This document shows, piece after piece, positions 1 to 64,000 of a stretch of DNA of 64,000 nt (positions are counted from its first letter, which is position 1; each line of letters starts with the position of its first letter). The DNA is from a virus. The stretch lies in the IMG/VR virus record IMGVR_UViG_3300046820_000903, positions 18,292-82,291 of that record. One strand, written 5' to 3'. The translations under genes were made by a program, and so were the position numbers. The notes below the pieces were generated by a model. It had not been told where the DNA came from. It searched no databases and worked only from the letters and a program-made list of their open reading frames with translations.

Positions 1-276
1 GTTCCAAATTTGTGGCTCACGGTCTCCGCGGCGTGTCATGTGATCAAAGATAATGTGTCCAAGTTCGTGACCAAAGCCAAAAATCATTTCACCATCTGAC
101 AACTTGCTAACGAACTCCGAATTGTAGTAAAACTTGCGACCGTCTGTTGCAATAGTCTTGCACCATTCAACTTCTTCCAACTTTAGACGTGTCGCCAAAG
201 GACCCCAGAAGGGATACTTCAAAAGCATAGCAACACGGCTTTTAACTAGTTTATCACGAGCAGGCAATTTAGACAT
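1..276 (-). CDS. Putative metallopeptidase (VWA/DUF2201-like), 3' end cut by window
   Basis: The reading frame is open from ATG at 276 down to base 1, so only the N-terminal 92 residues are visible. They contain GHELGHIIFDH, a classical HExxH zinc-metallopeptidase motif (about residues 72-82), followed by TRRGDR. In the DUF2201 family this N-terminal peptidase-like domain precedes a von Willebrand A domain, and the gene usually sits beside a MoxR-type AAA+ ATPase, as it does here. The start is supported by an AGGAG ribosome site at 285-289 and a sigma70-type promoter at 311-339. The likely role is a MoxR-VWA chaperone or metal-insertion pair acting on a protein target; the substrate is unknown. 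The C-terminal VWA domain is inferred, not seen. Confidence 0.75.
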   Translation of the reverse strand, partial: MSKLPARDKLVKSRVAMLLKYPFWGPLATRLKLEEVEWCKTIATDGRKFYYNSEFVSKLSDGEMIFGFGHELGHIIFDHMTRRGDREPQIWN

Positions 277-310
277 TTTAGGTGGCTCCTATTTGTTTCT
301 GTATGTATCT

Positions 311-339
311 ATTATACTATGTTCTTGGTTCCAGGTCAA
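311..339 (-). promoter_or_regulatory. Sigma70-type early promoter for the metallopeptidase gene
   Basis: On the minus strand: TTGACC (339-334), a 17-bp spacer and a consensus TATAAT (316-311). An A-rich tract lies directly upstream of the -35 box. It lies inside the 3' end of the next upstream gene and fires toward the gene starting at 276. Confidence 0.75.
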
Positions 340-667
340 CCGTTTTTTCTTGTTTATTTTGTGGGCCTGATATATCCCAAATCATTGCTACTTGCGGGTC
401 TCTAAACCAAATATTTTGCTTTGGTATAAAGTCCCAATCCAATCGCTTTAATCCTTGTTCCCTGGCCCATCTGGTAACTTCATTAATTGTGGCTCCTTTG
501 GGATAAGTTCGGACGGACCAACTTTTCCTTTGTTCGCGGAGCCACTCGCTAACATCAGATGGGGTAGGGGGCTGGTCCGTCCAGACCTGGCGGGCTTCTG
601 AGCCGTACATTATTTCTAGTACGGCCCAGTCCCTTGACCTTTTATTCGTCTGTGAGTAAGTTGGCAT
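317..667 (-). CDS. Small protein, possible member of the phage's W-motif small-protein family
   Basis: 116 residues starting at ATG 667, 26 nt inside the end of the MoxR gene, so translation is probably coupled. I do not recognise a characterised family. The C-terminal half (INEVTRWAREQG, then LDWDF, IWFRD and VAMIWDI) follows the layout of the small proteins clustered at 25.5-27.5 kb: a short W-containing helix, an aromatic strand, then an acidic/aromatic strand ending in a W. The relationship is weak and rests on pattern only. Its 3' end overlaps the promoter of the next gene. Early expression is likely because it shares the MoxR transcript. Confidence 0.55.
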   Translation of the reverse strand: MPTYSQTNKRSRDWAVLEIMYGSEARQVWTDQPPTPSDVSEWLREQRKSWSVRTYPKGATINEVTRWAREQGLKRLDWDFIPKQNIWFRDPQVAMIWDISGPQNKQEKTVDLEPRT

Positions 668-1742
668 AGCGTTTGAAGAACTCTGGAAAGTTGGTCATTT
701 TCTTACGATCAAATACAACCTTATAGTTCTTCAATACAGTATGAGCACCCATAATAACCATCTCTGGTTCAAAGTTACTCATCATAAAGCTGAGCCAGTT
801 ATCTGCACTCTTGTTAAAGTCTTCCAACTTGCCGCTTCTCTTGCCATCTTCATAACGTGTACGAAGTTCGTAGCTTAGGCTGGTAACCAAAGCATAAGCG
901 GCTGACACTTCCTTGCTCTTGAAGGTGGTAACTTTGCCTGACAGCACATCTGCTGGATCAGGTAAGTCTGCGGCATGCTTACGGTGTGCCATAAACTTAA
1001 TTGCCATACCTTCGCCAACCAAGCCTGCTACCATATCTGTGTTGGCAGAGTCGGGCATGTCGTCATCCAACATGTCGCTTACAAAACTCCAGGTGCGTGG
1101 AGTAGCAAAGGCACGGTCATGTTGTGTAGGATCAAAATTGTACAAGTCGCCTTTGAACTGTTTCAAGAAGCCCACCACGTGTGGATGGACTTCGTTCATA
1201 ATAGCCCATTGTTCCCAGTCTTCAAAGTCCACTCGGATCTCTAAGTGCATGAAGCGGTTAGCCAGTGGGCTAGGCATACGATATGTAACACCCTTATCAC
1301 CCATTCGGTTACCTGCGGCAATTAGAACTACATTGCCTGGCAATGTGTATTGTCCAACCTTGCGGTTAAGAATAAGCTGGTAAGCCGCGGCCTGAACAGC
1401 AGGAGGGGCAGAGTTAAGTTCGTCTAAGAACAAGAATACAATGTCGTATTCTTTAGCAAAATCTGCACTAGGCAATTCTGAAGGGGTAGCCCACTTCATA
1501 GTGTTATCGCCTTGACTGTAGTAAGGGACACCTTTAATGTCCGTTGGATCCATAAGAGCCATACGCAGGTCGACAACAGCAGAGTTGGGCCACTCTGCGG
1601 CAACCTGGTTCACCATGTCGGACTTGCCAACACCAGGAGGACCCCAAACAAACACCGGGCGGCGTTTTGCAACGGCGCGGCGAAGAATAGGTTTACACTC
1701 GCTAATCTTAACGGTGCGTGTTTCGACTGTATTATTTCCCAT
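642..1742 (-). CDS. MoxR-type AAA+ ATPase
   Basis: 366 residues. Walker A is GPPGVGKS (34-41) and Walker B is VFLFLDELN (about 102-110). Further on, LIAAGNRMGD resembles sensor 1 and PSPLANRF resembles the arginine-finger region. This is the MoxR/RavA-like class of AAA+ chaperones, which remodel or load metal into partner proteins, usually together with a VWA-domain protein. The partner candidate is the HExxH protein immediately downstream. The start at 1742 has an AGGAG site and a consensus promoter 36 nt upstream. Early timing suggests host takeover, but its target is not known. Family assignment is firm; role is inference. Confidence 0.88.
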   Translation of the reverse strand: MGNNTVETRTVKISECKPILRRAVAKRRPVFVWGPPGVGKSDMVNQVAAEWPNSAVVDLRMALMDPTDIKGVPYYSQGDNTMKWATPSELPSADFAKEYDIVFLFLDELNSAPPAVQAAAYQLILNRKVGQYTLPGNVVLIAAGNRMGDKGVTYRMPSPLANRFMHLEIRVDFEDWEQWAIMNEVHPHVVGFLKQFKGDLYNFDPTQHDRAFATPRTWSFVSDMLDDDMPDSANTDMVAGLVGEGMAIKFMAHRKHAADLPDPADVLSGKVTTFKSKEVSAAYALVTSLSYELRTRYEDGKRSGKLEDFNKSADNWLSFMMSNFEPEMVIMGAHTVLKNYKVVFDRKKMTNFPEFFKRYANLLTDE

Positions 1743-1777
1743 TTGGTGGCTCCTACTTAGGGTGTGTTAAAAATTTA

Positions 1778-1806
1778 ATTATAGCAAAGAATGAGGTATT
1801 TGTCAA
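1778..1806 (-). promoter_or_regulatory. Perfect-consensus sigma70 promoter for the MoxR gene
   Basis: On the minus strand: TTGACA (1806-1801), exactly 17 bp, then TATAAT (1783-1778). Both hexamers match the E. coli consensus. The predicted start is near 1771, giving a leader of about 30 nt that contains an AGGAG site. Confidence 0.85.
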
Positions 1807-1824
1807 TACCCCATTCCGTTGTAT

Positions 1825-2193
1825 TTAGGCAACTGCTTTTGGCAACTCGCGGCCTTCGGGCATAACTTGAGCGATAAACTCGCTTGAGTCAATTTGCTCT
1901 TTAGTCATTGGCTCTGGCAGTTCTACAAATTTAACATCTGTACAACCAGCACGGACCAAGGTACGAGTACGGCGCTTGTCGTTAGTGTAGCGAAAGGCAC
2001 CACGACCCTTTTTGTCAACAGCATATCCAACGTGGGTGAAAGTTTCACCAGCGATAACTTCTGCAATAGCGGCTTCAACGACAGCAGGTGCTACTACAGG
2101 AGCGGCAACTACCATTTCCATGACACCAGCGGCACGAGCACGAGCGGCACGTTTACGAATAGCGTCGGGGGTTTGCGAAAGAACTTTAGACAT
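1825..2193 (-). CDS. Hypothetical small basic protein
   Basis: 122 residues, family not recognised. The N-terminus is strongly basic and helical (DAIRKRAARARAAG, about residues 10-23), followed by an Ala/Val-rich stretch (24-50). The C-terminal half (GYAVDKKGRGAFRYTNDKRRTRTL) looks like a small folded domain that could bind nucleic acid. It is the first gene of its own early transcript, with a promoter at 2253-2281 and a 5' stem-loop. Early position plus basic charge would suit a host-takeover or nucleic-acid-binding role, but that is inference only. Confidence 0.7.
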   Translation of the reverse strand: MSKVLSQTPDAIRKRAARARAAGVMEMVVAAPVVAPAVVEAAIAEVIAGETFTHVGYAVDKKGRGAFRYTNDKRRTRTLVRAGCTDVKFVELPEPMTKEQIDSSEFIAQVMPEGRELPKAVA

Positions 2194-2225
2194 ATAAAAA
2201 CTCCAATTTGTTTGTTGAGTGTGTT

Positions 2226-2246
2226 ATTGCAGAACCGTTCCGCAAT
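2226..2246 (-). promoter_or_regulatory. 10-bp stem-loop at the predicted 5' end of the 122-residue gene's mRNA
   Basis: On the minus strand ATTGCGGAAC pairs with GTTCTGCAAT (one G-T wobble) around a single central base, a near-perfect inverted repeat. It begins seven bases after the -10 box, that is at predicted +1. It could protect the mRNA 5' end, or act at DNA level as an operator. Confidence 0.55.
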
Positions 2247-2252
2247 AGTGTT

Positions 2253-2281
2253 ACTATACTACAGACCCAGATCCTTGTCAA
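2253..2281 (-). promoter_or_regulatory. Sigma70-type early promoter
   Basis: On the minus strand: TTGACA (2281-2276), a 17-bp spacer and TATAGT (2258-2253). The extended upstream context AAAAACAGG resembles that of the promoters at 334-339 and 2456-2461. Confidence 0.8.
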
Positions 2282-2423
2282 CCTGTTTTTGGTTCTTTGC
2301 GTGTCGTTTATATGCAACACGACTCTGCTCAACCTTACCTTTAAAAGGGGTATTTGCAGAGTACAGTTCCACACAACGGCGCTTTGAACGCTCAAGTTTG
2401 ATTGTGATAGTAGTCCGTTTCAT
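2259..2423 (-). CDS. 54-residue basic protein
   Basis: The frame ATG 2423 to TAG 2259 encodes 54 residues, starting MKRTTITIKLERSKRRC, with many Lys/Arg residues throughout (for example AYKRHAKNQKQVDKD). No known family is recognised. It is supported by a well-formed sigma70 promoter immediately upstream whose -10 box ends 9 nt before the ATG. With no Shine-Dalgarno sequence, it would be translated from an almost leaderless mRNA. Its last codons overlap the spacer of the next promoter. Small, basic and very early products in T4-like phages often bind host proteins or nucleic acids, but nothing here shows the target. Confidence 0.6.
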   Translation of the reverse strand: MKRTTITIKLERSKRRCVELYSANTPFKGKVEQSRVAYKRHAKNQKQVDKDLGL

Positions 2424-2432
2424 AGTGTTACT

Positions 2433-2461
2433 ATTATATGTGTTTTAGAGCCAAGAGTCAA
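2433..2461 (-). promoter_or_regulatory. Sigma70-type early promoter with upstream phased A-tracts
   Basis: On the minus strand: TTGACT (2461-2456), a 17-bp spacer and TATAAT (2438-2433). Four A-tracts of 5-6 bp lie immediately upstream (see the separate entry). The predicted start falls 0-3 nt before the ATG at 2423. Confidence 0.8.
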
Positions 2462-2465
2462 CCGG

Positions 2466-2501
2466 TTTTTGCACTTTTTTGACTCTTTTTTGTTGTTTTT
2501 T
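2466..2501 (-). promoter_or_regulatory. Phased A-tracts (curved DNA / UP-element-like)
   Basis: Read on the minus strand, A-tracts occupy 2501-2496, 2491-2486, 2480-2475 and 2470-2466. Their starts are spaced 10, 11 and 10 bp apart, in phase with the helix. Such phasing is known to give intrinsic curvature, and A-rich DNA just upstream of -35 is known to bind the RNA polymerase alpha subunit. Confidence 0.6.
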
Positions 2502-2507
2502 GCAACT

Positions 2508-2526
2508 CTGCTTAAAAAATAAGCAG
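2508..2526. terminator. Hairpin between divergent transcripts
   Basis: CTGCTTA and TAAGCAG form a perfect 7-bp stem with a 5-nt A loop. A second small inverted repeat, AGTAC-TTT-GTACT, follows at 2530-2542. They lie between the early minus-strand promoter and the late plus-strand gene. They may stop antisense transcription or form a 5' structure; no classical U-tract follows. Confidence 0.3.
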
Positions 2527-2549
2527 ATTAGTACTTTGTACTACTTTGC

Positions 2550-2555
2550 TAAATA
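2550..2555 (+). promoter_or_regulatory. T4-late-like promoter box TAAATA
   Basis: TTGCTAAATA with TAAATA at 2550-2555, then five bases, then ATG 2561. The same TTGCTAAATA-N5-ATG arrangement occurs at 3919 on the other strand. T4 late promoters have TATAAATA at -10. Confidence 0.55.
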
Positions 2556-2560
2556 TGGTT

Positions 2561-3259
2561 ATGAATCCACGCCAAATTTTATCAGCCGCTTTTACAGCAA
2601 ACGGAGGTATTGCTGACTTTAGACCTCAATCAAATGCACTTGTTCCATTGGTGCTACCTGCGCCAGTTGGCACTTCAAACTTTTGGGTCAAGGGTCATAG
2701 CTTTCAGCTCAGTGAACGTGTTTGGCAAAACAACAATTCTGTTAAAGTAGTTGGGTTGGTATTCCATTGGTTCCTTGCACAAGATACAGGTGTTGAAACA
2801 TCTTTAGCAAATAAAATTAATCCGTTGCTTGCATCTGAAGTCTACTATTTTAGAACCACTGACATGGCATGGATGGGCACGGCAGTGACGCAACTATATC
2901 CAACTATTGGTTCATTTTTAAGAATTCCAGATCTTACACAAAATCTTACATTTTGGATTAAAAACGATACACCAGTTGCCGCCCCAGAGGTTAGTAATGT
3001 TGACCAAAGCTTTTACTGTTCAGTGAGAGCAGGCAAGCCACTACTTACTGCTCCTAGCATCATGAATTCCAACTCAGCAACTATGTCAGATCGTGTAATT
3101 GCTTCGAAGATACCTTTGAACATCAGTTGGAGAACAGAAGGTACTAAGTTAAAGTTTGGTTCAACTGGATTAAACTTTAGAATTGAAACGTTAAACAGCA
3201 GAATAGATCAAGTTGAAGTAAAGCTCGGCAGTACAAACACAGCACTTGTTAGAATTTAA
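2561..3259 (+). CDS. Unknown plus-strand late gene
   Basis: 232 residues, family not recognised. The start MNPRQILSAAF is chosen because TAAATA lies five bases before it; TTG 2546 and ATG 2555 are alternatives. The sequence is rich in short beta-prone segments (FWVKGHSFQL, VVGLVFHWFL, FYCSVRAG), with NTALVRI at the C-terminus and no membrane segment. This composition suits a virion or tail-associated beta protein. Its stop overlaps the stop of the convergent gene 3256-3639 by 4 nt. It is the only plus-strand gene for 40 kb and has its own late-type promoter. Function is unknown. Confidence 0.65.
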   Translation: MNPRQILSAAFTANGGIADFRPQSNALVPLVLPAPVGTSNFWVKGHSFQLSERVWQNNNSVKVVGLVFHWFLAQDTGVETSLANKINPLLASEVYYFRTTDMAWMGTAVTQLYPTIGSFLRIPDLTQNLTFWIKNDTPVAAPEVSNVDQSFYCSVRAGKPLLTAPSIMNSNSATMSDRVIASKIPLNISWRTEGTKLKFGSTGLNFRIETLNSRIDQVEVKLGSTNTALVRI

Positions 3260-3639
3260 CTTTTGCGTTGAATAGACCTGCGTAACCCATCAAGCCATAG
3301 CAAGATATCATCGTTTACTAAACGTATTTCTATGGCATCGTTTTCCCCAAAAATACGGAAGTAACCTGCTCCGTGGTAGTAAGGCCAATCTAAGTGTTGC
3401 TCGAGACCAATCAAATGCCCAGGCTTTGGACTCCAACCAGGAGGCATTTGATAAGACCAATATCGAAAGTGTGGTTTCATTAGTTCCCAACCAAAAGCAG
3501 TTAAGCGCAAACCTTTTTGCCGTCCTGGCTGGTAGTTTTTAAACACCGTGTATGGTGTTATTTTTGTTGCCTCCCATATATGAGGCACAGGATACTGAGC
3601 TAGGTACTCAGTTATCTTTAAAGCTAGTTCCTGACTCAT
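3256..3639 (-). CDS. Hypothetical protein
   Basis: 127 residues from ATG 3639 (MSQELALK); a longer TTG start at 3666 is less likely. Family not recognised. It has many Trp, Tyr and Pro residues (HIWEATKITPY, HFRYWSYQMPPGW, LDWPYYHGAGYFRIFG) and ends IRLVNDDILLWLDGLRR. The final strand (GYFRIFGENDAIEIRLV ... LLWL) is faintly like the small W-motif proteins at 25-27 kb. It overlaps the preceding gene by 32 nt and shares its late-type promoter. Confidence 0.6.
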   Translation of the reverse strand: MSQELALKITEYLAQYPVPHIWEATKITPYTVFKNYQPGRQKGLRLTAFGWELMKPHFRYWSYQMPPGWSPKPGHLIGLEQHLDWPYYHGAGYFRIFGENDAIEIRLVNDDILLWLDGLRRSIQRKS

Positions 3640-3919
3640 TGATTTTGCGACCTTGTTTGAGTTCAACTACACTAAAATCTGTAGTTTTAAACATTTTGTT
3701 CAAACGGTCAGACAAGTTAAATGCATGTCCGGGGTTAGAAAAACTTACCTTTTTATATTTTGGCCCTGGGTACGAAACCAAGCTATTCAGGGTACGTAAG
3801 TTAATAGGTTTGTCTTTATAGAATACGGCATATATAGCGTCAGCCGCGAGCACCTCTTCACTTTTATACGTGCGAGGGTTTGTATTTGTTAGTATTATTG
3901 TTGGCTTAGGTCTGCTCAT
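3608..3919 (-). CDS. Hypothetical protein behind a late-type promoter
   Basis: 103 residues from ATG 3919 (MSRPKPTIIL). The ATG lies five bases after a TAAATA box and has no Shine-Dalgarno sequence. An in-frame TTG at 3934 would include the promoter box and is rejected. The sequence has a YKSEEVLAADAIYAVFYKDKPINLRTLNSL stretch that looks like a small alpha/beta domain, and no known motif. It heads a two-gene minus-strand transcript with 3256-3639. Confidence 0.6.
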   Translation of the reverse strand: MSRPKPTIILTNTNPRTYKSEEVLAADAIYAVFYKDKPINLRTLNSLVSYPGPKYKKVSFSNPGHAFNLSDRLNKMFKTTDFSVVELKQGRKINESGTSFKDN

Positions 3920-3924
3920 GCACT

Positions 3925-3930
3925 TATTTA
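3925..3930 (-). promoter_or_regulatory. T4-late-like promoter box TAAATA
   Basis: Minus-strand TTGCTAAATA, box at 3930-3925, then AGTGC, then ATG 3919. The spacing would put +1 on the start codon. Confidence 0.55.
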
Positions 3931-3967
3931 GCAAAAGTGCGTATTTAATGGACCTATTAACTACAGC

Positions 3968-4321
3968 TTAAATTGTTGTTTTGGTAGAATGAATAGTCTT
4001 TAGCTTACTGCCGTATGCTACTACACAGCTAATTTCACGATTTTTATTGTCTGTTAGTACAAGAGTCCATTCTCTAGTTTCTCTATTTGCCCAAAAAGAC
4101 ATCACAAACAGATCATCAACTACGCCAGTGGCAATGATATCTTCATTATTGGCATTTAAAGTTGCTCCTACTTCTATGCTAGGGCCGCAAGTCCATTTGC
4201 TATCAACTACAACACTTGCGGCCAACACTGGGATACACTTTGCTATAAGATATAGCAATAATCCAAATATGGCAATTTTAGTTATAAGTGGCCGCCAGCC
4301 ATTGAGTATGTTGTTGAGCAT
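3968..4321 (-). CDS. Small exported protein
   Basis: 117 residues from ATG 4321, which follows an AAGG site. Upstream in-frame starts at 4345 and 4354 are possible. The N-terminus has a basic stretch and a hydrophobic segment (IAIFGLLLYLIAKCIPVLAA, about 16-35) that reads as a signal peptide or membrane anchor. The mature part contains WTCGP near its start and REISCVVAYG near its end, with WANRETREWTLVLTD between them, so one disulphide in the periplasm is plausible. Short proteins with this Cys...W-N-x-x-T...Cys layout are common but uncharacterised in T4-like phages. It overlaps the end of the RNase H gene by 44 nt. Confidence 0.6.
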   Translation of the reverse strand: MLNNILNGWRPLITKIAIFGLLLYLIAKCIPVLAASVVVDSKWTCGPSIEVGATLNANNEDIIATGVVDDLFVMSFWANRETREWTLVLTDNKNREISCVVAYGSKLKTIHSTKTTI

Positions 4322-5261
4322 TATCTGAAGCCTTCTGTAATCCATACTTACCACAGAACTTCATAAAATGTGGTCCTACAGAGGGATTACGTTCTTTCTG
4401 TACAGCTTCGGCAATGGTTTGATCGAGGATAGCTTTAATATTGTCGGGTTGTGCTGTTAAGTCAATAATAGCTTTGTTGCGCTCGTAATCATCTCTAACC
4501 AAATGTTCGACACCTTCGTGGTCGGACCAACGTTGCAACATTAGATTGTTCCACATGAATCCGCGGTTGTTTCTGTCGGCAAAGGCCTCACGGAGACCAA
4601 CCTTATTCTTTGTCCCCTTCTCACGTACTCCCGGATACGCAGAGAAGACATTGTCGGAGGTGTCGCCACGCATACACTTCTCAAAGAGTAGCCATTGTGG
4701 GTCTGGTGCGGCTTTGATTTCACCAGTCTTTTTATCTTTAATAGGCTTACGCTTGTCATCAAAGTATCCTTCATGTGTAGTTAATACGCCCGAGATACCA
4801 TTGAACAATTGAACATTAGGTGCAATGAGTTGTTCAAAGTCTGTGTCGCTTGAAACGATAATGTGGTTATCGCTTGGATGCAATTGGATCCAGCGAGCAA
4901 TGAAGTCATCGGCTTCGCATACAGGATTGCGTAGTACTGTTACGTTAGTCTTAGTGCTAATGTACTCGTAGAACTTGTCAAAGCTTTCCCAAAACAGCTT
5001 TTCTTCTTCTGCCTCTGCGGTAGTATGTTTAGCACGACCTTCTGCACGATTGGCTTTATAAGGAAGATAGACATCTTTGCGCCAGCTACGACCTTCAAAG
5101 CAGAACACAACATGTTTGCCCTGACGATCTCTCCACTCACGTAGAACAGATGCAAGAATAATGTGATAGCTCATGGCCACACGTTCTTCTGGATCACCAG
5201 TACGGATCACGTGCCGTGCGCGAAAGAATAGATTAGCGGCGTCAACGATTAGATAGCTCAT
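4278..5261 (-). CDS. rnh: RNase H / 5'-3' exonuclease (FEN family, T4 Rnh type)
   Basis: 327 residues, slightly longer than T4 RNase H (about 305). The acidic metal ligands of the FEN/PIN fold are visible: LIVDAANLF (4-12), FCFEGRSWRKD with the arch YLPYKANR (53-70), EADDFIARW (about 116-124), SSDTDFEQL (about 137-145) and RGDTSDN (about 199-205). T4 RNase H removes RNA primers from lagging-strand fragments. The gene has its own early promoter whose -10 box ends six bases before the ATG, with no ribosome site, so the message is probably leaderless. Assignment is firm. Confidence 0.88.
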   Translation of the reverse strand: MSYLIVDAANLFFRARHVIRTGDPEERVAMSYHIILASVLREWRDRQGKHVVFCFEGRSWRKDVYLPYKANRAEGRAKHTTAEAEEEKLFWESFDKFYEYISTKTNVTVLRNPVCEADDFIARWIQLHPSDNHIIVSSDTDFEQLIAPNVQLFNGISGVLTTHEGYFDDKRKPIKDKKTGEIKAAPDPQWLLFEKCMRGDTSDNVFSAYPGVREKGTKNKVGLREAFADRNNRGFMWNNLMLQRWSDHEGVEHLVRDDYERNKAIIDLTAQPDNIKAILDQTIAEAVQKERNPSVGPHFMKFCGKYGLQKASDNAQQHTQWLAATYN

Positions 5262-5267
5262 GTGTGT

Positions 5268-5296
5268 ATTGTAGCAAGAGCTACTAGAAAAGTCAA
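5268..5296 (-). promoter_or_regulatory. Sigma70-type early promoter for RNase H
   Basis: On the minus strand: TTGACT (5296-5291), 17 bp, TACAAT (5273-5268). ACACAC then separates the -10 box from ATG 5261, implying a leaderless mRNA. Confidence 0.75.
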
Positions 5297-5616
5297 GCCT
5301 GATTACGAGTTTTATTGTTTGTTGCCATTCGGCCCGCTTCGGCTATAAATGAGCCATCTGCCATCCCATCCATACCAACATTACGGCAGAGTTCGGTGAA
5401 CCAACCATCAACGATTTCTTCTGGTGTAGCACCTCTAAAACCATTTTCTCTTAGGAACAGCACAAAGGCAGGATTCCATTCAAGTTCGAAATAACCTTGC
5501 TTTGGATTATTAGGATCAACATGTGCGGCAATAACATTAACCCATGGGTCTGGATTATCCTTCATTGACTTTGCAGTTGGTTTACGTTTGAATAGATTCT
5601 TAATATAGGTTAGCAT
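5293..5616 (-). CDS. Conserved-type hypothetical phage protein
   Basis: 107 residues. A basic N-terminus (TYIKNLFKRKP) is followed by NPDPWVNVIAAHVDP and GYFELEWNPAFVLFLRENGF, then a helical tail. I recall similar short proteins in T4-like marine phages but no function. ATG 5616 sits five bases after a TAAGTA box, so it probably comes from a late, leaderless transcript. Its 3' end overlaps the RNase H promoter. Confidence 0.6.
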   Translation of the reverse strand: MLTYIKNLFKRKPTAKSMKDNPDPWVNVIAAHVDPNNPKQGYFELEWNPAFVLFLRENGFRGATPEEIVDGWFTELCRNVGMDGMADGSFIAEAGRMATNNKTRNQA

Positions 5617-5621
5617 ATGAA

Positions 5622-5627
5622 TACTTA
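5622..5627 (-). promoter_or_regulatory. Late-like promoter box TAAGTA
   Basis: Minus-strand AATAAGTA, then TTCAT, then ATG 5616. It differs from the TAAATA boxes at one base and keeps the same five-base spacing. Confidence 0.4.
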
Positions 5628-5652
5628 TTTTGAGAAGTTACCGGTAAACAGC

Positions 5653-6564
5653 CTAATTTGCTTTTAAGTCAAGGAAGTTATCCCACTTATATGCCTTATG
5701 AAAGAAAAAGTTAAAATACTTTTGTGGAACAGCGTGTGAATACGAACCATTTCCACGAAGACCTCTGTCCATTACTTTAGTAAACATGAACTCGTCTTTG
5801 AACTGTTTTTGCATTAATGCAACTTTATTTGTTGAAAATGCCACTGGTAAAAAGTTGGTAGTATCAATGATCCATTGAAACAGCGCCATACCTCTAGGAT
5901 GTTTAGGATAAATGTCATCCATTACAATTATAGCGTTGTCATTTATGTAGTTGGTAGTAAGGTCTTGAAAAATTTCTTGATTCTCTTCAAACGAATCAGC
6001 GGCAAGATCAAACATCACCAAATCAAATTTTCTCTGACCTGGAATGCTCTTTAGGCTAACGTACATTTCTCTATGAGGTGGATTGTCTATTTTGTAAAAG
6101 GTTGTAAACTTCTGCCAAAAAATAACAAACTCTTCTACAGTTGACGGCGGAACACAATATTTGCCGTGTACTTCAAACATTTGTTGCTTCTCGGGATTAA
6201 TGTTTTCCAGCTTCCATGTGTCTAGATGAAATTTCTTTAAGAACTTTCCTGAAAACATATCATGTCCTCTAATGAAATTTGCAAGTTCTTTTACATAGGT
6301 GCAGTTATCTATTAGAGTCCAATTGAATTTTTTATTGTCTCCGTATAGTGTATGCAATTGTTCTGTTAAGATAGGAAGCATACCAAAATAGCTACCAAGG
6401 TCAAGTATATGTTTTGGATTGTGAGCTTCCATGAGAAGTGCAAAAAATACACAATCGGGATAGTGAAAGTTTAATGCAATATCTGGTTCATATAATGAAC
6501 TACGATCTATCGTTTTGAAGCCTTGCCATATAAAGTTTTCTGTAATTCGAGGTATGTTTAGCAT
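5653..6564 (-). CDS. Putative class I SAM-dependent methyltransferase
   Basis: 303 residues. ILDLGSYFGMLP (about 53-64) matches the glycine-rich SAM-binding loop. FDLVMFDLAADSF and IIVMDDIYPKHPRG match later strands of a Rossmann methyltransferase. No DNA-methyltransferase catalytic motif (N/D-PPY) is seen, so a small-molecule, sugar or protein substrate is likelier. The start at 6564 overlaps the stop of the upstream Fe-S-type gene by one base. It belongs to the long early minus-strand transcript that begins near 10949. Confidence 0.7.
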   Translation of the reverse strand: MLNIPRITENFIWQGFKTIDRSSLYEPDIALNFHYPDCVFFALLMEAHNPKHILDLGSYFGMLPILTEQLHTLYGDNKKFNWTLIDNCTYVKELANFIRGHDMFSGKFLKKFHLDTWKLENINPEKQQMFEVHGKYCVPPSTVEEFVIFWQKFTTFYKIDNPPHREMYVSLKSIPGQRKFDLVMFDLAADSFEENQEIFQDLTTNYINDNAIIVMDDIYPKHPRGMALFQWIIDTTNFLPVAFSTNKVALMQKQFKDEFMFTKVMDRGLRGNGSYSHAVPQKYFNFFFHKAYKWDNFLDLKAN

Positions 6565-6740
6565 TAAAAAAATCTGTTTTCGCGCTTTTTAATCTCGATT
6601 AAGACATTATCTCTCCATTCATTGGATTCTCTATACCAGTTGTCTTTTTCATCAAGTGTGCGTGAACAACCGATGCAGAAATCTTTTTCATCTATAACGC
6701 AAATGCCCTGGCAGGGGTTTGATTCATTTGCGTGTTCCAT
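6564..6740 (-). CDS. DUF1289-type small cysteine protein
   Basis: 58 residues from ATG 6740, which has an AAGG site eight bases upstream; ATG 6761 is an alternative. NPCQGICVIDEKDFCIGCSRTLDE carries four cysteines in the DUF1289 pattern (C-x3-C-x8-C-x2-C), followed by a conserved W. Bacterial members are small predicted Fe-S or zinc proteins of unknown function. The upstream gene's stop is 4 nt before this start, so translation is probably coupled. Confidence 0.75.
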   Translation of the reverse strand: MEHANESNPCQGICVIDEKDFCIGCSRTLDEKDNWYRESNEWRDNVLIEIKKRENRFF

Positions 6741-6744
6741 CGTA

Positions 6745-7014
6745 TTAACCTTGTCTGTCATAATAGTCGTGTTGGTTTTCATCAAGTTTAGTGTATAACT
6801 CTTTTGGTAAGAATAAGGCGGCAATTCTCCGGCTCATTGGCAAGTTTGTTTCTTTTGGACGTTTAATTAAAGGAGAAACTCTATAGCCCTCAAATCGTAA
6901 TGATTGTACTTGGTGGCTAAGGCCACAGCTACATATCTGCTTCAACGGCAGAGTATAGAACGTATTATCTGAACTGCAAAGATGTGACCAAGTTTCCATA
7001 ATGCTATATATCAC
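6745..7014 (-). CDS. Hypothetical protein with a Cys pair
   Basis: 89 residues if translation starts at GTG 7014, which overlaps the previous stop as GTGA; 84 residues if at ATG 6999. Family not recognised. An ICSCGLSH segment and an upstream Cys suggest metal binding, and the tail (PMSRRIAALFLPKELYTKL) is basic. Position between two short genes of the queE operon gives no further clue. Confidence 0.55.
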   Translation of the reverse strand: MIYSIMETWSHLCSSDNTFYTLPLKQICSCGLSHQVQSLRFEGYRVSPLIKRPKETNLPMSRRIAALFLPKELYTKLDENQHDYYDRQG

Positions 7015-7358
7015 TTAAGGTGAGTTTTTTCTAGATTTACAATTTCTGCCTTGATAGCTTCAGCAAAGTTTAATGCTGATTGCTTGTTTAAAAGCATATG
7101 ATGTTCTTGCTTGTGTACTCCATTAACAAGTATATCATACACAGCTTTTAACCTATCTCCCCAACCTTTCCAGATTGGCGTCCACGTAGTGACATAGAAG
7201 CTTACTTCAACATCAGGGATGTCTTTATCACGTTGAACTTCAATCCACATTTTAACAGCATGGTCATCGGAGGTACAATCACACTCAACGTTAAAAACTT
7301 TAGCATCTCCAAAATCATTGTCGATGCTGATGCCCTGCGCTGGTCGTTGTGCTTTCAT
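7011..7358 (-). CDS. Hypothetical protein downstream of queE
   Basis: 115 residues. ATG 7358 shares its A with the queE stop codon (TGATG), so the two are translationally coupled. CDCTSDDHAVKMWIEV, then SFYVTTWTPIWKGWGDRLKAVYDIL and a C-terminal helical part. I have seen similar proteins in phages without an assigned function. No catalytic motif is visible. Confidence 0.6.
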   Translation of the reverse strand: MKAQRPAQGISIDNDFGDAKVFNVECDCTSDDHAVKMWIEVQRDKDIPDVEVSFYVTTWTPIWKGWGDRLKAVYDILVNGVHKQEHHMLLNKQSALNFAEAIKAEIVNLEKTHLK

Positions 7359-8227
7359 CACTTGCCCCAACCGTTTGACCAGATGTCAACGTGCAGTCTA
7401 GGACTATATCTATAACCACGTGCCAGTGCTTCGTCTGCAATGTGTCTAGTATTTGAAAAGTATGCTTTGTCCGTGCCACCTACTGGCATAACATAAACTT
7501 GTCCACCAAAGCCTGCTTTGCGATACTCGCTAACTGCTTGGTCTACTTCTTTAAAATCTAAGATGTTATCAATAACAAACTTTAAGTAGGTATGTCCTAG
7601 TGTTTGATATTCGACTATAACATCGGGCTTAATAGCATCACTCCACTTTTCACCACTGGCACTTAACTTAGGGCTTACGCTAAAAGTTAGGTAGTCTCTG
7701 TCTCTACCAAAACGTGTCCATTCTTGAAACAAGTATTCATAAAAGTCTTCGTGTAACTTTTGAGTACCATTGGTTTCAAATGTTAAATTTTCTAAGTCTG
7801 CCATGCGTGGGTTGCTTAACAAACTTGGATAAAGCATTTGCCAACCCAACAACGGTTCACCACCTGTAATAACCAAATGTACATCGTTACCATTGTCTTG
7901 TAACCATTTATGATTAGGGGTAAGGTCTAGCATTGTGTCAATGCTTTGCTCTACGGAGTAGTTTGGACTAAGATGTTTAAAAGCAGGATGCCAACTTGCA
8001 TAGCTATCACATCCTGTTTGTGCTAACGGCAAGTCCATGAATGTTTTATATAAGTGAACTTCCTTACCAATGTCATCTGGCTCTGTAGTTTTCTCGCCAG
8101 CGGGCAGTCCAAAGCCCGGACACTTAAAGTTGCAACCAAATGTGCGGAAGAACACACTAGGTACACCTACAAAGCGTCCTTCGCCTTGTGCTGAGTAAAA
8201 GACTTCACTTACTTTAAATTCATTCAT
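7358..8227 (-). CDS. queE: 7-carboxy-7-deazaguanine synthase (radical SAM)
   Basis: 289 residues. QueE converts 6-carboxytetrahydropterin to 7-carboxy-7-deazaguanine, the third step from GTP toward preQ0. N-terminal VSEVFYSAQGEGRFVGVPS is the family signature. The Fe-S cluster cysteines are in CNFKC (32-36), with the third after an insertion in TGCDSYASW (about 72), the arrangement of long QueE proteins. VITGGEP (about 118) binds SAM. Pathway partners in the window are FolE, QueD and a DpdA-like transglycosylase. QueE is 8 nt overlapped by the MazG-like gene. Confidence 0.9.
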   Translation of the reverse strand: MNEFKVSEVFYSAQGEGRFVGVPSVFFRTFGCNFKCPGFGLPAGEKTTEPDDIGKEVHLYKTFMDLPLAQTGCDSYASWHPAFKHLSPNYSVEQSIDTMLDLTPNHKWLQDNGNDVHLVITGGEPLLGWQMLYPSLLSNPRMADLENLTFETNGTQKLHEDFYEYLFQEWTRFGRDRDYLTFSVSPKLSASGEKWSDAIKPDVIVEYQTLGHTYLKFVIDNILDFKEVDQAVSEYRKAGFGGQVYVMPVGGTDKAYFSNTRHIADEALARGYRYSPRLHVDIWSNGWGK

Positions 8228-8492
8228 AGATAGTAGACCACACTTTCAGTTTTTCAATTTTGGCTTGCTTTGCTTTGTCAAGGCCAGCTTCTGTTACAAT
8301 TCCCTTTAATTTTAACAGATCTACCATGGCAAGTACATCACCAATTTCACCTTCTAGGTGCTGTGCATTAGTTAGGGGCTTACCTGGCTTGAGGTTATCC
8401 AAACCAAAGCGATGACACTTGCTGACTGCTTGGATTACCTCTGCACATTCTTCACTGAGAATGTTCATAACTTCATGTAACTTGTTATCCAT
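8220..8492 (-). CDS. MazG-like nucleotide pyrophosphohydrolase
   Basis: 90 residues. EECAEVIQAVSKC (14-26) and EGEIGDVLAMVDLL (about 48-61) form the ExxE...ExxD metal-binding helices of the all-alpha NTP pyrophosphatase superfamily. Such phage enzymes hydrolyse (d)NTPs to monophosphates, and some have been proposed to act on alarmones. A single-domain protein of this size is typical. It overlaps queE by 8 nt. Confidence 0.8.
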   Translation of the reverse strand: MDNKLHEVMNILSEECAEVIQAVSKCHRFGLDNLKPGKPLTNAQHLEGEIGDVLAMVDLLKLKGIVTEAGLDKAKQAKIEKLKVWSTIYE

Positions 8493-8493
8493 A

Positions 8494-9045
8494 TTAACCT
8501 AAGTCCTGTCCGTAATCATCTGTAAATTTATCTAGCTTGTGTCTTTCAATTGCGGCACGAAGTGCTTCTTCAATAAGTGCATTAAAAGTCATATCACGTT
8601 CGTGAGCTAGCTTCATATATTTTAGCAATTCTTCGTCAGTGAAGTCAACTGGTACTTGCACACGAGTATCATAGGTTTCACCATTTACAATGGCTTCTAG
8701 TTTTTCAAGGAAGTCTTCTTCTACTTCCAAATCAGTGTAGTCAACGTCATCCCACGCTTGGTTACCAAGCGCACCGCGACTAGATGCCTCAGCACTATGT
8801 TTAGCCTGATACTTGGGATTGATTAATCGATATGCTCGATCATTTGTATAGTCACATACTTCAACTTCATATACTTTTTGGCTCTTTGTGCTAAACACAA
8901 TGTTAGCACTCCATCCACCACTACCATGGATGCCATTCCATGAACTTAGTTGATATGAGTTTGAACCATAGCAAGTCCATCCATAGTCGCCGCCTTCGGT
9001 AATACGGAATCCAGTTGTTTCAAAAAATTGTTGCAAGCTAATCAT
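8494..9045 (-). CDS. Hypothetical protein with C-terminal ribbon-helix-helix-like segment
   Basis: 183 residues. The N-terminal 90 residues are rich in W, G and S (GGDYGWTCYGSNSYQLSSW) with no known family. The C-terminus (TRVQVPVDFTDEELLKYM followed by two helices ending in AIERHKL) has the strand-helix-helix pattern of RHH DNA-binding domains, so a transcription regulator is possible. The linker contains an acidic stretch. Early operon member. Confidence 0.55.
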   Translation of the reverse strand: MISLQQFFETTGFRITEGGDYGWTCYGSNSYQLSSWNGIHGSGGWSANIVFSTKSQKVYEVEVCDYTNDRAYRLINPKYQAKHSAEASSRGALGNQAWDDVDYTDLEVEEDFLEKLEAIVNGETYDTRVQVPVDFTDEELLKYMKLAHERDMTFNALIEEALRAAIERHKLDKFTDDYGQDLG

Positions 9046-9054
9046 ACTAACTCC

Positions 9055-9894
9055 TTAAATTTCAATTAAAATGTCAGGGTTCCAACCTGACTCTTCGCCG
9101 TGCGATTCATAACCACGTGGGTTACAAACAACTCTAGTTTCACCAATCATATAATCAAATGTTTGGTGCATATGGCCATGTGTCCATAGTTTAATCTGCG
9201 GACGATCTAATATAAACTCACTTAGGTCGCTAGCATAGCCACCATTCATGAGTGTATCGTGTTTGTACTGCTTGCTAATGCTTTGATAGCTAGGCGCATG
9301 GTGACCAACAACCACGCACTTCCTGTCTTTGTTGGCATCAACAATTTGCTTAATATACTCAACTGTTTTACGATGCCGGTCCATGGCATGTGCAGGACGT
9401 AGTTTAGTATATCCATGCTCGTCATTACGAATAACACGGAAGTCATTCATCATGTCACCAATGGTATGTAAGGTCATTGGATCACCTTTGTTCATGTCAG
9501 TCCATAGTGTACCACCTACAAATAGTACACCTTCAATAAACTGCATGTCACGTTCCAAGAAGTATATGTTAGGAAATTTAGCACATTCTTCACGTAGGTG
9601 TTCTACACCTCTGTGGAATTCTCCGTGGTAGAATTCATGATTACCAGCAACATAAACCACATGCGGGAATTGAAAACTACAACGCTTTAAAAAGTCGCGA
9701 AATAACTGAGCACGAGCCTGTCCAAATTTTAGTGCGGCAATTTCTAAGTGGCTGTACTTTGCTTCGGGGTGGTCGTGTAAGTCGTTGATGATCATAATGT
9801 CACCAGACAAAATAAGGACATCATAGTCCTTGTCGTTTTTAATGTTAATGTCTACAAACTCAAGGTGTAAATCACTAACCAGTTTGATCTTCAT
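9055..9894 (-). CDS. Calcineurin-like metallophosphoesterase
   Basis: 279 residues with all the blocks of the family: SDLHLE (7-12), GDIM (about 31), GNHEFY (about 85), VVVGHHAPS (about 196) and THGHMHQ (about 240). These bind a dinuclear metal centre and hydrolyse phosphomono- or diesters. Targets in phages range from nucleotides to RNA 2',3'-cyclic phosphates; nothing here sets the substrate. It overlaps the preceding gene by 20 nt. Confidence 0.85.
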   Translation of the reverse strand: MKIKLVSDLHLEFVDINIKNDKDYDVLILSGDIMIINDLHDHPEAKYSHLEIAALKFGQARAQLFRDFLKRCSFQFPHVVYVAGNHEFYHGEFHRGVEHLREECAKFPNIYFLERDMQFIEGVLFVGGTLWTDMNKGDPMTLHTIGDMMNDFRVIRNDEHGYTKLRPAHAMDRHRKTVEYIKQIVDANKDRKCVVVGHHAPSYQSISKQYKHDTLMNGGYASDLSEFILDRPQIKLWTHGHMHQTFDYMIGETRVVCNPRGYESHGEESGWNPDILIEI

Positions 9895-10168
9895 TGCCAG
9901 CTTCCAGTTTTGCTATGGAGTTTAGTCCGTTTACTGGGATTCCATCTTCGTCAACGATTGCAAAACCATCAAAGACAAACCCAGCACCTTTACAAAAGTC
10001 TTCAAACGCTTGTAAAATTTCTTCTAGGTTGTCATGATTATGATCTAAGACAAGTTTCCTAGTACCATCATTGTAGCATAACACCCATTGTGTGTCAAGC
10101 TCATTCTTGTCTATTTTGCCTAACGAGTGCAATGCTTTAACAATGGTGTCCCAATCTTTATTGCTCAT
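9875..10168 (-). CDS. Hypothetical protein
   Basis: 97 acidic residues, family not recognised (MSNKDWDTIVKALHSLG ... FVFDGFAIVDEDGIPVNGL). It overlaps both neighbours, so is probably coupled to the dehydrogenase before it and the phosphoesterase after it. Confidence 0.6.
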   Translation of the reverse strand: MSNKDWDTIVKALHSLGKIDKNELDTQWVLCYNDGTRKLVLDHNHDNLEEILQAFEDFCKGAGFVFDGFAIVDEDGIPVNGLNSIAKLEAGNEDQTG

Positions 10169-10949
10169 TGGACCTCAATGATTCGTTTAATACAGAAATG
10201 GCTCTAATCAAATCAATGTGTATGCCAGACTTAACAAGGGCCGCCTCAAATGTTTTTACATCTTTTGGAAAGCATTTTCCACTAAATCCGTACATACCAT
10301 CAGCACCTGGAACTGTCCAATGGCTTACTCCAAGTCGACCTTCGTGTGTTAACAATTGTTTAACAACATCATATGAGGCACCATGTGCTTTGCATAATTG
10401 TGAAACTTGATTAGCAAAGATAACCTTCATTGCCAAGAATGTATTTGTAGATAGCTTTGCTATCATTGCTTCCAGAGGATCTGTGATAATAGTAAGGCCA
10501 GGGTAACTCATTACAAGGTCTGAAAACTCTTTAGCATCACCACCCAATACAATTACATTTGGATTCATTGCATCTTCTCGCCAAGTTGCTTCTCTGATAT
10601 ATTCAGGCCATACAATTAAATCATCACCAAACAATTCAATCAACTTTTGAACCGACTCGATGCTTGATGTACTACGTAAAACAATCTTGCCTTTAAAACC
10701 TTTTTCTAATGCTTCGTTAATTGCCGAGTCAACATTAGCTGTAGAGTTTTCTGGAATTGGTAGAGAATCATCTAAGTCTGTGTTTACACAAATTACAAGG
10801 TACTCTGCTTTATCCCATGAATCAGGATTAGCAATGATTCCTTTTGGTGGATCGTTAAAAATAACATCAATTGAGGGATTGAAGTTTTTTAGAAAAAGTT
10901 CTGTGGATTGGCCAACAATGCCTTGGCCTTGAATGATAATAGAGGTCAT
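10158..10949 (-). CDS. Short UDP-glucose/GDP-mannose dehydrogenase-type protein
   Basis: 263 residues. QGQGIVGQ (7-14) is the NAD-binding loop, LSTNTFLAMKV carries the substrate-contacting Asn/Lys segment, and GFSGKCFPKD (about 226-235) holds the catalytic Cys and Lys of the family. Full-length enzymes run to 390-450 residues with a C-terminal UDP-binding Rossmann domain, which is absent here. It may work as a reduced enzyme on a different sugar nucleotide, or dimerise unusually. The early promoter ends five bases before the ATG, so the mRNA is predicted leaderless. Confidence 0.78.
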   Translation of the reverse strand: MTSIIIQGQGIVGQSTELFLKNFNPSIDVIFNDPPKGIIANPDSWDKAEYLVICVNTDLDDSLPIPENSTANVDSAINEALEKGFKGKIVLRSTSSIESVQKLIELFGDDLIVWPEYIREATWREDAMNPNVIVLGGDAKEFSDLVMSYPGLTIITDPLEAMIAKLSTNTFLAMKVIFANQVSQLCKAHGASYDVVKQLLTHEGRLGVSHWTVPGADGMYGFSGKCFPKDVKTFEAALVKSGIHIDLIRAISVLNESLRSNEQ

Positions 10950-10954
10950 AATTT

Positions 10955-10983
10955 ATTTTAACACAAATAGTTTTTAATGTCAA
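10955..10983 (-). promoter_or_regulatory. Sigma70-type early promoter
   Basis: On the minus strand: TTGACA (10983-10978), 17 bp, TAAAAT (10960-10955), then AAATT and ATG 10949. It implies a leaderless message heading the queE-region operon. Confidence 0.65.
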
Positions 10984-11729
10984 GGACGGATTGCGTACTC
11001 TGGATACTTTGCTATGCTACGATCAAGTAGTTCTTCTAGTCGATTTACATCAATCCAGCCTTTGATAACTACAAGAATTTTTCTATACTTTGGATTAAAG
11101 TCTGCGCCGTGTAAGTAGTCTTCGTTGTTCCATGAAAACGTATTTGAGTCCTCGGGCAAGCTTATATAATAACGGCCCGACTTAGGCACACGTTTTTTTG
11201 AATTGGGCTTATACTTTTCACTTGAGCATAACCAAAAAGTTTCTTTGGGATTTTGGTCAGCTAACTTAATACGTATCTCAGTTGGAAAACGCATAATACC
11301 ATCAAGCGCTGGAGGCATATTACCATCGTAATGTGCAATAATAGTTTTATGTGCGCTCCATAATCTAATTGAGCGAATTCTTACATAAGGCAGTTCTTCA
11401 AATATACGTTTAAGGTATCTGGGTTGCGAGTAAGCAAGGTTGGTTGAAACTTTTGTTTTCCATGCGGCATCTTTAAGAAGCTTTGCATCTTCGTACAATG
11501 CAAGACCGTCCCATTGAGTATGTTCAAGTGAAGGGTTGTTAGTTCCAACAGCACCACGGTCAATTATTTGTCTAGCAACGTTTTCTTTTTCTTCATGCCA
11601 TATACGCCAAAACTCTTCTGGATTGTCTAGTTCAAATTTTGGTACGTCAAGTGGCAAATAAGCAATGCCCTTGTACTTTTCTATAAGTCTTGGACATTGT
11701 GAAAGATTGATTAGAGATTCTAGACCCAT
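10980..11729 (-). CDS. Putative Fe(II)/2-oxoglutarate-dependent hydroxylase (Asp/Asn beta-hydroxylase-like)
   Basis: 249 residues. IAHYDGN (about 132-138) gives an HxD pair, followed by RFPTEIRIKL and, downstream, YLHGAD with a possible distal His. The spacing suits the double-stranded beta-helix of aspartyl/asparaginyl hydroxylases, which are frequent in T4-like cyanophages. The substrate is unknown. It starts directly after the ferredoxin stop, which could supply electrons to keep the iron reduced (inference). Confidence 0.55.
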   Translation of the reverse strand: MGLESLINLSQCPRLIEKYKGIAYLPLDVPKFELDNPEEFWRIWHEEKENVARQIIDRGAVGTNNPSLEHTQWDGLALYEDAKLLKDAAWKTKVSTNLAYSQPRYLKRIFEELPYVRIRSIRLWSAHKTIIAHYDGNMPPALDGIMRFPTEIRIKLADQNPKETFWLCSSEKYKPNSKKRVPKSGRYYISLPEDSNTFSWNNEDYLHGADFNPKYRKILVVIKGWIDVNRLEELLDRSIAKYPEYAIRP

Positions 11730-12053
11730 TTACTTTTCCAACAAATGCGTTTTTTCTTTAACGTCTTTGAATTCATCAGCAGTTTCGAGCTGGGGCTTCT
11801 TCTTTAGGATGGTTGGCCAAATCATACTAAGCTCTGCGTTTAATGCAATATATGGATGTTGACTTGCATCAACATCAGTATCTGCAAAAATTGCATCTAC
11901 TGGGCACTCTGGCACACATACTCCACAGTCAATGCATTCATCTGGATCAATAACAATAAAGTTAGGCCCTTCTTTAAAACAGTCAACTGGGCATACGTCT
12001 ACACAATCAGTGTACTTGCACTTGACACAACTTTCAGTAACTACATAAGTCAT
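11730..12053 (-). CDS. fdxA: 7Fe/8Fe bacterial-type ferredoxin
   Basis: 107 residues. [14 protein letters not shown] (9-22) and [12 protein letters not shown] (about 40-51) are the two cluster motifs. The first, C-x7-C with CVDVCP, is typical of the 3Fe-4S plus 4Fe-4S FdxA type, including its long C-terminal tail ending in a helical extension. The electron partner could be QueE or the other radical SAM enzymes in the window, or host metabolism; this is inference. Confidence 0.9.
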
Positions 12054-12467
12054 TTATATTTTCCAATTAGATTCAATGTATTCTTTATTATCAGGCTTAT
12101 TGCCTGTAAGCCCTAGCATACTTCTGTATGCCTGCCATGCTTCTTGTACCATTGGATCTGTATGTCCACCAGTAGGTAAAAGATCTGCCCATACAGCATC
12201 TTCTTGCATCATACTTCTATATATACCAAAGTTGCGAGGCTGGTGTATTTTGCCCTCACGAAATAGAACACTGGCTACACCTTGACAGTCAGACTCGTCT
12301 AATCCATCCAAGTATCCAGGCCTATACATATATTCTTGAATGATTGGAACCAGTTGTTCCTGTGTTTCAAACCGTGTACCAGCTACAATAACAACAACAT
12401 CGTTGATATCAACTACATCCATAACAATGTCACGAATACAACGACCTAGGCTAAAACCAACTTTCAT
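12054..12467 (-). CDS. Hypothetical protein following a phosphoribosyltransferase
   Basis: 137 residues from ATG 12467, with an AGGAG site and an ATGA overlap with the upstream stop; an upstream start at 12512 is possible but has no site. Family not recognised: MKVGFSLGRCIRDIVMD, then DVVVIVAGTRF and RPRNFGIYRSM-like segments, ending EYIESNWKI. The pattern suggests a small alpha/beta enzyme or binding protein. Genetic coupling points to a role linked to the PRTase. Confidence 0.6.
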   Translation of the reverse strand: MKVGFSLGRCIRDIVMDVVDINDVVVIVAGTRFETQEQLVPIIQEYMYRPGYLDGLDESDCQGVASVLFREGKIHQPRNFGIYRSMMQEDAVWADLLPTGGHTDPMVQEAWQAYRSMLGLTGNKPDNKEYIESNWKI

Positions 12468-12970
12468 AATGTACTCCTGTTCCACCAAGATTCCCAAGGA
12501 AAATCGATCCAAATATCGTTTTCCGCTTTGTTAACGCTCATACCACAGTAGTCAGTATACTGGTTGCTGGCCTCATTGTCAACCAAAGCGGCAAACCGTA
12601 TTGCACTATGCCAATACTTTTCAATAAAATCTGGCTCAATACCAGCTACACTAGACGCCCAATCTTCCATGAGCCACTGTTGTGTTGCCCCTGAATCATT
12701 GATGTCATCAACTAACAAGATTTTCTTCCCGGCTATAACATCTTCTGGAGCCCACAGTAAAGATTCTGTTTGCGGGTTATCTCGCAATGATATCTTGACA
12801 GCTTCATGCGGCACTCCCAGGTAATGACTCATCATTATGCTTATAGGTAGACCACCACGATCGACACCTATTACAACATCCGGACGCCAGTCCTGCTTTT
12901 GCATTTGTCGAAGTATTTCCTGTACAGTATTCTGTACATCTTGCCAGCCTAGTGTTAGTTTATTACTCAT
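12464..12970 (-). CDS. Type I phosphoribosyltransferase (XGPRT/HGPRT-like)
   Basis: 168 residues. The PRPP-binding signature KILLVDDINDSGATQ (about 82-96) and VIGVDRGGLPISIMM (about 33-47) define a purine PRTase fold. Relatives salvage guanine, xanthine or hypoxanthine. In this neighbourhood (FolE, QueE) a role in purine supply, or in handling 7-deazapurine bases, is possible but unproven. Confidence 0.82.
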   Translation of the reverse strand: MSNKLTLGWQDVQNTVQEILRQMQKQDWRPDVVIGVDRGGLPISIMMSHYLGVPHEAVKISLRDNPQTESLLWAPEDVIAGKKILLVDDINDSGATQQWLMEDWASSVAGIEPDFIEKYWHSAIRFAALVDNEASNQYTDYCGMSVNKAENDIWIDFPWESWWNRSTL

Positions 12971-13472
12971 TGGAATCTGGTCCGCTTAAAAGTTTTTCTA
13001 TTGCCTTATACTCATCATACATTTCTTTTAGCATGGGATACTTTTCATGCATTTCAAAATTTGGTGCAATTATTAGTAAACGCCTCTTTAGTGTTTCCAT
13101 CATGTCTGCCAGTTCGTCGATATCAATTTTACTCTTTCCAGTTTTAATATAACTTTTGTTATCTTCATTGGCAATTGATATATTAGGTTGACTTGATCCT
13201 ATAGTATATGTAGACTGTCCAATTCCATTGCTACTAAGGTATGCACCGCTAGTTCCAGATAGACCTGTTATTGTTATGTTTCCCAAGTCAATAGGGTTAA
13301 GTGGACCCAAGCTAATAGTATCATATGTGCCATTTAAATCTATAGAGGCAGTTTCAATTTCTTCTGCTATAAAACCAGTTTGAGTAGACATATTTGTCTC
13401 ATCCCATTTAAACTCAACAGGATCTATAGTGGACAGTACATCCTTCAATTTGTTTTTAGTATCATCATTCAT
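12963..13472 (-). CDS. Hypothetical protein, tail/head-associated type
   Basis: 169 residues. The N-terminus (VEFKW...TGFIAEEIE) is reminiscent of the intramolecular chaperone domain S74 of tail spikes. The middle is Ser/Thr/Gly-rich beta sequence. The C-terminus (LKRRLLIIAPNFEMHEKYPMLKEMYDEYKAIEKLL) is a helical motif I recall at the end of several T4-like virion proteins. It overlaps the PRTase gene by 8 nt. An S74 domain is not convincingly complete. Confidence 0.5.
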   Translation of the reverse strand: MNDDTKNKLKDVLSTIDPVEFKWDETNMSTQTGFIAEEIETASIDLNGTYDTISLGPLNPIDLGNITITGLSGTSGAYLSSNGIGQSTYTIGSSQPNISIANEDNKSYIKTGKSKIDIDELADMMETLKRRLLIIAPNFEMHEKYPMLKEMYDEYKAIEKLLSGPDSNE

Positions 13473-13475
13473 ACT

Positions 13476-14219
13476 TTACCGTGGGGCAAATTCTTGTTGC
13501 ATTTTAATATTGTCAAAGAACTCTTTCTTTGTACTTTGATCATCCTTAAAGGCACCTTTAAGTACTGTGGTCTGTGTCAAACTAGAGTGTGCCATAATGC
13601 CGCGATTCTCACAGCATCCGTGCGTGGCTTGAATGTATACTGCTACGTTTTCAGAGTCAGTAGCTTTGCTAATCTCGCGGGCGATGTCGTTACAAAGTTC
13701 CTCCTGGAGAGTACCTCGTCTGGCGCACCACTGGGCAATTCTTGTGTACTTCGATAAGCCAATAAGTTTATTAGCGGCAATAATACCAATATAGGCAACA
13801 CCACTAACAGGCTGATGATGATGACTGCACATACTGCGAAGCTCGCTACGTACAACAAGCATACCTTCATAACGGTCCGCTGAGTCATTTGGAAATGCTG
13901 TTGCATCTGGTGGTGTTTCATATCTACCTGCCATTATTTCATTGAAGTACATTTTAGCAAGTCGTCTTGCAGTACCTTTTGAGTTTGGATCGTCTTCACG
14001 ATCGATAAGCAACCTATCAAGCACTAGTTCAAATGCTTCTGCGGCTTCGTTAATTAACACTTCTTTTTCAGATTCGTTAATGTATTCGCTGATGTTGTCG
14101 CCAGCCCAAAAGCGTTTACCTTCACGCCTCATTCTAGAACGAATGTAGCCACCTAAGTAGCCTTCTGAATACCCACCATCGCCTGCCATTGCGTCCAGGC
14201 CTGTTTCTTTATTTGTCAA
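13476..14219 (-). CDS. folE: GTP cyclohydrolase I
   Basis: 247 residues. FolE hydrolyses GTP to dihydroneopterin triphosphate, the first step of folate and 7-deazaguanine synthesis. Zinc ligands are in MCSHHHQP (about 130-137) and HGCCENRG (about 200-207), with AANKLIGLSKYTRI between. The N-terminal 40 residues are an unusual extension (GYLGGYIRSRMRREGK). The gene follows an early promoter and a 5' hairpin. With QueE, QueD and DpdA it makes a 7-deazaguanine DNA-modification route. Confidence 0.92.
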   Translation of the reverse strand: MTNKETGLDAMAGDGGYSEGYLGGYIRSRMRREGKRFWAGDNISEYINESEKEVLINEAAEAFELVLDRLLIDREDDPNSKGTARRLAKMYFNEIMAGRYETPPDATAFPNDSADRYEGMLVVRSELRSMCSHHHQPVSGVAYIGIIAANKLIGLSKYTRIAQWCARRGTLQEELCNDIAREISKATDSENVAVYIQATHGCCENRGIMAHSSLTQTTVLKGAFKDDQSTKKEFFDNIKMQQEFAPR

Positions 14220-14237
14220 TTTTGTTTCTCCGAGTTA

Positions 14238-14253
14238 ATGACGTGGATGTCAT
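14238..14253 (-). promoter_or_regulatory. 5' stem-loop of the folE transcript
   Basis: ATGAC-ATCCAC-GTCAT gives a 5-bp stem and a 6-nt loop beginning seven or eight bases after the -10 box, that is at predicted +1. Confidence 0.4.
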
Positions 14254-14260
14254 ATTGTTT

Positions 14261-14289
14261 ATTGTAACATCTATTTAGGAATTTAGCAA
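14261..14289 (-). promoter_or_regulatory. Sigma70-type early promoter for folE
   Basis: On the minus strand: TTGCTA (14289-14284), 17 bp, TACAAT (14266-14261). The -35 box is weaker than in the other early promoters. Confidence 0.5.
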
Positions 14290-14562
14290 GACTTCACTTG
14301 GCCAACTTAGCATGTATAACATTAAATCTTCTGCCTTTTTAAAGTGTATCAGTATGGTAATGTTAAAGTCTGGTGCTAACATTATATCCTTATCTGCATT
14401 CATCTTACCAAGTTTACGCCAATTAAAGTCGTTTCCTTTGTAATCAGTTGCGGTCCATCTATTCTTGCAATTATCAATCAACCACCGCCTAATGTCTTTG
14501 AGTATAAACAATGAAGCGGCGGTCTTGGCCGAATATACTTTATCCTTGGTTTGCGTTAGCAT
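14275..14562 (-). CDS. Small W-motif family protein (detached member)
   Basis: 95 residues from ATG 14562, overlapping the glutaredoxin end by 23 nt. DIRRWLIDNCKNRW, FNWRKLG, then ITILIHFKKAEDLMLYMLSWP. The order (W-containing helix, aromatic strand, short strand plus acidic pair, then LxW near the C-terminus) matches proteins in the 25.5-27.5 kb array. No known family. Its 3' end contains the folE promoter. Confidence 0.6.
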   Translation of the reverse strand: MLTQTKDKVYSAKTAASLFILKDIRRWLIDNCKNRWTATDYKGNDFNWRKLGKMNADKDIMLAPDFNITILIHFKKAEDLMLYMLSWPSEVLLNS

Positions 14563-14785
14563 AGAACTCACTTTTACGCAAGTCATCCCAACCACCTACT
14601 AACTTACCATCAATTACAATTTGTGGAACAGCACGGGCTGATGGAACGGCTTCTAATAAGTTCTCACGAGTAAAACCATTAGTACCAATTTTATGTTCGG
14701 TGAAAGCAATGTTCTTGCTCTTCATCCAGTTTTTTGCCATATCGCAAAACTGGCATTGTTCTTTACTATATATAACGACTTGCAT
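14540..14785 (-). CDS. Glutaredoxin
   Basis: 81 residues with the dithiol active site CQFC (11-14), the cis-Pro segment ARAVPQIVIDGKLVGGWDDL and the usual glutaredoxin length. T4-like phages use such proteins to reduce ribonucleotide reductase; no reductase is in this window. Confidence 0.9.
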   Translation of the reverse strand: MQVVIYSKEQCQFCDMAKNWMKSKNIAFTEHKIGTNGFTRENLLEAVPSARAVPQIVIDGKLVGGWDDLRKSEFYANANQG

Positions 14786-15220
14786 TTATTTTTCCTGTGA
14801 TGTATCGTATGTTTGTGCAAAGATGTCTTTCTTGACTGCACCAAAATCGCCCGGCCCGTGTCTAACAATGTAGTCGTTGCCCTTTGTGTATGCCAAGTCT
14901 CCCCACGATGTATGTAGTGTACCATCGTGGTTGGCTAGTTTGGCATGTTTGTTAATTTTCTTAGGTGTAGCTGTACCATTGCCATTGTCATCATAAAGTG
15001 TTTTAAACTTCTCTGGAGTAATAGGATAATTTTCTCCTTTTGGTCCAGTCATAATGTAGTGACCTACTTCGTAGTTAACCGGACCTTCTAATGTTTTTAC
15101 AGTACCTGGCTCTTTGGCAACTTCATACTTGACAGGTGCGGCCTTTTTAAATGTAGTAAAGGCACCGTCAGTGAACCAATCGTCATTGACTACTGATTCC
15201 TTTAAGTCTTTGATTTTCAT
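14786..15220 (-). CDS. PGDYG-like domain protein
   Basis: 144 residues. The C-terminal part ANHDGTLHTSWGDLAY...GNDYIVRHGPGDFGAVKKDIFAQTY resembles the PGDYG family, a small beta domain with no known activity. The N-terminus MKIKDLKESVV resembles the short leader of the giant proteins at 39-56 kb (MKI/MKL plus an L-x-E site), so it may be a virion component. It starts 4 nt inside the end of the preceding gene. Confidence 0.6.
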   Translation of the reverse strand: MKIKDLKESVVNDDWFTDGAFTTFKKAAPVKYEVAKEPGTVKTLEGPVNYEVGHYIMTGPKGENYPITPEKFKTLYDDNGNGTATPKKINKHAKLANHDGTLHTSWGDLAYTKGNDYIVRHGPGDFGAVKKDIFAQTYDTSQEK

Positions 15221-15384
15221 ACATTATCTCCTTTAGTGTCTTCTTGATTTGTTAGATATTTTTCTAAGGCATCTTTAAATGCTTCTTCGGTTAGACCATG
15301 CCAACCAATACATTTTCCAGTCGGACTACGACCACACCCACAGCTACCAAACTCTTTGGGGTTTTCTTTAACTCTGATTTGCAT
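15217..15384 (-). CDS. CDGSH-like Fe-S small protein
   Basis: 55 residues from ATG 15384. CGCGRSPTGKCIGWH resembles the CDGSH iron-sulphur motif (C-x-C-x2-S...C-x-G-x-H), one residue shorter between Ser and the third Cys. Short proteins with this variant occur in T4-like phages. It overlaps the preceding gene by 17 nt. A zinc site instead of a 2Fe-2S cluster cannot be excluded. Confidence 0.6.
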   Translation of the reverse strand: MQIRVKENPKEFGSCGCGRSPTGKCIGWHGLTEEAFKDALEKYLTNQEDTKGDNV

Positions 15385-15802
15385 TTTTTTCTTTTTCTGC
15401 TTCGTACACTCTTTTACGTAAGCTACTAGATGAAAAACTATGGTCACGCCCGTTAAAGTATAGGTCAATGTTTCGTTTGTGGCAAAGTTCCCTGCCAGTG
15501 AACTCTTTACCTTCGTATTCTACACCTAAGATGCGAACATCAAGTGGTAATATTAACAGCAAATCTTCTAAGTCTTTTTCAGTATTGTAGACCCAAATTT
15601 CATCTACATACTTATTTCCTCGTAGTTGCATTTGGCGTTCAATGATACTTTGTATAGGCTTATTTTTTGTAGCCCTATCTAATGTAGGATCGTTTTGTAA
15701 GCCTACAATTAGATAATCACATTGTGTCTTTGCTTCTTGCAACATAGAAACATGACCAGCATGTAACAAATCAAATGTTGAACAAGTAAATCCTACTTTC
15801 AA
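15368..15802 (-). CDS. Cytidylyltransferase-like nucleotidyltransferase (TagD/RfaE-C type)
   Basis: 144 residues from TTG 15802. This start overlaps the galE stop as TTGA and has AGGAG at the right distance, so a TTG start is well supported; no ATG fits. TCSTFDLLHAGHVSML (about 6-21) contains the HxGH active site, and a distal FSSSSLRKR segment resembles the ISTT-type loop. The family transfers CMP or AMP to polyol or sugar phosphates. With GalE upstream it likely makes an activated sugar. Confidence 0.8.
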   Translation of the reverse strand: MKVGFTCSTFDLLHAGHVSMLQEAKTQCDYLIVGLQNDPTLDRATKNKPIQSIIERQMQLRGNKYVDEIWVYNTEKDLEDLLLILPLDVRILGVEYEGKEFTGRELCHKRNIDLYFNGRDHSFSSSSLRKRVYEAEKEKNANQS

Positions 15803-16794
15803 GCTCTGCTCCTGTATTCTACAGAGTTGTACCATGCCCATGCAGTTTTAACAATGTTGTCAATACTACTAGAATCAGTCTTCCAACCTGTTTCTTTCTT
15901 AAATTTATATGCACTGGCAACTAGCGTAGCAGGGTCGCCTTCTCGTCTTGGTCCAGTATGTGTTAATACCATTCTTCCCGTGATACGTTCAACGCTGGCA
16001 ATGATTTCTTTAATGCTTACACCTTGGCCAGATCCTAGGTTGTATTCTACTGAGGATCCTGGTGACATGCCTTCGGAATACAATGTTGATAGGTAATGTG
16101 CATTAGCAATGTCTTCTACATGTAGATAGTCACGTACACAGGTACCATCGGTAGTAGGGTAATCTGTGCCGTTAAGAGTAAACACACCCTTGTCAACAAT
16201 TGTTTCCATGATGCGAGCAATTAAATGAGTTGCTTGTTTCAATTGGCCATGTCTTACTTTTGAATCAGCACCACAGGCATTGAAGTAACGCAATGCTACA
16301 GTTTTAAATCCATAGCCTTTAGCACAGTCCCGTAATACTTGCTCTGCCATTAACTTGCTTTGACCATATGGACTAATTGGAGACTTATCGCTTTGCTCTG
16401 TTAATGATGTACTATTGCCAGGGTCTCCATAAACTGCGGCACTGGAAGAAAACACTACAGTTTTTTTCCAACCTCTACTGGCAAGTGTGCTTAATAGACG
16501 AGCAGTATTACCTACATTGTTTAGATAGTAAGGACCTGGATCGGTCATACTAGGCCCAACTAAACTTGTGCCAGCAATGTGAATAAGTGCTGATGGATTC
16601 TTATCAATCATTAAATTGATAAACATAGGATTGGTAAAGTCGCCTGTGACAAAGGAATCTACAACACCACGTATCCATGGAGCAGTAGTATTTCTATCTA
16701 CTCCAATAACGTGATATCCTAGATCCTTAAATCTTAGAACAGTTTGTCCGCCAATATAACCATTGCAACCAGTTATAGCTACGCACTTATCCAT
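15799..16794 (-). CDS. galE: UDP-glucose 4-epimerase
   Basis: 331 residues. The extended SDR signature includes the NAD loop TGCNGYIGG (8-16), SSSAAVYGDP (about 117-126) and the catalytic YGQSK (about 143-147). FNACGADS and the VRDYLHVEDIANAH block are diagnostic of GalE. It interconverts UDP-glucose and UDP-galactose, probably feeding the glycosyltransferase directly upstream (one-base overlap). Function is firm; natural substrate may differ. Confidence 0.88.
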   Translation of the reverse strand: MDKCVAITGCNGYIGGQTVLRFKDLGYHVIGVDRNTTAPWIRGVVDSFVTGDFTNPMFINLMIDKNPSALIHIAGTSLVGPSMTDPGPYYLNNVGNTARLLSTLASRGWKKTVVFSSSAAVYGDPGNSTSLTEQSDKSPISPYGQSKLMAEQVLRDCAKGYGFKTVALRYFNACGADSKVRHGQLKQATHLIARIMETIVDKGVFTLNGTDYPTTDGTCVRDYLHVEDIANAHYLSTLYSEGMSPGSSVEYNLGSGQGVSIKEIIASVERITGRMVLTHTGPRREGDPATLVASAYKFKKETGWKTDSSSIDNIVKTAWAWYNSVEYRSRA

Positions 16795-18005
16795 TAGTAC
16801 TTTGCTCCTGATACATGATCACGATAGCGATTGCCTGAGCGATTCCATGGTGTAGCTTTACATTCCATACCACCTTCGGCAACAGTCCCAGCAGTTTCCA
16901 TAATGTCAATGATGCGATCAACAGTACCATTGTTCCAATCGCTAATCTTACCTTGACGAACATGAACACCAGCTAGTTGAATACGAAGCTTGTTTATAGC
17001 GTCATCTAAACTCCATGGAACATATAACCTGGTATGGTCATTGGCAAATGTCTCAGGAAAGCTACGATAGGCAGGATACAAAACATTACAACCAAGAGCA
17101 TCGGCCTCGCTAACGGTGTTTGAAACCCAGTCTTGTAAAGCACAGTTGAACAGAACACGGCTATCATTGACAATACTATAATACTCATTTTTACTTAGGT
17201 CCTCGTAGATTTTGAGTTTGTTTTGTTCTGCCATCTTGTAAGCACGTTCCAAATACTTTGGATTGTTACTGCGTAACGGACCGCCACTTAGTACTGCGAA
17301 CTCAACTGGATAGCCTGGCCATTGACGATGCCATTCTTCAATAAGATCCATAAAGAAGTCGGGTTGCTTCTCTTGGTCAAACCTTGCCGCAAAAATTACA
17401 CGGTGTGCTCTTTCTGGGAAAGATTTAATTTTATTATTAACACGACCTTGTACTTCTTCCTTACCAAATGCCAGTCCGCTAATGTTATAGATAGGAGCAG
17501 TCCAGTTTGCAATACGCATATGAGCTACCATCTCTTCGTTTGTTGCAAGCACTCCTGTAACAAAACAATTTACCATTTGCTCATATGTGCTCATCCACTT
17601 GCTCATTCCCCATACGTGAACAAAGTCATCTGGGTCAATTGCTTGTGCTAAACAACGCACAAAGATACGTGGACGCAAGTTAGCAGGCACTTGATCAAGG
17701 ATGTAAGGTAAGCTTTCGATACCTGGCTGGAACATGTCTTCAAAATAAATGACATCTTCATTTGTGACATCACCTCGTCGCATCATTTGAACAAGGTTCA
17801 TCATTTGACTCATACCAAAGTAACTACGGCCATGTGCGTCTAACACTTGTCCTACACTAATTGCTTTAGTATTGTCAATAGTACTTCCAGGCACTATCAC
17901 ATAGTTGATGCCTCGGCGTTTAAATACAGCTTCATTCCATTGCTGGAGTTGAAGCGTGTAACGCCCTTCATAGGGCTCGAGGCCCATATAAAAGAGCTTA
18001 CGCAT
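16794..18005 (-). CDS. GT-B glycosyltransferase
   Basis: 403 residues. ERAHRVIFAARFDQEKQPDFFMDLI (about 205-230) is the core of a GT4-like glycosyltransferase, followed by KIYEDLSKNEYYSIVNDSRVLFNCALQDWVSNTVSEADALGCNVLYP with the E of the nucleotide-sugar site. The N-terminal domain begins KLFYMGLEPYEGRY. It may glycosylate modified DNA, a virion protein or a host surface; no choice can be made from sequence. One-base overlap with galE suggests a UDP-hexose donor. Confidence 0.8.
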   Translation of the reverse strand: MRKLFYMGLEPYEGRYTLQLQQWNEAVFKRRGINYVIVPGSTIDNTKAISVGQVLDAHGRSYFGMSQMMNLVQMMRRGDVTNEDVIYFEDMFQPGIESLPYILDQVPANLRPRIFVRCLAQAIDPDDFVHVWGMSKWMSTYEQMVNCFVTGVLATNEEMVAHMRIANWTAPIYNISGLAFGKEEVQGRVNNKIKSFPERAHRVIFAARFDQEKQPDFFMDLIEEWHRQWPGYPVEFAVLSGGPLRSNNPKYLERAYKMAEQNKLKIYEDLSKNEYYSIVNDSRVLFNCALQDWVSNTVSEADALGCNVLYPAYRSFPETFANDHTRLYVPWSLDDAINKLRIQLAGVHVRQGKISDWNNGTVDRIIDIMETAGTVAEGGMECKATPWNRSGNRYRDHVSGAKY

Positions 18006-18448
18006 TACAGCACCAATCGATTTGGGTTACAGCACAGCCCATCAACTGTGTGTGCTTTACCTTCTGGAGTCCATGGGCTTTTATAAAAGCCTACATGAAT
18101 CTTAAGTGCTTTGTTAGCACGGTCTTGTGCGCTTTGCACATTAACTGTATAAGTGAAGCTACGATCTCCACTTGCCTCATGAGTACGCAACTCTGGCGTA
18201 TCAATAGCATAACTGTAAATCATGCCATCCTTACACAAGTCTGTAAGGTATTGGTTATAGAACTCCAAAGGCAAGTGCCCAAGGTCTTCAGTTAATACAC
18301 CATCGTATAACTCGCTAATTTTTAGCAAGTCAAACTTGATGTGGTTGATGTTAAGACCAGCCCTGCGGGGTTGGTAGCCATTGTTGTAACCACGGTCACC
18401 ACCGCGATTGAATTTTACGTGTTGTTTAATATTGCTTGAGGCATCCAT
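18005..18448 (-). CDS. Hypothetical protein between queD and the glycosyltransferase
   Basis: 147 residues from ATG 18448, with GGAGG nine bases upstream; upstream in-frame ATGs have worse spacing. A basic/glycine-rich N-terminus (KFNRGGDRGYNNGYQPRRAG) is followed by an alpha/beta region (HIKFDLLKISELYDG ... FTYTVNVQSAQDR) and KIHVGFYKSPWTPEGKAH. Family not recognised. It overlaps queD by 23 nt. Confidence 0.6.
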   Translation of the reverse strand: MDASSNIKQHVKFNRGGDRGYNNGYQPRRAGLNINHIKFDLLKISELYDGVLTEDLGHLPLEFYNQYLTDLCKDGMIYSYAIDTPELRTHEASGDRSFTYTVNVQSAQDRANKALKIHVGFYKSPWTPEGKAHTVDGLCCNPNRLVL

Positions 18449-18794
18449 TTTCGCCATCCTCCGAAACTTCAATCCAAACTTTACGATCTGTGTACTTTGA
18501 TGAGATCTGACCATGTAGATCATCTGCCATCATTTCACAGGACTTGAAATCCAATGCCAGCGTTCCTTGCGAATATAAATTCTCTAACCAACGCTTGAAC
18601 TGAATAAACTCCACATCTCTATCATCATGAAAGACTTCGAGATACACTTTAAAGTGGAACATGTGTCGATGAGGATGTCCTAAAAAAGAAACATCATACT
18701 CGTCACCTGTTGCCAACTTAGGATCCGTAAGTGCCGCCGGATACCTATGAATACCTTCTTTGCGGAAGGTTACCCAAATCATGTCTGTTGACAT
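18426..18794 (-). CDS. queD: 6-carboxytetrahydropterin synthase (QueD/PTPS family)
   Basis: 122 residues. LGHPHRHMFHFKV (about 38-50) supplies the zinc His ligands, SCEMMADDL (about 86-94) the following block, and VSEDGENG (about 109-117) the conserved C-terminal Glu motif. QueD turns dihydroneopterin triphosphate into 6-carboxytetrahydropterin, between FolE and QueE. The FRKEGIHRYPAA start and HDDRDVEFIQFK match the T4-like phage version. Confidence 0.82.
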   Translation of the reverse strand: MSTDMIWVTFRKEGIHRYPAALTDPKLATGDEYDVSFLGHPHRHMFHFKVYLEVFHDDRDVEFIQFKRWLENLYSQGTLALDFKSCEMMADDLHGQISSKYTDRKVWIEVSEDGENGCLKQY

Positions 18795-18802
18795 GTTATT
18801 CC

Positions 18803-19012
18803 TTAATCAATGTAGTTGTTAGCTTTTAAGTATACCCACATCTTCCAGTCAATTGCCTGAGCAAATTCTAGAAGCTTGTCCATTTTTTTGTTAAGTTCAG
18901 CGATACCATCATCGCTACCGCTCTCTGCAACGGCTTCATCGGCACCAGCAGACTTTGGCAAAGGACGCTTAACCGCCTTGTTTAAATTGCCAACTTTAAC
19001 ATCATCGTTCAT
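18803..19012 (-). CDS. Small acidic/helical hypothetical protein
   Basis: 69 residues: a disordered Ala/Ser/Asp-rich N-terminal half, then a helix IAELNKKMDKLLEFAQAIDWKMWVYLKANNYID that looks like a coiled-coil binding segment. No family recognised. Its stop lies 9 nt before the queD start, in the same operon. Confidence 0.65.
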   Translation of the reverse strand: MNDDVKVGNLNKAVKRPLPKSAGADEAVAESGSDDGIAELNKKMDKLLEFAQAIDWKMWVYLKANNYID

Positions 19013-19013
19013 T

Positions 19014-19592
19014 TTATATTTCCTTGTTTAGGTTTACAGGTGTATCGCCTTTATAGGCACTCCATGGCGTAAAGTACTTTCTTTTAGTGAGGTTCTCTAA
19101 AGGAACGCACCATACACCAGGATTCGTAGCATCAAAGCTCTTGTCGTCGACTTTGATGGTTGTATTATAATTTAACAGTCTTAGGTAAGGAAGTTTTACC
19201 GAAACCATTGGAATAACACGATTGTTGTCACTGGCAGAGCTTTCTAGAAAGCCTTCAATTTGACTGGCAGTGATGTCTACTGTAATATAATCAATACTAG
19301 TGCCGTCAAGCAATTCATCAATCATGCCATCAATTTGGCGCCACGTATAATAATCATCATTTGCTACACTATGAAAGCTCATGTTAGCACCGAGATAAAC
19401 GTGACGAATGTACTTTGAATGATCGTGATAGCTAGACCTATCACCAATAATACGTTTAAGTGTATCCATGGGTTGGATACCAACAACAAACAATGTTAGC
19501 ATATCCTTAGCAGGCGAACTTTCAACTTCAGTCCCAATAAAGTAGTTTACACTAGTTGTTGGGCCTGTACCATAATCACGTTCAATACTCAT
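19014..19592 (-). CDS. Hypothetical protein coupled to dpdA
   Basis: 192 residues beginning MSIERDYGTGPTTSVNYFIGTEVESSPAKDMLTLFVVG, with HVYLGANMSFHS, WRQIDGMIDELLDG, IPMVSVKLPYLRLLNYN and ATNPGVWCVPL. No known motif, but it is well structured alpha/beta. ATG 19592 overlaps the dpdA stop by 4 nt. I infer a role linked to base insertion or to regulation of DpdA. Confidence 0.6.
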   Translation of the reverse strand: MSIERDYGTGPTTSVNYFIGTEVESSPAKDMLTLFVVGIQPMDTLKRIIGDRSSYHDHSKYIRHVYLGANMSFHSVANDDYYTWRQIDGMIDELLDGTSIDYITVDITASQIEGFLESSASDNNRVIPMVSVKLPYLRLLNYNTTIKVDDKSFDATNPGVWCVPLENLTKRKYFTPWSAYKGDTPVNLNKEI

Positions 19593-21145
19593 TCCAAGTC
19601 CTCTTCAAGTTCCATTAACTTTTCATTGTCTAAACTTGCCATGTCATCTTCTTCTGGAAGCTCATCAACTGTGTCAAACAAGTCTTTACCTTTTGCGGCA
19701 TTAGCGGCGTCAACACCACCAAAGCTAATGGAGTTTAAGAACGTTGTATTATCAACAATCATTTGACGAGCTTCTGCCATAGTAGTTGCAGGATCAAATA
19801 GAACTTCTACAAAGTTGTTAAAGTACAAGATGTCATTTGGAATAAACTCACTTAACTGTGGAGCCTTCTTGCCAAACCCAACTGCATCTTTATAACTTAC
19901 TTTGGTCCGCTCGTATTCAATATCTGCTACTCGCAATGTTTCTTGCACCGCTTGTATATGATTATACACGTTATGTGCCATGATGAGCAAGTAGGACATG
20001 GTATCCCAACTAGTCTTTCCAACCTTACCTGTCTTGTTGGCATCGTTTGGACCAAGATAACAAATGTCGCCTGCTACCAGCCGTTCCATAATAGGACCTT
20101 GATGAGGCATAGCCAGCTTTGAACCTTTGAGCCGCTTGTCGTCAACACTCTTGCCCATAGAATATGTTAGCTTCTGTGGAGTAAAGTAATTGTAATTGTA
20201 ACTCAATGCATAGCCACCAGCCGCAACAAACGGACTTGCCGCATCAAAGCTAATGTTGATGTTAGGATTGTGATGCTTTTGTAATTGGCGCTTGATAGAA
20301 GTCAAGTAGCAGGCCCACTTTAGACGACCAATGCCTAGGAAGTGAATCCAGTCCTTATCTGCAATAAGACCATCTTCAATCAAGTCAAGCATACGATTTA
20401 ATACTGAGGGCATGTGCTTCATATTGATACCAGCAAACGCCCAACCTTCAAGTGTACGATCTTCGGTATAGCCTAACTCAACTACACTGGACTTTTTACT
20501 AAAGTGTTTGATTGTGTCGTACCACAGCTTGGAGTTATCTGGTGTGCTACCAGAGATAACGTTTAGAAACTTTGTAGCACCTGGTACACGATGCTTCATA
20601 AAGTAATGAAGGTTATGTACTGAAATATCAAGTGTATCTTCAAACTTGGTTAAACCAGTCTTAGCACTCAGCGGAGGTACTGCGGCAAACGCAGGAACGT
20701 CAAGTGTCATTGACCAATCTGAAGTATGTTCTAAGTAGCGTAGAATTTCTTCGCGGAACTTGTCACCTTCCGCACCTTTGATGTTCTTCCAATCCATCTT
20801 GATAACACCAGTTGCCAATTGGAAACCAGAGCTATCACCTACAATTGTTGTTCGGCTACGATCACGCTTGTGAATCATTGGCTCTTTGTCATCACAACGA
20901 GTCAAGTTGCGATCAGCATGGCCTGCTGAATATAGCGCAACGCCATAGTGATAGTACGAGTCTTCTGTCTTAAGAAAGTTTACACCTTCCAAGCCGTGTT
21001 CAAAACCTGCAGGGACACGACCAGCAGGTACAAATGTTGGATCACTGGCAACCTTACCAAGTTGTTTGGTATAGAAGCCACTAATGGCTGGGAGATAAAA
21101 GGCATAGTTGCCTTCTACTGCCCTTTTGGTCATGTCAATAGTCAT
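19589..21145 (-). CDS. dpdA: DpdA-like DNA-guanine transglycosylase (TGT fold)
   Basis: 518 residues. The TGT-like core shows VGDSSGFQLATG (about 102-113), DWSMTLDVPAF (about 141-151; an Asp equivalent to the catalytic pair), FLNVISGSTPD, then AFAGINMKHM and IHFLGIGRLKWACYL with ISFDAASPF. tRNA-TGTs have GGFQ, LDEC and GG(L/V)SVGE blocks in the same order. In phages DpdA exchanges guanine in DNA for a 7-deazaguanine, shielding it from restriction. The acidic C-terminal tail (DELPEEDDMASLDNEK) is extra. FolE, QueD and QueE nearby support the role. Confidence 0.78.
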   Translation of the reverse strand: MTIDMTKRAVEGNYAFYLPAISGFYTKQLGKVASDPTFVPAGRVPAGFEHGLEGVNFLKTEDSYYHYGVALYSAGHADRNLTRCDDKEPMIHKRDRSRTTIVGDSSGFQLATGVIKMDWKNIKGAEGDKFREEILRYLEHTSDWSMTLDVPAFAAVPPLSAKTGLTKFEDTLDISVHNLHYFMKHRVPGATKFLNVISGSTPDNSKLWYDTIKHFSKKSSVVELGYTEDRTLEGWAFAGINMKHMPSVLNRMLDLIEDGLIADKDWIHFLGIGRLKWACYLTSIKRQLQKHHNPNINISFDAASPFVAAGGYALSYNYNYFTPQKLTYSMGKSVDDKRLKGSKLAMPHQGPIMERLVAGDICYLGPNDANKTGKVGKTSWDTMSYLLIMAHNVYNHIQAVQETLRVADIEYERTKVSYKDAVGFGKKAPQLSEFIPNDILYFNNFVEVLFDPATTMAEARQMIVDNTTFLNSISFGGVDAANAAKGKDLFDTVDELPEEDDMASLDNEKLMELEEDLE

Positions 21146-21147
21146 GT

Positions 21148-21867
21148 TTAGTTTTGTGCGCCAGCAATATATTGATAAGCAATAAGACCGCTATTAAATT
21201 CAACCCGAGCGGCTTTCTCGCTAATGCTTAGAATAGGAGTACCTTGGCTACATTGTTTAAATGCTGTCATCATAGCTTGAATAGATAAAGCTACTGGACG
21301 CTTTAGTGTTTGTGTAGTGTCAGCAAAGGTAAACTTACCACCGTGACCACCACCTTGTCCACTACCAAATGTAAAGATCAACTTGCCGTTCTCTGTACTT
21401 GCAATAAAGTTTGGATCAATAGTAGCATACAATGTACCACGTGCCAACAATTCACTAATCTTGTTAGCTTGAGGCTGAACAACCACTTCCCAAGTTGTAC
21501 CTTTAAATGTACGGCTCTTGGTTTTCATCAAGTTAGTGGGAGTCAATCGATACTCGTCCTTGTTATTGTCTTTGTTTGTAAAGACCAAACGATCTTTCTC
21601 GCTGTTTTTGTCTGTGCCAACATCTGCTGTGCTGTCTTCTGACTTGTACAAGTTTGTTAAGCCAATAAAGAAGCCCAAGTTCATCATACCGAAGTTATCT
21701 GGTAACTCTGCTACCTTATCCTTGCTGTTGGCAAGTACAGTAAGCAAGCTACCTTCTGGGTATGCTGTAAATTTTGTAGAGTCTGTTTCTTGTTCAACTA
21801 AGATCTCTTCAAAGAGGCCCAAGCTGGCGATGTTTTTTGCTACATCAAGCGCGATATCTTTTAACAT
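21148..21867 (-). CDS. 45: Probable DNA sliding clamp (gp45-like)
   Basis: 239 residues, close to T4 gp45 (228). NLGFFIGLTNLYKSE (about 62-76) and the C-terminal VEFNSGLIAYQYIA resemble the clamp's domain-packing strands, although identity with T4 is low. It is first in its early transcript with a strong promoter and lies next to the polymerase gene, as in other T4-like phages. Clamps tether the polymerase and, in T4, also activate late transcription. The call rests on context and weak motifs. Confidence 0.6.
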   Translation of the reverse strand: MLKDIALDVAKNIASLGLFEEILVEQETDSTKFTAYPEGSLLTVLANSKDKVAELPDNFGMMNLGFFIGLTNLYKSEDSTADVGTDKNSEKDRLVFTNKDNNKDEYRLTPTNLMKTKSRTFKGTTWEVVVQPQANKISELLARGTLYATIDPNFIASTENGKLIFTFGSGQGGGHGGKFTFADTTQTLKRPVALSIQAMMTAFKQCSQGTPILSISEKAARVEFNSGLIAYQYIAGAQN

Positions 21868-21890
21868 TGTGATTCTCCTGTCATGTATTG

Positions 21891-21919
21891 ATTATATTTA
21901 GATTTAGGTTTAAAGTCAA
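21891..21919 (-). promoter_or_regulatory. Sigma70-type early promoter for the clamp operon
   Basis: On the minus strand: TTGACT (21919-21914), 17 bp, TATAAT (21896-21891), then a leader with AGGAG before ATG 21867. It probably drives clamp, dpdA, queD and the genes down to about 14.3 kb. Confidence 0.8.
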
Positions 21920-21935
21920 GTTCCTGTTCACCGTT

Positions 21936-24584
21936 TTAGGAAAACAAGTCATCAATAAATCCTCGGTCCTTACTAAGGCTCAAGTCCCAGTGTAATACGC
22001 CGAGCAAGTTTTCAATCTTACTGTCAATGATAGTTTCCTCCATTGCTGTATGATCAAATGGCAATTGCTTAAACCAATCTGGGAGATTCATCTCGTCAAT
22101 TGGATACGCAATACTGTTAATTTGCATTGGGTTGGACCTTAGCTTGCATACAATGGCCTTTTGACCATCTGTAATATCCATACTACGCCTATCTCCAAAT
22201 GCTTCTTTGATACGATTCCAGTTAATGGCCGCCATAGCATGTCCTACTCCGCATTTACCTGTTTTGACATAAACATCTGTATGCTTAGTTAGATTATTAA
22301 CACGCTTGGGTGTGCCCTTTTCCCAACCAGGGCGGCTCTTAAACTCCTCACGGAACTGTTTAACACGAGCCATGACATCTTGTTCACTCTTACCTTCCAG
22401 AGTCATGGTAAGTGCTTCTTCCAAGAACCGTTGCATGAACTCTGGAGTATCGGCTCGCTTCATGTCAAGCCCCATGGCTTTAAGCTCACCAGTGGCACCA
22501 TCTTTATCTTTACGCTTGCCTTCCTTATCATAGATAAGAACAGCATAACGCTTCTTGGTCATGTAAATGCCTTTACTTGCAACTACTTCTCGACCAGCTT
22601 TGATAATCTCACCTTGGCTAGCAGGAGCATTGAACGCATAGTTCATAAACGCAGAGAAGGTATCGTTTACCTGCTCACTAATAGCATCGTACAACTCGAT
22701 AATCTTTTCTCTGCTCCAATCAATCTCATCACGTTCAATTTGTTCTTTAAAGATTGGATATGCAGAGAAGTAAACAGAGTCAGTGTCACCATAGATAATT
22801 GCCTTGCCCATATGATCCTTCTCACCTGTCAAGCAATCGTTAACAGCACCTGCCATGTGTCTAGCAACTAAGCGTCCACATAGTGTAGTTGATTGACCTA
22901 AGCGTTGATCAAAGAATCGACTACCAGCGTTCAACAACGCACCGTAAGCAGAGTTCAAGTTAATCTTCTTAACCAGCTGTCGCTTGTCCCAGAAGTCAAA
23001 CATATCTGTTCCGTAAGCTTCTTTGGCTTTTGCCTGTAGTTCTTTACGTTCAGCATACCAACGCTCTAGTAGACCTGGGATAACACCTTTACTGGCATAG
23101 CTAAAGATTGTACCGTTGCCACTGATCATCAATGGCTTACCACCATGGAATACAAAGTCGTATACTTCTGCGCTTGACATTTCACTGCTGGTACCATCTG
23201 CCCAATCAACAATTTCTGTTTGCCCAATGTCTCGTTTCATCACAGATTCATATTCAAAGCAAGCAAACTTGCCCTCCCAAAACTCTGCAATGCCTTTGCC
23301 ATTTGCAATAAATTCGTCAATGCCGGCAAGTGTGCGTGATTGTCGTACTTGACCAATGATAGTCTCGGGACTCATATTAAGCGCACGGATCAGACTTGGA
23401 TACAGACTGTTAATGTCCATACTGCCAATCCACTCATGCATGCCTGCTTTAGGTACAGCAACATAAGCACCTGCCGCGGCATTGTCTTTTGCATCATTAC
23501 TGCGCCTTGGGCGGTCTGGAACCACCATGCCTAGTCTATGTGCTTCATTGATAACAGCTTGATCGGTAACTGCCACTGCACCTAGTGTAGCCCGAAGTCC
23601 TACACAGTTGGCATGACTAATCAAATTGGTAAGCTCAATGAACTTTAACTTGTCATCTAGTTTCTTCAACAACAGTACGTCTTGCCTGTTGTAGGCAATG
23701 AACTTTTCCCAGTCGTTGTTGTATAACTGATCCAGTGTGCCTTCATATGGAATCTTATTCTCACCAAGTTCATACTCACCAATGGCATCCAAGCGATAAG
23801 TGTGCATCTCATGATAGTTGTATTTTCGATACAGTTCAAGATAGTCCAGGTGAACACGACCAATAGGATCGTATGTTTCTAGTGTCTTGCCATACTTTTC
23901 AAACTCACGCTTCTTGGGGAATTGGTTCCATAGACAAATCCTTCGAGTGTGTTCTTTGCCTAGTATGCGTGTGATGCGATTGGTAGTGTAAGGAATATCA
24001 AAGCCTTCACTGTTCCAGCCACTCAGTACATCTGCATCATCTATCAGATCCAGAAACATTTCCAACATTTCTTTTTCGTCTGCACACAAGATTGTGTCAT
24101 CAAACTTTGATACAATGTCTTTGGCAATGTTATCTGCCATTGCTTCGGGTTTAAGAACTAATGTAATAGTCCTATTAATCCATTGCAAGTGCGTGGTGAT
24201 AGCAGTAATGTAATTGAAAGGATCATCTGGCGGCGCAAAGCCTTTTACCTTGTCGTATGATACCTCAATGTCAAAAAACGCTACATGAAGGTTAGGAGCA
24301 TCCATACCGCTATACACTTCTTCCAAGCAACGATTAAGCGGCTTGTAATCGCTTTCACACAGCTTTTTGTTATTGTGTATGCGCCTCTCTTTGTCAAAAG
24401 CCGCGGCATTGCTTAGTAGGATACGACTAACACGGTCACCGGCAATGTTAGTAAACTTGCCTTTGCTATCTGGGTAATACAGTACATACTTGGCTGGATA
24501 CTCTTTGAGTACCCTCTTGCCATCTACACGTTCTACAACGTGGATGATTTCTTTTTTCTTATCGTGATATGCGTCTACAAACAT
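21936..24584 (-). CDS. 43: DNA polymerase, family B (T4 gp43-like)
   Basis: 882 residues (T4 gp43: 898). The 3'-5' exonuclease site FFDIEVS starts at about 103, with ExoII SGWNSEGFDIPY and ExoIII YNRQDVLLL. The polymerase motifs are DINSLYPSLI (motif A), KINLNSAYGALLN (motif B) and YGDTDSVYF (motif C). All catalytic Asp residues are present. The C-terminus (DRGFIDDLFS) looks like the short hydrophobic peptide that binds the sliding clamp in T4. It replicates the phage genome. Confidence 0.97.
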   Translation of the reverse strand: MFVDAYHDKKKEIIHVVERVDGKRVLKEYPAKYVLYYPDSKGKFTNIAGDRVSRILLSNAAAFDKERRIHNNKKLCESDYKPLNRCLEEVYSGMDAPNLHVAFFDIEVSYDKVKGFAPPDDPFNYITAITTHLQWINRTITLVLKPEAMADNIAKDIVSKFDDTILCADEKEMLEMFLDLIDDADVLSGWNSEGFDIPYTTNRITRILGKEHTRRICLWNQFPKKREFEKYGKTLETYDPIGRVHLDYLELYRKYNYHEMHTYRLDAIGEYELGENKIPYEGTLDQLYNNDWEKFIAYNRQDVLLLKKLDDKLKFIELTNLISHANCVGLRATLGAVAVTDQAVINEAHRLGMVVPDRPRRSNDAKDNAAAGAYVAVPKAGMHEWIGSMDINSLYPSLIRALNMSPETIIGQVRQSRTLAGIDEFIANGKGIAEFWEGKFACFEYESVMKRDIGQTEIVDWADGTSSEMSSAEVYDFVFHGGKPLMISGNGTIFSYASKGVIPGLLERWYAERKELQAKAKEAYGTDMFDFWDKRQLVKKINLNSAYGALLNAGSRFFDQRLGQSTTLCGRLVARHMAGAVNDCLTGEKDHMGKAIIYGDTDSVYFSAYPIFKEQIERDEIDWSREKIIELYDAISEQVNDTFSAFMNYAFNAPASQGEIIKAGREVVASKGIYMTKKRYAVLIYDKEGKRKDKDGATGELKAMGLDMKRADTPEFMQRFLEEALTMTLEGKSEQDVMARVKQFREEFKSRPGWEKGTPKRVNNLTKHTDVYVKTGKCGVGHAMAAINWNRIKEAFGDRRSMDITDGQKAIVCKLRSNPMQINSIAYPIDEMNLPDWFKQLPFDHTAMEETIIDSKIENLLGVLHWDLSLSKDRGFIDDLFS

Positions 24585-24601
24585 GTATTATGTATTTCTC
24601 T

Positions 24602-24994
24602 TTAATAGAAGTGTCTAGCCAGCGCATCACGCAACTTTTCTGACTCTACTTCAATCTCAAGTTCTTTGAGTGTGTTGGTCATCACATGCTCTAGGTCATC
24701 AAAGTCATAGATAGCATTATGCAGGCCCAAGAAGCCAGCATGTTGCGCGGCCGCATAAGCTTCCGGTCCCCATCCAAAGGTATCGTATAATACACCTCGG
24801 TAGCTACGCTTTTCATCAAGTTCACCTTTACACAGCTTTTCAACCACAGCACAGAATGCCCATAGCTGTTCCTCGGGTTCAAGACTTGAGAAGTACGAAT
24901 TGGCCATTTGCTGCCAGCTGTCAGCTGCCTTGGCAAACTCTCTGCCAGACTCATGCAATGCATCCATTACTTCTTGTTTTTTAATTTCATCCAT
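24602..24994 (-). CDS. Hypothetical helical protein next to polymerase
   Basis: 130 acidic residues, mostly helical (FAKAADSWQQMANSYFSSLEPEEQLWAFCAVVEKLCKGE ... AAAQHAGFLGLHNAIYDFDDLEHVM). No known domain. The start lies against the upstream gene's stop (shared base 24994) and the end is 18 nt before the polymerase. Perhaps a replication accessory; unproven. Confidence 0.65.
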   Translation of the reverse strand: MDEIKKQEVMDALHESGREFAKAADSWQQMANSYFSSLEPEEQLWAFCAVVEKLCKGELDEKRSYRGVLYDTFGWGPEAYAAAQHAGFLGLHNAIYDFDDLEHVMTNTLKELEIEVESEKLRDALARHFY

Positions 24995-25425
24995 TAATTC
25001 TCTCCAAACAACTTATACATGAACCATTCTTCTTCTGGAATGATAGCAACGTTGAAACATTCTTTGATGTAGGTTTTCTTTTTAGGTGCGGCAAAACTTC
25101 GCTTGTGTTCCAGTGCAGGTACAAGCGCAACACGCTTTGCTGTAAAATGTTTAATACCACATACCATAATGCGGTTGTTGTCTACTGCTAATACAAACTG
25201 TCCAACTTGCAAAGACCTGCCAATAATATCTCTGTGGAATTCGTTTGGCTCAGCAACCACCGTTGGTACTTTGTGCTTTTTTGGCATGGAAGGCGGAGGG
25301 GTACCAACAGGTAGACAAGTCACTGGATTATAAGTACTACTCTTTCTCCCTTGCAGTGAAGGTGGTAAAGGGCGTGTTAAAGAAAGCCGTCTGCTGGGAA
25401 ACTTTGAAATGTTCTTGGTTGCCAT
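24994..25425 (-). CDS. Hypothetical protein
   Basis: 143 residues from ATG 25425, which has GGAG five bases upstream within a small ACAAT/ATTGT hairpin loop. A longer frame to 25506 would run through the promoter and is rejected. The first 55 residues are Pro/Ser/Lys-rich and probably disordered (PSRRLSLTRPLPPSLQGRK). The C-terminal part (IIGRSLQVGQFVLAVDNNRIMVCGIKHFT) looks like a small beta-barrel of the kind that binds nucleic acid or ligands. First gene of the polymerase transcript. Confidence 0.65.
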   Translation of the reverse strand: MATKNISKFPSRRLSLTRPLPPSLQGRKSSTYNPVTCLPVGTPPPSMPKKHKVPTVVAEPNEFHRDIIGRSLQVGQFVLAVDNNRIMVCGIKHFTAKRVALVPALEHKRSFAAPKKKTYIKECFNVAIIPEEEWFMYKLFGEN

Positions 25426-25449
25426 ACAATCTCCAATTGTAAAAGTACT

Positions 25450-25478
25450 AGTATAGCATATAGTTAAACGCAAGTCAA
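25450..25478 (-). promoter_or_regulatory. Sigma70-type early promoter for the polymerase operon
   Basis: On the minus strand: TTGACT (25478-25473), 17 bp, TATACT (25455-25450). It overlaps the 3' end of the last small-family gene. Confidence 0.75.
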
Positions 25479-25718
25479 CGCAAATAACGCCGCTTCCTCG
25501 TCGCATTCAAATTGAATAAACTTCTCTCTTAGATAACCAGGGCTATGGTAGTATGGATGCTTACAGTTTGCTTTCAGCCACTCGTCTACCAAATGATCCT
25601 TATAACTGCGTTGGTATAGTGCCTGTACACCGTCAACAGTTTTTGCATAAACTACTTTGTGCAAGACAGGAAAGTTAATGCCAGGCCATGCTTCATTGGT
25701 TTTATAAGTTACTGTCAT
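25464..25718 (-). CDS. Small W-motif family protein 1 (last of the tandem array)
   Basis: 84 residues from ATG 25718, which overlaps the upstream stop as ATGA behind AGGTGG. VDEWLKANCKHPYYHSPGYLREKFIQFECDEEAALFALTCV shows the family pattern: W-containing helix, aromatic middle, then a strand with D/E-E-A-A-x-F-x-L at the C-terminus. The final W is replaced by CV. No known homologue recognised. Confidence 0.7.
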   Translation of the reverse strand: MTVTYKTNEAWPGINFPVLHKVVYAKTVDGVQALYQRSYKDHLVDEWLKANCKHPYYHSPGYLREKFIQFECDEEAALFALTCV

Positions 25719-25972
25719 GACCACCTCAGTATAAAATACATAAGGTCGTCTTTATTCCTAAACCAAAACTTAGCATTGTTAACATACCAACGCATACCCG
25801 GTGTCCATACTCCATCAGCAGAGCTTGGCCCGTATGTTTCCACGCACCAAGCTACCATATCATACCATCTATCTACTCCGGCCTGGGTATGGTACAAATC
25901 CCATGATGGTACAGGCTGTACAGTGTAGTAACGTGCGCCGTAAACACGGCCCTCATCTTGAGTTAACCCCAT
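25715..25972 (-). CDS. Small W-motif family protein 2
   Basis: 85 residues. VDRWYDMVAWCVETYGP (helix), MRWYVNNAKFWFRNKDDLMYFILRWS (terminal strands). The last codons CTG-AGG-TGG-TCA encode LRWS and at the same time form the ribosome site of the next gene. Its own start at 25972 lies inside the preceding gene's terminal TGG codon region. Confidence 0.7.
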   Translation of the reverse strand: MGLTQDEGRVYGARYYTVQPVPSWDLYHTQAGVDRWYDMVAWCVETYGPSSADGVWTPGMRWYVNNAKFWFRNKDDLMYFILRWS

Positions 25973-26238
25973 GTTAGTTTAAATAGTGCCGCTTCTTCTC
26001 TGCTTTCAAAAACAAATATTCTTCCGCAATGTTTCCATTCACATTTACATTCATTATGCAACCAGTTGGTTATATCGATTGCACGTTTATTTGGACGTAG
26101 TGCTTCAAACTCAACTTTAACCCAACCTATGTCTACAAGCAGGCTACACATGACACCAAAGTCAATATCTTCAGCAATTTGTCGGCCTGCTCGTTCAATT
26201 ATTTGATCTTGCAGTACTTGCGTCGCGGTCTTATTCAT
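25963..26238 (-). CDS. Small W-motif family protein 3
   Basis: 91 residues. An N-terminal helix (ATQVLQDQIIERAGRQIAEDIDFG) replaces the beta N-terminus of its neighbours. ITNWLHNECKCEWKHCGRIFVFESREEAALFKLTWG follows the family C-terminal pattern closely. Start 26238 overlaps the upstream stop by 8 nt behind AAGGTGGGG. Confidence 0.7.
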   Translation of the reverse strand: MNKTATQVLQDQIIERAGRQIAEDIDFGVMCSLLVDIGWVKVEFEALRPNKRAIDITNWLHNECKCEWKHCGRIFVFESREEAALFKLTWG

Positions 26239-26503
26239 GTCCCCACCTTAGTTTAGTCATAGTAAACATCTCTTGCGATACATCAAAGGTATTACGGTAA
26301 ATCATCCATCTACCGTCGATATGACTATACCACTCACTGCCCTCTACACCGTTTTCTCGAATCCACATGGAAACTTCTTTGCGGCATGCAATAGTGTACC
26401 AAGGCACACCATCAACCTCAGCAGTTGTTAGCACTTCAAACGGTGGCTCTGGATAAACCACATGGGTCCATTGTTGTTGAACGGCAGTTTTAACTACTGG
26501 CAT
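26231..26503 (-). CDS. Small W-motif family protein 4
   Basis: 90 residues. PPFEVLTTAEVDGVPWYTIACRKEVSMWIRENGVEGSEWYS, then RWMIYRNTFDVSQEMFTMTKLRWGHE. It has the same helix-W, aromatic strand, acidic turn and LRW order. It starts behind AAGGTGG encoded by the previous gene's LRW codons. Confidence 0.7.
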   Translation of the reverse strand: MPVVKTAVQQQWTHVVYPEPPFEVLTTAEVDGVPWYTIACRKEVSMWIRENGVEGSEWYSHIDGRWMIYRNTFDVSQEMFTMTKLRWGHE

Positions 26504-26720
26504 TGGACCACCTTAATATAAACAAAGCACGTTCCTCTGGATCTTTTACTCGCCATAAGTCATGCCCCATAACACCGTAAAGCTCACCATGAACATTGAC
26601 TTCTTGGCTTTTGCACCAATTCCAAACTTGTTCGCGCAACTTAACTGGCAATAGCACATCACGATTGTCGCCTACAATAGACAAGCCATCTTTGCTTGTT
26701 AAAAATGTTTTGACACTCAT
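26490..26720 (-). CDS. Small W-motif family protein 5
   Basis: 76 residues from ATG 26720 (TAATG with the upstream stop, TTAGGTGG before it). LREQVWNWCKSQEVNVHGELYGVMGHDLWRVKDPEERALFILRWSNASS is one of the clearest family examples. Four residues follow LRW-S. Confidence 0.72.
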   Translation of the reverse strand: MSVKTFLTSKDGLSIVGDNRDVLLPVKLREQVWNWCKSQEVNVHGELYGVMGHDLWRVKDPEERALFILRWSNASS

Positions 26721-26968
26721 TAGGACCACCTAAGGTTGTAAATCATTATAAACTGATTGGCTTCTTCTGCAGATTTAAACTTCCATGTATCGTAGCTGAT
26801 TCTGCGAGCATTAGAGTTTTCCTGTACCCATTCTAATACTTTTTCAATCTCATCTGGGTCAACTGTAGTTCCAAAGAACTTGTCAGACTTATGTTCGGGG
26901 TTTTCATTCAGCTGAACAGTATGTCCCCATACTCCTTGCCAGCAATATTGAGCCTTGTACCACTTCAC
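26720..26968 (-). CDS. Small W-motif family protein 6
   Basis: 82 residues if read from GTG 26968, which overlaps the upstream stop as GTGA; ATG 26986 or TTG 26998 would add 6 or 10 residues. IEKVLEWVQENSNARRISYDTWKFKSAEEANQFIMIYNLRWS shows the family pattern. The exact start is uncertain. Confidence 0.65.
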   Translation of the reverse strand: MKWYKAQYCWQGVWGHTVQLNENPEHKSDKFFGTTVDPDEIEKVLEWVQENSNARRISYDTWKFKSAEEANQFIMIYNLRWS

Positions 26969-27231
26969 TGTATGCTTCCGCCCCATACCAAATGACAATA
27001 CATTACATCTTCCTTGTTACTAAAAGTAACTTCAGTGATAGTATCCCATTTGCTACTGTTTACATCACTAACATCTGTAGTATTCATGATCCACTTATCG
27101 TCATCGCCATGATACATTTCAAAGTAAGCAAATTCTGCTTTGGTTGTCATAACAAGCGGGCTAATGTTTTCACATAACCAATTCAGCAAAGCTTCTTCGT
27201 TTGCATCACCTATGTAGATACGGGTTTTCAT
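26965..27231 (-). CDS. Small W-motif family protein 7
   Basis: 88 residues. NEEALLNWLCENISPLV (helix), FAYFEMYHGDDDKWIMN, then KWDTITEVTFSNKEDVMYCHLVWGGSIQ. ATG 27231 shares one base with the upstream stop (TAATG). Confidence 0.7.
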   Translation of the reverse strand: MKTRIYIGDANEEALLNWLCENISPLVMTTKAEFAYFEMYHGDDDKWIMNTTDVSDVNSSKWDTITEVTFSNKEDVMYCHLVWGGSIQ

Positions 27232-27521
27232 TAGATGTTAAAGTTTAACATAAAGTATGCGGCTTCGTCTTTGTCCTTGATATGTACAGTAATCATCGGA
27301 TCACCTGAATTGAATCTAGGAGTACAGTCGGCTGTTGGACAATGTTGTTGCATCCACTTAATAAACTCATGCTGGTCTTTGCAGTAGGCCCAGCAATGCC
27401 AGCCTACAATTTCTTCAAGAAACTCTCTTTTTGGGGCTCTTGGATCTTTGAGAAGAAAGTCTGGTATATTGTGCCAACCATCCTCACGGCGCCAGTGATG
27501 TATTGTGACTGCTTGTTCCAT
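27231..27521 (-). CDS. Small W-motif family protein 8 (first of the array)
   Basis: 96 residues. HEFIKWMQQHCPTADCTPRFNSGDPMITVHIKDKDEAAYFMLNFNI keeps the helix, the basic/acidic strand and D-E-A-A-x-F-x-L, with the last W replaced by F. The N-terminal part holds several Trp (HHWRREDGWHN, VGWHCWAYCKDQ). It starts 2 nt after the membrane-protein gene's stop. Confidence 0.7.
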   Translation of the reverse strand: MEQAVTIHHWRREDGWHNIPDFLLKDPRAPKREFLEEIVGWHCWAYCKDQHEFIKWMQQHCPTADCTPRFNSGDPMITVHIKDKDEAAYFMLNFNI

Positions 27522-27522
27522 G

Positions 27523-27810
27523 TCATAACATTCTAATTAGGCCTATGGTGTCAATTGTGGTCAACAAAATATAGTTAGCGAGCATGCCAAAAGATTTCCT
27601 AGTCCAACTAGCCCAAGCATACATAGCACAGCCAAGGATCCAAATAGGATAAAGAGTAAGAAGCGGAGGCGTGGGGACTGTGAGTGCCATAGTAATACTG
27701 CAACCAATGCTGATAGCCCAAGCAAGCAACTCAACAACAAACCGAATTCGGTTAGACTTAAAGTCATCCTGGATCCAATCTATCGTTGGCCTAACAAATA
27801 CATCTAACAT
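27523..27810 (-). CDS. Small polytopic membrane protein
   Basis: 95 residues with about three hydrophobic segments: FVVELLAWAISIGCSITMAL (about 24-43), LLTLYPIWILGCAMYAWAS (about 50-68) and MLANYILLTTIDTIGLI (about 76-92). It resembles uncharacterised small inner-membrane proteins of T4-like phages. It sits between dsbA and the small-family array in one early transcript; function unknown. Its first base is the last base of the dsbA gene. Confidence 0.7.
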   Translation of the reverse strand: MLDVFVRPTIDWIQDDFKSNRIRFVVELLAWAISIGCSITMALTVPTPPLLTLYPIWILGCAMYAWASWTRKSFGMLANYILLTTIDTIGLIRML

Positions 27811-28061
27811 TACACTTTGTTTTTAGTAACGATTAGAATTTCTTCGACAGCATCCAAATCACTCTGGTCCTTGTCAAAGTCACCTTTAAAAGCTTTGGTG
27901 ATAGCTTTTGTCAAGACTGCGGGCTTGATTTCCATTTCTTCGGCAATTGCCGCAACTGTTTCTTTCAGGCCCACATTAAGGTCGTCAATTTCACGTTTGA
28001 CTTGAACGCCTTCTTGGATCACTTTAGTCAGTTTGGCAATTTGTTCGGGGGTAAAGCTCAT
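27810..28061 (-). CDS. dsbA: DsbA-like double-stranded DNA-binding protein
   Basis: 83 residues. EEMEIKPAVLTKAITKAFKGDFDKDQSDLDAVEEIL resembles the C-terminal helices of T4 DsbA, a small dsDNA-binding protein linked to late promoters, preceded by a helical coiled region. It heads the transcript of the W-motif family and has a hairpin leader plus AGGAG. Identity is low, so other small helical regulators are possible. Confidence 0.6.
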   Translation of the reverse strand: MSFTPEQIAKLTKVIQEGVQVKREIDDLNVGLKETVAAIAEEMEIKPAVLTKAITKAFKGDFDKDQSDLDAVEEILIVTKNKV

Positions 28062-28071
28062 TGTATATCTC

Positions 28072-28092
28072 CTGTAAATGAATATGTTACAG
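28072..28092 (-). promoter_or_regulatory. 5' stem-loop overlapping the dsbA ribosome site
   Basis: CTGTAA and TTACAG form a 6-bp stem with a 9-nt loop, starting about six bases after the -10 box, near predicted +1. The 3' arm overlaps the first two bases of AGGAG, so it could limit translation. Confidence 0.5.
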
Positions 28093-28097
28093 TAGTA

Positions 28098-28126
28098 AGT
28101 ATAGCGGATTAGCTTCGATAAGTCAA
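28098..28126 (-). promoter_or_regulatory. Sigma70-type early promoter for dsbA and the small-family array
   Basis: On the minus strand: TTGACT (28126-28121), 17 bp, TATACT (28103-28098). Confidence 0.78.
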
Positions 28127-28900
28127 CTGATGATTGCGTCGGACTATATCATTTTCATCGCACACTGATCCATGTTGGATCTCCACAATCTTACAAGGAC
28201 CACTAAAGGGATTGCTGATCCTGTGCCATTCACCCAATGGCACAACATAATGTTGACCTGCTGATATGGTCCTTGGTGGTAAATTGTAGCCACTGTGCAT
28301 TTCACCGTACACATCACACATGCCTGATACAATGTGCCAGTATTCGTGTCGAGACTCATGCTTTTGCATACTCAGGCTTTGACCGGGCTCAACCACCAGC
28401 TCTTTGACTTTTGTTGCCTGTCCATTGGTAGGATCATTGTATATGACCCGATATCCACCCCATGGCCGTTTTACAAATACACCTTTCCAATCACTTAGGA
28501 AATCACTGCTGGAACCGCGTTTATCTTCGCCACCAATGCCAAACTTAAAAATGATATCAGTCACAGCCATTTCTGGAATGTTGGTGGCTGTACGATCACC
28601 CCCATTGGCAAATATGATTTGATCGCTGGGGTATTCTTTTTTAACACGTTCCAATAAATCTGTAGCTGTATCGTCATTGTCATCCCAGCTCAAGACTTGA
28701 TCCACTTGTTTTAAATTGCCAACAACTTCAGCACGATGATACCAGGGCATAAAGGCAGAACCTTTTTTACGTGCTAGCCAAACATCACTGTTGATGCCCA
28801 CAACAAGACAGTCGCCCAGCTCTGCGGCTGACTTTATCAATGAAATGTGGCCAGCATGAATAGGATCAAACCCGCCACTCACAACCACAACTCGCTTCAT
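28109..28900 (-). CDS. Fusion: nucleotidyltransferase (RfaE-C type) plus sugar-phosphate-isomerase-type cupin
   Basis: 263 residues. Residues 1-130 are a nucleotidyltransferase with SGGFDPIHAGHISLI (8-22; HxGH) and GINSDVW. Residues about 143-260 are a cupin: VKRPWGGYRVIY, the metal site QKHESRHEYWHIVSGMCDVY (HxH...E), GQHYVVPLGEWHRISN. The cupin matches the C-terminal domain of mannose-6-phosphate isomerase/GDP-mannose pyrophosphorylase type II proteins. Two sugar-activation steps in one chain fits a nucleotide-sugar role in the glycan cassette. Confidence 0.8.
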   Translation of the reverse strand: MKRVVVVSGGFDPIHAGHISLIKSAAELGDCLVVGINSDVWLARKKGSAFMPWYHRAEVVGNLKQVDQVLSWDDNDDTATDLLERVKKEYPSDQIIFANGGDRTATNIPEMAVTDIIFKFGIGGEDKRGSSSDFLSDWKGVFVKRPWGGYRVIYNDPTNGQATKVKELVVEPGQSLSMQKHESRHEYWHIVSGMCDVYGEMHSGYNLPPRTISAGQHYVVPLGEWHRISNPFSGPCKIVEIQHGSVCDENDIVRRNHQLTYRS

Positions 28901-29502
28901 AGTAATTTAGAAAACTTTTCTTTTACTTCTTCGTAGGTTGGATTATTTTCAAACCCAATCTGTACAAAATACAAATGTTCGCTGTTGAATCTGTTGTCAA
29001 ACATGACAACTTGATCTCCACGCATCATCCAGGCACCTTCTGGAATAAAAGTATCTTCATCCAGTGGGAAATCTCTTTTATTTCTATCTTCGTCCTTGAC
29101 TATTACATCCTTGGAGATCCATTTGACATTGGATGTTGGATGACTTGCAAGTGTCAGATTGAATAAACATTGTCTTGCAGGTAAATCATAATCAAAGATC
29201 TTGTCCACTGCTGGATTGAACGGCGTAGTACGAATACGACCTTGCCAAGGAATACTGATGCTGAAGGGTTTTAAATTGACAATGTTCAACAGCTCAATGT
29301 TTAATCCAATGTCTTCGATATGGTTGAGCAATTCAAACTGTCCTTGTAGGTCAGGTGTCATTCTAATCTTGCGTAACAGTCCAGTGATAGGATTGAAGTT
29401 GAGTGTTAATTTTTTAACCTGCTCCATGTCTGCCGCAAACCATTTGTTAAAGTTCTCAACATCAGTGCTATAGTTTTTTTGAATTAGGTGTGCTTTTTCC
29501 AT
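28897..29502 (-). CDS. Hypothetical protein of the glycan cassette
   Basis: 201 residues, mixed alpha/beta. TLNFNPITGLLRKIRMTPDLQGQFELLNHIEDIGLNIELLNI, then PARQCLFNLTLASHPTSNVKW, EGAWMMRGDQVVMFDNRFNSEHLYFVQIGF. The last part could be a double-stranded beta-helix (2-oxoglutarate oxygenase- or cupin-like), but the metal ligands are not clear. ATGA-type overlap with the next gene. Confidence 0.55.
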   Translation of the reverse strand: MEKAHLIQKNYSTDVENFNKWFAADMEQVKKLTLNFNPITGLLRKIRMTPDLQGQFELLNHIEDIGLNIELLNIVNLKPFSISIPWQGRIRTTPFNPAVDKIFDYDLPARQCLFNLTLASHPTSNVKWISKDVIVKDEDRNKRDFPLDEDTFIPEGAWMMRGDQVVMFDNRFNSEHLYFVQIGFENNPTYEEVKEKFSKLL

Positions 29503-29505
29503 TTT

Positions 29506-30669
29506 TTACTCTAAATATAAGGGATTACTCAGGCATGTCATTAGCCCTTTTTTTATTCCGCCCAACTTGATCCAGTCATTGCCAACCAAGTCTGCTAATT
29601 TTTCTAGTCCAGCTGTATATATCTGAGTATGCTTGGCATGTGCGTCCTTCAAAAACCATTCGTCTCTGGGACTCCACATCAACAGCAAATCGTGTTTGCC
29701 ACTGGAATATGTATCTGCTGACCAGTCTTCATAGACCAAACGATGGCATCCGTCATTGGTCAGATACCATGTTTTACCGTTGACAACTGCATTGCCCAGT
29801 GCATTGCCTTTTCTATTGAGCCAGCGTGAATCAAAGTCCTCTACCGGAATATTTTTAAGATATCGCATTATAACATGTCCTTGCTTGCACAGTAGATCTT
29901 TGGCATCTGGGCTCCAAAAGAAGAACTCATCATGTTCCCAGTCTCTGTTTAGGCTCTGTGTGACTGGACTAACTGAGTTATCAACAATGTCAACAAAGCG
30001 GATGGCATAACGCCGATCCTTCTCTAGGTTAACTCTGGGCTTGTCCATGCCCCATACAAAACAAACACGCTTGCCTTGGGCAAACAGGTCCAAGTAGTCT
30101 TGATTCTTTTCTCTAATGTAGCGGCGAGCCAGTTGGTTGGGACTGAACACAGCATTTGCTTTGTATAGAAAATCAAACTTGTTATCATCCACACTAAACA
30201 GGTTGGGCTGATAGTCAATATGGTCAACTAATCTAAACTTTGTAGCAGGACTAGATTCTAGTATCTTTTCAGCCACCGGGATGGCCACACGCTTTACTTC
30301 GCTGTTGAGATAAGTGTCCCAAGAACCATCGCCGCCAAAGTTGTGGAATGTTGCTAACTCATCTACATGTAGCCCTTGATCAATAAATGCACGAAGCATG
30401 GTATAACTGTCAGCACCACCTGACCACCATAAGACCACATAGTCATAGCGTTCTCTAATTTGTCTGGCACGAGCTTGATATAACTGTTTTAAACTTTCAG
30501 CAGGTTCCACAGTCCAATCATACAGGCCAAATTCTTCATCATTAAAGTTCCAATGTACTGGAATAGCAGTGGCATTGCTTAACTCAATGGCTTCTACCTT
30601 GCTGTAAGTTTTGAACTTGCCAACTTGGTAAAAGCCAAACTTGTCCTTGCTTAAATGTGCGTTTAACAT
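29506..30669 (-). CDS. PP-loop ATPase (asparagine-synthase/adenylyl-transfer type)
   Basis: 387 residues. VLWWSGGADSYTML (about 79-92) is the SGGxDS PP-loop that binds ATP pyrophosphate. The chain continues with HNFGGDGSW, FLYKANAVFSPNQLARRYIREK and two C-terminal alpha/beta segments. It lacks the C-terminal zinc cysteines of QueC, so it is probably not the missing preQ0 synthase. Members of this fold adenylate a carboxylate, amide or tRNA base. Position in the cassette suggests amide or amidine formation on a sugar or peptide. Confidence 0.7.
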   Translation of the reverse strand: MLNAHLSKDKFGFYQVGKFKTYSKVEAIELSNATAIPVHWNFNDEEFGLYDWTVEPAESLKQLYQARARQIRERYDYVVLWWSGGADSYTMLRAFIDQGLHVDELATFHNFGGDGSWDTYLNSEVKRVAIPVAEKILESSPATKFRLVDHIDYQPNLFSVDDNKFDFLYKANAVFSPNQLARRYIREKNQDYLDLFAQGKRVCFVWGMDKPRVNLEKDRRYAIRFVDIVDNSVSPVTQSLNRDWEHDEFFFWSPDAKDLLCKQGHVIMRYLKNIPVEDFDSRWLNRKGNALGNAVVNGKTWYLTNDGCHRLVYEDWSADTYSSGKHDLLLMWSPRDEWFLKDAHAKHTQIYTAGLEKLADLVGNDWIKLGGIKKGLMTCLSNPLYLE

Positions 30670-31979
30670 TATGTTCCGTATTTTTTTCTAAAATTGATTA
30701 CCGACTGTACTTTTGCTGTTTGTAAAACTCTAAAGTTAAAATCTACTATGGTTTTTATTTTTATACTTGCTTCTAATTTTTTCTCGTCTGACCAAGATGC
30801 AATTTCTTTAATCAGTTCTAACACTTTAAAGAAACGTTGGGTATCATCTGTTTCTAGATCGTAGCTTTCATCCCAAATACTATTAAATGTAACAAACCCT
30901 TGTTCGCGCATTGCTTTTAAACTGCCACTGGTTGCAAACATAATAAATGGTTGCTTGTACGCAATAGGTTTGTAACTTTTTTCAGTCAAGTGTACAATGT
31001 TAGTAAAGAAGTTTGTTTCAGCAATAATATTAACAAAGCTGTTTTCATACAATTGTCTAGTAGAATCAAACTCGTCAAACATTAAATTCAACTTATGGTC
31101 AGGCGTGTCCAGTATTAGAGGAAGCTGTGCTTCAATGCCTGCTAGATCTTCATCTGATATAATATTCCTTGTGCTTAGTCTATTGAAGAATTGTCTGGCA
31201 TGATTGGTGTATGTGCCGCCGTTGTCAATTTCCAATTTGGAAAAGCTAATGTTAAAATGTTCCAGCAAGTTGTTCTTATACAAATAAGCCAGAATGAGTA
31301 CACGATGAGCCTGTGAGCCCCAGCGACGATTGAACATTAAAAACGTCTTGGACTTCTTGCCTATTGTATACTTGACTTCTTTGTTTTGTAAAATATCTTT
31401 ATAGATGTAAAAGTAAAACGGAAGATATTCAAACTGTAAGCCTTCGTTGGGCTTGCTGAATCGTTGACAATAGCTGTCATAAACTTCTTGACAATTAGGA
31501 CTGCATGTTAGATATATAACTTGTGACATTGGTAAACCACTGTTGCGAAAGTAGTTTTCTATCTGCATCAAGTCGCTGTCTTTTAAAATGCTTTCCAATG
31601 GACATGTTACAAGTAGGTATGCTGTTTTATTTTTAATGCGATTAAACACATTAGCTGGCAGCTGACTCCACCCTAGCATGCCTCCTAACTTGCCTGAGCC
31701 AAAAAACTCTTCTATGCTGTGCCACCAGTAATGATTGTACTCGTACAAGAAAGTTTCATTGGGTAAGTCACATATTGGATATGTTCTGACCAGTTCAGAT
31801 TTCTGAAGAAACTCATAACAGTTGGATGTTTGAAGCTCAAATTGAAGCTCATTGCCTACTCGCTTGAAATGTGTTCGGCCCGAAGCTCTGGCCATATCAT
31901 ACACATTGGGCGGACTATTATTGGGTATTGGATTGATTGGTCCAATCCAATCAAATACAAAATTAACCTTTTTGCTCAT
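30669..31979 (-). CDS. Putative glycosyltransferase, paralogue of 35795-37096
   Basis: 436 residues from ATG 31979; an earlier frame start at 32042 would overlap the FkbM gene further. The C-terminal half is diagnostic: MFNRRWGSQAHRVLIL, ENSFVNIIAETNFF, HLTEKSYKPIAYKQPFIMF and GFVTFNSIWDESYD. These blocks recur in the paralogue and resemble GT47/GT10-like (exostosin or fucosyltransferase type) enzymes. Donor and acceptor unknown. Confidence 0.65.
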   Translation of the reverse strand: MSKKVNFVFDWIGPINPIPNNSPPNVYDMARASGRTHFKRVGNELQFELQTSNCYEFLQKSELVRTYPICDLPNETFLYEYNHYWWHSIEEFFGSGKLGGMLGWSQLPANVFNRIKNKTAYLLVTCPLESILKDSDLMQIENYFRNSGLPMSQVIYLTCSPNCQEVYDSYCQRFSKPNEGLQFEYLPFYFYIYKDILQNKEVKYTIGKKSKTFLMFNRRWGSQAHRVLILAYLYKNNLLEHFNISFSKLEIDNGGTYTNHARQFFNRLSTRNIISDEDLAGIEAQLPLILDTPDHKLNLMFDEFDSTRQLYENSFVNIIAETNFFTNIVHLTEKSYKPIAYKQPFIMFATSGSLKAMREQGFVTFNSIWDESYDLETDDTQRFFKVLELIKEIASWSDEKKLEASIKIKTIVDFNFRVLQTAKVQSVINFRKKYGT

Positions 31980-32640
31980 AGGTGTTGTAAAAAATAGTAT
32001 TGATAGCGTCAGCATAAATTTCTTTATAGCCATGTAAGACAAGAAGATTTCTAATTAATTTATGACTGCGTTGTATATCAGGGTAGTTGTCGTAGCCCGA
32101 ATGTATATCTGATAATTCTGCAATAATCATTTTAGGTCTAAAGTCCTCTAAGCTAAACGATTCAAAGACTTCTTGCTCATAACCTTCAACATCAACAACT
32201 AGTAAGTCAAAGTCTTTGCTAATATTATGTTTATGCAAAATAGTATCTAACTTAGTGGTCGGTACAATTAGTTCTGACTCGTTGTTAAAGTGTTTATGTT
32301 CAAAAATATTCTTGTGGGCGGCATGCATAGTATCGCTCAGTGTACTCAGTCCCCCAGCAACATGAATCTTTTTTTCGTTGTTACTATTTCCAATAGCACA
32401 TTGTTCAAATTGAACATTGTTGTTTTGATGTCGTTGCTTGCACTGGTCCATATGATCGGGTACAGGTTCTATGTAAATCCCAGTCCAACCTAGATCTGCA
32501 AGCCCGCTAGTATTAGAAAAAGATTCGCCATTAAATGCACCAACTTCAACAAAACAGCCGTTAGTTTTATTAAAATACTGTAGATAAATTTCTTTAAGAT
32601 TGGTTATTTGGCAAGTAGGAGATATTCTAATATTATTCAT
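31963..32640 (-). CDS. FkbM-family methyltransferase 1
   Basis: 225 residues. CFVEVGAFNGESFSNT is the SAM motif of the FkbM family, followed by IYIEPVPDHMDQC, QFEQCAIGNSN, KLDTILHKH, DLLVVDVEGYEQEVF. FkbM enzymes O-methylate sugars. A late-type TAAATA box lies upstream, with AAAGGA as ribosome site. It is followed by the first glycosyltransferase. Confidence 0.82.
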   Translation of the reverse strand: MNNIRISPTCQITNLKEIYLQYFNKTNGCFVEVGAFNGESFSNTSGLADLGWTGIYIEPVPDHMDQCKQRHQNNNVQFEQCAIGNSNNEKKIHVAGGLSTLSDTMHAAHKNIFEHKHFNNESELIVPTTKLDTILHKHNISKDFDLLVVDVEGYEQEVFESFSLEDFRPKMIIAELSDIHSGYDNYPDIQRSHKLIRNLLVLHGYKEIYADAINTIFYNTYEQKG

Positions 32641-32664
32641 CGTTATTCAAGTCCTTTAACCAGT

Positions 32665-32670
32665 TATTTA
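32665..32670 (-). promoter_or_regulatory. Late-like promoter box TAAATA
   Basis: Minus-strand ATTAAATA about 25 nt before ATG 32640, with an AAAGGA site between. It lies between two FkbM genes. Confidence 0.4.
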
Positions 32671-32673
32671 ATA

Positions 32674-33318
32674 CTATTGAACTATCAGCTCATAGTCTGT
32701 CACACTTACAGTATTTAAAACGTATAGAGCATCACAGTGATCTTTGAATCTTTCAAGGTAACCAAGAGATTCCATCAGTGCTCTGAAGCCTTCATAAGTT
32801 GTTCCAGTCTTGTACATATTAAACTCACTGATTTCTGCCCACACTATGCTAGGCCGTGCCGCACCAATAGAACTGAATACTTGATGTTCAGCACCCTGTA
32901 CGTCAATGTGAACAAAGTCTGGACTAGCATTATGCACAGAACAAAAGGTGTCTAAGGTAATACTGGGAACTGTATAGCCTTCGCCCCATTGCCAACGTTC
33001 ATTTAATAAGTTGGGTCCTGGTTCGCATACACTACCAGACCATGGCCATTCTTGTCCGTCTAGCACAGCACTGGGATAAAAGGTTAAATTCCCATTGGAA
33101 TTTGATACTGCCATATGGAAGTAGTTTATGCCATGCTCAACTGCTGTTTTTTTGTTTTGTGCTTCCCATGCACTGGCGCATTCAAATGCATAAAATGTCG
33201 CGGCAGGAAATTCGGCTTTGATTCGTCTGGTGTCATTCAAGTCTGCGGCACCTATGTCAAATATTACTGCGTTGGGCCTTAGGTTGGTGGCCAGCCATGT
33301 TAAATTAAGATTACTCAT
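32674..33318 (-). CDS. FkbM-family methyltransferase 2
   Basis: 214 residues. VIFDIGAADLNDTRRIK (about 18-34), FYAFECASAWEAQ, ITLDTFCSVHNASPDFVHIDVQGAEHQVF, IVWAEISEF follow the FkbM order. It differs from the other FkbM protein throughout, so it is not a recent duplicate. It overlaps the epimerase by 8 nt. Confidence 0.8.
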   Translation of the reverse strand: MSNLNLTWLATNLRPNAVIFDIGAADLNDTRRIKAEFPAATFYAFECASAWEAQNKKTAVEHGINYFHMAVSNSNGNLTFYPSAVLDGQEWPWSGSVCEPGPNLLNERWQWGEGYTVPSITLDTFCSVHNASPDFVHIDVQGAEHQVFSSIGAARPSIVWAEISEFNMYKTGTTYEGFRALMESLGYLERFKDHCDALYVLNTVSVTDYELIVQ

Positions 33319-34270
33319 TGATTTGTCCTTGTATCCAGTCGTATGTTTTATTCAACCCATACTCTAAGTTCTCACCAGGTGCCCAGCCTATTGTGTCTCG
33401 AATAAGTTTGTTGTGACTGTTGCGCCCCATAACTCCCGTTGGCCCATCTACATTTCTAATAGACACATTCTTGTATGCCAACTTGGCAATCAATAGAGCT
33501 AAATCATTGATGCTGATCATACGCTCGCTACCCAAGTTTAAAGGAAACTCGCAGTCGCTGGCCATGATGCGATGTATGCCTTCTATACACTCATCAATGT
33601 ACAAGAAGCTACGAGTTTGATTGCCTGGCCCCCATATCTCTACTGTGTCGCTTTCTGTGCATTGTGCTACCTTGCGACACAAGGCCGCCGGCGCTTTTTC
33701 TTTGCCGTTATTCCAAGAACCCCAAGGACCAAAAATATTATGAAAGCGGGCAATTCTTGCTCTGATGCCATAATTGCGAGCAAAACTCATGTACAGACGC
33801 TCACTGAATAACTTCTCCCATCCATATTCGCTGTCTGGGTCAGCAGGATACGCACTTTCTTCGCTCAGTAACGGATTGGCTGGATCCAGTTGGTTATGGC
33901 TGGGATACATGCAGGCGCTACTACTGTAGAACACACGAGTAACACCCTTCTTGGTCATTTCATGTACAATATTCAAATTGATCATTGCTGAGTTATGTAC
34001 AATGTCAGCGTCATGTTCACCAGTGAAGATATAACCTGCGCCGCCCATGTCCGCGGCCAGTTGATATATTTCGTAAATGTCTTCTGTTATCAATTGCTGT
34101 ACATTGGTTTGCACACGAAGATCCATAATATGGAATTCATCTGCATCTGTAGCACTGAACTCTGGATGCTTTAGGTCAGCACCAATTACATAGTGACCTA
34201 GTCGTTTTAAATCAGTCACCAAGTGACTTCCAATGAAGCCACCGGCTCCGCATACTAATACTTTTTTCAT
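33311..34270 (-). CDS. GDP-mannose 3,5-epimerase-like nucleotide-sugar epimerase
   Basis: 319 residues. GAGGFIGSHL (8-17) binds NAD; QLAADMGGAGYI, SSSACMYP, DSEYGWEKLFSERL (Tyr/Lys) and FHNIFGPWGSW match GDP-mannose 3,5-epimerase. The product would be GDP-L-galactose or a related sugar. With the isomerase-type cupin fusion, glycosyltransferases and FkbM enzymes, it supports a surface or virion glycan pathway. Confidence 0.82.
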   Translation of the reverse strand: MKKVLVCGAGGFIGSHLVTDLKRLGHYVIGADLKHPEFSATDADEFHIMDLRVQTNVQQLITEDIYEIYQLAADMGGAGYIFTGEHDADIVHNSAMINLNIVHEMTKKGVTRVFYSSSACMYPSHNQLDPANPLLSEESAYPADPDSEYGWEKLFSERLYMSFARNYGIRARIARFHNIFGPWGSWNNGKEKAPAALCRKVAQCTESDTVEIWGPGNQTRSFLYIDECIEGIHRIMASDCEFPLNLGSERMISINDLALLIAKLAYKNVSIRNVDGPTGVMGRNSHNKLIRDTIGWAPGENLEYGLNKTYDWIQGQINE

Positions 34271-35775
34271 TCTGATGGTTCTATAATAGTTGTTGAAGGC
34301 TGATTGTAGTTGCCTGTTTTGGCTATTTCTTTAGCCAATTTACTTACCTCATACTCTCTTTGACACCTGTCAATGAAGGTAACCATTTCAGGGAACACTT
34401 CCTTGAAGTTGGTACCATTGCGCTTGTCATGCTCTTGTATGTACAAATAAAAATCATGCCGGGCAACAACGTTTTCTCGTTTGTTTGGATCCTCAGCCTT
34501 GATAACGTTCAGTAGTCTTGCCAAGTTATCTACTTCATGCTGATAAAAGCCATCCTGATAGTCCACGTATTCAAATTGGCCCACATTTCCTGTCATCCAG
34601 TTCACATGCTTTTCCAATGTTTCTATCAGGCCTGGGCCTGCAATCAATGCACTTAAATGCCTGGGATGACGCAGGTATGGGAAGTCAAGTGTGACGCCAC
34701 GAAGGCCACTGACCTTATGTTCGGGTGTTGGTGATCTACGTATTGCAAGAATATCTTTTAAGAAATTTCTAAATTGTGGAATACTCAATATATTGAATGT
34801 ACACATGATTGTCACATCCAACTCTGGATAGCGTAGAGCCAAGTTCCATAAGTTGTAGTACCACTTGTTATAGTCCAGGCCTACACGAACATATTCGGCT
34901 TGCTTGCCCCATGTATCACAAGACGTAAAGATCTTTAAATTTCTAACCTTGCCTTCACGTTTAATTTGTTGACATTTCTCAAAGAACTTGTCAATGATGT
35001 CTTGGTCAACACCCAGGTTAGTATTAATGGCCAGTTCTAAGTCAGGATTAGGATTTTCAATGATCCAGTCTAGTGTGCGGAATGTTTCTTTGCTTAGTAA
35101 GGGTTCGCCTCCAGTAATACGAAATACCTTTAATTCAGGATATAGTGTAGGCCACCACTTCCACCATGCGTCGATATAAGGGTTGACGTCCTTATTTGGA
35201 ATAGGCATGCGGTTTGCGCTTTCCAACCAGGTAATATCTTGTGTGACAGATTGACTGAGTTTAATAGCACCATGGCGCTTGGCAGACTGCATTAGTGTAC
35301 TGCTGATCTCTGGACTGCAATAACCACATCCAAAGTTACATACATTACTAAAACTCACTTCCACGTAGGCTGGAACAACATCTGCATCCCAGGGCAGTTT
35401 AGAACTGGATTCTAAGAATGGTTCTCCCCAGACTGTATCAGCACTTTTCTTTGTACGATCCGAAACGTATGTGCCATCATTACCTGGAGCATCTTCTACT
35501 CGCCAGCAGTAGTCGCACTCTTTGGGACGTTGACCTTCCAGCATTAGTTTACGAGAGTGCTTCTTGTGCCAGGTATTGTGCAAGGCACTGGGATTGACTA
35601 CAATTTCCTCTAAGGGAATTTTATGTGGACTGGGATGATGACACGAGTGTGTTTGCCCAGTGGCCAAATGAATGGTTACTTGTTGCCATTTGGCCACACA
35701 ATAAGTGGGGCTGACCTTGTCCAATTCTTTATGAATACGGATCAGTCTGTCGTTGTATTGTTCGGTAATTGCCAT
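34267..35775 (-). CDS. Radical SAM enzyme with twitch domain 1
   Basis: 502 residues from ATG 35775, five bases after a TAAATA box. CNFGCGYC (about 148-155) is the Fe-S motif; FRITGGEPLLSKETF the GGEP SAM motif; LELAINTNLGV and IFTSCDTWG follow. An N-terminal Cys pair (SCHHP, CDYCW) is typical of twitch or SPASM-like proteins with auxiliary clusters. Phage twitch-domain radical SAM proteins are widespread in T4-like marine phages, function unsettled. Relative of 37817-39124. Confidence 0.8.
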   Translation of the reverse strand: MAITEQYNDRLIRIHKELDKVSPTYCVAKWQQVTIHLATGQTHSCHHPSPHKIPLEEIVVNPSALHNTWHKKHSRKLMLEGQRPKECDYCWRVEDAPGNDGTYVSDRTKKSADTVWGEPFLESSSKLPWDADVVPAYVEVSFSNVCNFGCGYCSPEISSTLMQSAKRHGAIKLSQSVTQDITWLESANRMPIPNKDVNPYIDAWWKWWPTLYPELKVFRITGGEPLLSKETFRTLDWIIENPNPDLELAINTNLGVDQDIIDKFFEKCQQIKREGKVRNLKIFTSCDTWGKQAEYVRVGLDYNKWYYNLWNLALRYPELDVTIMCTFNILSIPQFRNFLKDILAIRRSPTPEHKVSGLRGVTLDFPYLRHPRHLSALIAGPGLIETLEKHVNWMTGNVGQFEYVDYQDGFYQHEVDNLARLLNVIKAEDPNKRENVVARHDFYLYIQEHDKRNGTNFKEVFPEMVTFIDRCQREYEVSKLAKEIAKTGNYNQPSTTIIEPSE

Positions 35776-35780
35776 AATGT

Positions 35781-35786
35781 TATTTA
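35781..35786 (-). promoter_or_regulatory. Late-like promoter box TAAATA
   Basis: Minus-strand ACTAAATA, then ACATT, then ATG 35775: five bases, leaderless layout. Confidence 0.5.
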
Positions 35787-35794
35787 GTATGTAG

Positions 35795-37096
35795 TTAATC
35801 CCATAAGGTTTCAATTGCTTCTACAACTTGAGTTGAGATTAGTTGATCCATAAATGCCTTGTTGGTCAGCAGATGTCTATTGTGCTGTATTGTTGGTTGG
35901 CACTGGAGTAATAGTGCGGCAAAGTCTGCTTCACTTAGTGCAATGATACGCTTTAATGTACGAGTCAATTCAATTCCACGTTCTACAGGATCAGTTATGG
36001 CGTCATATGATTCATCTATATACGGGCCAAAGGTTTTAAATCCATACTCACGTAGCTGTTGTAAGAATCCCGGAGCACCTGCCAACAAGAATATTTGTCC
36101 GTGTAGCATGGGTTTAAAAATCTTTTCTGTGGGGAATATGGCATTGGTAAAGAAAAGTGTTTCAGTAACAAGATTTACAGGGTATTCATCGTATAGTGTG
36201 TTATTTAAATCCAGTGCGTAGTTGATGTCAAAGCGATCTGTGTCTGCTATCAGCGGAAGTTTATTATACACTTGATTAAAACTGTTGTCAAGATTGTCAA
36301 TGTAACCATTGCAACGATCTTTAAGTAGTTGCCATTGATAAGGCAAGTCAAAGTCTTTGCCTTCCCAATTGATATCAGGTTCCGTAAAATGCTTGGGCAT
36401 ACTGACAGCACCATGTTCTACAAGACCAAAGTGTTCCAGTAGCGTAACAAAGAATATGCGGTGCGGATACGGGCGCCTATTTAAACTCATAAAACGACGA
36501 GTACCAGGTTTCCATTTGGCCATTGGGATACCTAGTTCTGGCTTGTCCCTGTAGCGTTGATTAAAGTTAATCCAGTTGGCAAAGAATCCATACCAAGCAC
36601 ACTTCATTAACACTGGCATCTTGTTTCTGCGGCACCATTGTAGATACACAGATTCTACGTTGCAAGTACTGCTGACATACAGCACACGATCTGCTAAGTT
36701 GTATTGTGCTATCCAATTGGTCAAGTCTGGGAATACTTCTTCCGTAAAGCCCTCTTCTGAGTAGTCAATTATAATGCGACAGTTGGCGTCATGCAATGCC
36801 AGTAGTCTGTTGGGATTGGAAGCAAACCACGAGTCAATCAGGGCCAGCTTCTGCTGATTCCATCCTCCGTGTAGACCAATGATTACTACACCACGTTCTG
36901 TGGCTTTATATTCATTAAATGTTTTAAATTCATTTTGGCTTTTAAAGTAATTGAAAATGATGTAGTCTAGTAGCGGATCAATTGTAAAGTTCTTAGAGCC
37001 TTCTTCGGGTATGTACTGTTTCAAGTAACGGTTCCATAAGTTCTCATCTGTAAAGTCTGGGGCAATGTAATCGCCATACCACGTGATAGTTGTCAT
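35795..37096 (-). CDS. Putative glycosyltransferase, paralogue of 30669-31979
   Basis: 433 residues from ATG 37096. FMSLNRRPYPHRIFF, VNLVTETLFFTNAIFPTEKIFKPMLHGQIFLL and YGFKTFGPYIDESYD align in order with the paralogue's blocks, so the two are homologous, with low identity. GT-B-like. A TAAGTA box five bases before the ATG and a terminator just upstream isolate it from the endolysin transcript. Confidence 0.65.
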   Translation of the reverse strand: MTTITWYGDYIAPDFTDENLWNRYLKQYIPEEGSKNFTIDPLLDYIIFNYFKSQNEFKTFNEYKATERGVVIIGLHGGWNQQKLALIDSWFASNPNRLLALHDANCRIIIDYSEEGFTEEVFPDLTNWIAQYNLADRVLYVSSTCNVESVYLQWCRRNKMPVLMKCAWYGFFANWINFNQRYRDKPELGIPMAKWKPGTRRFMSLNRRPYPHRIFFVTLLEHFGLVEHGAVSMPKHFTEPDINWEGKDFDLPYQWQLLKDRCNGYIDNLDNSFNQVYNKLPLIADTDRFDINYALDLNNTLYDEYPVNLVTETLFFTNAIFPTEKIFKPMLHGQIFLLAGAPGFLQQLREYGFKTFGPYIDESYDAITDPVERGIELTRTLKRIIALSEADFAALLLQCQPTIQHNRHLLTNKAFMDQLISTQVVEAIETLWD

Positions 37097-37101
37097 GCTG
37101 A

Positions 37102-37107
37102 TACTTA
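37102..37107 (-). promoter_or_regulatory. Late-like promoter box TAAGTA
   Basis: Minus-strand CTATAAGTA, then TCAGC, then ATG 37096. Similar to T4 TATAAATA with one change. Confidence 0.45.
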
Positions 37108-37116
37108 TAGTCAAAG

Positions 37117-37160
37117 AAAAACCCCAACGTGCCAGGATGATCAGTCCGCAGAGGTTGGGG
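37117..37160 (-). terminator. Intrinsic terminator after the endolysin gene
   Basis: On the minus strand CCCCAAC (37160-37154) pairs with GTTGGGG (37128-37122), followed by TTTTTCTTT. It starts 10 bases after the endolysin stop. The 25-nt loop is long but contains a weak inner pairing. Confidence 0.6.
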
Positions 37161-37170
37161 CCGTGTTAAC

Positions 37171-37806
37171 TTATTTGCTGTCAGTGTGAACTGATCGTAA
37201 TACTTCTAGTATATGATGAAAGTGTGCAGTACGATCAGCTAAGCCAATTGTGCCACCGTTGATCTTTTTAGTGACTGTTGTTACATCTTCCTTGTCAGCC
37301 CATGTATTCAACTTGCGAGTATCCCAGAACCAACCTGCACTTAGTACAGCCACTGGGTTCTTGGCAACTTGATCTGGGTCTGCTACTAAGTCTAAGCCTA
37401 GTGCTTTACCACATGATTTGTAGTTGTCTTTACCTGTCAATTGAATTACACCGCGCCCGCGAAACTTGTAGCCTTCGCCTGATGCCTCATTGCCATTGCC
37501 CATACGGTCGCAATAGGCTCTGTTTGCAATCTTTTCTGGCTTACGTGCGTATTCGTCTGCAACACCTGCAAACTTCTTAGGCCAAAAAGCCAACAATGCT
37601 TTGGCTTGATAGTTTAAGTTTTCTTCTACTGCATTAAAGTTACCACTTTCGTGGGCAGTTTGTGCAATAAACATGGCCTGTCTTTCGGGCGTATTGATTT
37701 CAAAGTGTTCAAACGTTTCGTTTAGTCCTTCTAAGAACATAGACAAACGTTCTGACTTTGCCTGGGGCAAACATGCTTTTAACACATCCAAAGTTAATTC
37801 TGACAT
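37171..37806 (-). CDS. GH19-type endolysin (chitinase-like lysozyme)
   Basis: 211 residues. IAQTAHESGNFNAVEENLNYQA (about 47-68) carries the catalytic Glu, and GEGYKFRGRGVIQLTGKDNY (about 108-127) the second active-site region of family GH19. It has no signal peptide, so it needs a holin to reach the wall; holin-like proteins are encoded at 46.3 and 47.3 kb. Late-type box, AAGGAG site and a terminator make it a monocistronic late unit. Confidence 0.88.
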   Translation of the reverse strand: MSELTLDVLKACLPQAKSERLSMFLEGLNETFEHFEINTPERQAMFIAQTAHESGNFNAVEENLNYQAKALLAFWPKKFAGVADEYARKPEKIANRAYCDRMGNGNEASGEGYKFRGRGVIQLTGKDNYKSCGKALGLDLVADPDQVAKNPVAVLSAGWFWDTRKLNTWADKEDVTTVTKKINGGTIGLADRTAHFHHILEVLRSVHTDSK

Positions 37807-37816
37807 AAATGTCTCC

Positions 37817-39124
37817 TTATTGTATGTGCTTATTTAACAAATCAGAGGTTCCAGGTAGCGTTTTACGCCAGTCTGTGCCACGTGTAGTGTCTAAAAAGTC
37901 CATTAATTCTACGTAACGCTTAACTGCTAGTATGTTTTCAAACTTACTGTCAAAGTGATCAATTAACCATTTGTGAATAGTTCTACCTACAGGTGTGTCC
38001 CGTGTAGCGTATAACTCTGCTAATTCTTCCTTAGCTGAACGTGGTAAACTCATAACGCTGTGCATAGCAGGAGCATCAACAAACTTAACTTGGAATGGTA
38101 CGCCTTGGCTGTGGACCCAATCTTCTGTTTCAAACATTGTATGTGTAGTGCTCATTTGTGTACAGCTTGTTAGTCTATGTAACTTAACAACGCCTTCTTT
38201 TTCGTACTCTTTAACTCGCTTAACGTTGCGTTGGAATGTGTCCCACGAACTTGTACGAATTAACTCAAAAGGTTCGTAAGCCGCATCAATGCTGCCGGCC
38301 AATTCAACATGCTTGAAGTGACTCCAACGCTGTGCTAATTTGTCGTTAATAACTGACAAGTTAGTATCGTAGTCTAAGTATACTTCTTTAGCACGACCTG
38401 ACGCAATAATACGATCTAGCATTTCGTCGTGTGCAGGAACAATCATTGGTTCCCCGCCTGTGATGTAGATATGTTCTAGTGTAGGTAGTAGTTCATCAAA
38501 CTTAGACCACCATATGTCAGTTTCCCACCAACGTACTTCTTTTGGATTAAACAGCTTGCCGTGTTCGTTGCGTTCTAGTTTAACTCTAGGATGACCAAAG
38601 CCCCAAGGCACTTCTAAATTATTATTGTTAAATCCAACCCAGTCTTCATACCATTGGTTTGAGTAGCTGGGTCCACAGTGAACACACTTTTGGTTACATA
38701 AGTTTCCAAAGCGTATGTCTAGTGTTGTTGGATTCCATTTGACATAGCCATTTTCGTCCATGTCTGCATTCATATAAGTGGCAGGACTTACTATGTTTGT
38801 GCTTGGATTACGGCGCTCCATGCTTTGTCTACGACTAGCATTAATGTTCTTTGGATCGCCACCTGTTGCGCTTTCACGCTCACTACAGCATGAGCACAAG
38901 TCATGCCACCCGCCTTGTGTTTTTACATCATTAATGCGAACTGACCTATGCCACTTACCATTGAGCCCTTGATTAGGCGTGTGTGTCATAATGTTCATTA
39001 ACTTGCCGTTCTCATCAAGAGCCATGCCCTCGTTCATTGTTCGACTGTTAGTTAATGCACATATCCTATAATCGCCAAGAGGGGTTATCATCAACCCCTG
39101 CCACGGCAGTCTACAAAAAGCCAT
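37817..39124 (-). CDS. Radical SAM enzyme with twitch domain 2
   Basis: 435 residues. CNQKCVHC (about 142-149), IYITGGEPMIVPAHDEML and YLDYDTNLSV give the radical SAM core; an N-terminal RICALTN and CSCCSE cluster, as in its relative at 34267-35775, suggests an auxiliary cluster. It follows the giant virion-type genes by 3 nt, so it is expressed with late structural genes. Possible maturation of a virion protein or peptide; unproven. Confidence 0.8.
   Translation of the reverse strand: MAFCRLPWQGLMITPLGDYRICALTNSRTMNEGMALDENGKLMNIMTHTPNQGLNGKWHRSVRINDVKTQGGWHDLCSCCSERESATGGDPKNINASRRQSMERRNPSTNIVSPATYMNADMDENGYVKWNPTTLDIRFGNLCNQKCVHCGPSYSNQWYEDWVGFNNNNLEVPWGFGHPRVKLERNEHGKLFNPKEVRWWETDIWWSKFDELLPTLEHIYITGGEPMIVPAHDEMLDRIIASGRAKEVYLDYDTNLSVINDKLAQRWSHFKHVELAGSIDAAYEPFELIRTSSWDTFQRNVKRVKEYEKEGVVKLHRLTSCTQMSTTHTMFETEDWVHSQGVPFQVKFVDAPAMHSVMSLPRSAKEELAELYATRDTPVGRTIHKWLIDHFDSKFENILAVKRYVELMDFLDTTRGTDWRKTLPGTSDLLNKHIQ
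37831..37836 (-). promoter_or_regulatory. Late-like promoter box TAAATA for the endolysin
   Basis: Minus-strand GTTAAATA with AGCAC downstream; the leader contains AAGGAGAC before ATG 37806. Confidence 0.5.
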
Positions 39125-39127
39125 TGT

Positions 39128-41758
39128 TTACTTTCGGGCTAAAAAGCCCTGAGAGTTACGCTTGTATCCTTCTGGGATTAGCTTTACTTGTTTATCCAAC
39201 ATACAGAAGTATTCGTTTTCCTTTAATTGTGCAGATGCGTTTACAAGTGCTTGATCAAAGTTTTCATTCTTTTGTTTGTTGTGAATAGTCCACATTGTGG
39301 CATACGCACGTTCTGGATTGTCTTTATACTGCTTTAGTAATTTCTTTTCTAAGTCTTGATCAAAGCCAGGAGGTGCGCTTTCTTTAACTTTTTTGTTGTC
39401 CTTCTTTTCAGGACGCTTGCCACCAGTTTCTTTTTCTAGACGTTGTAGTAATTCTTCATCACTGCCGCCACCCAGCTTGTCAAATGCTTTTTTAGCGCCT
39501 GCTTTGATAGTGTCAATAATACCTTCATTTACAGCAGGAGCCATTGACCTACGGCTTTCAGCCACTTGTTTGATTACAGCTTTAGCGGCTTGTGCTTGTT
39601 CTGGAGGTAACGTAGCAATTTTAGACTGTGTATATTGTTCTACTTTGTCATCGCCGCCTAGTTTCTCAGAGGCCATGTCCCATAGTTTTTCTACACCCTT
39701 CATGCCTAACTTTGCCGCACTATAAGCGCCATAAGCGGCCATTGGGATACCAAGTAATGGGCCTAAGATACCAACAATAGCTGGAGCACCTGCTGCCGCA
39801 ACAACACCTAATCCAAGACCGCCGGCAAACTTAGCCAATGCAGGAGCGTCTTCTTCTACACCACGTTCGCCAGGAACGCTGCCACGAAAGTTCTTTTGCT
39901 TGTCTAGTACAGCTCGCATCTTGGTCATAATACGATCAAATGCACGAGCATCTGTTAAAGCACGTAAGAACTCTTCTTGACGGCCAGCTTTCATAAAAGA
40001 CTTATAACGTCCGCCAACAAAGCGAGCTTCTGGATATTCTAATGTAATTGGCTCACCACCAACCATGATTTCAGCATCTTGCCCTTGTTCAACGGCTTTT
40101 AAAATGCTTAGTATGTTCTTACGGCCTTGTTCCGATTCCATATTTGCTTCCTTAATTTTTGTTACGTTTTCAACCTTAGGATCTATGCCTTGTTCTTTTT
40201 GGCTTAGCAAATAGTCCCAAACACTTGTTGTCATCATTTCTGCTTTGGCAATTTTTTCTTGCGCCCATTCTGGCAAGTTATCGTTGTCGCCAATTGTGTC
40301 CATTAGGCCGTTGACCGCTCGAGCCATGGTACGCAGATTGCTTTTGGCCATACCTGCTTCGTCATCGTATTCAGGATTACTGGCTTCAGTCATACTTTCA
40401 CCCATGCCAGCTAGATTCTGTTCTACTTGTTTAACCCATCCTGACACATCACTGCTACCGATTTCTTCTACATCGCCTACAAAGTCAGCAACTTCATCCA
40501 CTGCCGCTCCTACCTTTTCTGGGCCGTGTTTGGCCAATAGGTCTGTGCGTTGCATTAGAATACGACGAATAATGGCCTGTGCTACTGGTGAGTCTTCATC
40601 ACCAGGATTGTCCATCATGCCTTCCGCCACACCTTGTTCTAAGCTTTCGACAATTACGCCTAAGCCTTTATTACCTGTGCCTTCTTTATTTGGACCAAGA
40701 ATTTGAGTGACTCTGACTTTTTTACCGTCATGGGGACCACCGTTTACTGTAATTATATTACCTACTTGTCTATTAGGCTTAAGGTTAAGTTTAATCTCTT
40801 GCGGTGCAGAATTTTGTGGTTGTGCTGATTGTTGCGGAGGCTGTTCTTGCTTTTGTGCAGGTTTGCTACCCTTCTTCCACTCGTATACCTCGTCATTCAA
40901 TGAAGCTCTATATGCTAATACAAATTGTTTTTCTGACCCCGACCTGTAAACAAAGTTGTCAATTTTAGATATTTTAACTGCTTCTTTGGTTGCATTGTCA
41001 ATTGCTTGTTTTGCATTATAGCAGTCAGTTAATTCACAATACTTTGTAACCAAATCATACACATTAGTTGCCATGTACTCCATTGGAGAAATACTATCTC
41101 CGGTAGAAATTTCTATGTCGGCGGACCTAAGTCTAATTTTTAATCCGCCAGTGGCATCTGTTAGCGCCTTACCAGCATAATTAGCCCAGTAACCTGGCCC
41201 TTTAGCTTGTGCCAATGTTGGTAAACCTGCGCCAGCTACAGCGGCAGCTCCGGCACCCAAGCCTTTTAAGAATCCTCTACGGTCGATTTCTTCTAAACTG
41301 CCTTCCGCCACACCTTCAGCAGGCTTGTCTTTCCAAGGCTTCCACATACCGTGCTTGTGATTATCTACAATGTATAGTGTATGTGTGACAGAGCCGTCTT
41401 CATTCTTAGATTTTTCTACATCAACAACTTTTTTAGCACCCCATTCGTTCTTGTCAAACATGTATTCTTCATGGTCAGCAGTTGCTTCGTCTTGTGCCTG
41501 GATAACGTATAACTTGTTATACTCTTTACCGTTAGGAGCAGATCCTTCTTGGTCAACATACTTTACAGCACGTTTCTGTGTGAATGCTTTGTGTTGAGCT
41601 TGACGTTGTTGACTAATAGCATCTTCGTCATCTGCGGCCTGTTGAGCAGGGCTAGGACGTGGCTCGCTGGGAACTCGAGCCTTAGGTTTAGCATTTAGCG
41701 CCGCATAATAATCGACGTCGCTGTCAAAGTTGCGTGGATCTACTTCGTTGATTTTCAT
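39128..41758 (-). CDS. Giant probable virion-internal protein with internal Tat-like segment
   Basis: 876 residues. A short leader MKINEVDPRN; a GVAEG site at 149-153 and another at 376-380, each resembling the V/L-x-E cleavage site of T4-type prohead protease. Immediately after the first comes DRRGFLKGLGAG (159-170), a twin-arginine-like motif, then an Ala-rich core and AQA (183-185). A hydrophobic segment (about 645-690) resembles a membrane span. The linkers are acidic and disordered. Likely packaged in the head and processed; enzymatic role unknown. Confidence 0.6.
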   Translation of the reverse strand: MKINEVDPRNFDSDVDYYAALNAKPKARVPSEPRPSPAQQAADDEDAISQQRQAQHKAFTQKRAVKYVDQEGSAPNGKEYNKLYVIQAQDEATADHEEYMFDKNEWGAKKVVDVEKSKNEDGSVTHTLYIVDNHKHGMWKPWKDKPAEGVAEGSLEEIDRRGFLKGLGAGAAAVAGAGLPTLAQAKGPGYWANYAGKALTDATGGLKIRLRSADIEISTGDSISPMEYMATNVYDLVTKYCELTDCYNAKQAIDNATKEAVKISKIDNFVYRSGSEKQFVLAYRASLNDEVYEWKKGSKPAQKQEQPPQQSAQPQNSAPQEIKLNLKPNRQVGNIITVNGGPHDGKKVRVTQILGPNKEGTGNKGLGVIVESLEQGVAEGMMDNPGDEDSPVAQAIIRRILMQRTDLLAKHGPEKVGAAVDEVADFVGDVEEIGSSDVSGWVKQVEQNLAGMGESMTEASNPEYDDEAGMAKSNLRTMARAVNGLMDTIGDNDNLPEWAQEKIAKAEMMTTSVWDYLLSQKEQGIDPKVENVTKIKEANMESEQGRKNILSILKAVEQGQDAEIMVGGEPITLEYPEARFVGGRYKSFMKAGRQEEFLRALTDARAFDRIMTKMRAVLDKQKNFRGSVPGERGVEEDAPALAKFAGGLGLGVVAAAGAPAIVGILGPLLGIPMAAYGAYSAAKLGMKGVEKLWDMASEKLGGDDKVEQYTQSKIATLPPEQAQAAKAVIKQVAESRRSMAPAVNEGIIDTIKAGAKKAFDKLGGGSDEELLQRLEKETGGKRPEKKDNKKVKESAPPGFDQDLEKKLLKQYKDNPERAYATMWTIHNKQKNENFDQALVNASAQLKENEYFCMLDKQVKLIPEGYKRNSQGFLARK

Positions 41759-43872
41759 TTTCTTAATACACTTTTCATAAACTGTGTGGCCATTGCTTGC
41801 GCTTCGCTAACTGGCTTCATGTGAGTACTTAGCCCGATACTTTCTTGGGCTGGTTGCTTACTAATATCATGGAATCCAAAGCGGTCTACCATTAGGTATG
41901 TACTGCCCACTTTCATAATATCGCCAACGCTCATGCTGGTGTGTCCTGTGTTGCTTTGATTGATTAGATCACGTGCTTCTCCACGTGGACTCCAGTTTTC
42001 ACCTTGCATCATTGAAAACACTTTGTCTGGATTAGTTTCACGTAGTGTACCAATTTGTACATGTGTTTGTTCCAGTGTTTCTGGTGTGGGCATTTGACCC
42101 TTCTTGGTCAACCAGTTGGCACCCATCATCATGTCACGGCCTGCTTCATCGTTCCAGTACCAAACTTCTGTGCTGCCTTCTGGGTAAGCATCAGACAAGC
42201 TGGAGTATTGTGTAGCCGCAGGTCCTGCTTCTGTTTGTAATTCACGCTCGCCAAAGTAGTTTAACATTTGACGGAAGCCTTCGCCATCGTTTAGTGTTTG
42301 TTGCATTATGGCCTTGCTTTCTGGCTTTAACTGATCAAACTTGCTTAGGATCTTGTTGGCTGTTTTAGCACTGATAGTAATGCTACTACCGTCGGCCAAG
42401 GTCATTGGCTGTGGCTTATCGTAGTCAGCTTGACGACGAATCTGCATGATAATGTTCTTGTCTGCTGATGCTTGATCAGCTGGTGTAGCTTCATCTTCTT
42501 CAGCTTCGGTTACCGGTGCCATACCGCCTACTTCACGATCTAGTTTGTCAGCAATCCATTGTACTGGATCACCTTCACGTGCTTTGGCAACACCATAAGG
42601 CATTTCACCACTGTTTAAATAATAATCAAATAAGGCTTCGTAAAATTCTGGATTATCATCAATTTCGCCGCCAGCTTTAAATTGTTTAAATGAATCTGCA
42701 AATTGATCTAAAATACTTTCTAATTCCGGATCAACAATTAGGCCTTCATTTAAATCAATTCCTAAATCTTCAGCAAATAATTCACCAATTTCGTTGTCAT
42801 CATCTGCGTCACGTTGTGCTTTATAACTTAGACGATCATAGTAGTGAAAGTGTAGATCTGTTTCTAAAGCTTGACTTAGTTCGCCGCCGGCTTTAAAGTG
42901 CTCTACAGCTTCTTCATTGTTGGCAATGATTCTGGCCAACTGTGGATCCATACGGTATTCAGCTTCTTTAACTTCGATGCCAGCTTGACGTAAAACAGCA
43001 ATGTTGTCATCGCCCAATTCTTCTTCGTCATCTAATTCCAATTGACCGTTCTTGTTAAACGTTACATTGGTTGTACCGCCTGTTTTGTCAAACTGTGGCT
43101 TAGGCGCAGAACTGGTAGCGTTGCCCATGTTGGGAGTATTGCCGCCTGCACGACTTGGAATAGTGCCTGTAGTACCAATTGTACCAAAGCCTTCGCTTAC
43201 GCTTTCATTTTGTATGCCTGTTGTATGTGGGTGACGTACATAATAAGCTTGACCGCTTGCACTGATATAGTGTGGTAGTCGTTGTCCGTCACCGTCCATA
43301 AACTCTAAGTCACGTGCGCTAATGCGTGTAATACGGTTGTCCATGTCATAAAGAATTAGAAACTTGCCGTTTTGGCTCATACGTGCTTGGTCATATACCT
43401 TCATACTACGTCCGTCGGCTGGTAAACCATATTGCTGGCGAGTATCTTGTCTAACACGATCTGTTTCTGCACGACGAATTTCATTTTGACGAGCATTATA
43501 AATTCTACGCTGTGTTTCACGTTCTGCTTCACGTTGACGAACTAGTTCTTTATAGTTAGGGCTAAAAATATCTGCCATGTGACGACCAACGCTGTATTCT
43601 GTGCCAGGATGACGATTCTGTCCTGGCGTACCTGTATTCTGAGCATGTGCCCCGCTCATTGCAACACCAGCGGCCATTGCTGCCGGAATAATCTTTCTGG
43701 CAACATGTTGTAGGATGTCTTTACCAGCTTCGCTTAGGTCACCTTCAACAACAACAATGGTGTCAAACGGGTCTTTAAACTGCTTGACCTGCTGAAGCAC
43801 AATGCCTTCATGTAGACGACTGCTAATTTGCTTAACAACACGACCTTCACGGACTAATTGAATACGAATCAT
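41755..43872 (-). CDS. Giant probable virion-internal protein with internal signal-like segment
   Basis: 705 residues. DLSEAG (45-50) matches the T4 prohead-protease site L-S-E|A. It is followed by ARKIIPAAMAAGVAMSGAHA (58-77), a Sec-signal-like stretch. A coil 105-145 (RQREAERETQRRIYNARQN) is strongly charged. Residues 308-345 and 380-418 form an internal repeat (M/V-DP-x-L ... FKAGGE ... YY). The C-terminal region looks globular (GEFRQML-like helices, MQGENWSPRGEA). It overlaps the next gene by 4 nt. Confidence 0.6.
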   Translation of the reverse strand: MIRIQLVREGRVVKQISSRLHEGIVLQQVKQFKDPFDTIVVVEGDLSEAGKDILQHVARKIIPAAMAAGVAMSGAHAQNTGTPGQNRHPGTEYSVGRHMADIFSPNYKELVRQREAERETQRRIYNARQNEIRRAETDRVRQDTRQQYGLPADGRSMKVYDQARMSQNGKFLILYDMDNRITRISARDLEFMDGDGQRLPHYISASGQAYYVRHPHTTGIQNESVSEGFGTIGTTGTIPSRAGGNTPNMGNATSSAPKPQFDKTGGTTNVTFNKNGQLELDDEEELGDDNIAVLRQAGIEVKEAEYRMDPQLARIIANNEEAVEHFKAGGELSQALETDLHFHYYDRLSYKAQRDADDDNEIGELFAEDLGIDLNEGLIVDPELESILDQFADSFKQFKAGGEIDDNPEFYEALFDYYLNSGEMPYGVAKAREGDPVQWIADKLDREVGGMAPVTEAEEDEATPADQASADKNIIMQIRRQADYDKPQPMTLADGSSITISAKTANKILSKFDQLKPESKAIMQQTLNDGEGFRQMLNYFGERELQTEAGPAATQYSSLSDAYPEGSTEVWYWNDEAGRDMMMGANWLTKKGQMPTPETLEQTHVQIGTLRETNPDKVFSMMQGENWSPRGEARDLINQSNTGHTSMSVGDIMKVGSTYLMVDRFGFHDISKQPAQESIGLSTHMKPVSEAQAMATQFMKSVLRK

Positions 43873-43873
43873 T

Positions 43874-46147
43874 TTATTTTACCTTTTTCCAATCTATGCT
43901 AGGCACAGTACTGTTTTTATTAACGAAATCTGGCTCTTTGCTTTTGCTACCTGTTAACTCTACAGGCTCCTTGCCTGTGATAGCTTTAACAGCGTCTCTG
44001 ATCATTTTATTTTCTTCATCTGTATAAGCATAGGCAAACGGACCAGCATTTGGTCCCAGCACTACTTTGTCACCGCCGCGGTTACCAGCCACGTGAATAG
44101 CATAACGATAAAAGCCATAACCAGGATCAGTGTTTAAATGGAACATTCCTTTAATAATACTGGCCTGCTCTGGATTCATTTTATCTTCTTTAAGATAATG
44201 GTGAATACCTTCTACAATACGTTGTGCTTGCTTTACACGATGCGTATACAATTCCAATGTCGTCATACGCTGTGAGCACTCACGCATGAAGTTAGACTCT
44301 TCATCTGTAATACCACGCGATCCACGACCACCTTTACTGCGAATACGCTTTAATTCATTGTATGCCGCAACAATAGTATTTAATGTATTTGTCAACTGCT
44401 TGATGTTCTCAGCGGCACGACGGAAGCTGCCACCGTGTTCTACTTTAAGGTCTGCGGCCATTGCGTCTGCTTCGCGGCGTGCTTTATCACGTAACCCGCC
44501 TAGAGTATAACGACCTGCGCCACCCAATACTAACACTTCTGTGTCTGTCATTGGTTTATCTCGATCCAAGCGATAGATAACATTTTTATGATCTAATACA
44601 TGTGCTTCTTTTGCAATCTTTGTATTACGGCGATTATTCATCCACTCTTTATATTGACCAAATTCATGTGGACTTAATGAAACATTATTTTTCACTTTCC
44701 AAACAATTCGCTGAATTGTTTCTGGAATATCTTTATCAATTTTACTGAAATAATCACGCATGGTAGTAAGTTTAGTTGGATCTTTTGCATCCGTATTACC
44801 TGCAAAATAATCACGCATGGTAGCTAAACTAGATTCAAATACACCTTGCCCAATGTAAGCAGGACCTGGAGTGTACTTTTGTCCCACTGCGGCACGTGCG
44901 GCTCTACGCCTGGCTCGACGACTACGACCACGTGTCATTGGATAAGCCACTACAGCAATGTCTGCACTTGTTGTGGCACCCGGAGACGCACCACCTTCGT
45001 CTTCCATGACATTGCCTTCTGCTAGACCATGCTTCTTCATCAAACTATAAATCTGACTGCCTGGCTTGACTGGTTGTCCAGATTTTAAAAACGCATCAAT
45101 CATGCCCAATTCTTGTTGCTTGCGTTGTGCAGACGTATCAACAGCAGGTGTTGCATTAGTGTTGCTATCGTCGTCACTGATGTCGTTGGGCTCATAATAC
45201 CAGCCCATGCCCGGATCATCACTGCCAGTTTTTGCTGGATTATCAAACTTGAAATAGGCAATTTGTGTTTTGCCCCAGTAGCCTTTGAATTCGCCAGTGG
45301 CATCATTCATGTCTTCTCGATCAAAATGATCTGCTTCAAATCGACCAAAGAAATCTATACTACGACGATATGACTCTGGCTTGGGATACTTGTAAGGATC
45401 TTCTCCATTGTCATCATCTCTGCCGTGCCCATTTGAAAATTCTTCTAAGTCTTTTTTGGCAAAGTTATCATTGTGGAAACTACCAACAATGTACCATTTT
45501 AAATCATGATCAACATCATTGTGTTCTACGCCTATTACGTTGACATTGTAACCTCGATCGTCAAACCAACTGTTGGCATAACCCACTAGATTTTGTTTGG
45601 CTTTTTCGCCACGTGTATCAATGTTAAATCCATCGTTGCTGACATCAAATTCTTCAAACCAATCATCACCAATGATATCAGCAAGCTCGTCATCTGAGTA
45701 CCAACGTCCTGAATCACCACTATCACCTGGTCCAGGTGCGAATTCTTTTAAAGTACTTTCGCTAACACCATCTCCGTGGCTGTCATCATGGTGTCCAGCA
45801 ACATGATGCTCGCCTGGCATCTCTACTTCATCGCGTTTGACATCAGTGGTTTCACTGGCACCAGCAGCCTTGGGCCACTCTAGGCCTTGTCCCACTTGAG
45901 CATCAGCATCGTAGTTGTGCGGCTCTTGTGCTTGTTGATGTCCTAAAAATATACCGCCTTTACCAACAGCCAAATCACCTTGCTGGCTTAGTCCATGCCC
46001 ACCACCTGGTGGTCGTGCGCCAACACGAGCTGTGCTGGCCAAGGTAGACGCCGCGCTTGGTGGTCCACTTGGGCCCGACGGACCACCTAGTGATGCTCCA
46101 CCCCCAGTAGCGGCCATCTCATTTAATGTTAATTCGCGAAGTTTCAT
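43874..46147 (-). CDS. Giant probable virion-internal protein
   Basis: 757 residues. It starts MKLRELTLNEMAATGGG, with L-N-E|M as a possible protease site, and has HGLAEG in the middle. The N-terminal 130 residues are Gly/Pro/Ser-rich. Two copies of T-MRDYF sit 19 residues apart (about 442-471). RSRRARRRAARAAVG is a polybasic stretch that could contact packaged DNA. The C-terminal part (GGAGRYTLGGLRDKARREADAMAADL ...) is helical. The gene heads the late structural operon with a leaderless TAAATA start. Confidence 0.6.
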   Translation of the reverse strand: MKLRELTLNEMAATGGGASLGGPSGPSGPPSAASTLASTARVGARPPGGGHGLSQQGDLAVGKGGIFLGHQQAQEPHNYDADAQVGQGLEWPKAAGASETTDVKRDEVEMPGEHHVAGHHDDSHGDGVSESTLKEFAPGPGDSGDSGRWYSDDELADIIGDDWFEEFDVSNDGFNIDTRGEKAKQNLVGYANSWFDDRGYNVNVIGVEHNDVDHDLKWYIVGSFHNDNFAKKDLEEFSNGHGRDDDNGEDPYKYPKPESYRRSIDFFGRFEADHFDREDMNDATGEFKGYWGKTQIAYFKFDNPAKTGSDDPGMGWYYEPNDISDDDSNTNATPAVDTSAQRKQQELGMIDAFLKSGQPVKPGSQIYSLMKKHGLAEGNVMEDEGGASPGATTSADIAVVAYPMTRGRSRRARRRAARAAVGQKYTPGPAYIGQGVFESSLATMRDYFAGNTDAKDPTKLTTMRDYFSKIDKDIPETIQRIVWKVKNNVSLSPHEFGQYKEWMNNRRNTKIAKEAHVLDHKNVIYRLDRDKPMTDTEVLVLGGAGRYTLGGLRDKARREADAMAADLKVEHGGSFRRAAENIKQLTNTLNTIVAAYNELKRIRSKGGRGSRGITDEESNFMRECSQRMTTLELYTHRVKQAQRIVEGIHHYLKEDKMNPEQASIIKGMFHLNTDPGYGFYRYAIHVAGNRGGDKVVLGPNAGPFAYAYTDEENKMIRDAVKAITGKEPVELTGSKSKEPDFVNKNSTVPSIDWKKVK
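44748..44823. repeat. 19-bp direct repeat inside the 757-residue gene
   Basis: AAATAATCACGCATGGTAG occurs at 44748-44766 and 44805-44823. The 57-bp offset is 19 codons, so the duplicated T-MRDYF motif stays in frame. Confidence 0.75.
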
Positions 46148-46152
46148 AGATA

Positions 46153-46158
46153 TATTTA
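46153..46158 (-). promoter_or_regulatory. Late-like promoter box TAAATA of the structural operon
   Basis: Minus-strand GAATAAATA, then TATCT, then ATG 46147. Five-base leaderless layout. Confidence 0.55.
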
Positions 46159-46230
46159 TTCGTTTGGTTCGGTATAACTGACTGTATTACTTATCATTAT
46201 CTTAGCCGTTAAATAAAGTACTACTACTTT

Positions 46231-46236
46231 TAAATA
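46231..46236 (+). promoter_or_regulatory. Late-like promoter box TAAATA of the holin operon
   Basis: TTTTAAATATGGG, about 26 nt before ATG 46263, with a TAAGGAGA site in the leader. Divergent from the structural operon promoter 75 bp away. Confidence 0.5.
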
Positions 46237-46262
46237 TGGGTATATAATTCTAAGGAGACCCA

Positions 46263-46544
46263 ATGGGAGAATTTCTAAAACTAGTGGCTGAAGTAGGCTT
46301 TCCAATTGCTGCCGCAGTGGCCGCAGGATACTTTGTATTCTTAACGTTGAAGTTTATTTTAGCAGGTGTTACATCAAGTGTAAATGGTCTTAAGGGCATT
46401 ATTGGTGCTCTTGACAACCGTGTTAAAACAATGAACCATGACGTTATACGTATTGATACCATTGTAAGTAATGCGCTAGGCCTAAAGCCTGACGTAGACC
46501 GTATTGCCAGAGCAGACGGTAAAAATGACGCACGTAGAGACTAA
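46263..46544 (+). CDS. Holin-like membrane protein 1
   Basis: 93 residues. VGFPIAAAVAAGYFVFLTLKFIL (about 11-33) is one membrane segment, followed by a charged helical region with IDTIVSNALG. It resembles the protein at 47343-47693 (GFPI start, membrane span, D-N/R-D-V/L-I-R helix) and the YvrJ-type holin-like family. Probably opens the membrane for the endolysin, or is a lysis antiholin. TAAGGAGA ribosome site and a late promoter. Confidence 0.65.
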   Translation: MGEFLKLVAEVGFPIAAAVAAGYFVFLTLKFILAGVTSSVNGLKGIIGALDNRVKTMNHDVIRIDTIVSNALGLKPDVDRIARADGKNDARRD

Positions 46545-46545
46545 A

Positions 46546-46791
46546 ATGATTGTTACAATTGATCTAACTTGGCTATCAAGTTTATGGACATTATTCCCTT
46601 ATTTCCTACTAGGCTTGGGTTTTGGAATAGCATTTTATTACATGTTCTACGATAAAAATTCCTTGACTGAACTAGACCGTAAAAAGCACGACCTAGAAGT
46701 TAAAAAAGAATGGTTCCGCATGTTAGCAGAACAACAAAAAGAAAACGCCAAGAAGGCAGCTTGGAACTCTAAACTTGGTAGAGCTAGATAA
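46546..46791 (+). CDS. Small membrane protein with coiled tail
   Basis: 81 residues from ATG 46546, the first ATG after the preceding stop; ATG 46525 is an alternative overlapping start. WLSSLWTLFPYFLLGLGFGIAFYYMFYDK (about 8-37) is one membrane span, followed by a helical tail rich in Lys/Glu (RKKHDLEVKKEWFRMLAEQQ). Possible lysis or virion accessory. Confidence 0.6.
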   Translation: MIVTIDLTWLSSLWTLFPYFLLGLGFGIAFYYMFYDKNSLTELDRKKHDLEVKKEWFRMLAEQQKENAKKAAWNSKLGRAR

Positions 46792-46991
46792 TGTTACACT
46801 TTGATTATAATTGGGACCTAAGCTTTGCAGGCATCTTACTTGACGAAGAGCTAAACGTAGATAGTCTAGGCTGGTCCAACGGTGATTGTTTCAAGCTTGA
46901 AACAGTAAATGGTCGTCGTTATTTGCGTAAGCTAGATCCATTGGTATCTTTTATTGTTGCAGCCAAAGAGGAAATGAAAAATGAAGTTTAA
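46791..46991 (+). CDS. Conserved-type short phage protein
   Basis: 66 residues. MLHFDYNWDLSFAGILLDEEL, then GWSNGDCFKLETVNGRRYLRKLDPL: a layout I recall in T4-like cyanophages, function unknown. TAATG overlap with the preceding stop. Confidence 0.7.
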   Translation: MLHFDYNWDLSFAGILLDEELNVDSLGWSNGDCFKLETVNGRRYLRKLDPLVSFIVAAKEEMKNEV

Positions 46992-47133
46992 ACCACAATA
47001 TATCTGGAGTGATTTGGATTTAATTAGAAGTTTAATACTTGGCGTAATCATTGGCACAGTATTTGGATTGATACTGGGCTTTGAATTATGGAGACCAGTT
47101 GTTATAAATTGTTTTAAGCCACTGGTAGGCTAA
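46981..47133 (+). CDS. 50-residue single-span membrane protein
   Basis: ATG 46981 to TAA 47133. MKFKPQYIWSDLDLIRS, then a hydrophobic span LILGVIIGTVFGLILGFEL (about 18-36). It overlaps the upstream gene by 11 nt. Between two holin-like genes, a lysis-accessory role is possible. Confidence 0.6.
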   Translation: MKFKPQYIWSDLDLIRSLILGVIIGTVFGLILGFELWRPVVINCFKPLVG

Positions 47134-47134
47134 T

Positions 47135-47356
47135 GTGAAGCAATACTATATTCTAACATTGGATCCAGAGTTTTTGTCTGTGATTAAATGGATTAAGGCC
47201 AACAAGATAGAATTCGACGCACACTTGAATAGAACAAGGTTTTGGGTCAAAGAAGGTGAAGAACAGGCAATGTTTCTTCTAACTTGGGGTAGCGTATGCA
47301 CTCCGGTACACGAAGATGAGGATTTGATAACAGGGAGAAGATATGGACATAGCTGA
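47135..47356 (+). CDS. Small W-motif family protein (plus-strand member)
   Basis: 73 residues from GTG 47135, just after the upstream TAA. VIKWIKANKIEF, then RFWVKEGEEQAMFLLTWGSVCTP follows the array pattern (helix-W, FWV strand, E-E-x-A-x-F-L-L-x-W), with a longer tail. Its presence in the late holin operon shows the family is not restricted to the early array. Confidence 0.65.
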   Translation: MKQYYILTLDPEFLSVIKWIKANKIEFDAHLNRTRFWVKEGEEQAMFLLTWGSVCTPVHEDEDLITGRRYGHS

Positions 47357-47693
47357 AATGATTAACAAGTACGGGTTTCCCATTATTGCCGCAGGCGGCA
47401 TGGGATACTTGATTTACTACGTATGGGAATGGGCCACCAAAGAAGTCAAGCCAGTGTTGGGAGAAGCCAACACCACGCTGATTGCTCTGATTGACCGTAT
47501 TCGTATGCTAGACAACGACTTGATTCGACTGCAACAAAAGGTCAACACTACATTACACTTACGTGGCAAGATCATTGAAAGCGAACGTGTATTGGAAGCG
47601 CACAAAGTTGATACAGAAGCCGAAAAGAAGTTTAAGAGTGTGATAGACGGCGCCAAAGAAGACAAGAACACAGCGGCAAGCGGCGAAGGTTAA
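47343..47693 (+). CDS. Holin-like membrane protein 2
   Basis: 116 residues. KYGFPIIAAGGMGYLIYYVWEW (about 9-30) span, then a cytosolic helix LIDRIRMLDNDLIRLQQKVNTTL similar to the first holin-like protein, and a longer acidic tail (EKKFKSVIDGAKEDKN). A GGGAGAAG site precedes the ATG. Two related proteins may form a holin/antiholin pair. Confidence 0.65.
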   Translation: MDIAEMINKYGFPIIAAGGMGYLIYYVWEWATKEVKPVLGEANTTLIALIDRIRMLDNDLIRLQQKVNTTLHLRGKIIESERVLEAHKVDTEAEKKFKSVIDGAKEDKNTAASGEG

Positions 47694-47700
47694 GAGTCCT

Positions 47701-47706
47701 TAAATA
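47701..47706 (+). promoter_or_regulatory. Late-like promoter box TAAATA
   Basis: CCTTAAATATTGCTTTAA; the 15 bases from TAAATA on are identical to those at 55881. Leader with AAGGGGA before ATG 47725. Confidence 0.55.
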
Positions 47707-47724
47707 TTGCTTTAAGGGGAATAG

Positions 47725-49245
47725 ATGGACGCGGTTATTGTTTCGGATTGTTCAAACGGCGAAAACAATACATTCTTATATCGTTATATTGGGCCATATA
47801 AAATTGCCCACGTGTGTCGCAGCCAAGGATACTCAGCACAGGTTATAGACTTTGTAATGAGCATGACGTACGACACACTACTAGGATACCTACGTAAGTT
47901 TGTTGACAAAGAAACCAAAATGGTAGCACTCAGTGCTACCTTTCTTTGTCAAGTGCCTGCTAAACAAAGCGATGGCTCCTGGGCTCGTGCCCCAGAGCAT
48001 GTAATACGAGCCTTACGTCAAATTAAAATAGAGTTCCCACAAGCAAGATACGTGCTAGGCGGCTATATGAGTGAACACTTGGACGGCTTTGGATTCATTG
48101 ACTGCCGTGTACTCAGCAATGCCGAAGCCATTACAGCCGAATTAATCAATTACCTTGCCGGTGTGGGCGAAGAACCACAGTATAAACTACAAAAGCCAAG
48201 TTGGAAGCGGGCCGCTGGACTTGAAAAGATGTATTATGCTCCTCGCAATGCCGTATACAATATAGAAACAGACAACTTCAGCTTCCATGAACAGGATTGT
48301 ATAGTAGAACAAGAAACATTACCACTGGAAGTAAGTCGTGGCTGTGTGTTTAAGTGTAAATTCTGTAATCATGAGAACCTAGGACGTCCCAAATTAGATT
48401 ATCTTCGTAGCATGGACTGTATCCGTGAGGAACTGGTCAACAACTATGAACGTTGGGGTGTTACAAACTACAATATACTATGCGACACGTTTAACGATAC
48501 TGAAATTAAACTACGCAGGTGGCATGAAATGGTCACAAGCTTGCCATTTAAAATTAAATTTGCCGCTTACATACGTGTGGACTTGATACATCGTTTCCCG
48601 GACATGGCACACTTGTTGCAAGAAGGCGGCTTACATGCGGCATTCCACGGACTTGAAAGCCTACATCCAGACGCAAGTCGCATTGTAGGTAAAGCCTGGA
48701 GCGGTCGACATGCTCGCGAATACATTCCTGAGTTGTATCACAATACGTGGGGTGGCCAAGTACATCAGCATCTTAACTTTATTGTGGGATTACCTGGCGA
48801 CAGCATAGAGTCCATGGAAAGCACAGCTGATTGGATAATACAGAATCAGCTACAAAGTGCCAGCTTTGGGGAGTTGTATCTGGTCAAGGGTAGCTTTAGA
48901 CATCTAAGCGAGTTTGAACGCAATGCTGAACAATACGGATACACCTTTGATGACACCAAAATACAGGATGCTCGTGTAGAAAGCGGCGGCGGTAGTTATA
49001 ATAAGTATTGGAAGCTGGACTATATTGACTTTGAAAAAGCCCGGCTTGTGGCACGTTCGCTGAACAGACGCATAGGTTCCCATGTTGGTCCAATGAATTG
49101 GACTATACTAAGTGCGTTATCAGTGGGCATGCCAGAGTCAAAAATAAATGTTAAACGTATACAGTTTAGTCTGGGTACATACGCCACACATAAATTGGCA
49201 TTTATTCAACGATATTTGACCAAATTAAATGGCATAAGTGCCTAA
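47725..49245 (+). CDS. B12-binding-type radical SAM enzyme
   Basis: 506 residues. The N-terminal 170 residues (DAVIVSDCSNGENNTFLYRYIG ... VALSATFL ... YVLGGYMSE) fit a cobalamin-binding-like Rossmann domain, though no DxHxxG is seen. The radical SAM motif is CVFKCKFC (about 210-217), with FNDTEIKLRRW, YIRVDLI, HGLES and IVGLPGDSIESM as later blocks. It is related to MiaB/YgiQ-type enzymes. In the late operon it precedes the desaturase by 8 nt; substrate unknown. Confidence 0.78.
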   Translation: MDAVIVSDCSNGENNTFLYRYIGPYKIAHVCRSQGYSAQVIDFVMSMTYDTLLGYLRKFVDKETKMVALSATFLCQVPAKQSDGSWARAPEHVIRALRQIKIEFPQARYVLGGYMSEHLDGFGFIDCRVLSNAEAITAELINYLAGVGEEPQYKLQKPSWKRAAGLEKMYYAPRNAVYNIETDNFSFHEQDCIVEQETLPLEVSRGCVFKCKFCNHENLGRPKLDYLRSMDCIREELVNNYERWGVTNYNILCDTFNDTEIKLRRWHEMVTSLPFKIKFAAYIRVDLIHRFPDMAHLLQEGGLHAAFHGLESLHPDASRIVGKAWSGRHAREYIPELYHNTWGGQVHQHLNFIVGLPGDSIESMESTADWIIQNQLQSASFGELYLVKGSFRHLSEFERNAEQYGYTFDDTKIQDARVESGGGSYNKYWKLDYIDFEKARLVARSLNRRIGSHVGPMNWTILSALSVGMPESKINVKRIQFSLGTYATHKLAFIQRYLTKLNGISA

Positions 49246-49253
49246 GGAGATTT

Positions 49254-49991
49254 ATGAGTTACGTTATAGCAACTCTTGTATTAACACACATCACCATTGC
49301 ATGTGTAACATTGTATCTACACCGCAGTCAAGCACACAGAGGTGTTACGTTTCATCCTGCGGTAGCGCATTTAATGCGTTTCTGGCTGTGGATGACAACA
49401 GGACAAATTACCAAGCAATGGGTGGCAGTACACCGCAAGCATCACAGATTTACAGAAGTAGAAGGTGATCCACACAGTCCACACGTATTTGGCTTTTGGC
49501 GTGTGCTGTTTAAAGGTGCGTTTCTATATCACTCTGCTAGTAAAGACGCAGACATGGTAAAACAATATGGTGCAGGCACACCAGATGATTGGATGGAACA
49601 AAATATATACACCAAGCACAGCCGTATTGGTATCATGCTTATGTTACTGATAGACTTAGTGGTGTTTGGTCTGCCGGGTTTATTAATATGGGGTATTCAA
49701 ATGATATGGATTCCATTCTGGGCCGCAGGTGTTATTAACGGCTTAGGTCACTGGTGGGGATATAGAAATGGCGAAACTAAAGATCACAGCAGAAACATTG
49801 TTCCTTGGGATATTATTGTTGGTGGGGAATGCCTTCATAATAACCATCATTTGGATCCTGGTAATCCTCGACTAAGCCGTCGTTGGTTTGAATTTGATAT
49901 AGGCTGGCTTTACATAAAGTTGCTGTGTTCGTTTAGATTGGCAACACTTAAACCATCTGTAGCAAATCCTTCAGTAACTGAATCCAAGTAA
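49254..49991 (+). CDS. Fatty-acid desaturase (delta-9 acyl-CoA/lipid type)
   Basis: 245 residues. The three His boxes HRSQAHR (about 23-29), HRKHHRF (about 61-67) and HNNHH (about 198) bind the di-iron centre. Four hydrophobic segments span the membrane. It would introduce a double bond in membrane acyl chains, altering fluidity. Desaturases occur in some T4-like cyanophages. The end overlaps antisense the GGCT-like gene by 82 nt. AAGGAG site. Confidence 0.85.
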   Translation: MSYVIATLVLTHITIACVTLYLHRSQAHRGVTFHPAVAHLMRFWLWMTTGQITKQWVAVHRKHHRFTEVEGDPHSPHVFGFWRVLFKGAFLYHSASKDADMVKQYGAGTPDDWMEQNIYTKHSRIGIMLMLLIDLVVFGLPGLLIWGIQMIWIPFWAAGVINGLGHWWGYRNGETKDHSRNIVPWDIIVGGECLHNNHHLDPGNPRLSRRWFEFDIGWLYIKLLCSFRLATLKPSVANPSVTESK

Positions 49992-50320
49992 GTTTTACTT
50001 GGCATAGTGCCTTGCAAGTGGTTTCTATTGTCTGCGGTCATAGTGTAAACCCACGCTTGCTTTGTTTCGCCTTCGTGAAATACGTTGGTGTACACACGAT
50101 TATAAAATACAGGAAAGCCTTCGCGCTGATCTAAACCTGCAAGTATTTCATCATCAATGTCCCAAAGAATGCCCAGCGAGCATCCACCCTGCTGTTCGTA
50201 TACATTGGCATACAATAACATTTCCCAAGCATAGTTAGGCAATACTGCCGGTCCTAGTCGTACTGCATTTGGGCTCATTTGATTGTTGTTTGTATTCATG
50301 CCGTAAGCAAAATATAACAC
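49910..50320 (-). CDS. Gamma-glutamylcyclotransferase-like protein (AIG2/GGCT fold)
   Basis: 136 residues from GTG 50320, with AGGAG seven bases upstream. YFAYGMNT (3-10) corresponds to the YGSN substrate loop and LDQREGFP to the catalytic-Glu segment. Relatives release 5-oxoproline from gamma-glutamyl amines. Its 3' end runs antisense to the desaturase. Last gene of the cyclase operon. Confidence 0.75.
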   Translation of the reverse strand: MLYFAYGMNTNNNQMSPNAVRLGPAVLPNYAWEMLLYANVYEQQGGCSLGILWDIDDEILAGLDQREGFPVFYNRVYTNVFHEGETKQAWVYTMTADNRNHLQGTMPSKTYLDSVTEGFATDGLSVANLNEHSNFM

Positions 50321-50321
50321 A

Positions 50322-51035
50322 TTAAACTCCTAATAGGTGAAAGTTCTTTTCTATATGGTCCCATACACCAATCGGACTACGGGTATCAGACCAAATTAAC
50401 TGGGCACTAACTGTTAAACGCACACCCGGGCCCTGTACAACATGGTGTGGTAAATTTGTGCGTAGTATTGCACTAGGCGCATTACTAGATGTAGCAAAGT
50501 CATAGTCTGGGCATGTTTCCCAAGTCAATGCTCCGCTATTGAGTTCTTTAATCCAAGGCAGCAACCAGTGTACTGCAATTATCTTTCCAGGAATAGTTTT
50601 AACAAACTTGGTATAATTTTCAGTCTTGGGGAACCAACGAATTATGCCAGGTGCATCAGACAACTCATAATAGCTTAACCTGGCCTCTAGTACAACTTCA
50701 GTTTTGTCATCCTTTAACTTGGTGCCATCAACATGAATGTTCTTACCATTGTTGTTGGGTGCGCCAGTGAATACTGTTAAGTTTCTAACACAAATACCAA
50801 GTGGTTCTAGAAACTTATCAGTCTGCTCTACTGTCTTGGGGAAAAACTCTTTGCAATCTCCAATGGGACTGTATAGTTCCTGGTTGCCTACATCTTGTTT
50901 AAATTTTTCATTGAAGTATGCTAAAAAGTTGGCCTTTTCTTCTTCATCAAGCTTTAGTGAAAGTGGATAAAAATAAGAAGGATTGGCTGTAGGTGTACTG
51001 TAAGGATCTAGCCAAGTAAGATTTTTAAGGCCCAT
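50322..51035 (-). CDS. Putative Fe(II)/2-oxoglutarate-type dioxygenase
   Basis: 237 residues. The order NIHVDGTKL (HxD), a long beta region (VVLEARLSYYEL, GKIIAVHWLLPW) and LPHHVVQGPGVRLTVSAQLIW (distal His and R) fits the double-stranded beta-helix hydroxylase fold. Not clearly homologous to 10980-11729. It lies between ACP and the GGCT-like gene in an early operon, so a lipid- or thioester-linked substrate is possible. Confidence 0.5.
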   Translation of the reverse strand: MGLKNLTWLDPYSTPTANPSYFYPLSLKLDEEEKANFLAYFNEKFKQDVGNQELYSPIGDCKEFFPKTVEQTDKFLEPLGICVRNLTVFTGAPNNNGKNIHVDGTKLKDDKTEVVLEARLSYYELSDAPGIIRWFPKTENYTKFVKTIPGKIIAVHWLLPWIKELNSGALTWETCPDYDFATSSNAPSAILRTNLPHHVVQGPGVRLTVSAQLIWSDTRSPIGVWDHIEKNFHLLGV

Positions 51036-51040
51036 TGTTA

Positions 51041-51271
51041 TTAAACCTTTGTTTTGATAACGTCAATGGCTGATTGTACACTTGTAATGGCCTGTGCTTC
51101 CTCATCACTAATTTCAATGTTAAACTTATCTTCAAATGCCATTACCAATTCAACTGCATCCAAGCTGTCTAAGTCTAGATCAGCAAAGTTAGCACCAGCA
51201 TCTAGCGTATTTGTACCCAGTTGTTCTTTGATTAATTCGATTATTTGTTGTTCGATTGTCATAATTGTCAT
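51041..51271 (-). CDS. Acyl carrier protein
   Basis: 76 residues. LDLDSLDAVELVMAFEDKFNIEI contains the DSLD phosphopantetheine attachment Ser (about residue 36). The size and acidic four-helix pattern are typical. It carries acyl chains; candidates for its use are the desaturase across the operon boundary or the dioxygenase-like neighbour. In the cyclase transcript, so probably early. Confidence 0.9.
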   Translation of the reverse strand: MTIMTIEQQIIELIKEQLGTNTLDAGANFADLDLDSLDAVELVMAFEDKFNIEISDEEAQAITSVQSAIDVIKTKV

Positions 51272-51279
51272 GTCTTCCC

Positions 51280-53322
51280 TTATTTGCTTGTAGCTCTATA
51301 TGTACCATCCCAATTGGCTGGTAGTCCTTCGTTCATACGCTCTAACATATTTTCATAATAGTGTCGGAGTTCATTATCTTCTTTGATAAGCTTTTCGCAT
51401 GCCTTGATAGCACGAGCCCAATCACCGCGATAGTATGCAGTTAGATAGATATCGTGCTGTGTAGTGTTGGTTTCGCCAAGTGTAAAGATCTTAACACCTT
51501 GCGTCTTGCCTTTAACAGCAATACAATCTAACTCGACGACCGGGTACTCATCCTTGACCAGTTCTGCTGTACGTTGTCCTAAAACAATCTTGACACCATA
51601 CGGCTTAGACTGGCCCTCGAGTCGGCTCGCCAAATTAACACCGTCGCCAAGACAAGTATAGTCAAAGCGTTGATCACTACCCATATTGCCCACCACAACG
51701 GCGGCAGTATTAATTCCCAAACCCATACCAAAGGCAGGAATGCCTTCTGCTGTAACTTCTGCATTAAACGCATCTAAGCTTCCCATCATTTCAAGTGCAG
51801 TCTTGACAGCCATGTGTGCATGACGAGCTTCGTCAACTGGTGCATTCCAGAATGCCATTTGTGCATCGCCAATGTACTTGTCAAGTGTTCCGTTATTGTC
51901 AATGATCTTCTTTGTCATTGCTGTCATATAACGGTTCATAATCTTAGTAAGTCCCTGTACGTCCTTACCATAGTGTTCGGAGATCGTAGTAAATCCACGA
52001 ACGTCTGTGAACATGATACTGAGTTCACGTTCATCGCCACCCAGCTGTAATAGCTCGGGATTCTTTTGTAGCTTGGCAACTAACGCTGGACTCAGGTAAG
52101 TGCCAAACTGTTTCTTGATCTGTTGCTTTTGCTTGAACTCTTGTACGAATCGTGCAAACAATGCATGACCGTATAGCAGTACTGCGGCAAAAACAACATA
52201 GTAGATGTCCCATAGTTGACTGTAGTTTGCCCACAAGTATAAGCCACCTTGAACAACACCATATACTAGGCCACCTAGAACAAATAGTGCGGCCCAGATT
52301 GGCACACGTGGCATGGCAAAGATAACAATAGCCGCAATGCCGATGATGGTCAACAATTCAACCATACCAGCCCAAGCAGGACGAGTAGGTGTGTTACCAT
52401 CGATAAGTGTTTGTATAGCTTGTGCTTGTAAGTTATGTGCCCACTGTTCACCACGCGGTGTGCCAATGATACCACCAAGACCTTCTACACCTAAACCCAG
52501 TACAACAATTTTACCCTTAAGATTCAAGTCTTTGCGTGACAGTTCACTTAGTTCATAACGCTTGAATTCTTTGTTCCAACGCAACCATACACGACCGTTG
52601 GCATCAGTTTCCACAATAGGCTGTCCAGCAATGCGTACTTTTTCTACACCTGCTTCGCTCATCTTCATTTGATAGCTTTGCTCGCCTGTGTATACACGTA
52701 ATGCTTCAATTGGCAAGCTTGGATAGTATTCTTTGTTTACTGTAACAACCAAGGGCATACGACGAACAACACCGTCAATTTCAGGAGCCGCTACAGTTGT
52801 ACCAACACCCTTGGCACCTTGAGCTAGCTCTGGACGTGGACTTAGCGCACCTGGCCATGAGTACAACCAAGTGTAAGGATCGCCACCCATTACAGCTACG
52901 CCACGACGAACTGCATCAGGCTTTTTGTTTTGTGTAGTAGGAGTTTGTGCAATAACACTGGGAGTTTTATTTAGAACTTTAGCAAGCTCTGCATCACCGC
53001 CTAGTCTATCCTTTTCAGTCATAAGCACAGGCACAACAATGGTGGCCGCACCTAGTTCATGAATACGTTGAATAGCTTGTGCAATTTCTCGTCTGTCCCA
53101 AGGCCATTGCCCCAGGCGTTCCATTGACTTTTCACCAATATCGATTACAACCACTTCTTTGGATTGTTCTACAGCATCGCTGGCAAGTAGCATGTCAAAG
53201 CCTTTAAGCTGAATGCTTTCTACTGGTGCTGGATTTTGGATTTTTAATAGGATTAGTAGTGCGGCAGTGATTACTACCCATGCTACACTTAATGGTCCTG
53301 GTATAAGTTTTAGTATCTTCAT
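51280..53322 (-). CDS. CHASE2-domain class III adenylate cyclase (membrane)
   Basis: 680 residues from ATG 53322. An N-terminal span (LSVAWVVITAALLILLKIQ, about 11-29), then an extracytoplasmic CHASE2 domain (about 35-290; FDMLLASDA, VVVIDIGEKSMERLGQWPWDR, GKIVVLGLGVEGLG). Three spans follow (about 305-395), then the cyclase domain: IMFTDVRGFT (metal Asp), LDKYIGDAQMAF (adenine Lys and second Asp), FDYTCLGDGVNLASRLE (Thr/Asn/Arg). All catalytic residues are present, and K plus D-x-T indicate ATP rather than GTP. Early promoter; predicted leaderless mRNA. Confidence 0.92.
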   Translation of the reverse strand: MKILKLIPGPLSVAWVVITAALLILLKIQNPAPVESIQLKGFDMLLASDAVEQSKEVVVIDIGEKSMERLGQWPWDRREIAQAIQRIHELGAATIVVPVLMTEKDRLGGDAELAKVLNKTPSVIAQTPTTQNKKPDAVRRGVAVMGGDPYTWLYSWPGALSPRPELAQGAKGVGTTVAAPEIDGVVRRMPLVVTVNKEYYPSLPIEALRVYTGEQSYQMKMSEAGVEKVRIAGQPIVETDANGRVWLRWNKEFKRYELSELSRKDLNLKGKIVVLGLGVEGLGGIIGTPRGEQWAHNLQAQAIQTLIDGNTPTRPAWAGMVELLTIIGIAAIVIFAMPRVPIWAALFVLGGLVYGVVQGGLYLWANYSQLWDIYYVVFAAVLLYGHALFARFVQEFKQKQQIKKQFGTYLSPALVAKLQKNPELLQLGGDERELSIMFTDVRGFTTISEHYGKDVQGLTKIMNRYMTAMTKKIIDNNGTLDKYIGDAQMAFWNAPVDEARHAHMAVKTALEMMGSLDAFNAEVTAEGIPAFGMGLGINTAAVVVGNMGSDQRFDYTCLGDGVNLASRLEGQSKPYGVKIVLGQRTAELVKDEYPVVELDCIAVKGKTQGVKIFTLGETNTTQHDIYLTAYYRGDWARAIKACEKLIKEDNELRHYYENMLERMNEGLPANWDGTYRATSK

Positions 53323-53328
53323 TTTGTT

Positions 53329-53357
53329 AGTATAACAGAACAAGTGGACAAAGTCAA
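53329..53357 (-). promoter_or_regulatory. Sigma70-type early promoter for the adenylate cyclase operon
   Basis: On the minus strand: TTGACT (53357-53352), 17 bp, TATACT (53334-53329), then AACAAA and ATG 53322. +1 would fall on or next to the start codon. Confidence 0.78.
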
Positions 53358-53368
53358 CTCAGGGCCAC

Positions 53369-55828
53369 TTAACTCATAATTGGCACAACTTCAATCTCTG
53401 TACCGTAAGCATAGCCGTTGTTTTGAACCCATTGAGTGGCCACACGGTTAGCATCACGTTGATTATTACCCACGCCCGAGAATCTATGCATCTCGTTGCC
53501 ATCATTGTCAATGATCTTCCAGGCTCCTGTAAATGTGCCAGGTACAGCTCGTTGCTGTGCTAGGTCTGTTGTGGATCCTGGCCTTATGTCTGGCTCAATA
53601 TCAGTAACGCCGGGAATAGGTCTTGGTGTTGATGTGGGTAATTGTCCTACACTACCTGCTGGTACAGGAGCACCTGCTGTGGCACGAATTGGTTGTATAG
53701 GTTCAGCAATCTGATCACCCCAACGTCTTACACCAAATTTATTTTTGGCCAAGTACGCAGGCATTCCATGCGGCCCTTGTTCAATATAATCCGTTAAATG
53801 TTCTAATGCACCAGCATCAGTTGTTATGTTTGTTGGGACTTCTGCCAATCTTTTGTTTCTATCCAGATCAAAGATTTCATAACGGTTTTGATCAAACCTA
53901 GGACGGAACGATAGGTTGTTGCGACTTGTTGGCGTAATGCCATTGTCAAATCGCCACTGTCGCCATTCGGTACCTGCCGCTTCTCTGTTTGATCCATTGG
54001 GATCTACACTCTTAAATTGTCCAACAGTCTTGCCAGTGTTTGCATCGTATACTTCCCAGTTGTTTGCGTTGTTGTCATACGGGCGAAGTGCTGTGGCTGT
54101 CATTCTATCAAACACTTCAGGATTTTCAATACCCCACTCTTTTATTGCTGTTGACTTGGCTTCGTCTTCTGTTGATGCTACAACTTCAATGCGTTGATTG
54201 TTGTACTTGACACTCCACCAATACCTGCCACCTTTTTCTCTTTTTACTTTACGTTGTAATTGTGCTTGACGTAAGAAACTGGCCAACGCACTCTTAGGCA
54301 ACTCGCCTGCGCTGTATCTAGCAAAATATTGTAGTGTGTTGGTAGAGTCATCACTGGGAGCAATCATCTTATAAAACTTTTTAACATACTCTTGCTTGTG
54401 TTTGTTTTCATCAAGTGCAATGTCCATGCCTACCACAAATCGTAATAGTGTGGTTTCAAGTTGATCTATGTTGGCATTTAACCAATCGCCACCTGGGCTA
54501 CGGAATTCAATGTAGCCATCTTTTGTATTGATACTGGTGTACTTAGATGTAGCACCTGCATGAATAATCTTACTGGCCGCGGTGTCTAAGTCTTGTTTCA
54601 TGCGGGCCATGACCTGCTGAACTTTGTCAGGTGTTGCCGCAGATTTAATCAAGCTGATAGCACTCTTGGCATACGTGTTGCCAATGCGATCAAACTGTTT
54701 TAGAATGTATTCATCACCAATGAACAATGCCAACTTAACAAAGTCCAACTTTTCACGACTAAAGTTAGGAACACTAACGTTCATGTGTAGGCCTGTTGAT
54801 TCGTTTGTGTAGCAACCTCTGCCCTTGGCCCAGTTAATGACTTTGCGTAAGTCACTGAGCATTTCGTCTACTGGTAGCGGTGGGCTAACAAACTCCAAGC
54901 CGCCTTCACTACTTGGATCATCTGGTTCTAAGCTACCATCTGGTTCAACAACATACTTGCCTGGTTCTCTCTTACCACCGTGGTAGTTGTCGCTGGCGTT
55001 CCATGGTCGACCAATTGCCTGTCCAAATTCTGCCGCAACATCGCTTGGGGAATCGCCGCCATTATTTTGTCCCATCATGTAAGGCCAAGATAACTCACCG
55101 CCTGCATCGTTGTAAATATCATGCATGGTATGCAGGCCTTGTGATTCAAGGAAGTCGCGCTCACCTGGATATTCCCAGCTATCTCGCCAGTTGTCTTCTG
55201 CACGTTGCCAATTTTCGTCTTGTGAAGCAATAGCATCTTTGACCATTTGACCTATCATTTCATCTACTGATTCGTCAGCATCAGCCCAGTGATGGTATGC
55301 TGGTGTTTCTTTAATACGAACACGTTCTTCTTTGTCGGTACTAAAACTATGTGCTCGATTGCCAGCTTCAACAGCCGCATCTATTTCTTCCCCACTAAGC
55401 CCCATATCCTCAAGAGCTTGTCTACGCATTTCATCTCTATCCGCTTCGCCTTCGATGTACGTTGTTACTTCTTCTTCTTCTACATCTGCCCAATCTTCGC
55501 TTTGCTTTTCCATAGCATAGTCATCATACTTGCTTTGCAAGTCATTGATGGCATCTTGTACACTACGACGACTATTTGAAAAGTCCCCGTTAGTGAAAAA
55601 GTTCATAATATCGTCGAAGTCAACTACACTTTCATCAGCATCAAAGTCTGGTTCCCATTCTTGGTCTTCATCGCTGGCAGCGCCTGGAACAATCATTTCG
55701 AATTCCATACCAGCAAGTGCGCCGGGAATTCCTGCAGCCATTTTACGTAGGTTGCTGGGGCTCATGTTGACTTCCATAAGGTCAACATCTTCTATTAAGG
55801 GTTTGTTAAAAACGTCACGAATTTTCAT
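53369..55828 (-). CDS. Giant probable virion protein with amidoligase-like domain
   Basis: 819 residues. The first 30 (MKIRDVFNKPLIEDVDLMEVNM) contain L-I-E|D and L-M-E|V sites like those of a prohead protease. An amidoligase-type (glutamine-synthetase fold) core is suggested by AGMEFEMIVPG (about 39-49), EPDGSLEPD, GLEFVSPPLPVDEML (about 312-326), STGLHMNVSVP and a second YIEFRSPGG. Amidoligases form amide bonds with ATP. The C-terminal 270 residues contain three similar beta-rich modules (WRQWRFDNG, YEIFDLDRNKRLAEV, WKIIDNDGNEMHRF). Leaderless late promoter. Confidence 0.65.
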   Translation of the reverse strand: MKIRDVFNKPLIEDVDLMEVNMSPSNLRKMAAGIPGALAGMEFEMIVPGAASDEDQEWEPDFDADESVVDFDDIMNFFTNGDFSNSRRSVQDAINDLQSKYDDYAMEKQSEDWADVEEEEVTTYIEGEADRDEMRRQALEDMGLSGEEIDAAVEAGNRAHSFSTDKEERVRIKETPAYHHWADADESVDEMIGQMVKDAIASQDENWQRAEDNWRDSWEYPGERDFLESQGLHTMHDIYNDAGGELSWPYMMGQNNGGDSPSDVAAEFGQAIGRPWNASDNYHGGKREPGKYVVEPDGSLEPDDPSSEGGLEFVSPPLPVDEMLSDLRKVINWAKGRGCYTNESTGLHMNVSVPNFSREKLDFVKLALFIGDEYILKQFDRIGNTYAKSAISLIKSAATPDKVQQVMARMKQDLDTAASKIIHAGATSKYTSINTKDGYIEFRSPGGDWLNANIDQLETTLLRFVVGMDIALDENKHKQEYVKKFYKMIAPSDDSTNTLQYFARYSAGELPKSALASFLRQAQLQRKVKREKGGRYWWSVKYNNQRIEVVASTEDEAKSTAIKEWGIENPEVFDRMTATALRPYDNNANNWEVYDANTGKTVGQFKSVDPNGSNREAAGTEWRQWRFDNGITPTSRNNLSFRPRFDQNRYEIFDLDRNKRLAEVPTNITTDAGALEHLTDYIEQGPHGMPAYLAKNKFGVRRWGDQIAEPIQPIRATAGAPVPAGSVGQLPTSTPRPIPGVTDIEPDIRPGSTTDLAQQRAVPGTFTGAWKIIDNDGNEMHRFSGVGNNQRDANRVATQWVQNNGYAYGTEIEVVPIMS

Positions 55829-55835
55829 AGTACTA

Positions 55836-55841
55836 TATTTA
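55836..55841 (-). promoter_or_regulatory. Late-like promoter box TAAATA
   Basis: Minus-strand ACTAAATA, then seven bases, then ATG 55828; no ribosome site. Confidence 0.5.
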
Positions 55842-55880
55842 GTTTGACCTTTACGGTATGCTGTGCTAAACTTGTCCTAT

Positions 55881-55886
55881 TAAATA
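55881..55886 (+). promoter_or_regulatory. Late-like promoter box TAAATA of speD
   Basis: TATTAAATATTGCTTTAA; 15 bases from TAAATA match the site at 47701 exactly. Leader with TTGGAG before ATG 55905. Confidence 0.55.
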
Positions 55887-55904
55887 TTGCTTTAATTTGG
55901 AGAT

Positions 55905-56258
55905 ATGATGCATTGGGGATACCATTTGATGTTGGATTGTAGCGGTTGCAAACGCATTGACAGCCGTGAGAACATTTATAACTTTACCAAAGATATGGTC
56001 AAGCGCATTGACATGACAGCACACGGCGAACCTGTTATTGAGTACTTGTTGGAAGGTGATCCTAAGCAAGGCTATAGCATGATGCAGTTGATTACAACCA
56101 GCAACATCTGCGGCCACTTTATGGAACTTGACGGTACTGCTTATTTTGACGTATTCAGTTGTAAGAAGTTTGATATTGAAACGGCCAAGTCAGTTGTTCA
56201 AGAATACTTTGATCCTGCCAAGATCAGAGTCAACTACATTACTCGTCACGCAGATTGA
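55905..56258 (+). CDS. speD: S-adenosylmethionine decarboxylase proenzyme (prokaryotic type)
   Basis: 117 residues, usual for the class 1 enzyme. GYHLMLDCSGC (5-15), TTSNICGHFMELDGTAYFDVFSCKKFD (about 65-91) with a Ser where the proenzyme self-cleaves and the usual H and FSCK. It makes decarboxylated SAM for spermidine. SpeD is a known auxiliary gene of T4-like cyanophages. Its stop directly abuts the stop of the convergent curlin-discoidin gene. Confidence 0.85.
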   Translation: MMHWGYHLMLDCSGCKRIDSRENIYNFTKDMVKRIDMTAHGEPVIEYLLEGDPKQGYSMMQLITTSNICGHFMELDGTAYFDVFSCKKFDIETAKSVVQEYFDPAKIRVNYITRHAD

Positions 56259-58157
56259 TTACTGTCCTTGGTTTACAGTAATCTTAGTACATCCACCTGC
56301 GGTGGCACAGTTACTTGTAATTGAGTAAAACTGCTGTGTGCTTCCGCGTTGTGTCAAGCTTAGATCCTGCGCTAAACCTGATAATGTAACTCTAGCCATG
56401 TGCCCAGCACTACCTTGTTGAGTAATGTCAACGTTCTTGCTACCGCCGCTTAGGTTAACTTCAGCATAGTGACTTCCGCTATCCTTTTGTTGGATGTTAA
56501 GGGAGTTGTTATTGTTTTGTATGTTAACAAACACTCCTTTGCCACCACCAGTGCTTTGTTGAGTAATGTTAACTGTATTGCTATTGCCAGTGACATTTAA
56601 CTCAGCGTAGTTAACTTGCGTTTGGTTATTACCAGACTGTGCAATAGTAATATCATTGAATGAGCCATTGCCGTTATATTCAGCATAGTTTTGTCGAGTG
56701 CCAAATTGTGTTACAGTTATTTCATTCATGTTACCAATCTGTTCAATGTAAACTTTGCTGTCATTTGTGGTACGTCCTGTGAATGACTGTACCTTGGCTG
56801 TATTTGTAGAATCAGCATTAAAGGCTGAAGCACTACCTCCACAGCATAATGTATTTGCTGCCGCAGTAGTTGGATCAACAACGGTATTGCTAGTTGCAGT
56901 ACTTGTGGTAGTATTATTGGCATCATAGAAATAGGTAATCTCGGCAATTTGTACGCTGTTGCCAGCATTGTTTTTAATAGAAGGAAATATCATAAAATAA
57001 TAAACATAAGCAGTAGAGTTAGTTACTGGTATGTCATTACTAACACTAAATCTATTATTAGACAACGACAAAGACCCTTGCTGAATTAATGTCCATGTTG
57101 ATCCATCATTTGAGCCGTAAAGTTTATAACTTGTTGGGTCTCGTTCTACAGCATCATTAGCCGTAGTTAATTTAAAACTAGTAACAACTCGACCAGCATT
57201 TAATTGAATAGTGACCCCGGCATTTTGTTTGTCAAAGTTTAAGTATTTGGTATAGGGATTATTATCAAACGCATTGTAAGGACCTTCATTACTGGGACTG
57301 TTATTGCTAGTAGGTATCGCTCGAGTAATATACACACCAGAGCTATTATTGTAAATTGCTGTGGGGGCTGGTGGCGGAGGGCCCGGTGGAGTTTGTGGTG
57401 TTCCTGTTCCTGGCCCGGCATTGGTCACACTCATTGTGCTATTATAGCCGCCTGCTGTGCCTGATGTTGTACCACCTGTGGTACTGGGACCACCGCCGTT
57501 TTCGTTGGCAACAAGTCCTGCTGTGCTTTGTCCAGGAGTACCCGAACTGTTGACAATACAGGGATTACTTCCACCCCATGCACCTTGGCAAGCACCCATA
57601 CCTGGGTTTGTTGTCCATCCTTGAGCATTGTATCCGTAAGCAGGGCCAAACTCTGGGTTATACAATAAGTTGCCGCCACCGTTGAGTTGTAAGGTAGGAG
57701 CACGATACCAAGGACCGTAATCACCTGCCCAGTAACTTCCGTCGATGCCATACATTGCAACTGTGGCATAGGCTACGTTGGCACAACTACCACCGCAGTT
57801 GGTTGAACTGACTGTTAGTGTTGTCCAAGGTACGCTAGGATCAGCCCAAGGGTTTCCAGGTGCGCCATTTGGGTTTGGTAGATTTCTATTGTAGCTTGAA
57901 TTTACTGAAGATAATAATGTGCCGCCCGCCGCATAGAATTGTATTCTTACGTTGGCAGTATCTGCTTCGTTTGGTCTACCACCACCATTGTGTGCTAGGG
58001 CACTAAATGTAAATGTTCCGCCTTGTTGCATGGCACTATTGAACACTACGTTTTGACTGATAGTTGTTGTCACATAAGCAGTGGCAATAGAGTTATAGTT
58101 TGTCTGTGCAAACGCAGTTGAACACAATAAAACTAAAGATAATAAAAACTTTTTCAT
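56259..58157 (-). CDS. Curlin-repeat protein with discoidin domain
   Basis: 632 residues. A Sec signal peptide (MKKFLLSLVLLCSTAFAQ), an N-terminal beta domain (about 19-165), a Gly/Pro/Ser linker, a discoidin (F5/8 type C-like) domain (about 270-412; SNEGPYNAFDNNPYTKYLNF, YKLYGSNDGSTWTLI) and curlin-type repeats (about 466-632; KVYIEQIGNMNEITVTQ, ITQQSTG, LNIQQKDSG, VDITQQGS). The last repeats match the other curlin gene. It is probably a CsgG substrate that displays a sugar-binding domain on an amyloid fibre. Last gene of the operon. Confidence 0.8.
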   Translation of the reverse strand: MKKFLLSLVLLCSTAFAQTNYNSIATAYVTTTISQNVVFNSAMQQGGTFTFSALAHNGGGRPNEADTANVRIQFYAAGGTLLSSVNSSYNRNLPNPNGAPGNPWADPSVPWTTLTVSSTNCGGSCANVAYATVAMYGIDGSYWAGDYGPWYRAPTLQLNGGGNLLYNPEFGPAYGYNAQGWTTNPGMGACQGAWGGSNPCIVNSSGTPGQSTAGLVANENGGGPSTTGGTTSGTAGGYNSTMSVTNAGPGTGTPQTPPGPPPPAPTAIYNNSSGVYITRAIPTSNNSPSNEGPYNAFDNNPYTKYLNFDKQNAGVTIQLNAGRVVTSFKLTTANDAVERDPTSYKLYGSNDGSTWTLIQQGSLSLSNNRFSVSNDIPVTNSTAYVYYFMIFPSIKNNAGNSVQIAEITYFYDANNTTTSTATSNTVVDPTTAAANTLCCGGSASAFNADSTNTAKVQSFTGRTTNDSKVYIEQIGNMNEITVTQFGTRQNYAEYNGNGSFNDITIAQSGNNQTQVNYAELNVTGNSNTVNITQQSTGGGKGVFVNIQNNNNSLNIQQKDSGSHYAEVNLSGGSKNVDITQQGSAGHMARVTLSGLAQDLSLTQRGSTQQFYSITSNCATAGGCTKITVNQGQ

Positions 58158-59260
58158 CGACGTAGTACACCATTGTTTTGTTTAATGTAGATAGTATTGC
58201 CACCTCCGCCGCCGGGGCCAATTAGTTCACTGGCACTAGCATCATTATGAACAATTGTAACAAATGTATTGCTACTGTAGCCCTGTGTTTTAACTTCAGA
58301 ATAGTGATCTTCGTTGCTTCTAAAAGCAATACCTTTACCCCTACTTTGAATATCAGCTCCGTCAGGTATTGTCCATGCTACACAAACACTTGTGCTGGCG
58401 TTACAGCCATTTTTGCCCGCTGAAATTGCCAGTGCCAATATACGTGCTTTTTCAATTTCATCTGCTGACTCTTTGACTCGTTGCGCTAAACGTCTGGCGG
58501 CTTCTGCTTCAATTTCAGCATCCATTTCTTCTTTCTTGGTACGACCAGTGTTGTCGCGAATCGCACGTTCAACTTCGTATGGCCTAACAAGAATTAAGTT
58601 GTTGTTGATTTTGCTTTCTAGTGTGTTAATAATAGTTGGCATTGTAGGTCTGCTATCAAAGCTGGTAACGTATGTTGCTTCAAATGCCTTATCTAATACA
58701 ACTGTGCCAGCGGCATTAGATACAGAAATCTGTCCCACCTTACAACGGTTTTCTTCTAGTTCGTACTTCTTTTGTTCGCTTTCGTCTTTGCAACTTGGTA
58801 GTAATACAACTAGGCTTTGCCCTGTTTCGTCGACAGTCATTGAAAAGTCGGTGCCACGAACAGAAATGTTTGCTGTGGGTGTATTAACAGCAACTTGTTG
58901 TGGACTGTTTTTGGCAATTTGGCCTGATGCATAACGTACAGTACCCATTGTTACTTTCATTGCCAATTTACCAGCATCGCTCTTCTTTGGATCAAATACA
59001 AAGTCGTCGATTACTAACTTTGAGTTTTCAGTGATTTTAACTTTAGTATCGTCTCGGAATGTGATGTTGCTTGAACAAGCCTGAGTCAGATAGGTATCCA
59101 TGCTTTCGATACTAGCACCCTTTATGCCTGAGGTTTTTGTTTTGCCACGTTGAACTTCACATTGTGTTCCTTTGTTATCGGACACAACACCAATACTACC
59201 GCTGGCAAAGGCGGTAGTATTTTGTACTAACAAAAGGGCTAATAGTAGCCTCCAATACAT
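58154..59260 (-). CDS. Exported FecR-domain protein with a curlin-like C-terminal strand
   Basis: 368 residues. Signal peptide MYWRLLLALLLVQNTTAFAS. A FecR domain lies at about 65-170 (ITFRDDTKVKITENSKLVIDDF; AMKVTMGTVRYASGQI; VAVNTPTANISVRGTDF). Four Cys suggest disulphides. A charged helix (RTKKEEMDAEIEAEAARRLAQRVKESADEIEKARILAL, about 245-280) is followed by a Gly5 linker and NTIYIKQNNGVLRR, like one curlin strand. It might bind or seed the fibre. In bacteria FecR domains often sense or anchor, here probably without a sigma partner. 4-nt overlap with the next gene. Confidence 0.75.
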   Translation of the reverse strand: MYWRLLLALLLVQNTTAFASGSIGVVSDNKGTQCEVQRGKTKTSGIKGASIESMDTYLTQACSSNITFRDDTKVKITENSKLVIDDFVFDPKKSDAGKLAMKVTMGTVRYASGQIAKNSPQQVAVNTPTANISVRGTDFSMTVDETGQSLVVLLPSCKDESEQKKYELEENRCKVGQISVSNAAGTVVLDKAFEATYVTSFDSRPTMPTIINTLESKINNNLILVRPYEVERAIRDNTGRTKKEEMDAEIEAEAARRLAQRVKESADEIEKARILALAISAGKNGCNASTSVCVAWTIPDGADIQSRGKGIAFRSNEDHYSEVKTQGYSSNTFVTIVHNDASASELIGPGGGGGNTIYIKQNNGVLRR

Positions 59261-59263
59261 CGT

Positions 59264-60079
59264 TTATCTCGCAATGGCTGTGCCAGGATTAACAATTGAG
59301 CTACTACTTGTTCTAACAGTGATTGTATTGTTGCTACCTGTTGCGCGGATATCCACTGTGGTATCGTTAGTACCTTGTTGCTGAGTAGTGATACTGTTGA
59401 AACTACCAGCAATCACTTGCTTCAAGAAGTGACCGTTGGCACCAGCCGCATCCGTTTGTTGAATGTTTAATACGTTGCTGTTGCCAGTAATTTCAATGTC
59501 ACTTGTACCATTTGAACTCTTTAGTTCTTTGGTAATCTGGTTTTGATTGCCTGTGATTGCTGTTGTACTTGTAATGTCGCTACCTACTAACTGTTGAATA
59601 ACCAAGTTATTATCACCTGTGATAGTTTCAGTAACTGTGTTACGAAGGTTTAACGCATTGTTTGCATTGCCAATTGTTAAACTTGTATAGTTGTTGTGAC
59701 CAGTAACAGTACTTGTATAAACGTTGTTGCTACCTTGAATGTTATACTGTGCTGTGTTGGCATTACCAGTTTGTGTTAGTGTTAATGTGTTTGAACCGCC
59801 AGTAATTGTGCCATAGTTTGTAGAACTTGGGGCCGCTGGAGTAACAGTAGTGATACCGCTAGCAGAAACTGCTGTCACGGCTGTTAGTGCTGTACCACCT
59901 ACATTGTTAGTTCCGCCAACTTGTTCAATGGTAACAGTATTACTATTACCAACTTGTTCGATATAGACTTTATTGGGTCCGGTAGCAGATTGTGCCGTAG
60001 CGAACGCACTAACACTTGTAAGTGCTAATGCTACTAAAGTCATTGACAATGCTTTTGTCTTCTTCATCATTTTCAACAT
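59264..60079 (-). CDS. Curlin-type amyloid subunit (CsgA/CsgB-like)
   Basis: 271 residues. Signal peptide (ALSMTLVALALTSVSAFATAQ), then repeats with alternating N-x-x-x-I/V-x-Q and G-x-x-N (NKVYIEQVGNSNTVTIEQVG, NTLTLTQTGNANTAQ, NNLVIQQLVG, NVLNIQQTDAAGANGHFLKQ). This is the curlin repeat rule, with irregular spacers. It would be exported by CsgG and assembled outside the cell. Start at 60079; ATGs at 60070 and 60067 are also possible. Confidence 0.82.
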   Translation of the reverse strand: MLKMMKKTKALSMTLVALALTSVSAFATAQSATGPNKVYIEQVGNSNTVTIEQVGGTNNVGGTALTAVTAVSASGITTVTPAAPSSTNYGTITGGSNTLTLTQTGNANTAQYNIQGSNNVYTSTVTGHNNYTSLTIGNANNALNLRNTVTETITGDNNLVIQQLVGSDITSTTAITGNQNQITKELKSSNGTSDIEITGNSNVLNIQQTDAAGANGHFLKQVIAGSFNSITTQQQGTNDTTVDIRATGSNNTITVRTSSSSIVNPGTAIAR

Positions 60080-60299
60080 AGATAGATTATTTGTTCTCTA
60101 CCTAGCTCCTGGGCAATGCCCGTTAACTTACCCTTTGTTCCTACTAGGGTGTGTGATTTTTCCGTACCACACACTACACAAGCAAGATCTATGCACAAGC
60201 TTTCATAAACAAGTGCTTTTAATAGTTAATTTTTAACTATCGTTTTGGCTTGGACCGTTTGCTTTTTTGTTTTCCTTAGTCCTCACCCTTTCTTTACTT
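60080..60299 (-). promoter_or_regulatory. Structured 220-nt gap between csgG and curlin
   Basis: Nothing coding is visible. On the minus strand there is an 8-bp inverted repeat ATAGTTAA/TTAACTAT (60240-60222), a 7-bp GTGTGTG/CACACAC hairpin (60174-60149) with a 12-nt loop, and a small GGGCA/TGCCC repeat near 60112-60122. An AGGAG lies about 30 nt before the curlin start. Together they suggest a regulated leader or processing site that raises curlin expression relative to the exporter. Confidence 0.45.
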
Positions 60300-61274
60300 T
60301 CACTTAACATCTTTTCCGTCGCTGGACAAGTCCAGCGCGGCGGCGCTGAAGTCTTGGGCGTTAGCCGGGGTTTGTGTCTGAACCAACTCATCTTTCTTCT
60401 CCGCTTTTTCAATTTGCGCTGGCACTGGCAGTGCCTTTGCAACAGGCTTGTCCTCTACGAAAGCCCAGTGCCCTTTACGGGCACCTTCATGAATTGTGTT
60501 TACCACTGCGGCTTGAACAGCAATGTCAATAGCTTTGTTGATACTTTCGTTGATACTGCCGCCAATTTCGCCTTCAAGTGCAGTTGCGTTTGCTCCTAAG
60601 GCTGTACCATCACCCACGAATCGTAGCAGAGTAACTTTATCCATATAACTTAAAACTGTTTTAGTTACTGTTGTTGTTGTTAAGATTTCTCCTGTGTTAA
60701 CACTGACTGTTCGTAGTGTAACTGTAACCGTATCGCTTTGATATTGTGTGCTGGCACCAATGCCAAATATACGCACACCAGATCCACCTGTTAGTGTGTT
60801 ACTGTCATAGCCAACAATGCCGCCTTCAACAATGATACCAGCAAACATCATTGGAGGTAAAGGTTTAGCATCTTTGCCTTGATATTGTTCGCGAGCTTGA
60901 CGAATCATTTGACGCTCTTTAATCAGGTTGTCTAAGCCTACACGTTCTAGTACTGTAAACCAACGTGCATCACCGGCTTCTTGTAAACTCTTGATTAGAT
61001 AGTTTTCACCACCTTGTGTTACTGCTGAACTTAAACTAGCAATGTTTGGCATTGACTTACGTTGTCCAGTCTTATCTGTAAAACCATAGACTGCAACAGG
61101 GATAGGGCCGCCTACTGGTGGTGCTAGTTTGTTTTGTTCTTTCTTTAAGAACTTGCTAGATTCTATAACGGGTTCGTCAAACTGTTTGCCAGTGATTTTC
61201 TCACGTAGTGCTGAACTTGAAGCACAACCTGTTAATAGTGCTACTACGGCCAAGGATAATAATGTCTTTTTCAT
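60300..61274 (-). CDS. csgG: CsgG-type outer-membrane curli secretion lipoprotein
   Basis: 324 residues. Lipobox LTGC with Cys at residue 17. VAVYGFTDKTGQRK (about 60-73), WFTVLERVGLDNLIKERQMIRQ (about 105-126), LPPMMFAGIIVEGGIVGYD and a YQSDTVTVTLRTVSVNTGEIL strand pair match CsgG, which forms a nonameric curlin export pore. The C-terminal 50 residues are an acidic extension beyond the usual end. Located between csgF and the substrate genes as in curli operons. CsgE and CsgC homologues are not seen. Confidence 0.93.
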   Translation of the reverse strand: MKKTLLSLAVVALLTGCASSSALREKITGKQFDEPVIESSKFLKKEQNKLAPPVGGPIPVAVYGFTDKTGQRKSMPNIASLSSAVTQGGENYLIKSLQEAGDARWFTVLERVGLDNLIKERQMIRQAREQYQGKDAKPLPPMMFAGIIVEGGIVGYDSNTLTGGSGVRIFGIGASTQYQSDTVTVTLRTVSVNTGEILTTTTVTKTVLSYMDKVTLLRFVGDGTALGANATALEGEIGGSINESINKAIDIAVQAAVVNTIHEGARKGHWAFVEDKPVAKALPVPAQIEKAEKKDELVQTQTPANAQDFSAAALDLSSDGKDVK

Positions 61275-61284
61275 ACTTTAATCC

Positions 61285-61761
61285 TTAAATCTTAAATGCC
61301 GCGTATGGCATAACTAATTCTGTATAGTTGTTGGGGTTAATCATGTCACTGATTCTAACAACAATATTGTTTCCAACAATTTTCCATGTAATGTTTTGTC
61401 CACCAATGTCAATATCGCCACATGGGCCACCAACACTTAACGGTGTACATGCTGGAGCACCAGTGCTTGAGCCAAATAAGCTGTCACTGATACGTTTTGC
61501 TAGTTCACTGTAGATACGTGTTTCTAGATTAGCTTGGAATCTAGCTTGCGGAGTGTTTGCCGCATCACGCTCAGCCGCTGCCTTGATAGCATCTGCGGCT
61601 TGTCTATTCTTGTCTTTTTGCTGATCTTCTAACTGTTTAATAGTCAAGACGTGACTACTGTAGCCAATACCACTAAAGGCTGGACTACTAAAACTATGTT
61701 GAAGTTCTGCGGCATTTAATGCACCGCAAACCATCATTAATACTAACGTTATCTTTTTCAT
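61285..61761 (-). CDS. csgF: CsgF-type curli assembly factor
   Basis: 158 residues. Signal peptide MKKITLVLMMVCGALNA, then LQHSFSSPAFSGIGYSS, the N-terminal segment that in CsgF inserts in the CsgG pore. The C-terminal DIDIGGQNITWKIVGNNIVVRISD fits the CsgF fold. Its stop is 10 nt before csgG. First gene of the curli transcript, with a late-type promoter and 5' stem-loop. Confidence 0.88.
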   Translation of the reverse strand: MKKITLVLMMVCGALNAAELQHSFSSPAFSGIGYSSHVLTIKQLEDQQKDKNRQAADAIKAAAERDAANTPQARFQANLETRIYSELAKRISDSLFGSSTGAPACTPLSVGGPCGDIDIGGQNITWKIVGNNIVVRISDMINPNNYTELVMPYAAFKI

Positions 61762-61769
61762 AGGCTAAA

Positions 61770-61789
61770 GTAGAGTAAAAATGCTCTAC
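61770..61789 (-). promoter_or_regulatory. 5' stem-loop of the curli operon mRNA
   Basis: GTAGAG/CTCTAC, a 6-bp stem with an 8-nt loop, begins exactly five bases after TAAATA, at the predicted +1. Confidence 0.5.
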
Positions 61790-61794
61790 CCTAG

Positions 61795-61800
61795 TATTTA
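61795..61800 (-). promoter_or_regulatory. Late-like promoter box TAAATA of the curli operon
   Basis: Minus-strand TTTTAAATA, then CTAGG. The leader includes a stem-loop before ATG 61761. Confidence 0.55.
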
Positions 61801-61834
61801 AAAGGCTGTGTTAGATCGATAAGTGCTAATATAA

Positions 61835-63292
61835 TTATTTTAATTCGCGAGTGCTATGTGTGGTAGACATGGCAGTACGACCCTGTGGTGCCACAGTAGG
61901 GTCTTTGTTCTTGTCCACGGCAGTTAGTGCTTCTAACATAGGACCGCTTTCAAAGAAATTACGTGTGTATCCGCCCATGCGTGATGTACGGAATTGGCAA
62001 AGTTTGTTTGAACCCTTGGCAACCTTTTCGCCTTCGGCTGGTTTAGTCCAAATTTGAATAGTACGACTATTGCCTTGGTTAACATACTTGACATCAAGAT
62101 CCAAGTGTTTCATTGCTTCTTGTAGGTTAGCACTAAACTTAAGAATCTTATAGCTACCGCCTGCAATCTTGTCATCTAGTTTGACAATTTCAACATCTTC
62201 TAGACTTTCGCCACGAGCATAGATGTTGGCGGCATGTGACAATTGTTTGACTATTTCAGCTTCTTTGCCCGGTGTTTGGTCTTCAATGGTTTTGACAACA
62301 TAGGGATGAACTGTGTCGTCATAAAACTTCAACAAGTTCTTGTAAATTTGTTCTTCGCCTAGGGCAGGATCAAACTGTGCTTGATATGGACCAATGTCCA
62401 TGTTAAAGTTAATCTTAAACCACTTAGTCAAGTTGCCCAGTGTTAGTCCACTGAACTGTCCTAGTGTGTCGCTACCAAAAGTTTTCAAGCTCAGTAGGTT
62501 AACTTTACTGCCATCAACCTTTAAGGTCAAGTCTGCCTTGGTACCCTTGGCATCTGTAGTGCCATCACTAATAACATCAATGCGGTTGTTGTTTTTATCT
62601 TTACGAACTTTTTCACAGCTGACCTGCACACTATCAGATTCGTTAACATACTTGATAGCACTTGAGAATACAGCTTGTAAGTCACTGTCGAACTTTCTAG
62701 CATTAGCTTGCTCAATGAAAGCTTCGGCACTACGAGCAGGGATGCGAGCCAAGAAGCTCAATGTGTCTGACTTGGCCCCCGAATCAGGGTATGTAATAAC
62801 ACGTTCAATGGTAAACACATAGTTTTTGCCATCTAACTGGCTTTGTATATGTCCAATCATATCAAGCACTTGTTCGTTGGTAAGTGTTTGACCAATGTTA
62901 AAGAACTTGGCACTTACTGCCAGTCCCATAAACAGTTCGGCCAAGTGTCCAGCATTGTAGGACTTCTTGCCTTCTAATTTTGTAAACTCTTTGCCTTTGA
63001 ATAAGATGCTTAGTGGTTGTAAGCCTAGCTTACCATCAATGTACATTTTAACTTCTTTAGGCAAGTTAGCTTTGATATCACCACTGTACAACGCGGCTTG
63101 AAGTACAGGTACTTCTGATTTATCAATGGTAGCAATTGGGTTTTCAAATCTATCTCTGTAGCTTGGGTCAACAGGAAGTTCTGTGTCGGCATTGATTAGG
63201 TCAATCAAGATGCGTAGATACTTGCCGTCGTGCTTTAAAAGCTCTGCGGCTGTCAATGACTTTTCACTTAAAAATAAATCTCTAAAAAACAT
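61835..63292 (-). CDS. Hypothetical protein, possible virion component with PD-(D/E)xK-like segment
   Basis: 485 residues. MFFRDLFLSEKSLTAAELLKHDGKYL begins a helical N-terminus. TKADLTLKVDGSKVNLLSLKT (about 252-272) has the D-(x)n-L-K arrangement of a nuclease fold but no clear Glu. C-terminal SRTIQIWTKPAEGEKVAKGSNK and RMGGYTRNFFESG appear ordered. No known family recognised. It follows the partial gene by 1 nt and its end is 35 nt from the curli promoter. Confidence 0.55.
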   Translation of the reverse strand: MFFRDLFLSEKSLTAAELLKHDGKYLRILIDLINADTELPVDPSYRDRFENPIATIDKSEVPVLQAALYSGDIKANLPKEVKMYIDGKLGLQPLSILFKGKEFTKLEGKKSYNAGHLAELFMGLAVSAKFFNIGQTLTNEQVLDMIGHIQSQLDGKNYVFTIERVITYPDSGAKSDTLSFLARIPARSAEAFIEQANARKFDSDLQAVFSSAIKYVNESDSVQVSCEKVRKDKNNNRIDVISDGTTDAKGTKADLTLKVDGSKVNLLSLKTFGSDTLGQFSGLTLGNLTKWFKINFNMDIGPYQAQFDPALGEEQIYKNLLKFYDDTVHPYVVKTIEDQTPGKEAEIVKQLSHAANIYARGESLEDVEIVKLDDKIAGGSYKILKFSANLQEAMKHLDLDVKYVNQGNSRTIQIWTKPAEGEKVAKGSNKLCQFRTSRMGGYTRNFFESGPMLEALTAVDKNKDPTVAPQGRTAMSTTHSTRELK

Positions 63293-63293
63293 C

Positions 63294-64000
63294 TTAGTTA
63301 AACCTGTAATCGTATTTCATATTAGCAACACCTGTTTGTGCCTTACCAACAATTTCTTGATAAGCATCTGGGTGTGTTTGCTTTAGCTTTGCTAATATAG
63401 TCTGTATATTGTCTAAGTCGCTGGCCTTGCCTGATTTACCAAACAAGTATTTTGCAATCTTTTCTGGATGCTTACTCAATGTTTGTGCAACTTCATCGTC
63501 AACCAACCCATGCTTAAAACTCCATTTCCAGTTGGGATTAACCGCCCTGGCAATAGCACTTTTAAGTATATGTCGGAAGGCGCCTTTGGCACCTGTGGCA
63601 GGTTCTCCGCGCTTTGACCAACGACTGAACTCGCCTTCTCCAGGCTCGGCAATATCCAAGTCTATTTGTAAGAACTCATCAGAACCTGGAATAGGAGCCT
63701 TTACAGATAAACCATCGCCGCCTTTTTTAAAGTCTTCATCGCTGAATCCACTGCCTCGTAGTTTGCCTGACAGCCATTCACGGAAACGATTTTGGCTAGC
63801 CTTAAGGTCATCGTTAGGATCAACGTTAATGAAATCAACTGGGTCAAGAACAACATCACCATCCCCAGTTGTTTTGTTTGGATAAATGCTACTACCTGTT
63901 AGATACTTAAACAAAGGAATGCCCATGCGCTTTTCAAGGTACTTGACTGTGGCATGAACTTCCTCTGTTGTAGCGTCTTGTTTTGTAAGAGGTTTTTTAG
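63294..64000 (-). CDS. Partial gene, nucleotidyltransferase-like
   Basis: The frame is open to the window edge, so the start lies beyond base 64000; an internal ATG at 63926 is unlikely to be the start because KYLEKRM precedes it without a break. At least 235 residues. GSSIYPN...GDGDVVLDPVDF (about 36-53 of the visible part) resembles the GS...DxD of a minimal nucleotidyltransferase. RHILKSAIARAVNPNWKWSFKHGL and KIAKYLFGKSGKASDLD follow. Probably co-transcribed with the next gene. Confidence 0.55.
   Translation of the reverse strand, partial: KKPLTKQDATTEEVHATVKYLEKRMGIPLFKYLTGSSIYPNKTTGDGDVVLDPVDFINVDPNDDLKASQNRFREWLSGKLRGSGFSDEDFKKGGDGLSVKAPIPGSDEFLQIDLDIAEPGEGEFSRWSKRGEPATGAKGAFRHILKSAIARAVNPNWKWSFKHGLVDDEVAQTLSKHPEKIAKYLFGKSGKASDLDNIQTILAKLKQTHPDAYQEIVGKAQTGVANMKYDYRFN

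What the first reader, a model, noticed from the sequence alone, without database searches (positions are those of the whole stretch)
51280..53357. Early-expressed CHASE2 membrane adenylate cyclase on a phage
A 680-residue class III cyclase with an extracytoplasmic CHASE2 sensor, four membrane spans and all catalytic residues has its own consensus promoter. It would make cAMP soon after infection. Class III cyclases are common in bacteria, but I know of few or none described in T4-like phages. It could reprogramme host catabolite control, respond to an external signal, or interfere with cyclic-nucleotide-based defence.
Basis: partly seen in the sequence, partly recalled or inferred. Interest (0 to 1): 0.88.

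Follow-up and report, generated by a model that had tools for sequence, protein, structure and literature searches.

The report
Cyclase ending a phage curli cassette
A virus of bacteria carries an intact cAMP-making membrane enzyme, but it is not a lone early gene: it is the last part of a gene set for an outer-membrane curli channel that is already known from ocean phages, and it travels with that set almost without exception.

Summary
Window 51280-53322(-) encodes an intact 680-aa protein with a CHASE2 sensor, four membrane helices and a class III cyclase domain. All six catalytic/specificity residues fit an adenylate cyclase of the K/T (class IIIb-like) type and are kept in 81 of 83 viral sequences.

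The cyclase closes a type VIII secretion (curli) cassette: CsgF, CsgG, curlin-repeat protein, FecR, second curlin-repeat protein, amidoligase, cyclase. Linkage holds both ways: 47 of 47 cyclase loci with enough flank carry CsgF/CsgG/FecR, and 44 of 44 CsgG loci carry the cyclase. Curli-FecR-cyclase modules were described in pelagiphages in 2022 (PMC9599517), and cyclases are annotated in HTVC008M and Melnitz, so 'few or none' is wrong.

Added here: the module reaches large T4-superfamily phages; the window's clade has a conserved sigma70-type promoter on the cyclase (13/13 against 2/62); viral FecR ends in a curlin-like strand. Best reading: a trans-envelope sensor (CsgG/FecR to CHASE2) making cAMP for a host receptor. 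Activity and coupling are untested.

The parts
51280..53322 (-). CHASE2 adenylate cyclase, 680 aa, class IIIb-like (K482/T556)
   Evidence: Pfam CHASE2 and Guanylate_cyc; catalytic residues; model; PDB fold match to CyaB/CyaC/Cya2
53329..53357 (-). Promoter of the cyclase: TTGACT, 17-nt spacer, TATACT; -10 ends 6 nt before the ATG
   Evidence: Conserved in 13/13 loci of the clade against 2/62 others
53369..55828 (-). Amidoligase_2 protein (819 aa) lying between the curli genes and the cyclase; seen only in the window's clade
   Evidence: Pfam PF12224 9.9e-8; present in 7 of the viral cyclase loci, all of this clade
56259..58157 (-). Second curlin-repeat protein (632 aa) with signal peptide and an F5/8 type C (sugar-binding) domain
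   Evidence: Pfam PF00754 1.1e-9, Curlin_rpt 4.2e-5
58154..59260 (-). FecR-domain protein (368 aa), signal peptide, ends in a curlin-like strand IYIKQ
   Evidence: Pfam FecR 2e-9; model and match to PupR signalling domain 6ovk; tail motif
59264..60079 (-). First curlin-repeat protein (271 aa)
   Evidence: Curlin_rpt 0.0015, just under Pfam's cut-off; repeats VYIEQVG, VTIEQVG, LTLTQTG
60300..61274 (-). CsgG outer-membrane curli channel, with lipobox
   Evidence: Pfam CsgG 4.9e-47; sequence
61285..61761 (-). CsgF
   Evidence: Pfam CsgF 3.5e-7
51041..51271 (-). Acyl carrier protein directly downstream of the cyclase; found in only a few of the nearest relatives, so not a core part
   Evidence: Pfam PP-binding 2.1e-13; distribution

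Best explanation
The gene encodes a working membrane adenylate cyclase that is the cytoplasmic output of a phage-borne curli (type VIII secretion) module. SHOWN by sequence: the cyclase is intact, under purifying selection, keeps its catalytic set, belongs to one viral clade, and is tied to CsgF, CsgG, curlin-repeat proteins and FecR in fixed order. [quoted passage not shown] the exported FecR protein, whose body resembles the periplasmic signalling domain of FecR/PupR and whose tail resembles a curlin strand, reads or plugs that pore or its curlin cargo; this state is passed to the periplasmic CHASE2 domain, which sets the rate of cAMP synthesis; the cAMP acts through a host receptor of the CRP type, since none was found in the phage records. 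In the window's clade other genes have come to lie between the curli genes and the cyclase, and the cyclase has a promoter of its own, probably read by the host's unmodified RNA polymerase. The likely benefit is that the infected cell adjusts surface polymer or uptake functions to the state of the phage-made pore or fibre.
For: Linkage both ways: 47/47 cyclase loci with at least 6 kb upstream have FecR, curlin, CsgG and CsgF, 52/52 in the same order and strand; 43/44 CsgG loci with at least 8.5 kb downstream have the cyclase, and the remaining contig has it further on. Catalytic set in 81/83; dN/dS 0.05-0.13. Viral cyclases form one clade, SH-aLRT 100, beside alphaproteobacterial ones. FecR lies within 5 kb of 15/60 bacterial CHASE2 cyclases, CsgG near 0/60, so FecR-CHASE2 pairing also occurs outside phages. 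FecR model: best PDB match is the PupR cell-surface signalling domain, E 7e-5. Curlin-like end of FecR: 48/62 viral, 24/998 other ORFs, 0/16 bacterial FecR. No cNMP-binding protein in 16 records, while the control finds it in 11 of 14 genomes. No CsgE over cut-off in 19 records. [quoted passage not shown] a cyclase lacking CHASE2 makes cAMP constitutively (PMC5498481).
Against: No activity, expression or binding data. Nothing shows physical contact between FecR and CHASE2. FecR proteins next to bacterial cyclases are varied, and most of the 60 bacterial loci lack one nearby. The host of this phage is unknown, so a host cAMP receptor is assumed. The FecR fold match is modest (TM-score 0.31 by query, 0.52 by target). 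The FecR tail motif is short, and Pfam's curlin model does not score it. Melnitz cyclase has lost the catalytic Asn, and a few distant copies look interrupted, so activity may not be needed everywhere.
Confidence: 0.5

Rival explanations
1. The cyclase works upstream of the curli genes: cAMP, through a host regulator, switches on transcription of the phage curli module, as CRP-cAMP does for csgD in E. coli. This is the reading offered in PMC9599517.
For: Same module and partners. The cyclase has its own sigma70-type promoter in this clade, so it could be made before the curli genes.
Against: PMC9599517 reports no CsgD in the pelagiphages, and no protein with a cNMP-binding domain was found in 16 records. 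It does not explain the FecR partner or the CHASE2 sensor.
Confidence: 0.2
2. One reading: a stand-alone early gene that floods the cell with cAMP to reset host catabolite control.
For: Own conserved promoter; catalytic set intact.
Against: Never found apart from the curli-FecR cassette in loci that can be tested. In other clades it lacks such a promoter (2/62) and follows the curli or FecR genes directly.
Confidence: 0.13
3. The module serves only as a pore or adhesin, and the cyclase is a passenger kept by linkage.
For: Melnitz cyclase has an Asn-to-Ser change at a catalytic position; a few distant loci have split or interrupted copies.
Against: Strong purifying selection on both domains, catalytic set in 81/83, and a promoter kept for the cyclase alone in the window's clade.
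Confidence: 0.1
4. The cyclic nucleotide interferes with cyclic-nucleotide-based defence such as Pycsar or CBASS.
For: Only the general idea that phages counter such systems.
Against: No linked anti-defence gene was found among the annotated neighbours; a membrane sensor tied to a curli pore is not needed for this; residues fit cAMP synthesis.
Confidence: 0.03

Closest known systems
Pelagiphage T8SS (curli)-FecR-adenylate cyclase module (PMC9599517; HTVC008M, Melnitz)
   Same: CsgF, CsgG, curlin-repeat proteins, FecR and CHASE2 cyclase in the same order; no CsgE; viral cyclases one clade of alphaproteobacterial affinity
   Different: Cyclase only about 40% identical; amidoligase and AdoMet decarboxylase genes lie between; a curlin protein carries an F5/8C domain; the cyclase has its own promoter; no histidine kinase in the 19 records searched; the DNA polymerase is nearest to jumbo phages such as Phosso and Atu_ph07
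CHASE2 cyclases CyaD1/CyaD2/CyaK of Sinorhizobium meliloti (PMC13001267, PMC5498481)
   Same: CHASE2 sensor with class III cyclase; the signal enters through an outer-membrane beta-barrel protein there, and an outer-membrane channel (CsgG) is the constant partner here
   Different: NsrA is not CsgG; the receptor Clr is the cell's own; no curli genes are reported with it in the passages read; no phage
FecR-CHASE2 histidine kinase operon of Burkholderia (BiofilmReg, PMC5192318)
   Same: An exported FecR-domain protein next to a CHASE2 membrane sensor with one plus three membrane spans, linked to biofilm
   Different: Output is a histidine kinase with a response regulator; FecR there has a LysM domain; no curli genes are part of the described operon
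Class III cyclase domains CyaB (3r5g), CyaC (1wc1), Cya2 (2w01)
   Same: Same catalytic fold (target TM-score about 0.73-0.75) and aligned active-site motifs
   Different: Those structures cover the cyclase part only, without CHASE2; Cya2 is a guanylyl cyclase with Glu where this protein has Lys

Membership tests
Class III adenylate cyclase, K/T (IIIb-like) type | Two metal-binding Asp, substrate Lys with Thr/Ser partner, catalytic Asn and Arg | tested here: met
   D440, D486, K482, T556, N563, R567; 81/83 viral sequences identical at all six; alignment to CyaB and CyaC
Class III adenylate cyclase, K/T (IIIb-like) type | Makes cAMP from ATP; possible bicarbonate response | not testable with these tools
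   Needs an enzyme assay
CHASE2 receptor cyclase | N-terminal membrane helix, extracytoplasmic CHASE2, three membrane helices, cytoplasmic cyclase | tested here: met
   Pfam, hydropathy, model
Phage curli (T8SS)-FecR-cyclase module | CsgF, CsgG, curlin repeat proteins, FecR and cyclase on one strand in this order | tested here: met
   Window genes; 52/52 related loci with all parts in that order
Phage curli (T8SS)-FecR-cyclase module | Cyclase in the same viral clade as HTVC008M and Melnitz | tested here: met
   All 30 viral rows on one side of a branch, SH-aLRT 100
Phage curli (T8SS)-FecR-cyclase module | CsgE absent | tested here: met
   No match over cut-off in 19 records; E. coli control rings; the window's own record is a fragment
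Phage curli (T8SS)-FecR-cyclase module | Histidine kinase before CsgF (stated for the podovirus modules) | tested here: not met
   No HATPase_c in 19 records including HTVC008M and Melnitz; so this is the myovirus-like form of the module, not the podovirus form
Bacterial curli (csg) operon | CsgD regulator, CsgE and CsgC with canonical CsgA/CsgB | tested here: inconclusive
   CsgE absent; CsgD and CsgC not searched; curlin-repeat proteins present
T4-superfamily phage | T4-type DNA polymerase and Gp23 capsid protein | tested here: inconclusive
   Polymerase met in the window; Gp23 not in the 82-kb fragment but in 8 of 17 records, among them a 285-kb relative with an 84% identical cyclase

The most novel reading that the evidence does not exclude
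These phages carry a complete trans-envelope signal path of their own: a curli pore gated or sensed by a FecR protein with a curlin-like tail (standing in for the missing CsgE gate), reporting to a CHASE2 cyclase that turns the state of the pore or fibre into host cAMP. It would be a phage counterpart of FecA-FecR or NsrA-CyaD signalling with a cyclase as output.
Probability: 0.3. Interest if true: 0.8.

Novelty: new member of a known kind. Interest (0 to 1): 0.5.

Why it matters
Why phages carry curli pores is an open question in the papers read (pore for uptake, sibling capture, lysis timing, exclusion of rivals). Showing that the cyclase and FecR are constant partners of the pore, well beyond pelagiphages, makes a signalling role testable with a few cloned genes and a cAMP read-out, and gives CHASE2, whose signals are mostly unknown, a defined candidate partner.

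Tried and rejected
A scan of genome contigs with the viral alignment found no bacterial relative; a degenerate active-site pattern and class-wide profile searches did. A phage-coded cAMP receptor was sought and not found in 16 records. The apparent exception, contig L417 without a cyclase, was rejected: its cyclase lies further along. A T4 late promoter motif TATAAATA does not occur in the window (0 found, 3.65 expected), so timing could not be read from it. Pfam's curlin model does not detect the FecR tail; the claim rests on the motif count and on the invariant Q361 in 39 FecR proteins. Whether L398, L386 and L360 are true disruptions or assembly errors was not settled. A small ORF resembling the cyclase's C-terminal end lies near CsgF in a few contigs but not in the window. 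Papers: only the open library was searched, so 'described' means described there.

Full report
WHAT IS THERE. The window is part of an 82,291-base IMG/VR virus record. The reported gene is real: 51280-53322 on the minus strand, 680 aa, with CHASE2 (9.9e-42) and a class III cyclase domain (2.4e-19). Hydropathy and an AlphaFold model from 34 viral sequences give one membrane helix before CHASE2 and three after it, then the cyclase. The cyclase part matches the solved domains of CyaB, CyaC and Cya2 (target TM-score about 0.73-0.75). Active-site residues are D440, D486, K482, T556, N563 and R567; the aligned CyaB and CyaC sequences carry the same metal Asp, Lys and Asn/Arg motifs, and the guanylyl cyclase Cya2 has Glu in place of the Lys. 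That the six residues have these roles, and that a Lys/Thr pair marks the class IIIb-like, cAMP-making type, is established knowledge of the family (from memory, not tested here); a Thr has been called predictive of bicarbonate regulation (PMC3383692).

IS IT SELECTED. In 83 aligned viral genes no stop occurs and 81 keep all six residues. The two exceptions are the isolates HTVC008M (Ser for Thr, as in many bacteria) and Melnitz (Asp for Thr and Ser for the catalytic Asn). dN/dS is 0.05-0.13 for the whole gene among close pairs, and low in both CHASE2 and cyclase. Among more distant loci found through CsgG, one copy is split over two frames, one is interrupted by about 900 bases and one lacks its beginning.

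THE SURROUNDINGS. On the same strand, upstream of the cyclase, lie CsgF (3.5e-7), CsgG (4.9e-47), a curlin-repeat protein, a FecR-domain protein (2e-9), a second curlin-repeat protein with an F5/8 type C domain, and an amidoligase. This is a type VIII secretion (curli) cassette. An AdoMet decarboxylase gene lies on the other strand within it. Of 80 viral cyclase loci, all 47 with at least 6 kb upstream hold FecR, curlin, CsgG and CsgF, and all 52 loci in which the parts are seen have them in the order CsgF, CsgG, FecR, cyclase on one strand. The reverse search with CsgG gave 44 loci with at least 8.5 kb downstream; 43 hold the cyclase in that stretch and the last contig holds it further on. 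Because each search keeps the best 80 matches, this describes relatives down to roughly 50% identity for the cyclase and 65% for CsgG, not every virus.

WHO CARRIES IT. The window's DNA polymerase is of the T4 superfamily and nearest, at 48%, to the jumbo phages Phosso and Atu_ph07. A 285-kb relative with an 84% identical cyclase has a Gp23 capsid gene, as do 7 other records. So the window is probably a piece of a large T4-superfamily phage; the host is unknown.

ORIGIN. Profile searches of 289 alphaproteobacterial and 274 gammaproteobacterial genomes put the closest bacterial cyclases in Alphaproteobacteria (up to 619 bits against 421). In a tree of 90 proteins all 30 viral rows form one side of a branch (SH-aLRT 100, stem length 0.97), beside alphaproteobacterial rows. 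The best bacterial identity to the window protein in that sample is 38%. The transfer is therefore old, and the gene has long been a viral one. The same conclusion, for pelagiphages, is in PMC9599517.

PROMOTER. TTGACT-17-TATACT stands 6 nt before the ATG. In 13 of 13 loci of the window's clade a comparable promoter with a 17-nt spacer stands before the cyclase although the surrounding sequence differs; among 62 other loci only 2 have one. In that clade other genes often lie between the curli genes and the cyclase, while elsewhere the cyclase mostly follows them directly. Inference: the cyclase was separated from the operon and kept expressed by a promoter of its own. A sigma70-type promoter suggests expression by unmodified host polymerase, hence early, but timing is not shown.

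FECR. The window's FecR protein starts with a signal peptide (by eye). Its model has a beta-sandwich body, a long helix and a C-terminal set of short strands (mean pLDDT 78). Its best solved match is the cell-surface signalling domain of the anti-sigma regulator PupR (6ovk, E 7e-5), and a weaker one is a cell-surface anchoring domain (5ix9, E 0.05). The protein ends in NTIYIKQNNGVLRR, much like the curlin repeat NKVYIEQVGNSN next door; 48 of 62 viral FecR proteins end in such a strand, against 24 of 998 other ORFs and 0 of 16 FecR proteins near bacterial cyclases, and its Gln (Q361) is invariant in 39 aligned proteins. Pfam's curlin model does not reach this tail. FecR lies within 5 kb of 15 of 60 bacterial CHASE2 cyclases, CsgG near none. 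A FecR-CHASE2 kinase operon is known in Burkholderia (PMC5192318).

HOW IT MAY WORK. Shown: the parts, their linkage, selection, and the absence of a detectable phage cAMP receptor and of CsgE. Inferred: FecR couples the CsgG pore or its curlin cargo to the CHASE2 domain, and cAMP goes to a host receptor. The nearest tested parallel is S. meliloti, where CHASE2 cyclases respond through the outer-membrane barrel NsrA and act through Clr (PMC13001267), and where removing CHASE2 makes the cyclase constitutive (PMC5498481).

COMPARED WITH WHAT IS KNOWN. Curli genes in pelagimyophages were reported in 2020 (PMC7029224), discussed for Melnitz in 2022 without the cyclase (PMC9004378), and the full curli-FecR-cyclase module was described in 2022 (PMC9599517). 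The window is a member of that kind in another phage group. New here, as far as the searched library shows: the near-absolute linkage over many non-pelagiphage contigs, the clade-specific promoter, the curlin-like end of FecR, and the extra genes in the cassette.

VERDICT. Observation confirmed; interpretation partly supported; new member of a known kind. Interest 0.5: ordinary as 'a phage with a cyclase', of real interest as a testable phage-borne signal path.

Noticed in passing
window 47640-47725 and 55830-55905: The radical SAM gene (47725+) and the AdoMet decarboxylase gene (55905+) have nearly the same leader, TTAAATATTGCTTTAA just before the start; a shared hairpin or promoter is possible.
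   Followed up: no
window 1-64000: The T4 late promoter core TATAAATA does not occur at all, where 3.65 would be expected from shuffles.
   Followed up: no
L398:13892-15903, L386:14793-17620, L360:15962-17719: Cyclase copies that look split over two frames, interrupted by about 900 bases near residue 592, and lacking the N-terminal part.
   Followed up: partly
L417:9111-9437; G610:C1:52421-52747: Small ORFs of 109-130 aa that resemble residues about 573-680 of the cyclase, just before CsgF in L417 and about 5 kb before the cyclase in G610; similar ORFs in L374, L376 and L377.
   Followed up: partly
L082 (Melnitz) 8004-10055: The Melnitz cyclase has Ser in place of the catalytic Asn and Asp in place of the adenine-binding Thr, so it may be altered or inactive.
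   Followed up: no
window 53369-56258: An amidoligase and, on the other strand, an AdoMet decarboxylase sit between the curli genes and the cyclase; the amidoligase only in the window's clade.
   Followed up: partly
window 47725-51271: Beside the cassette: radical SAM, fatty acid desaturase, gamma-glutamyl cyclotransferase-like and acyl carrier protein genes, a possible lipid or metabolite set.
   Followed up: no
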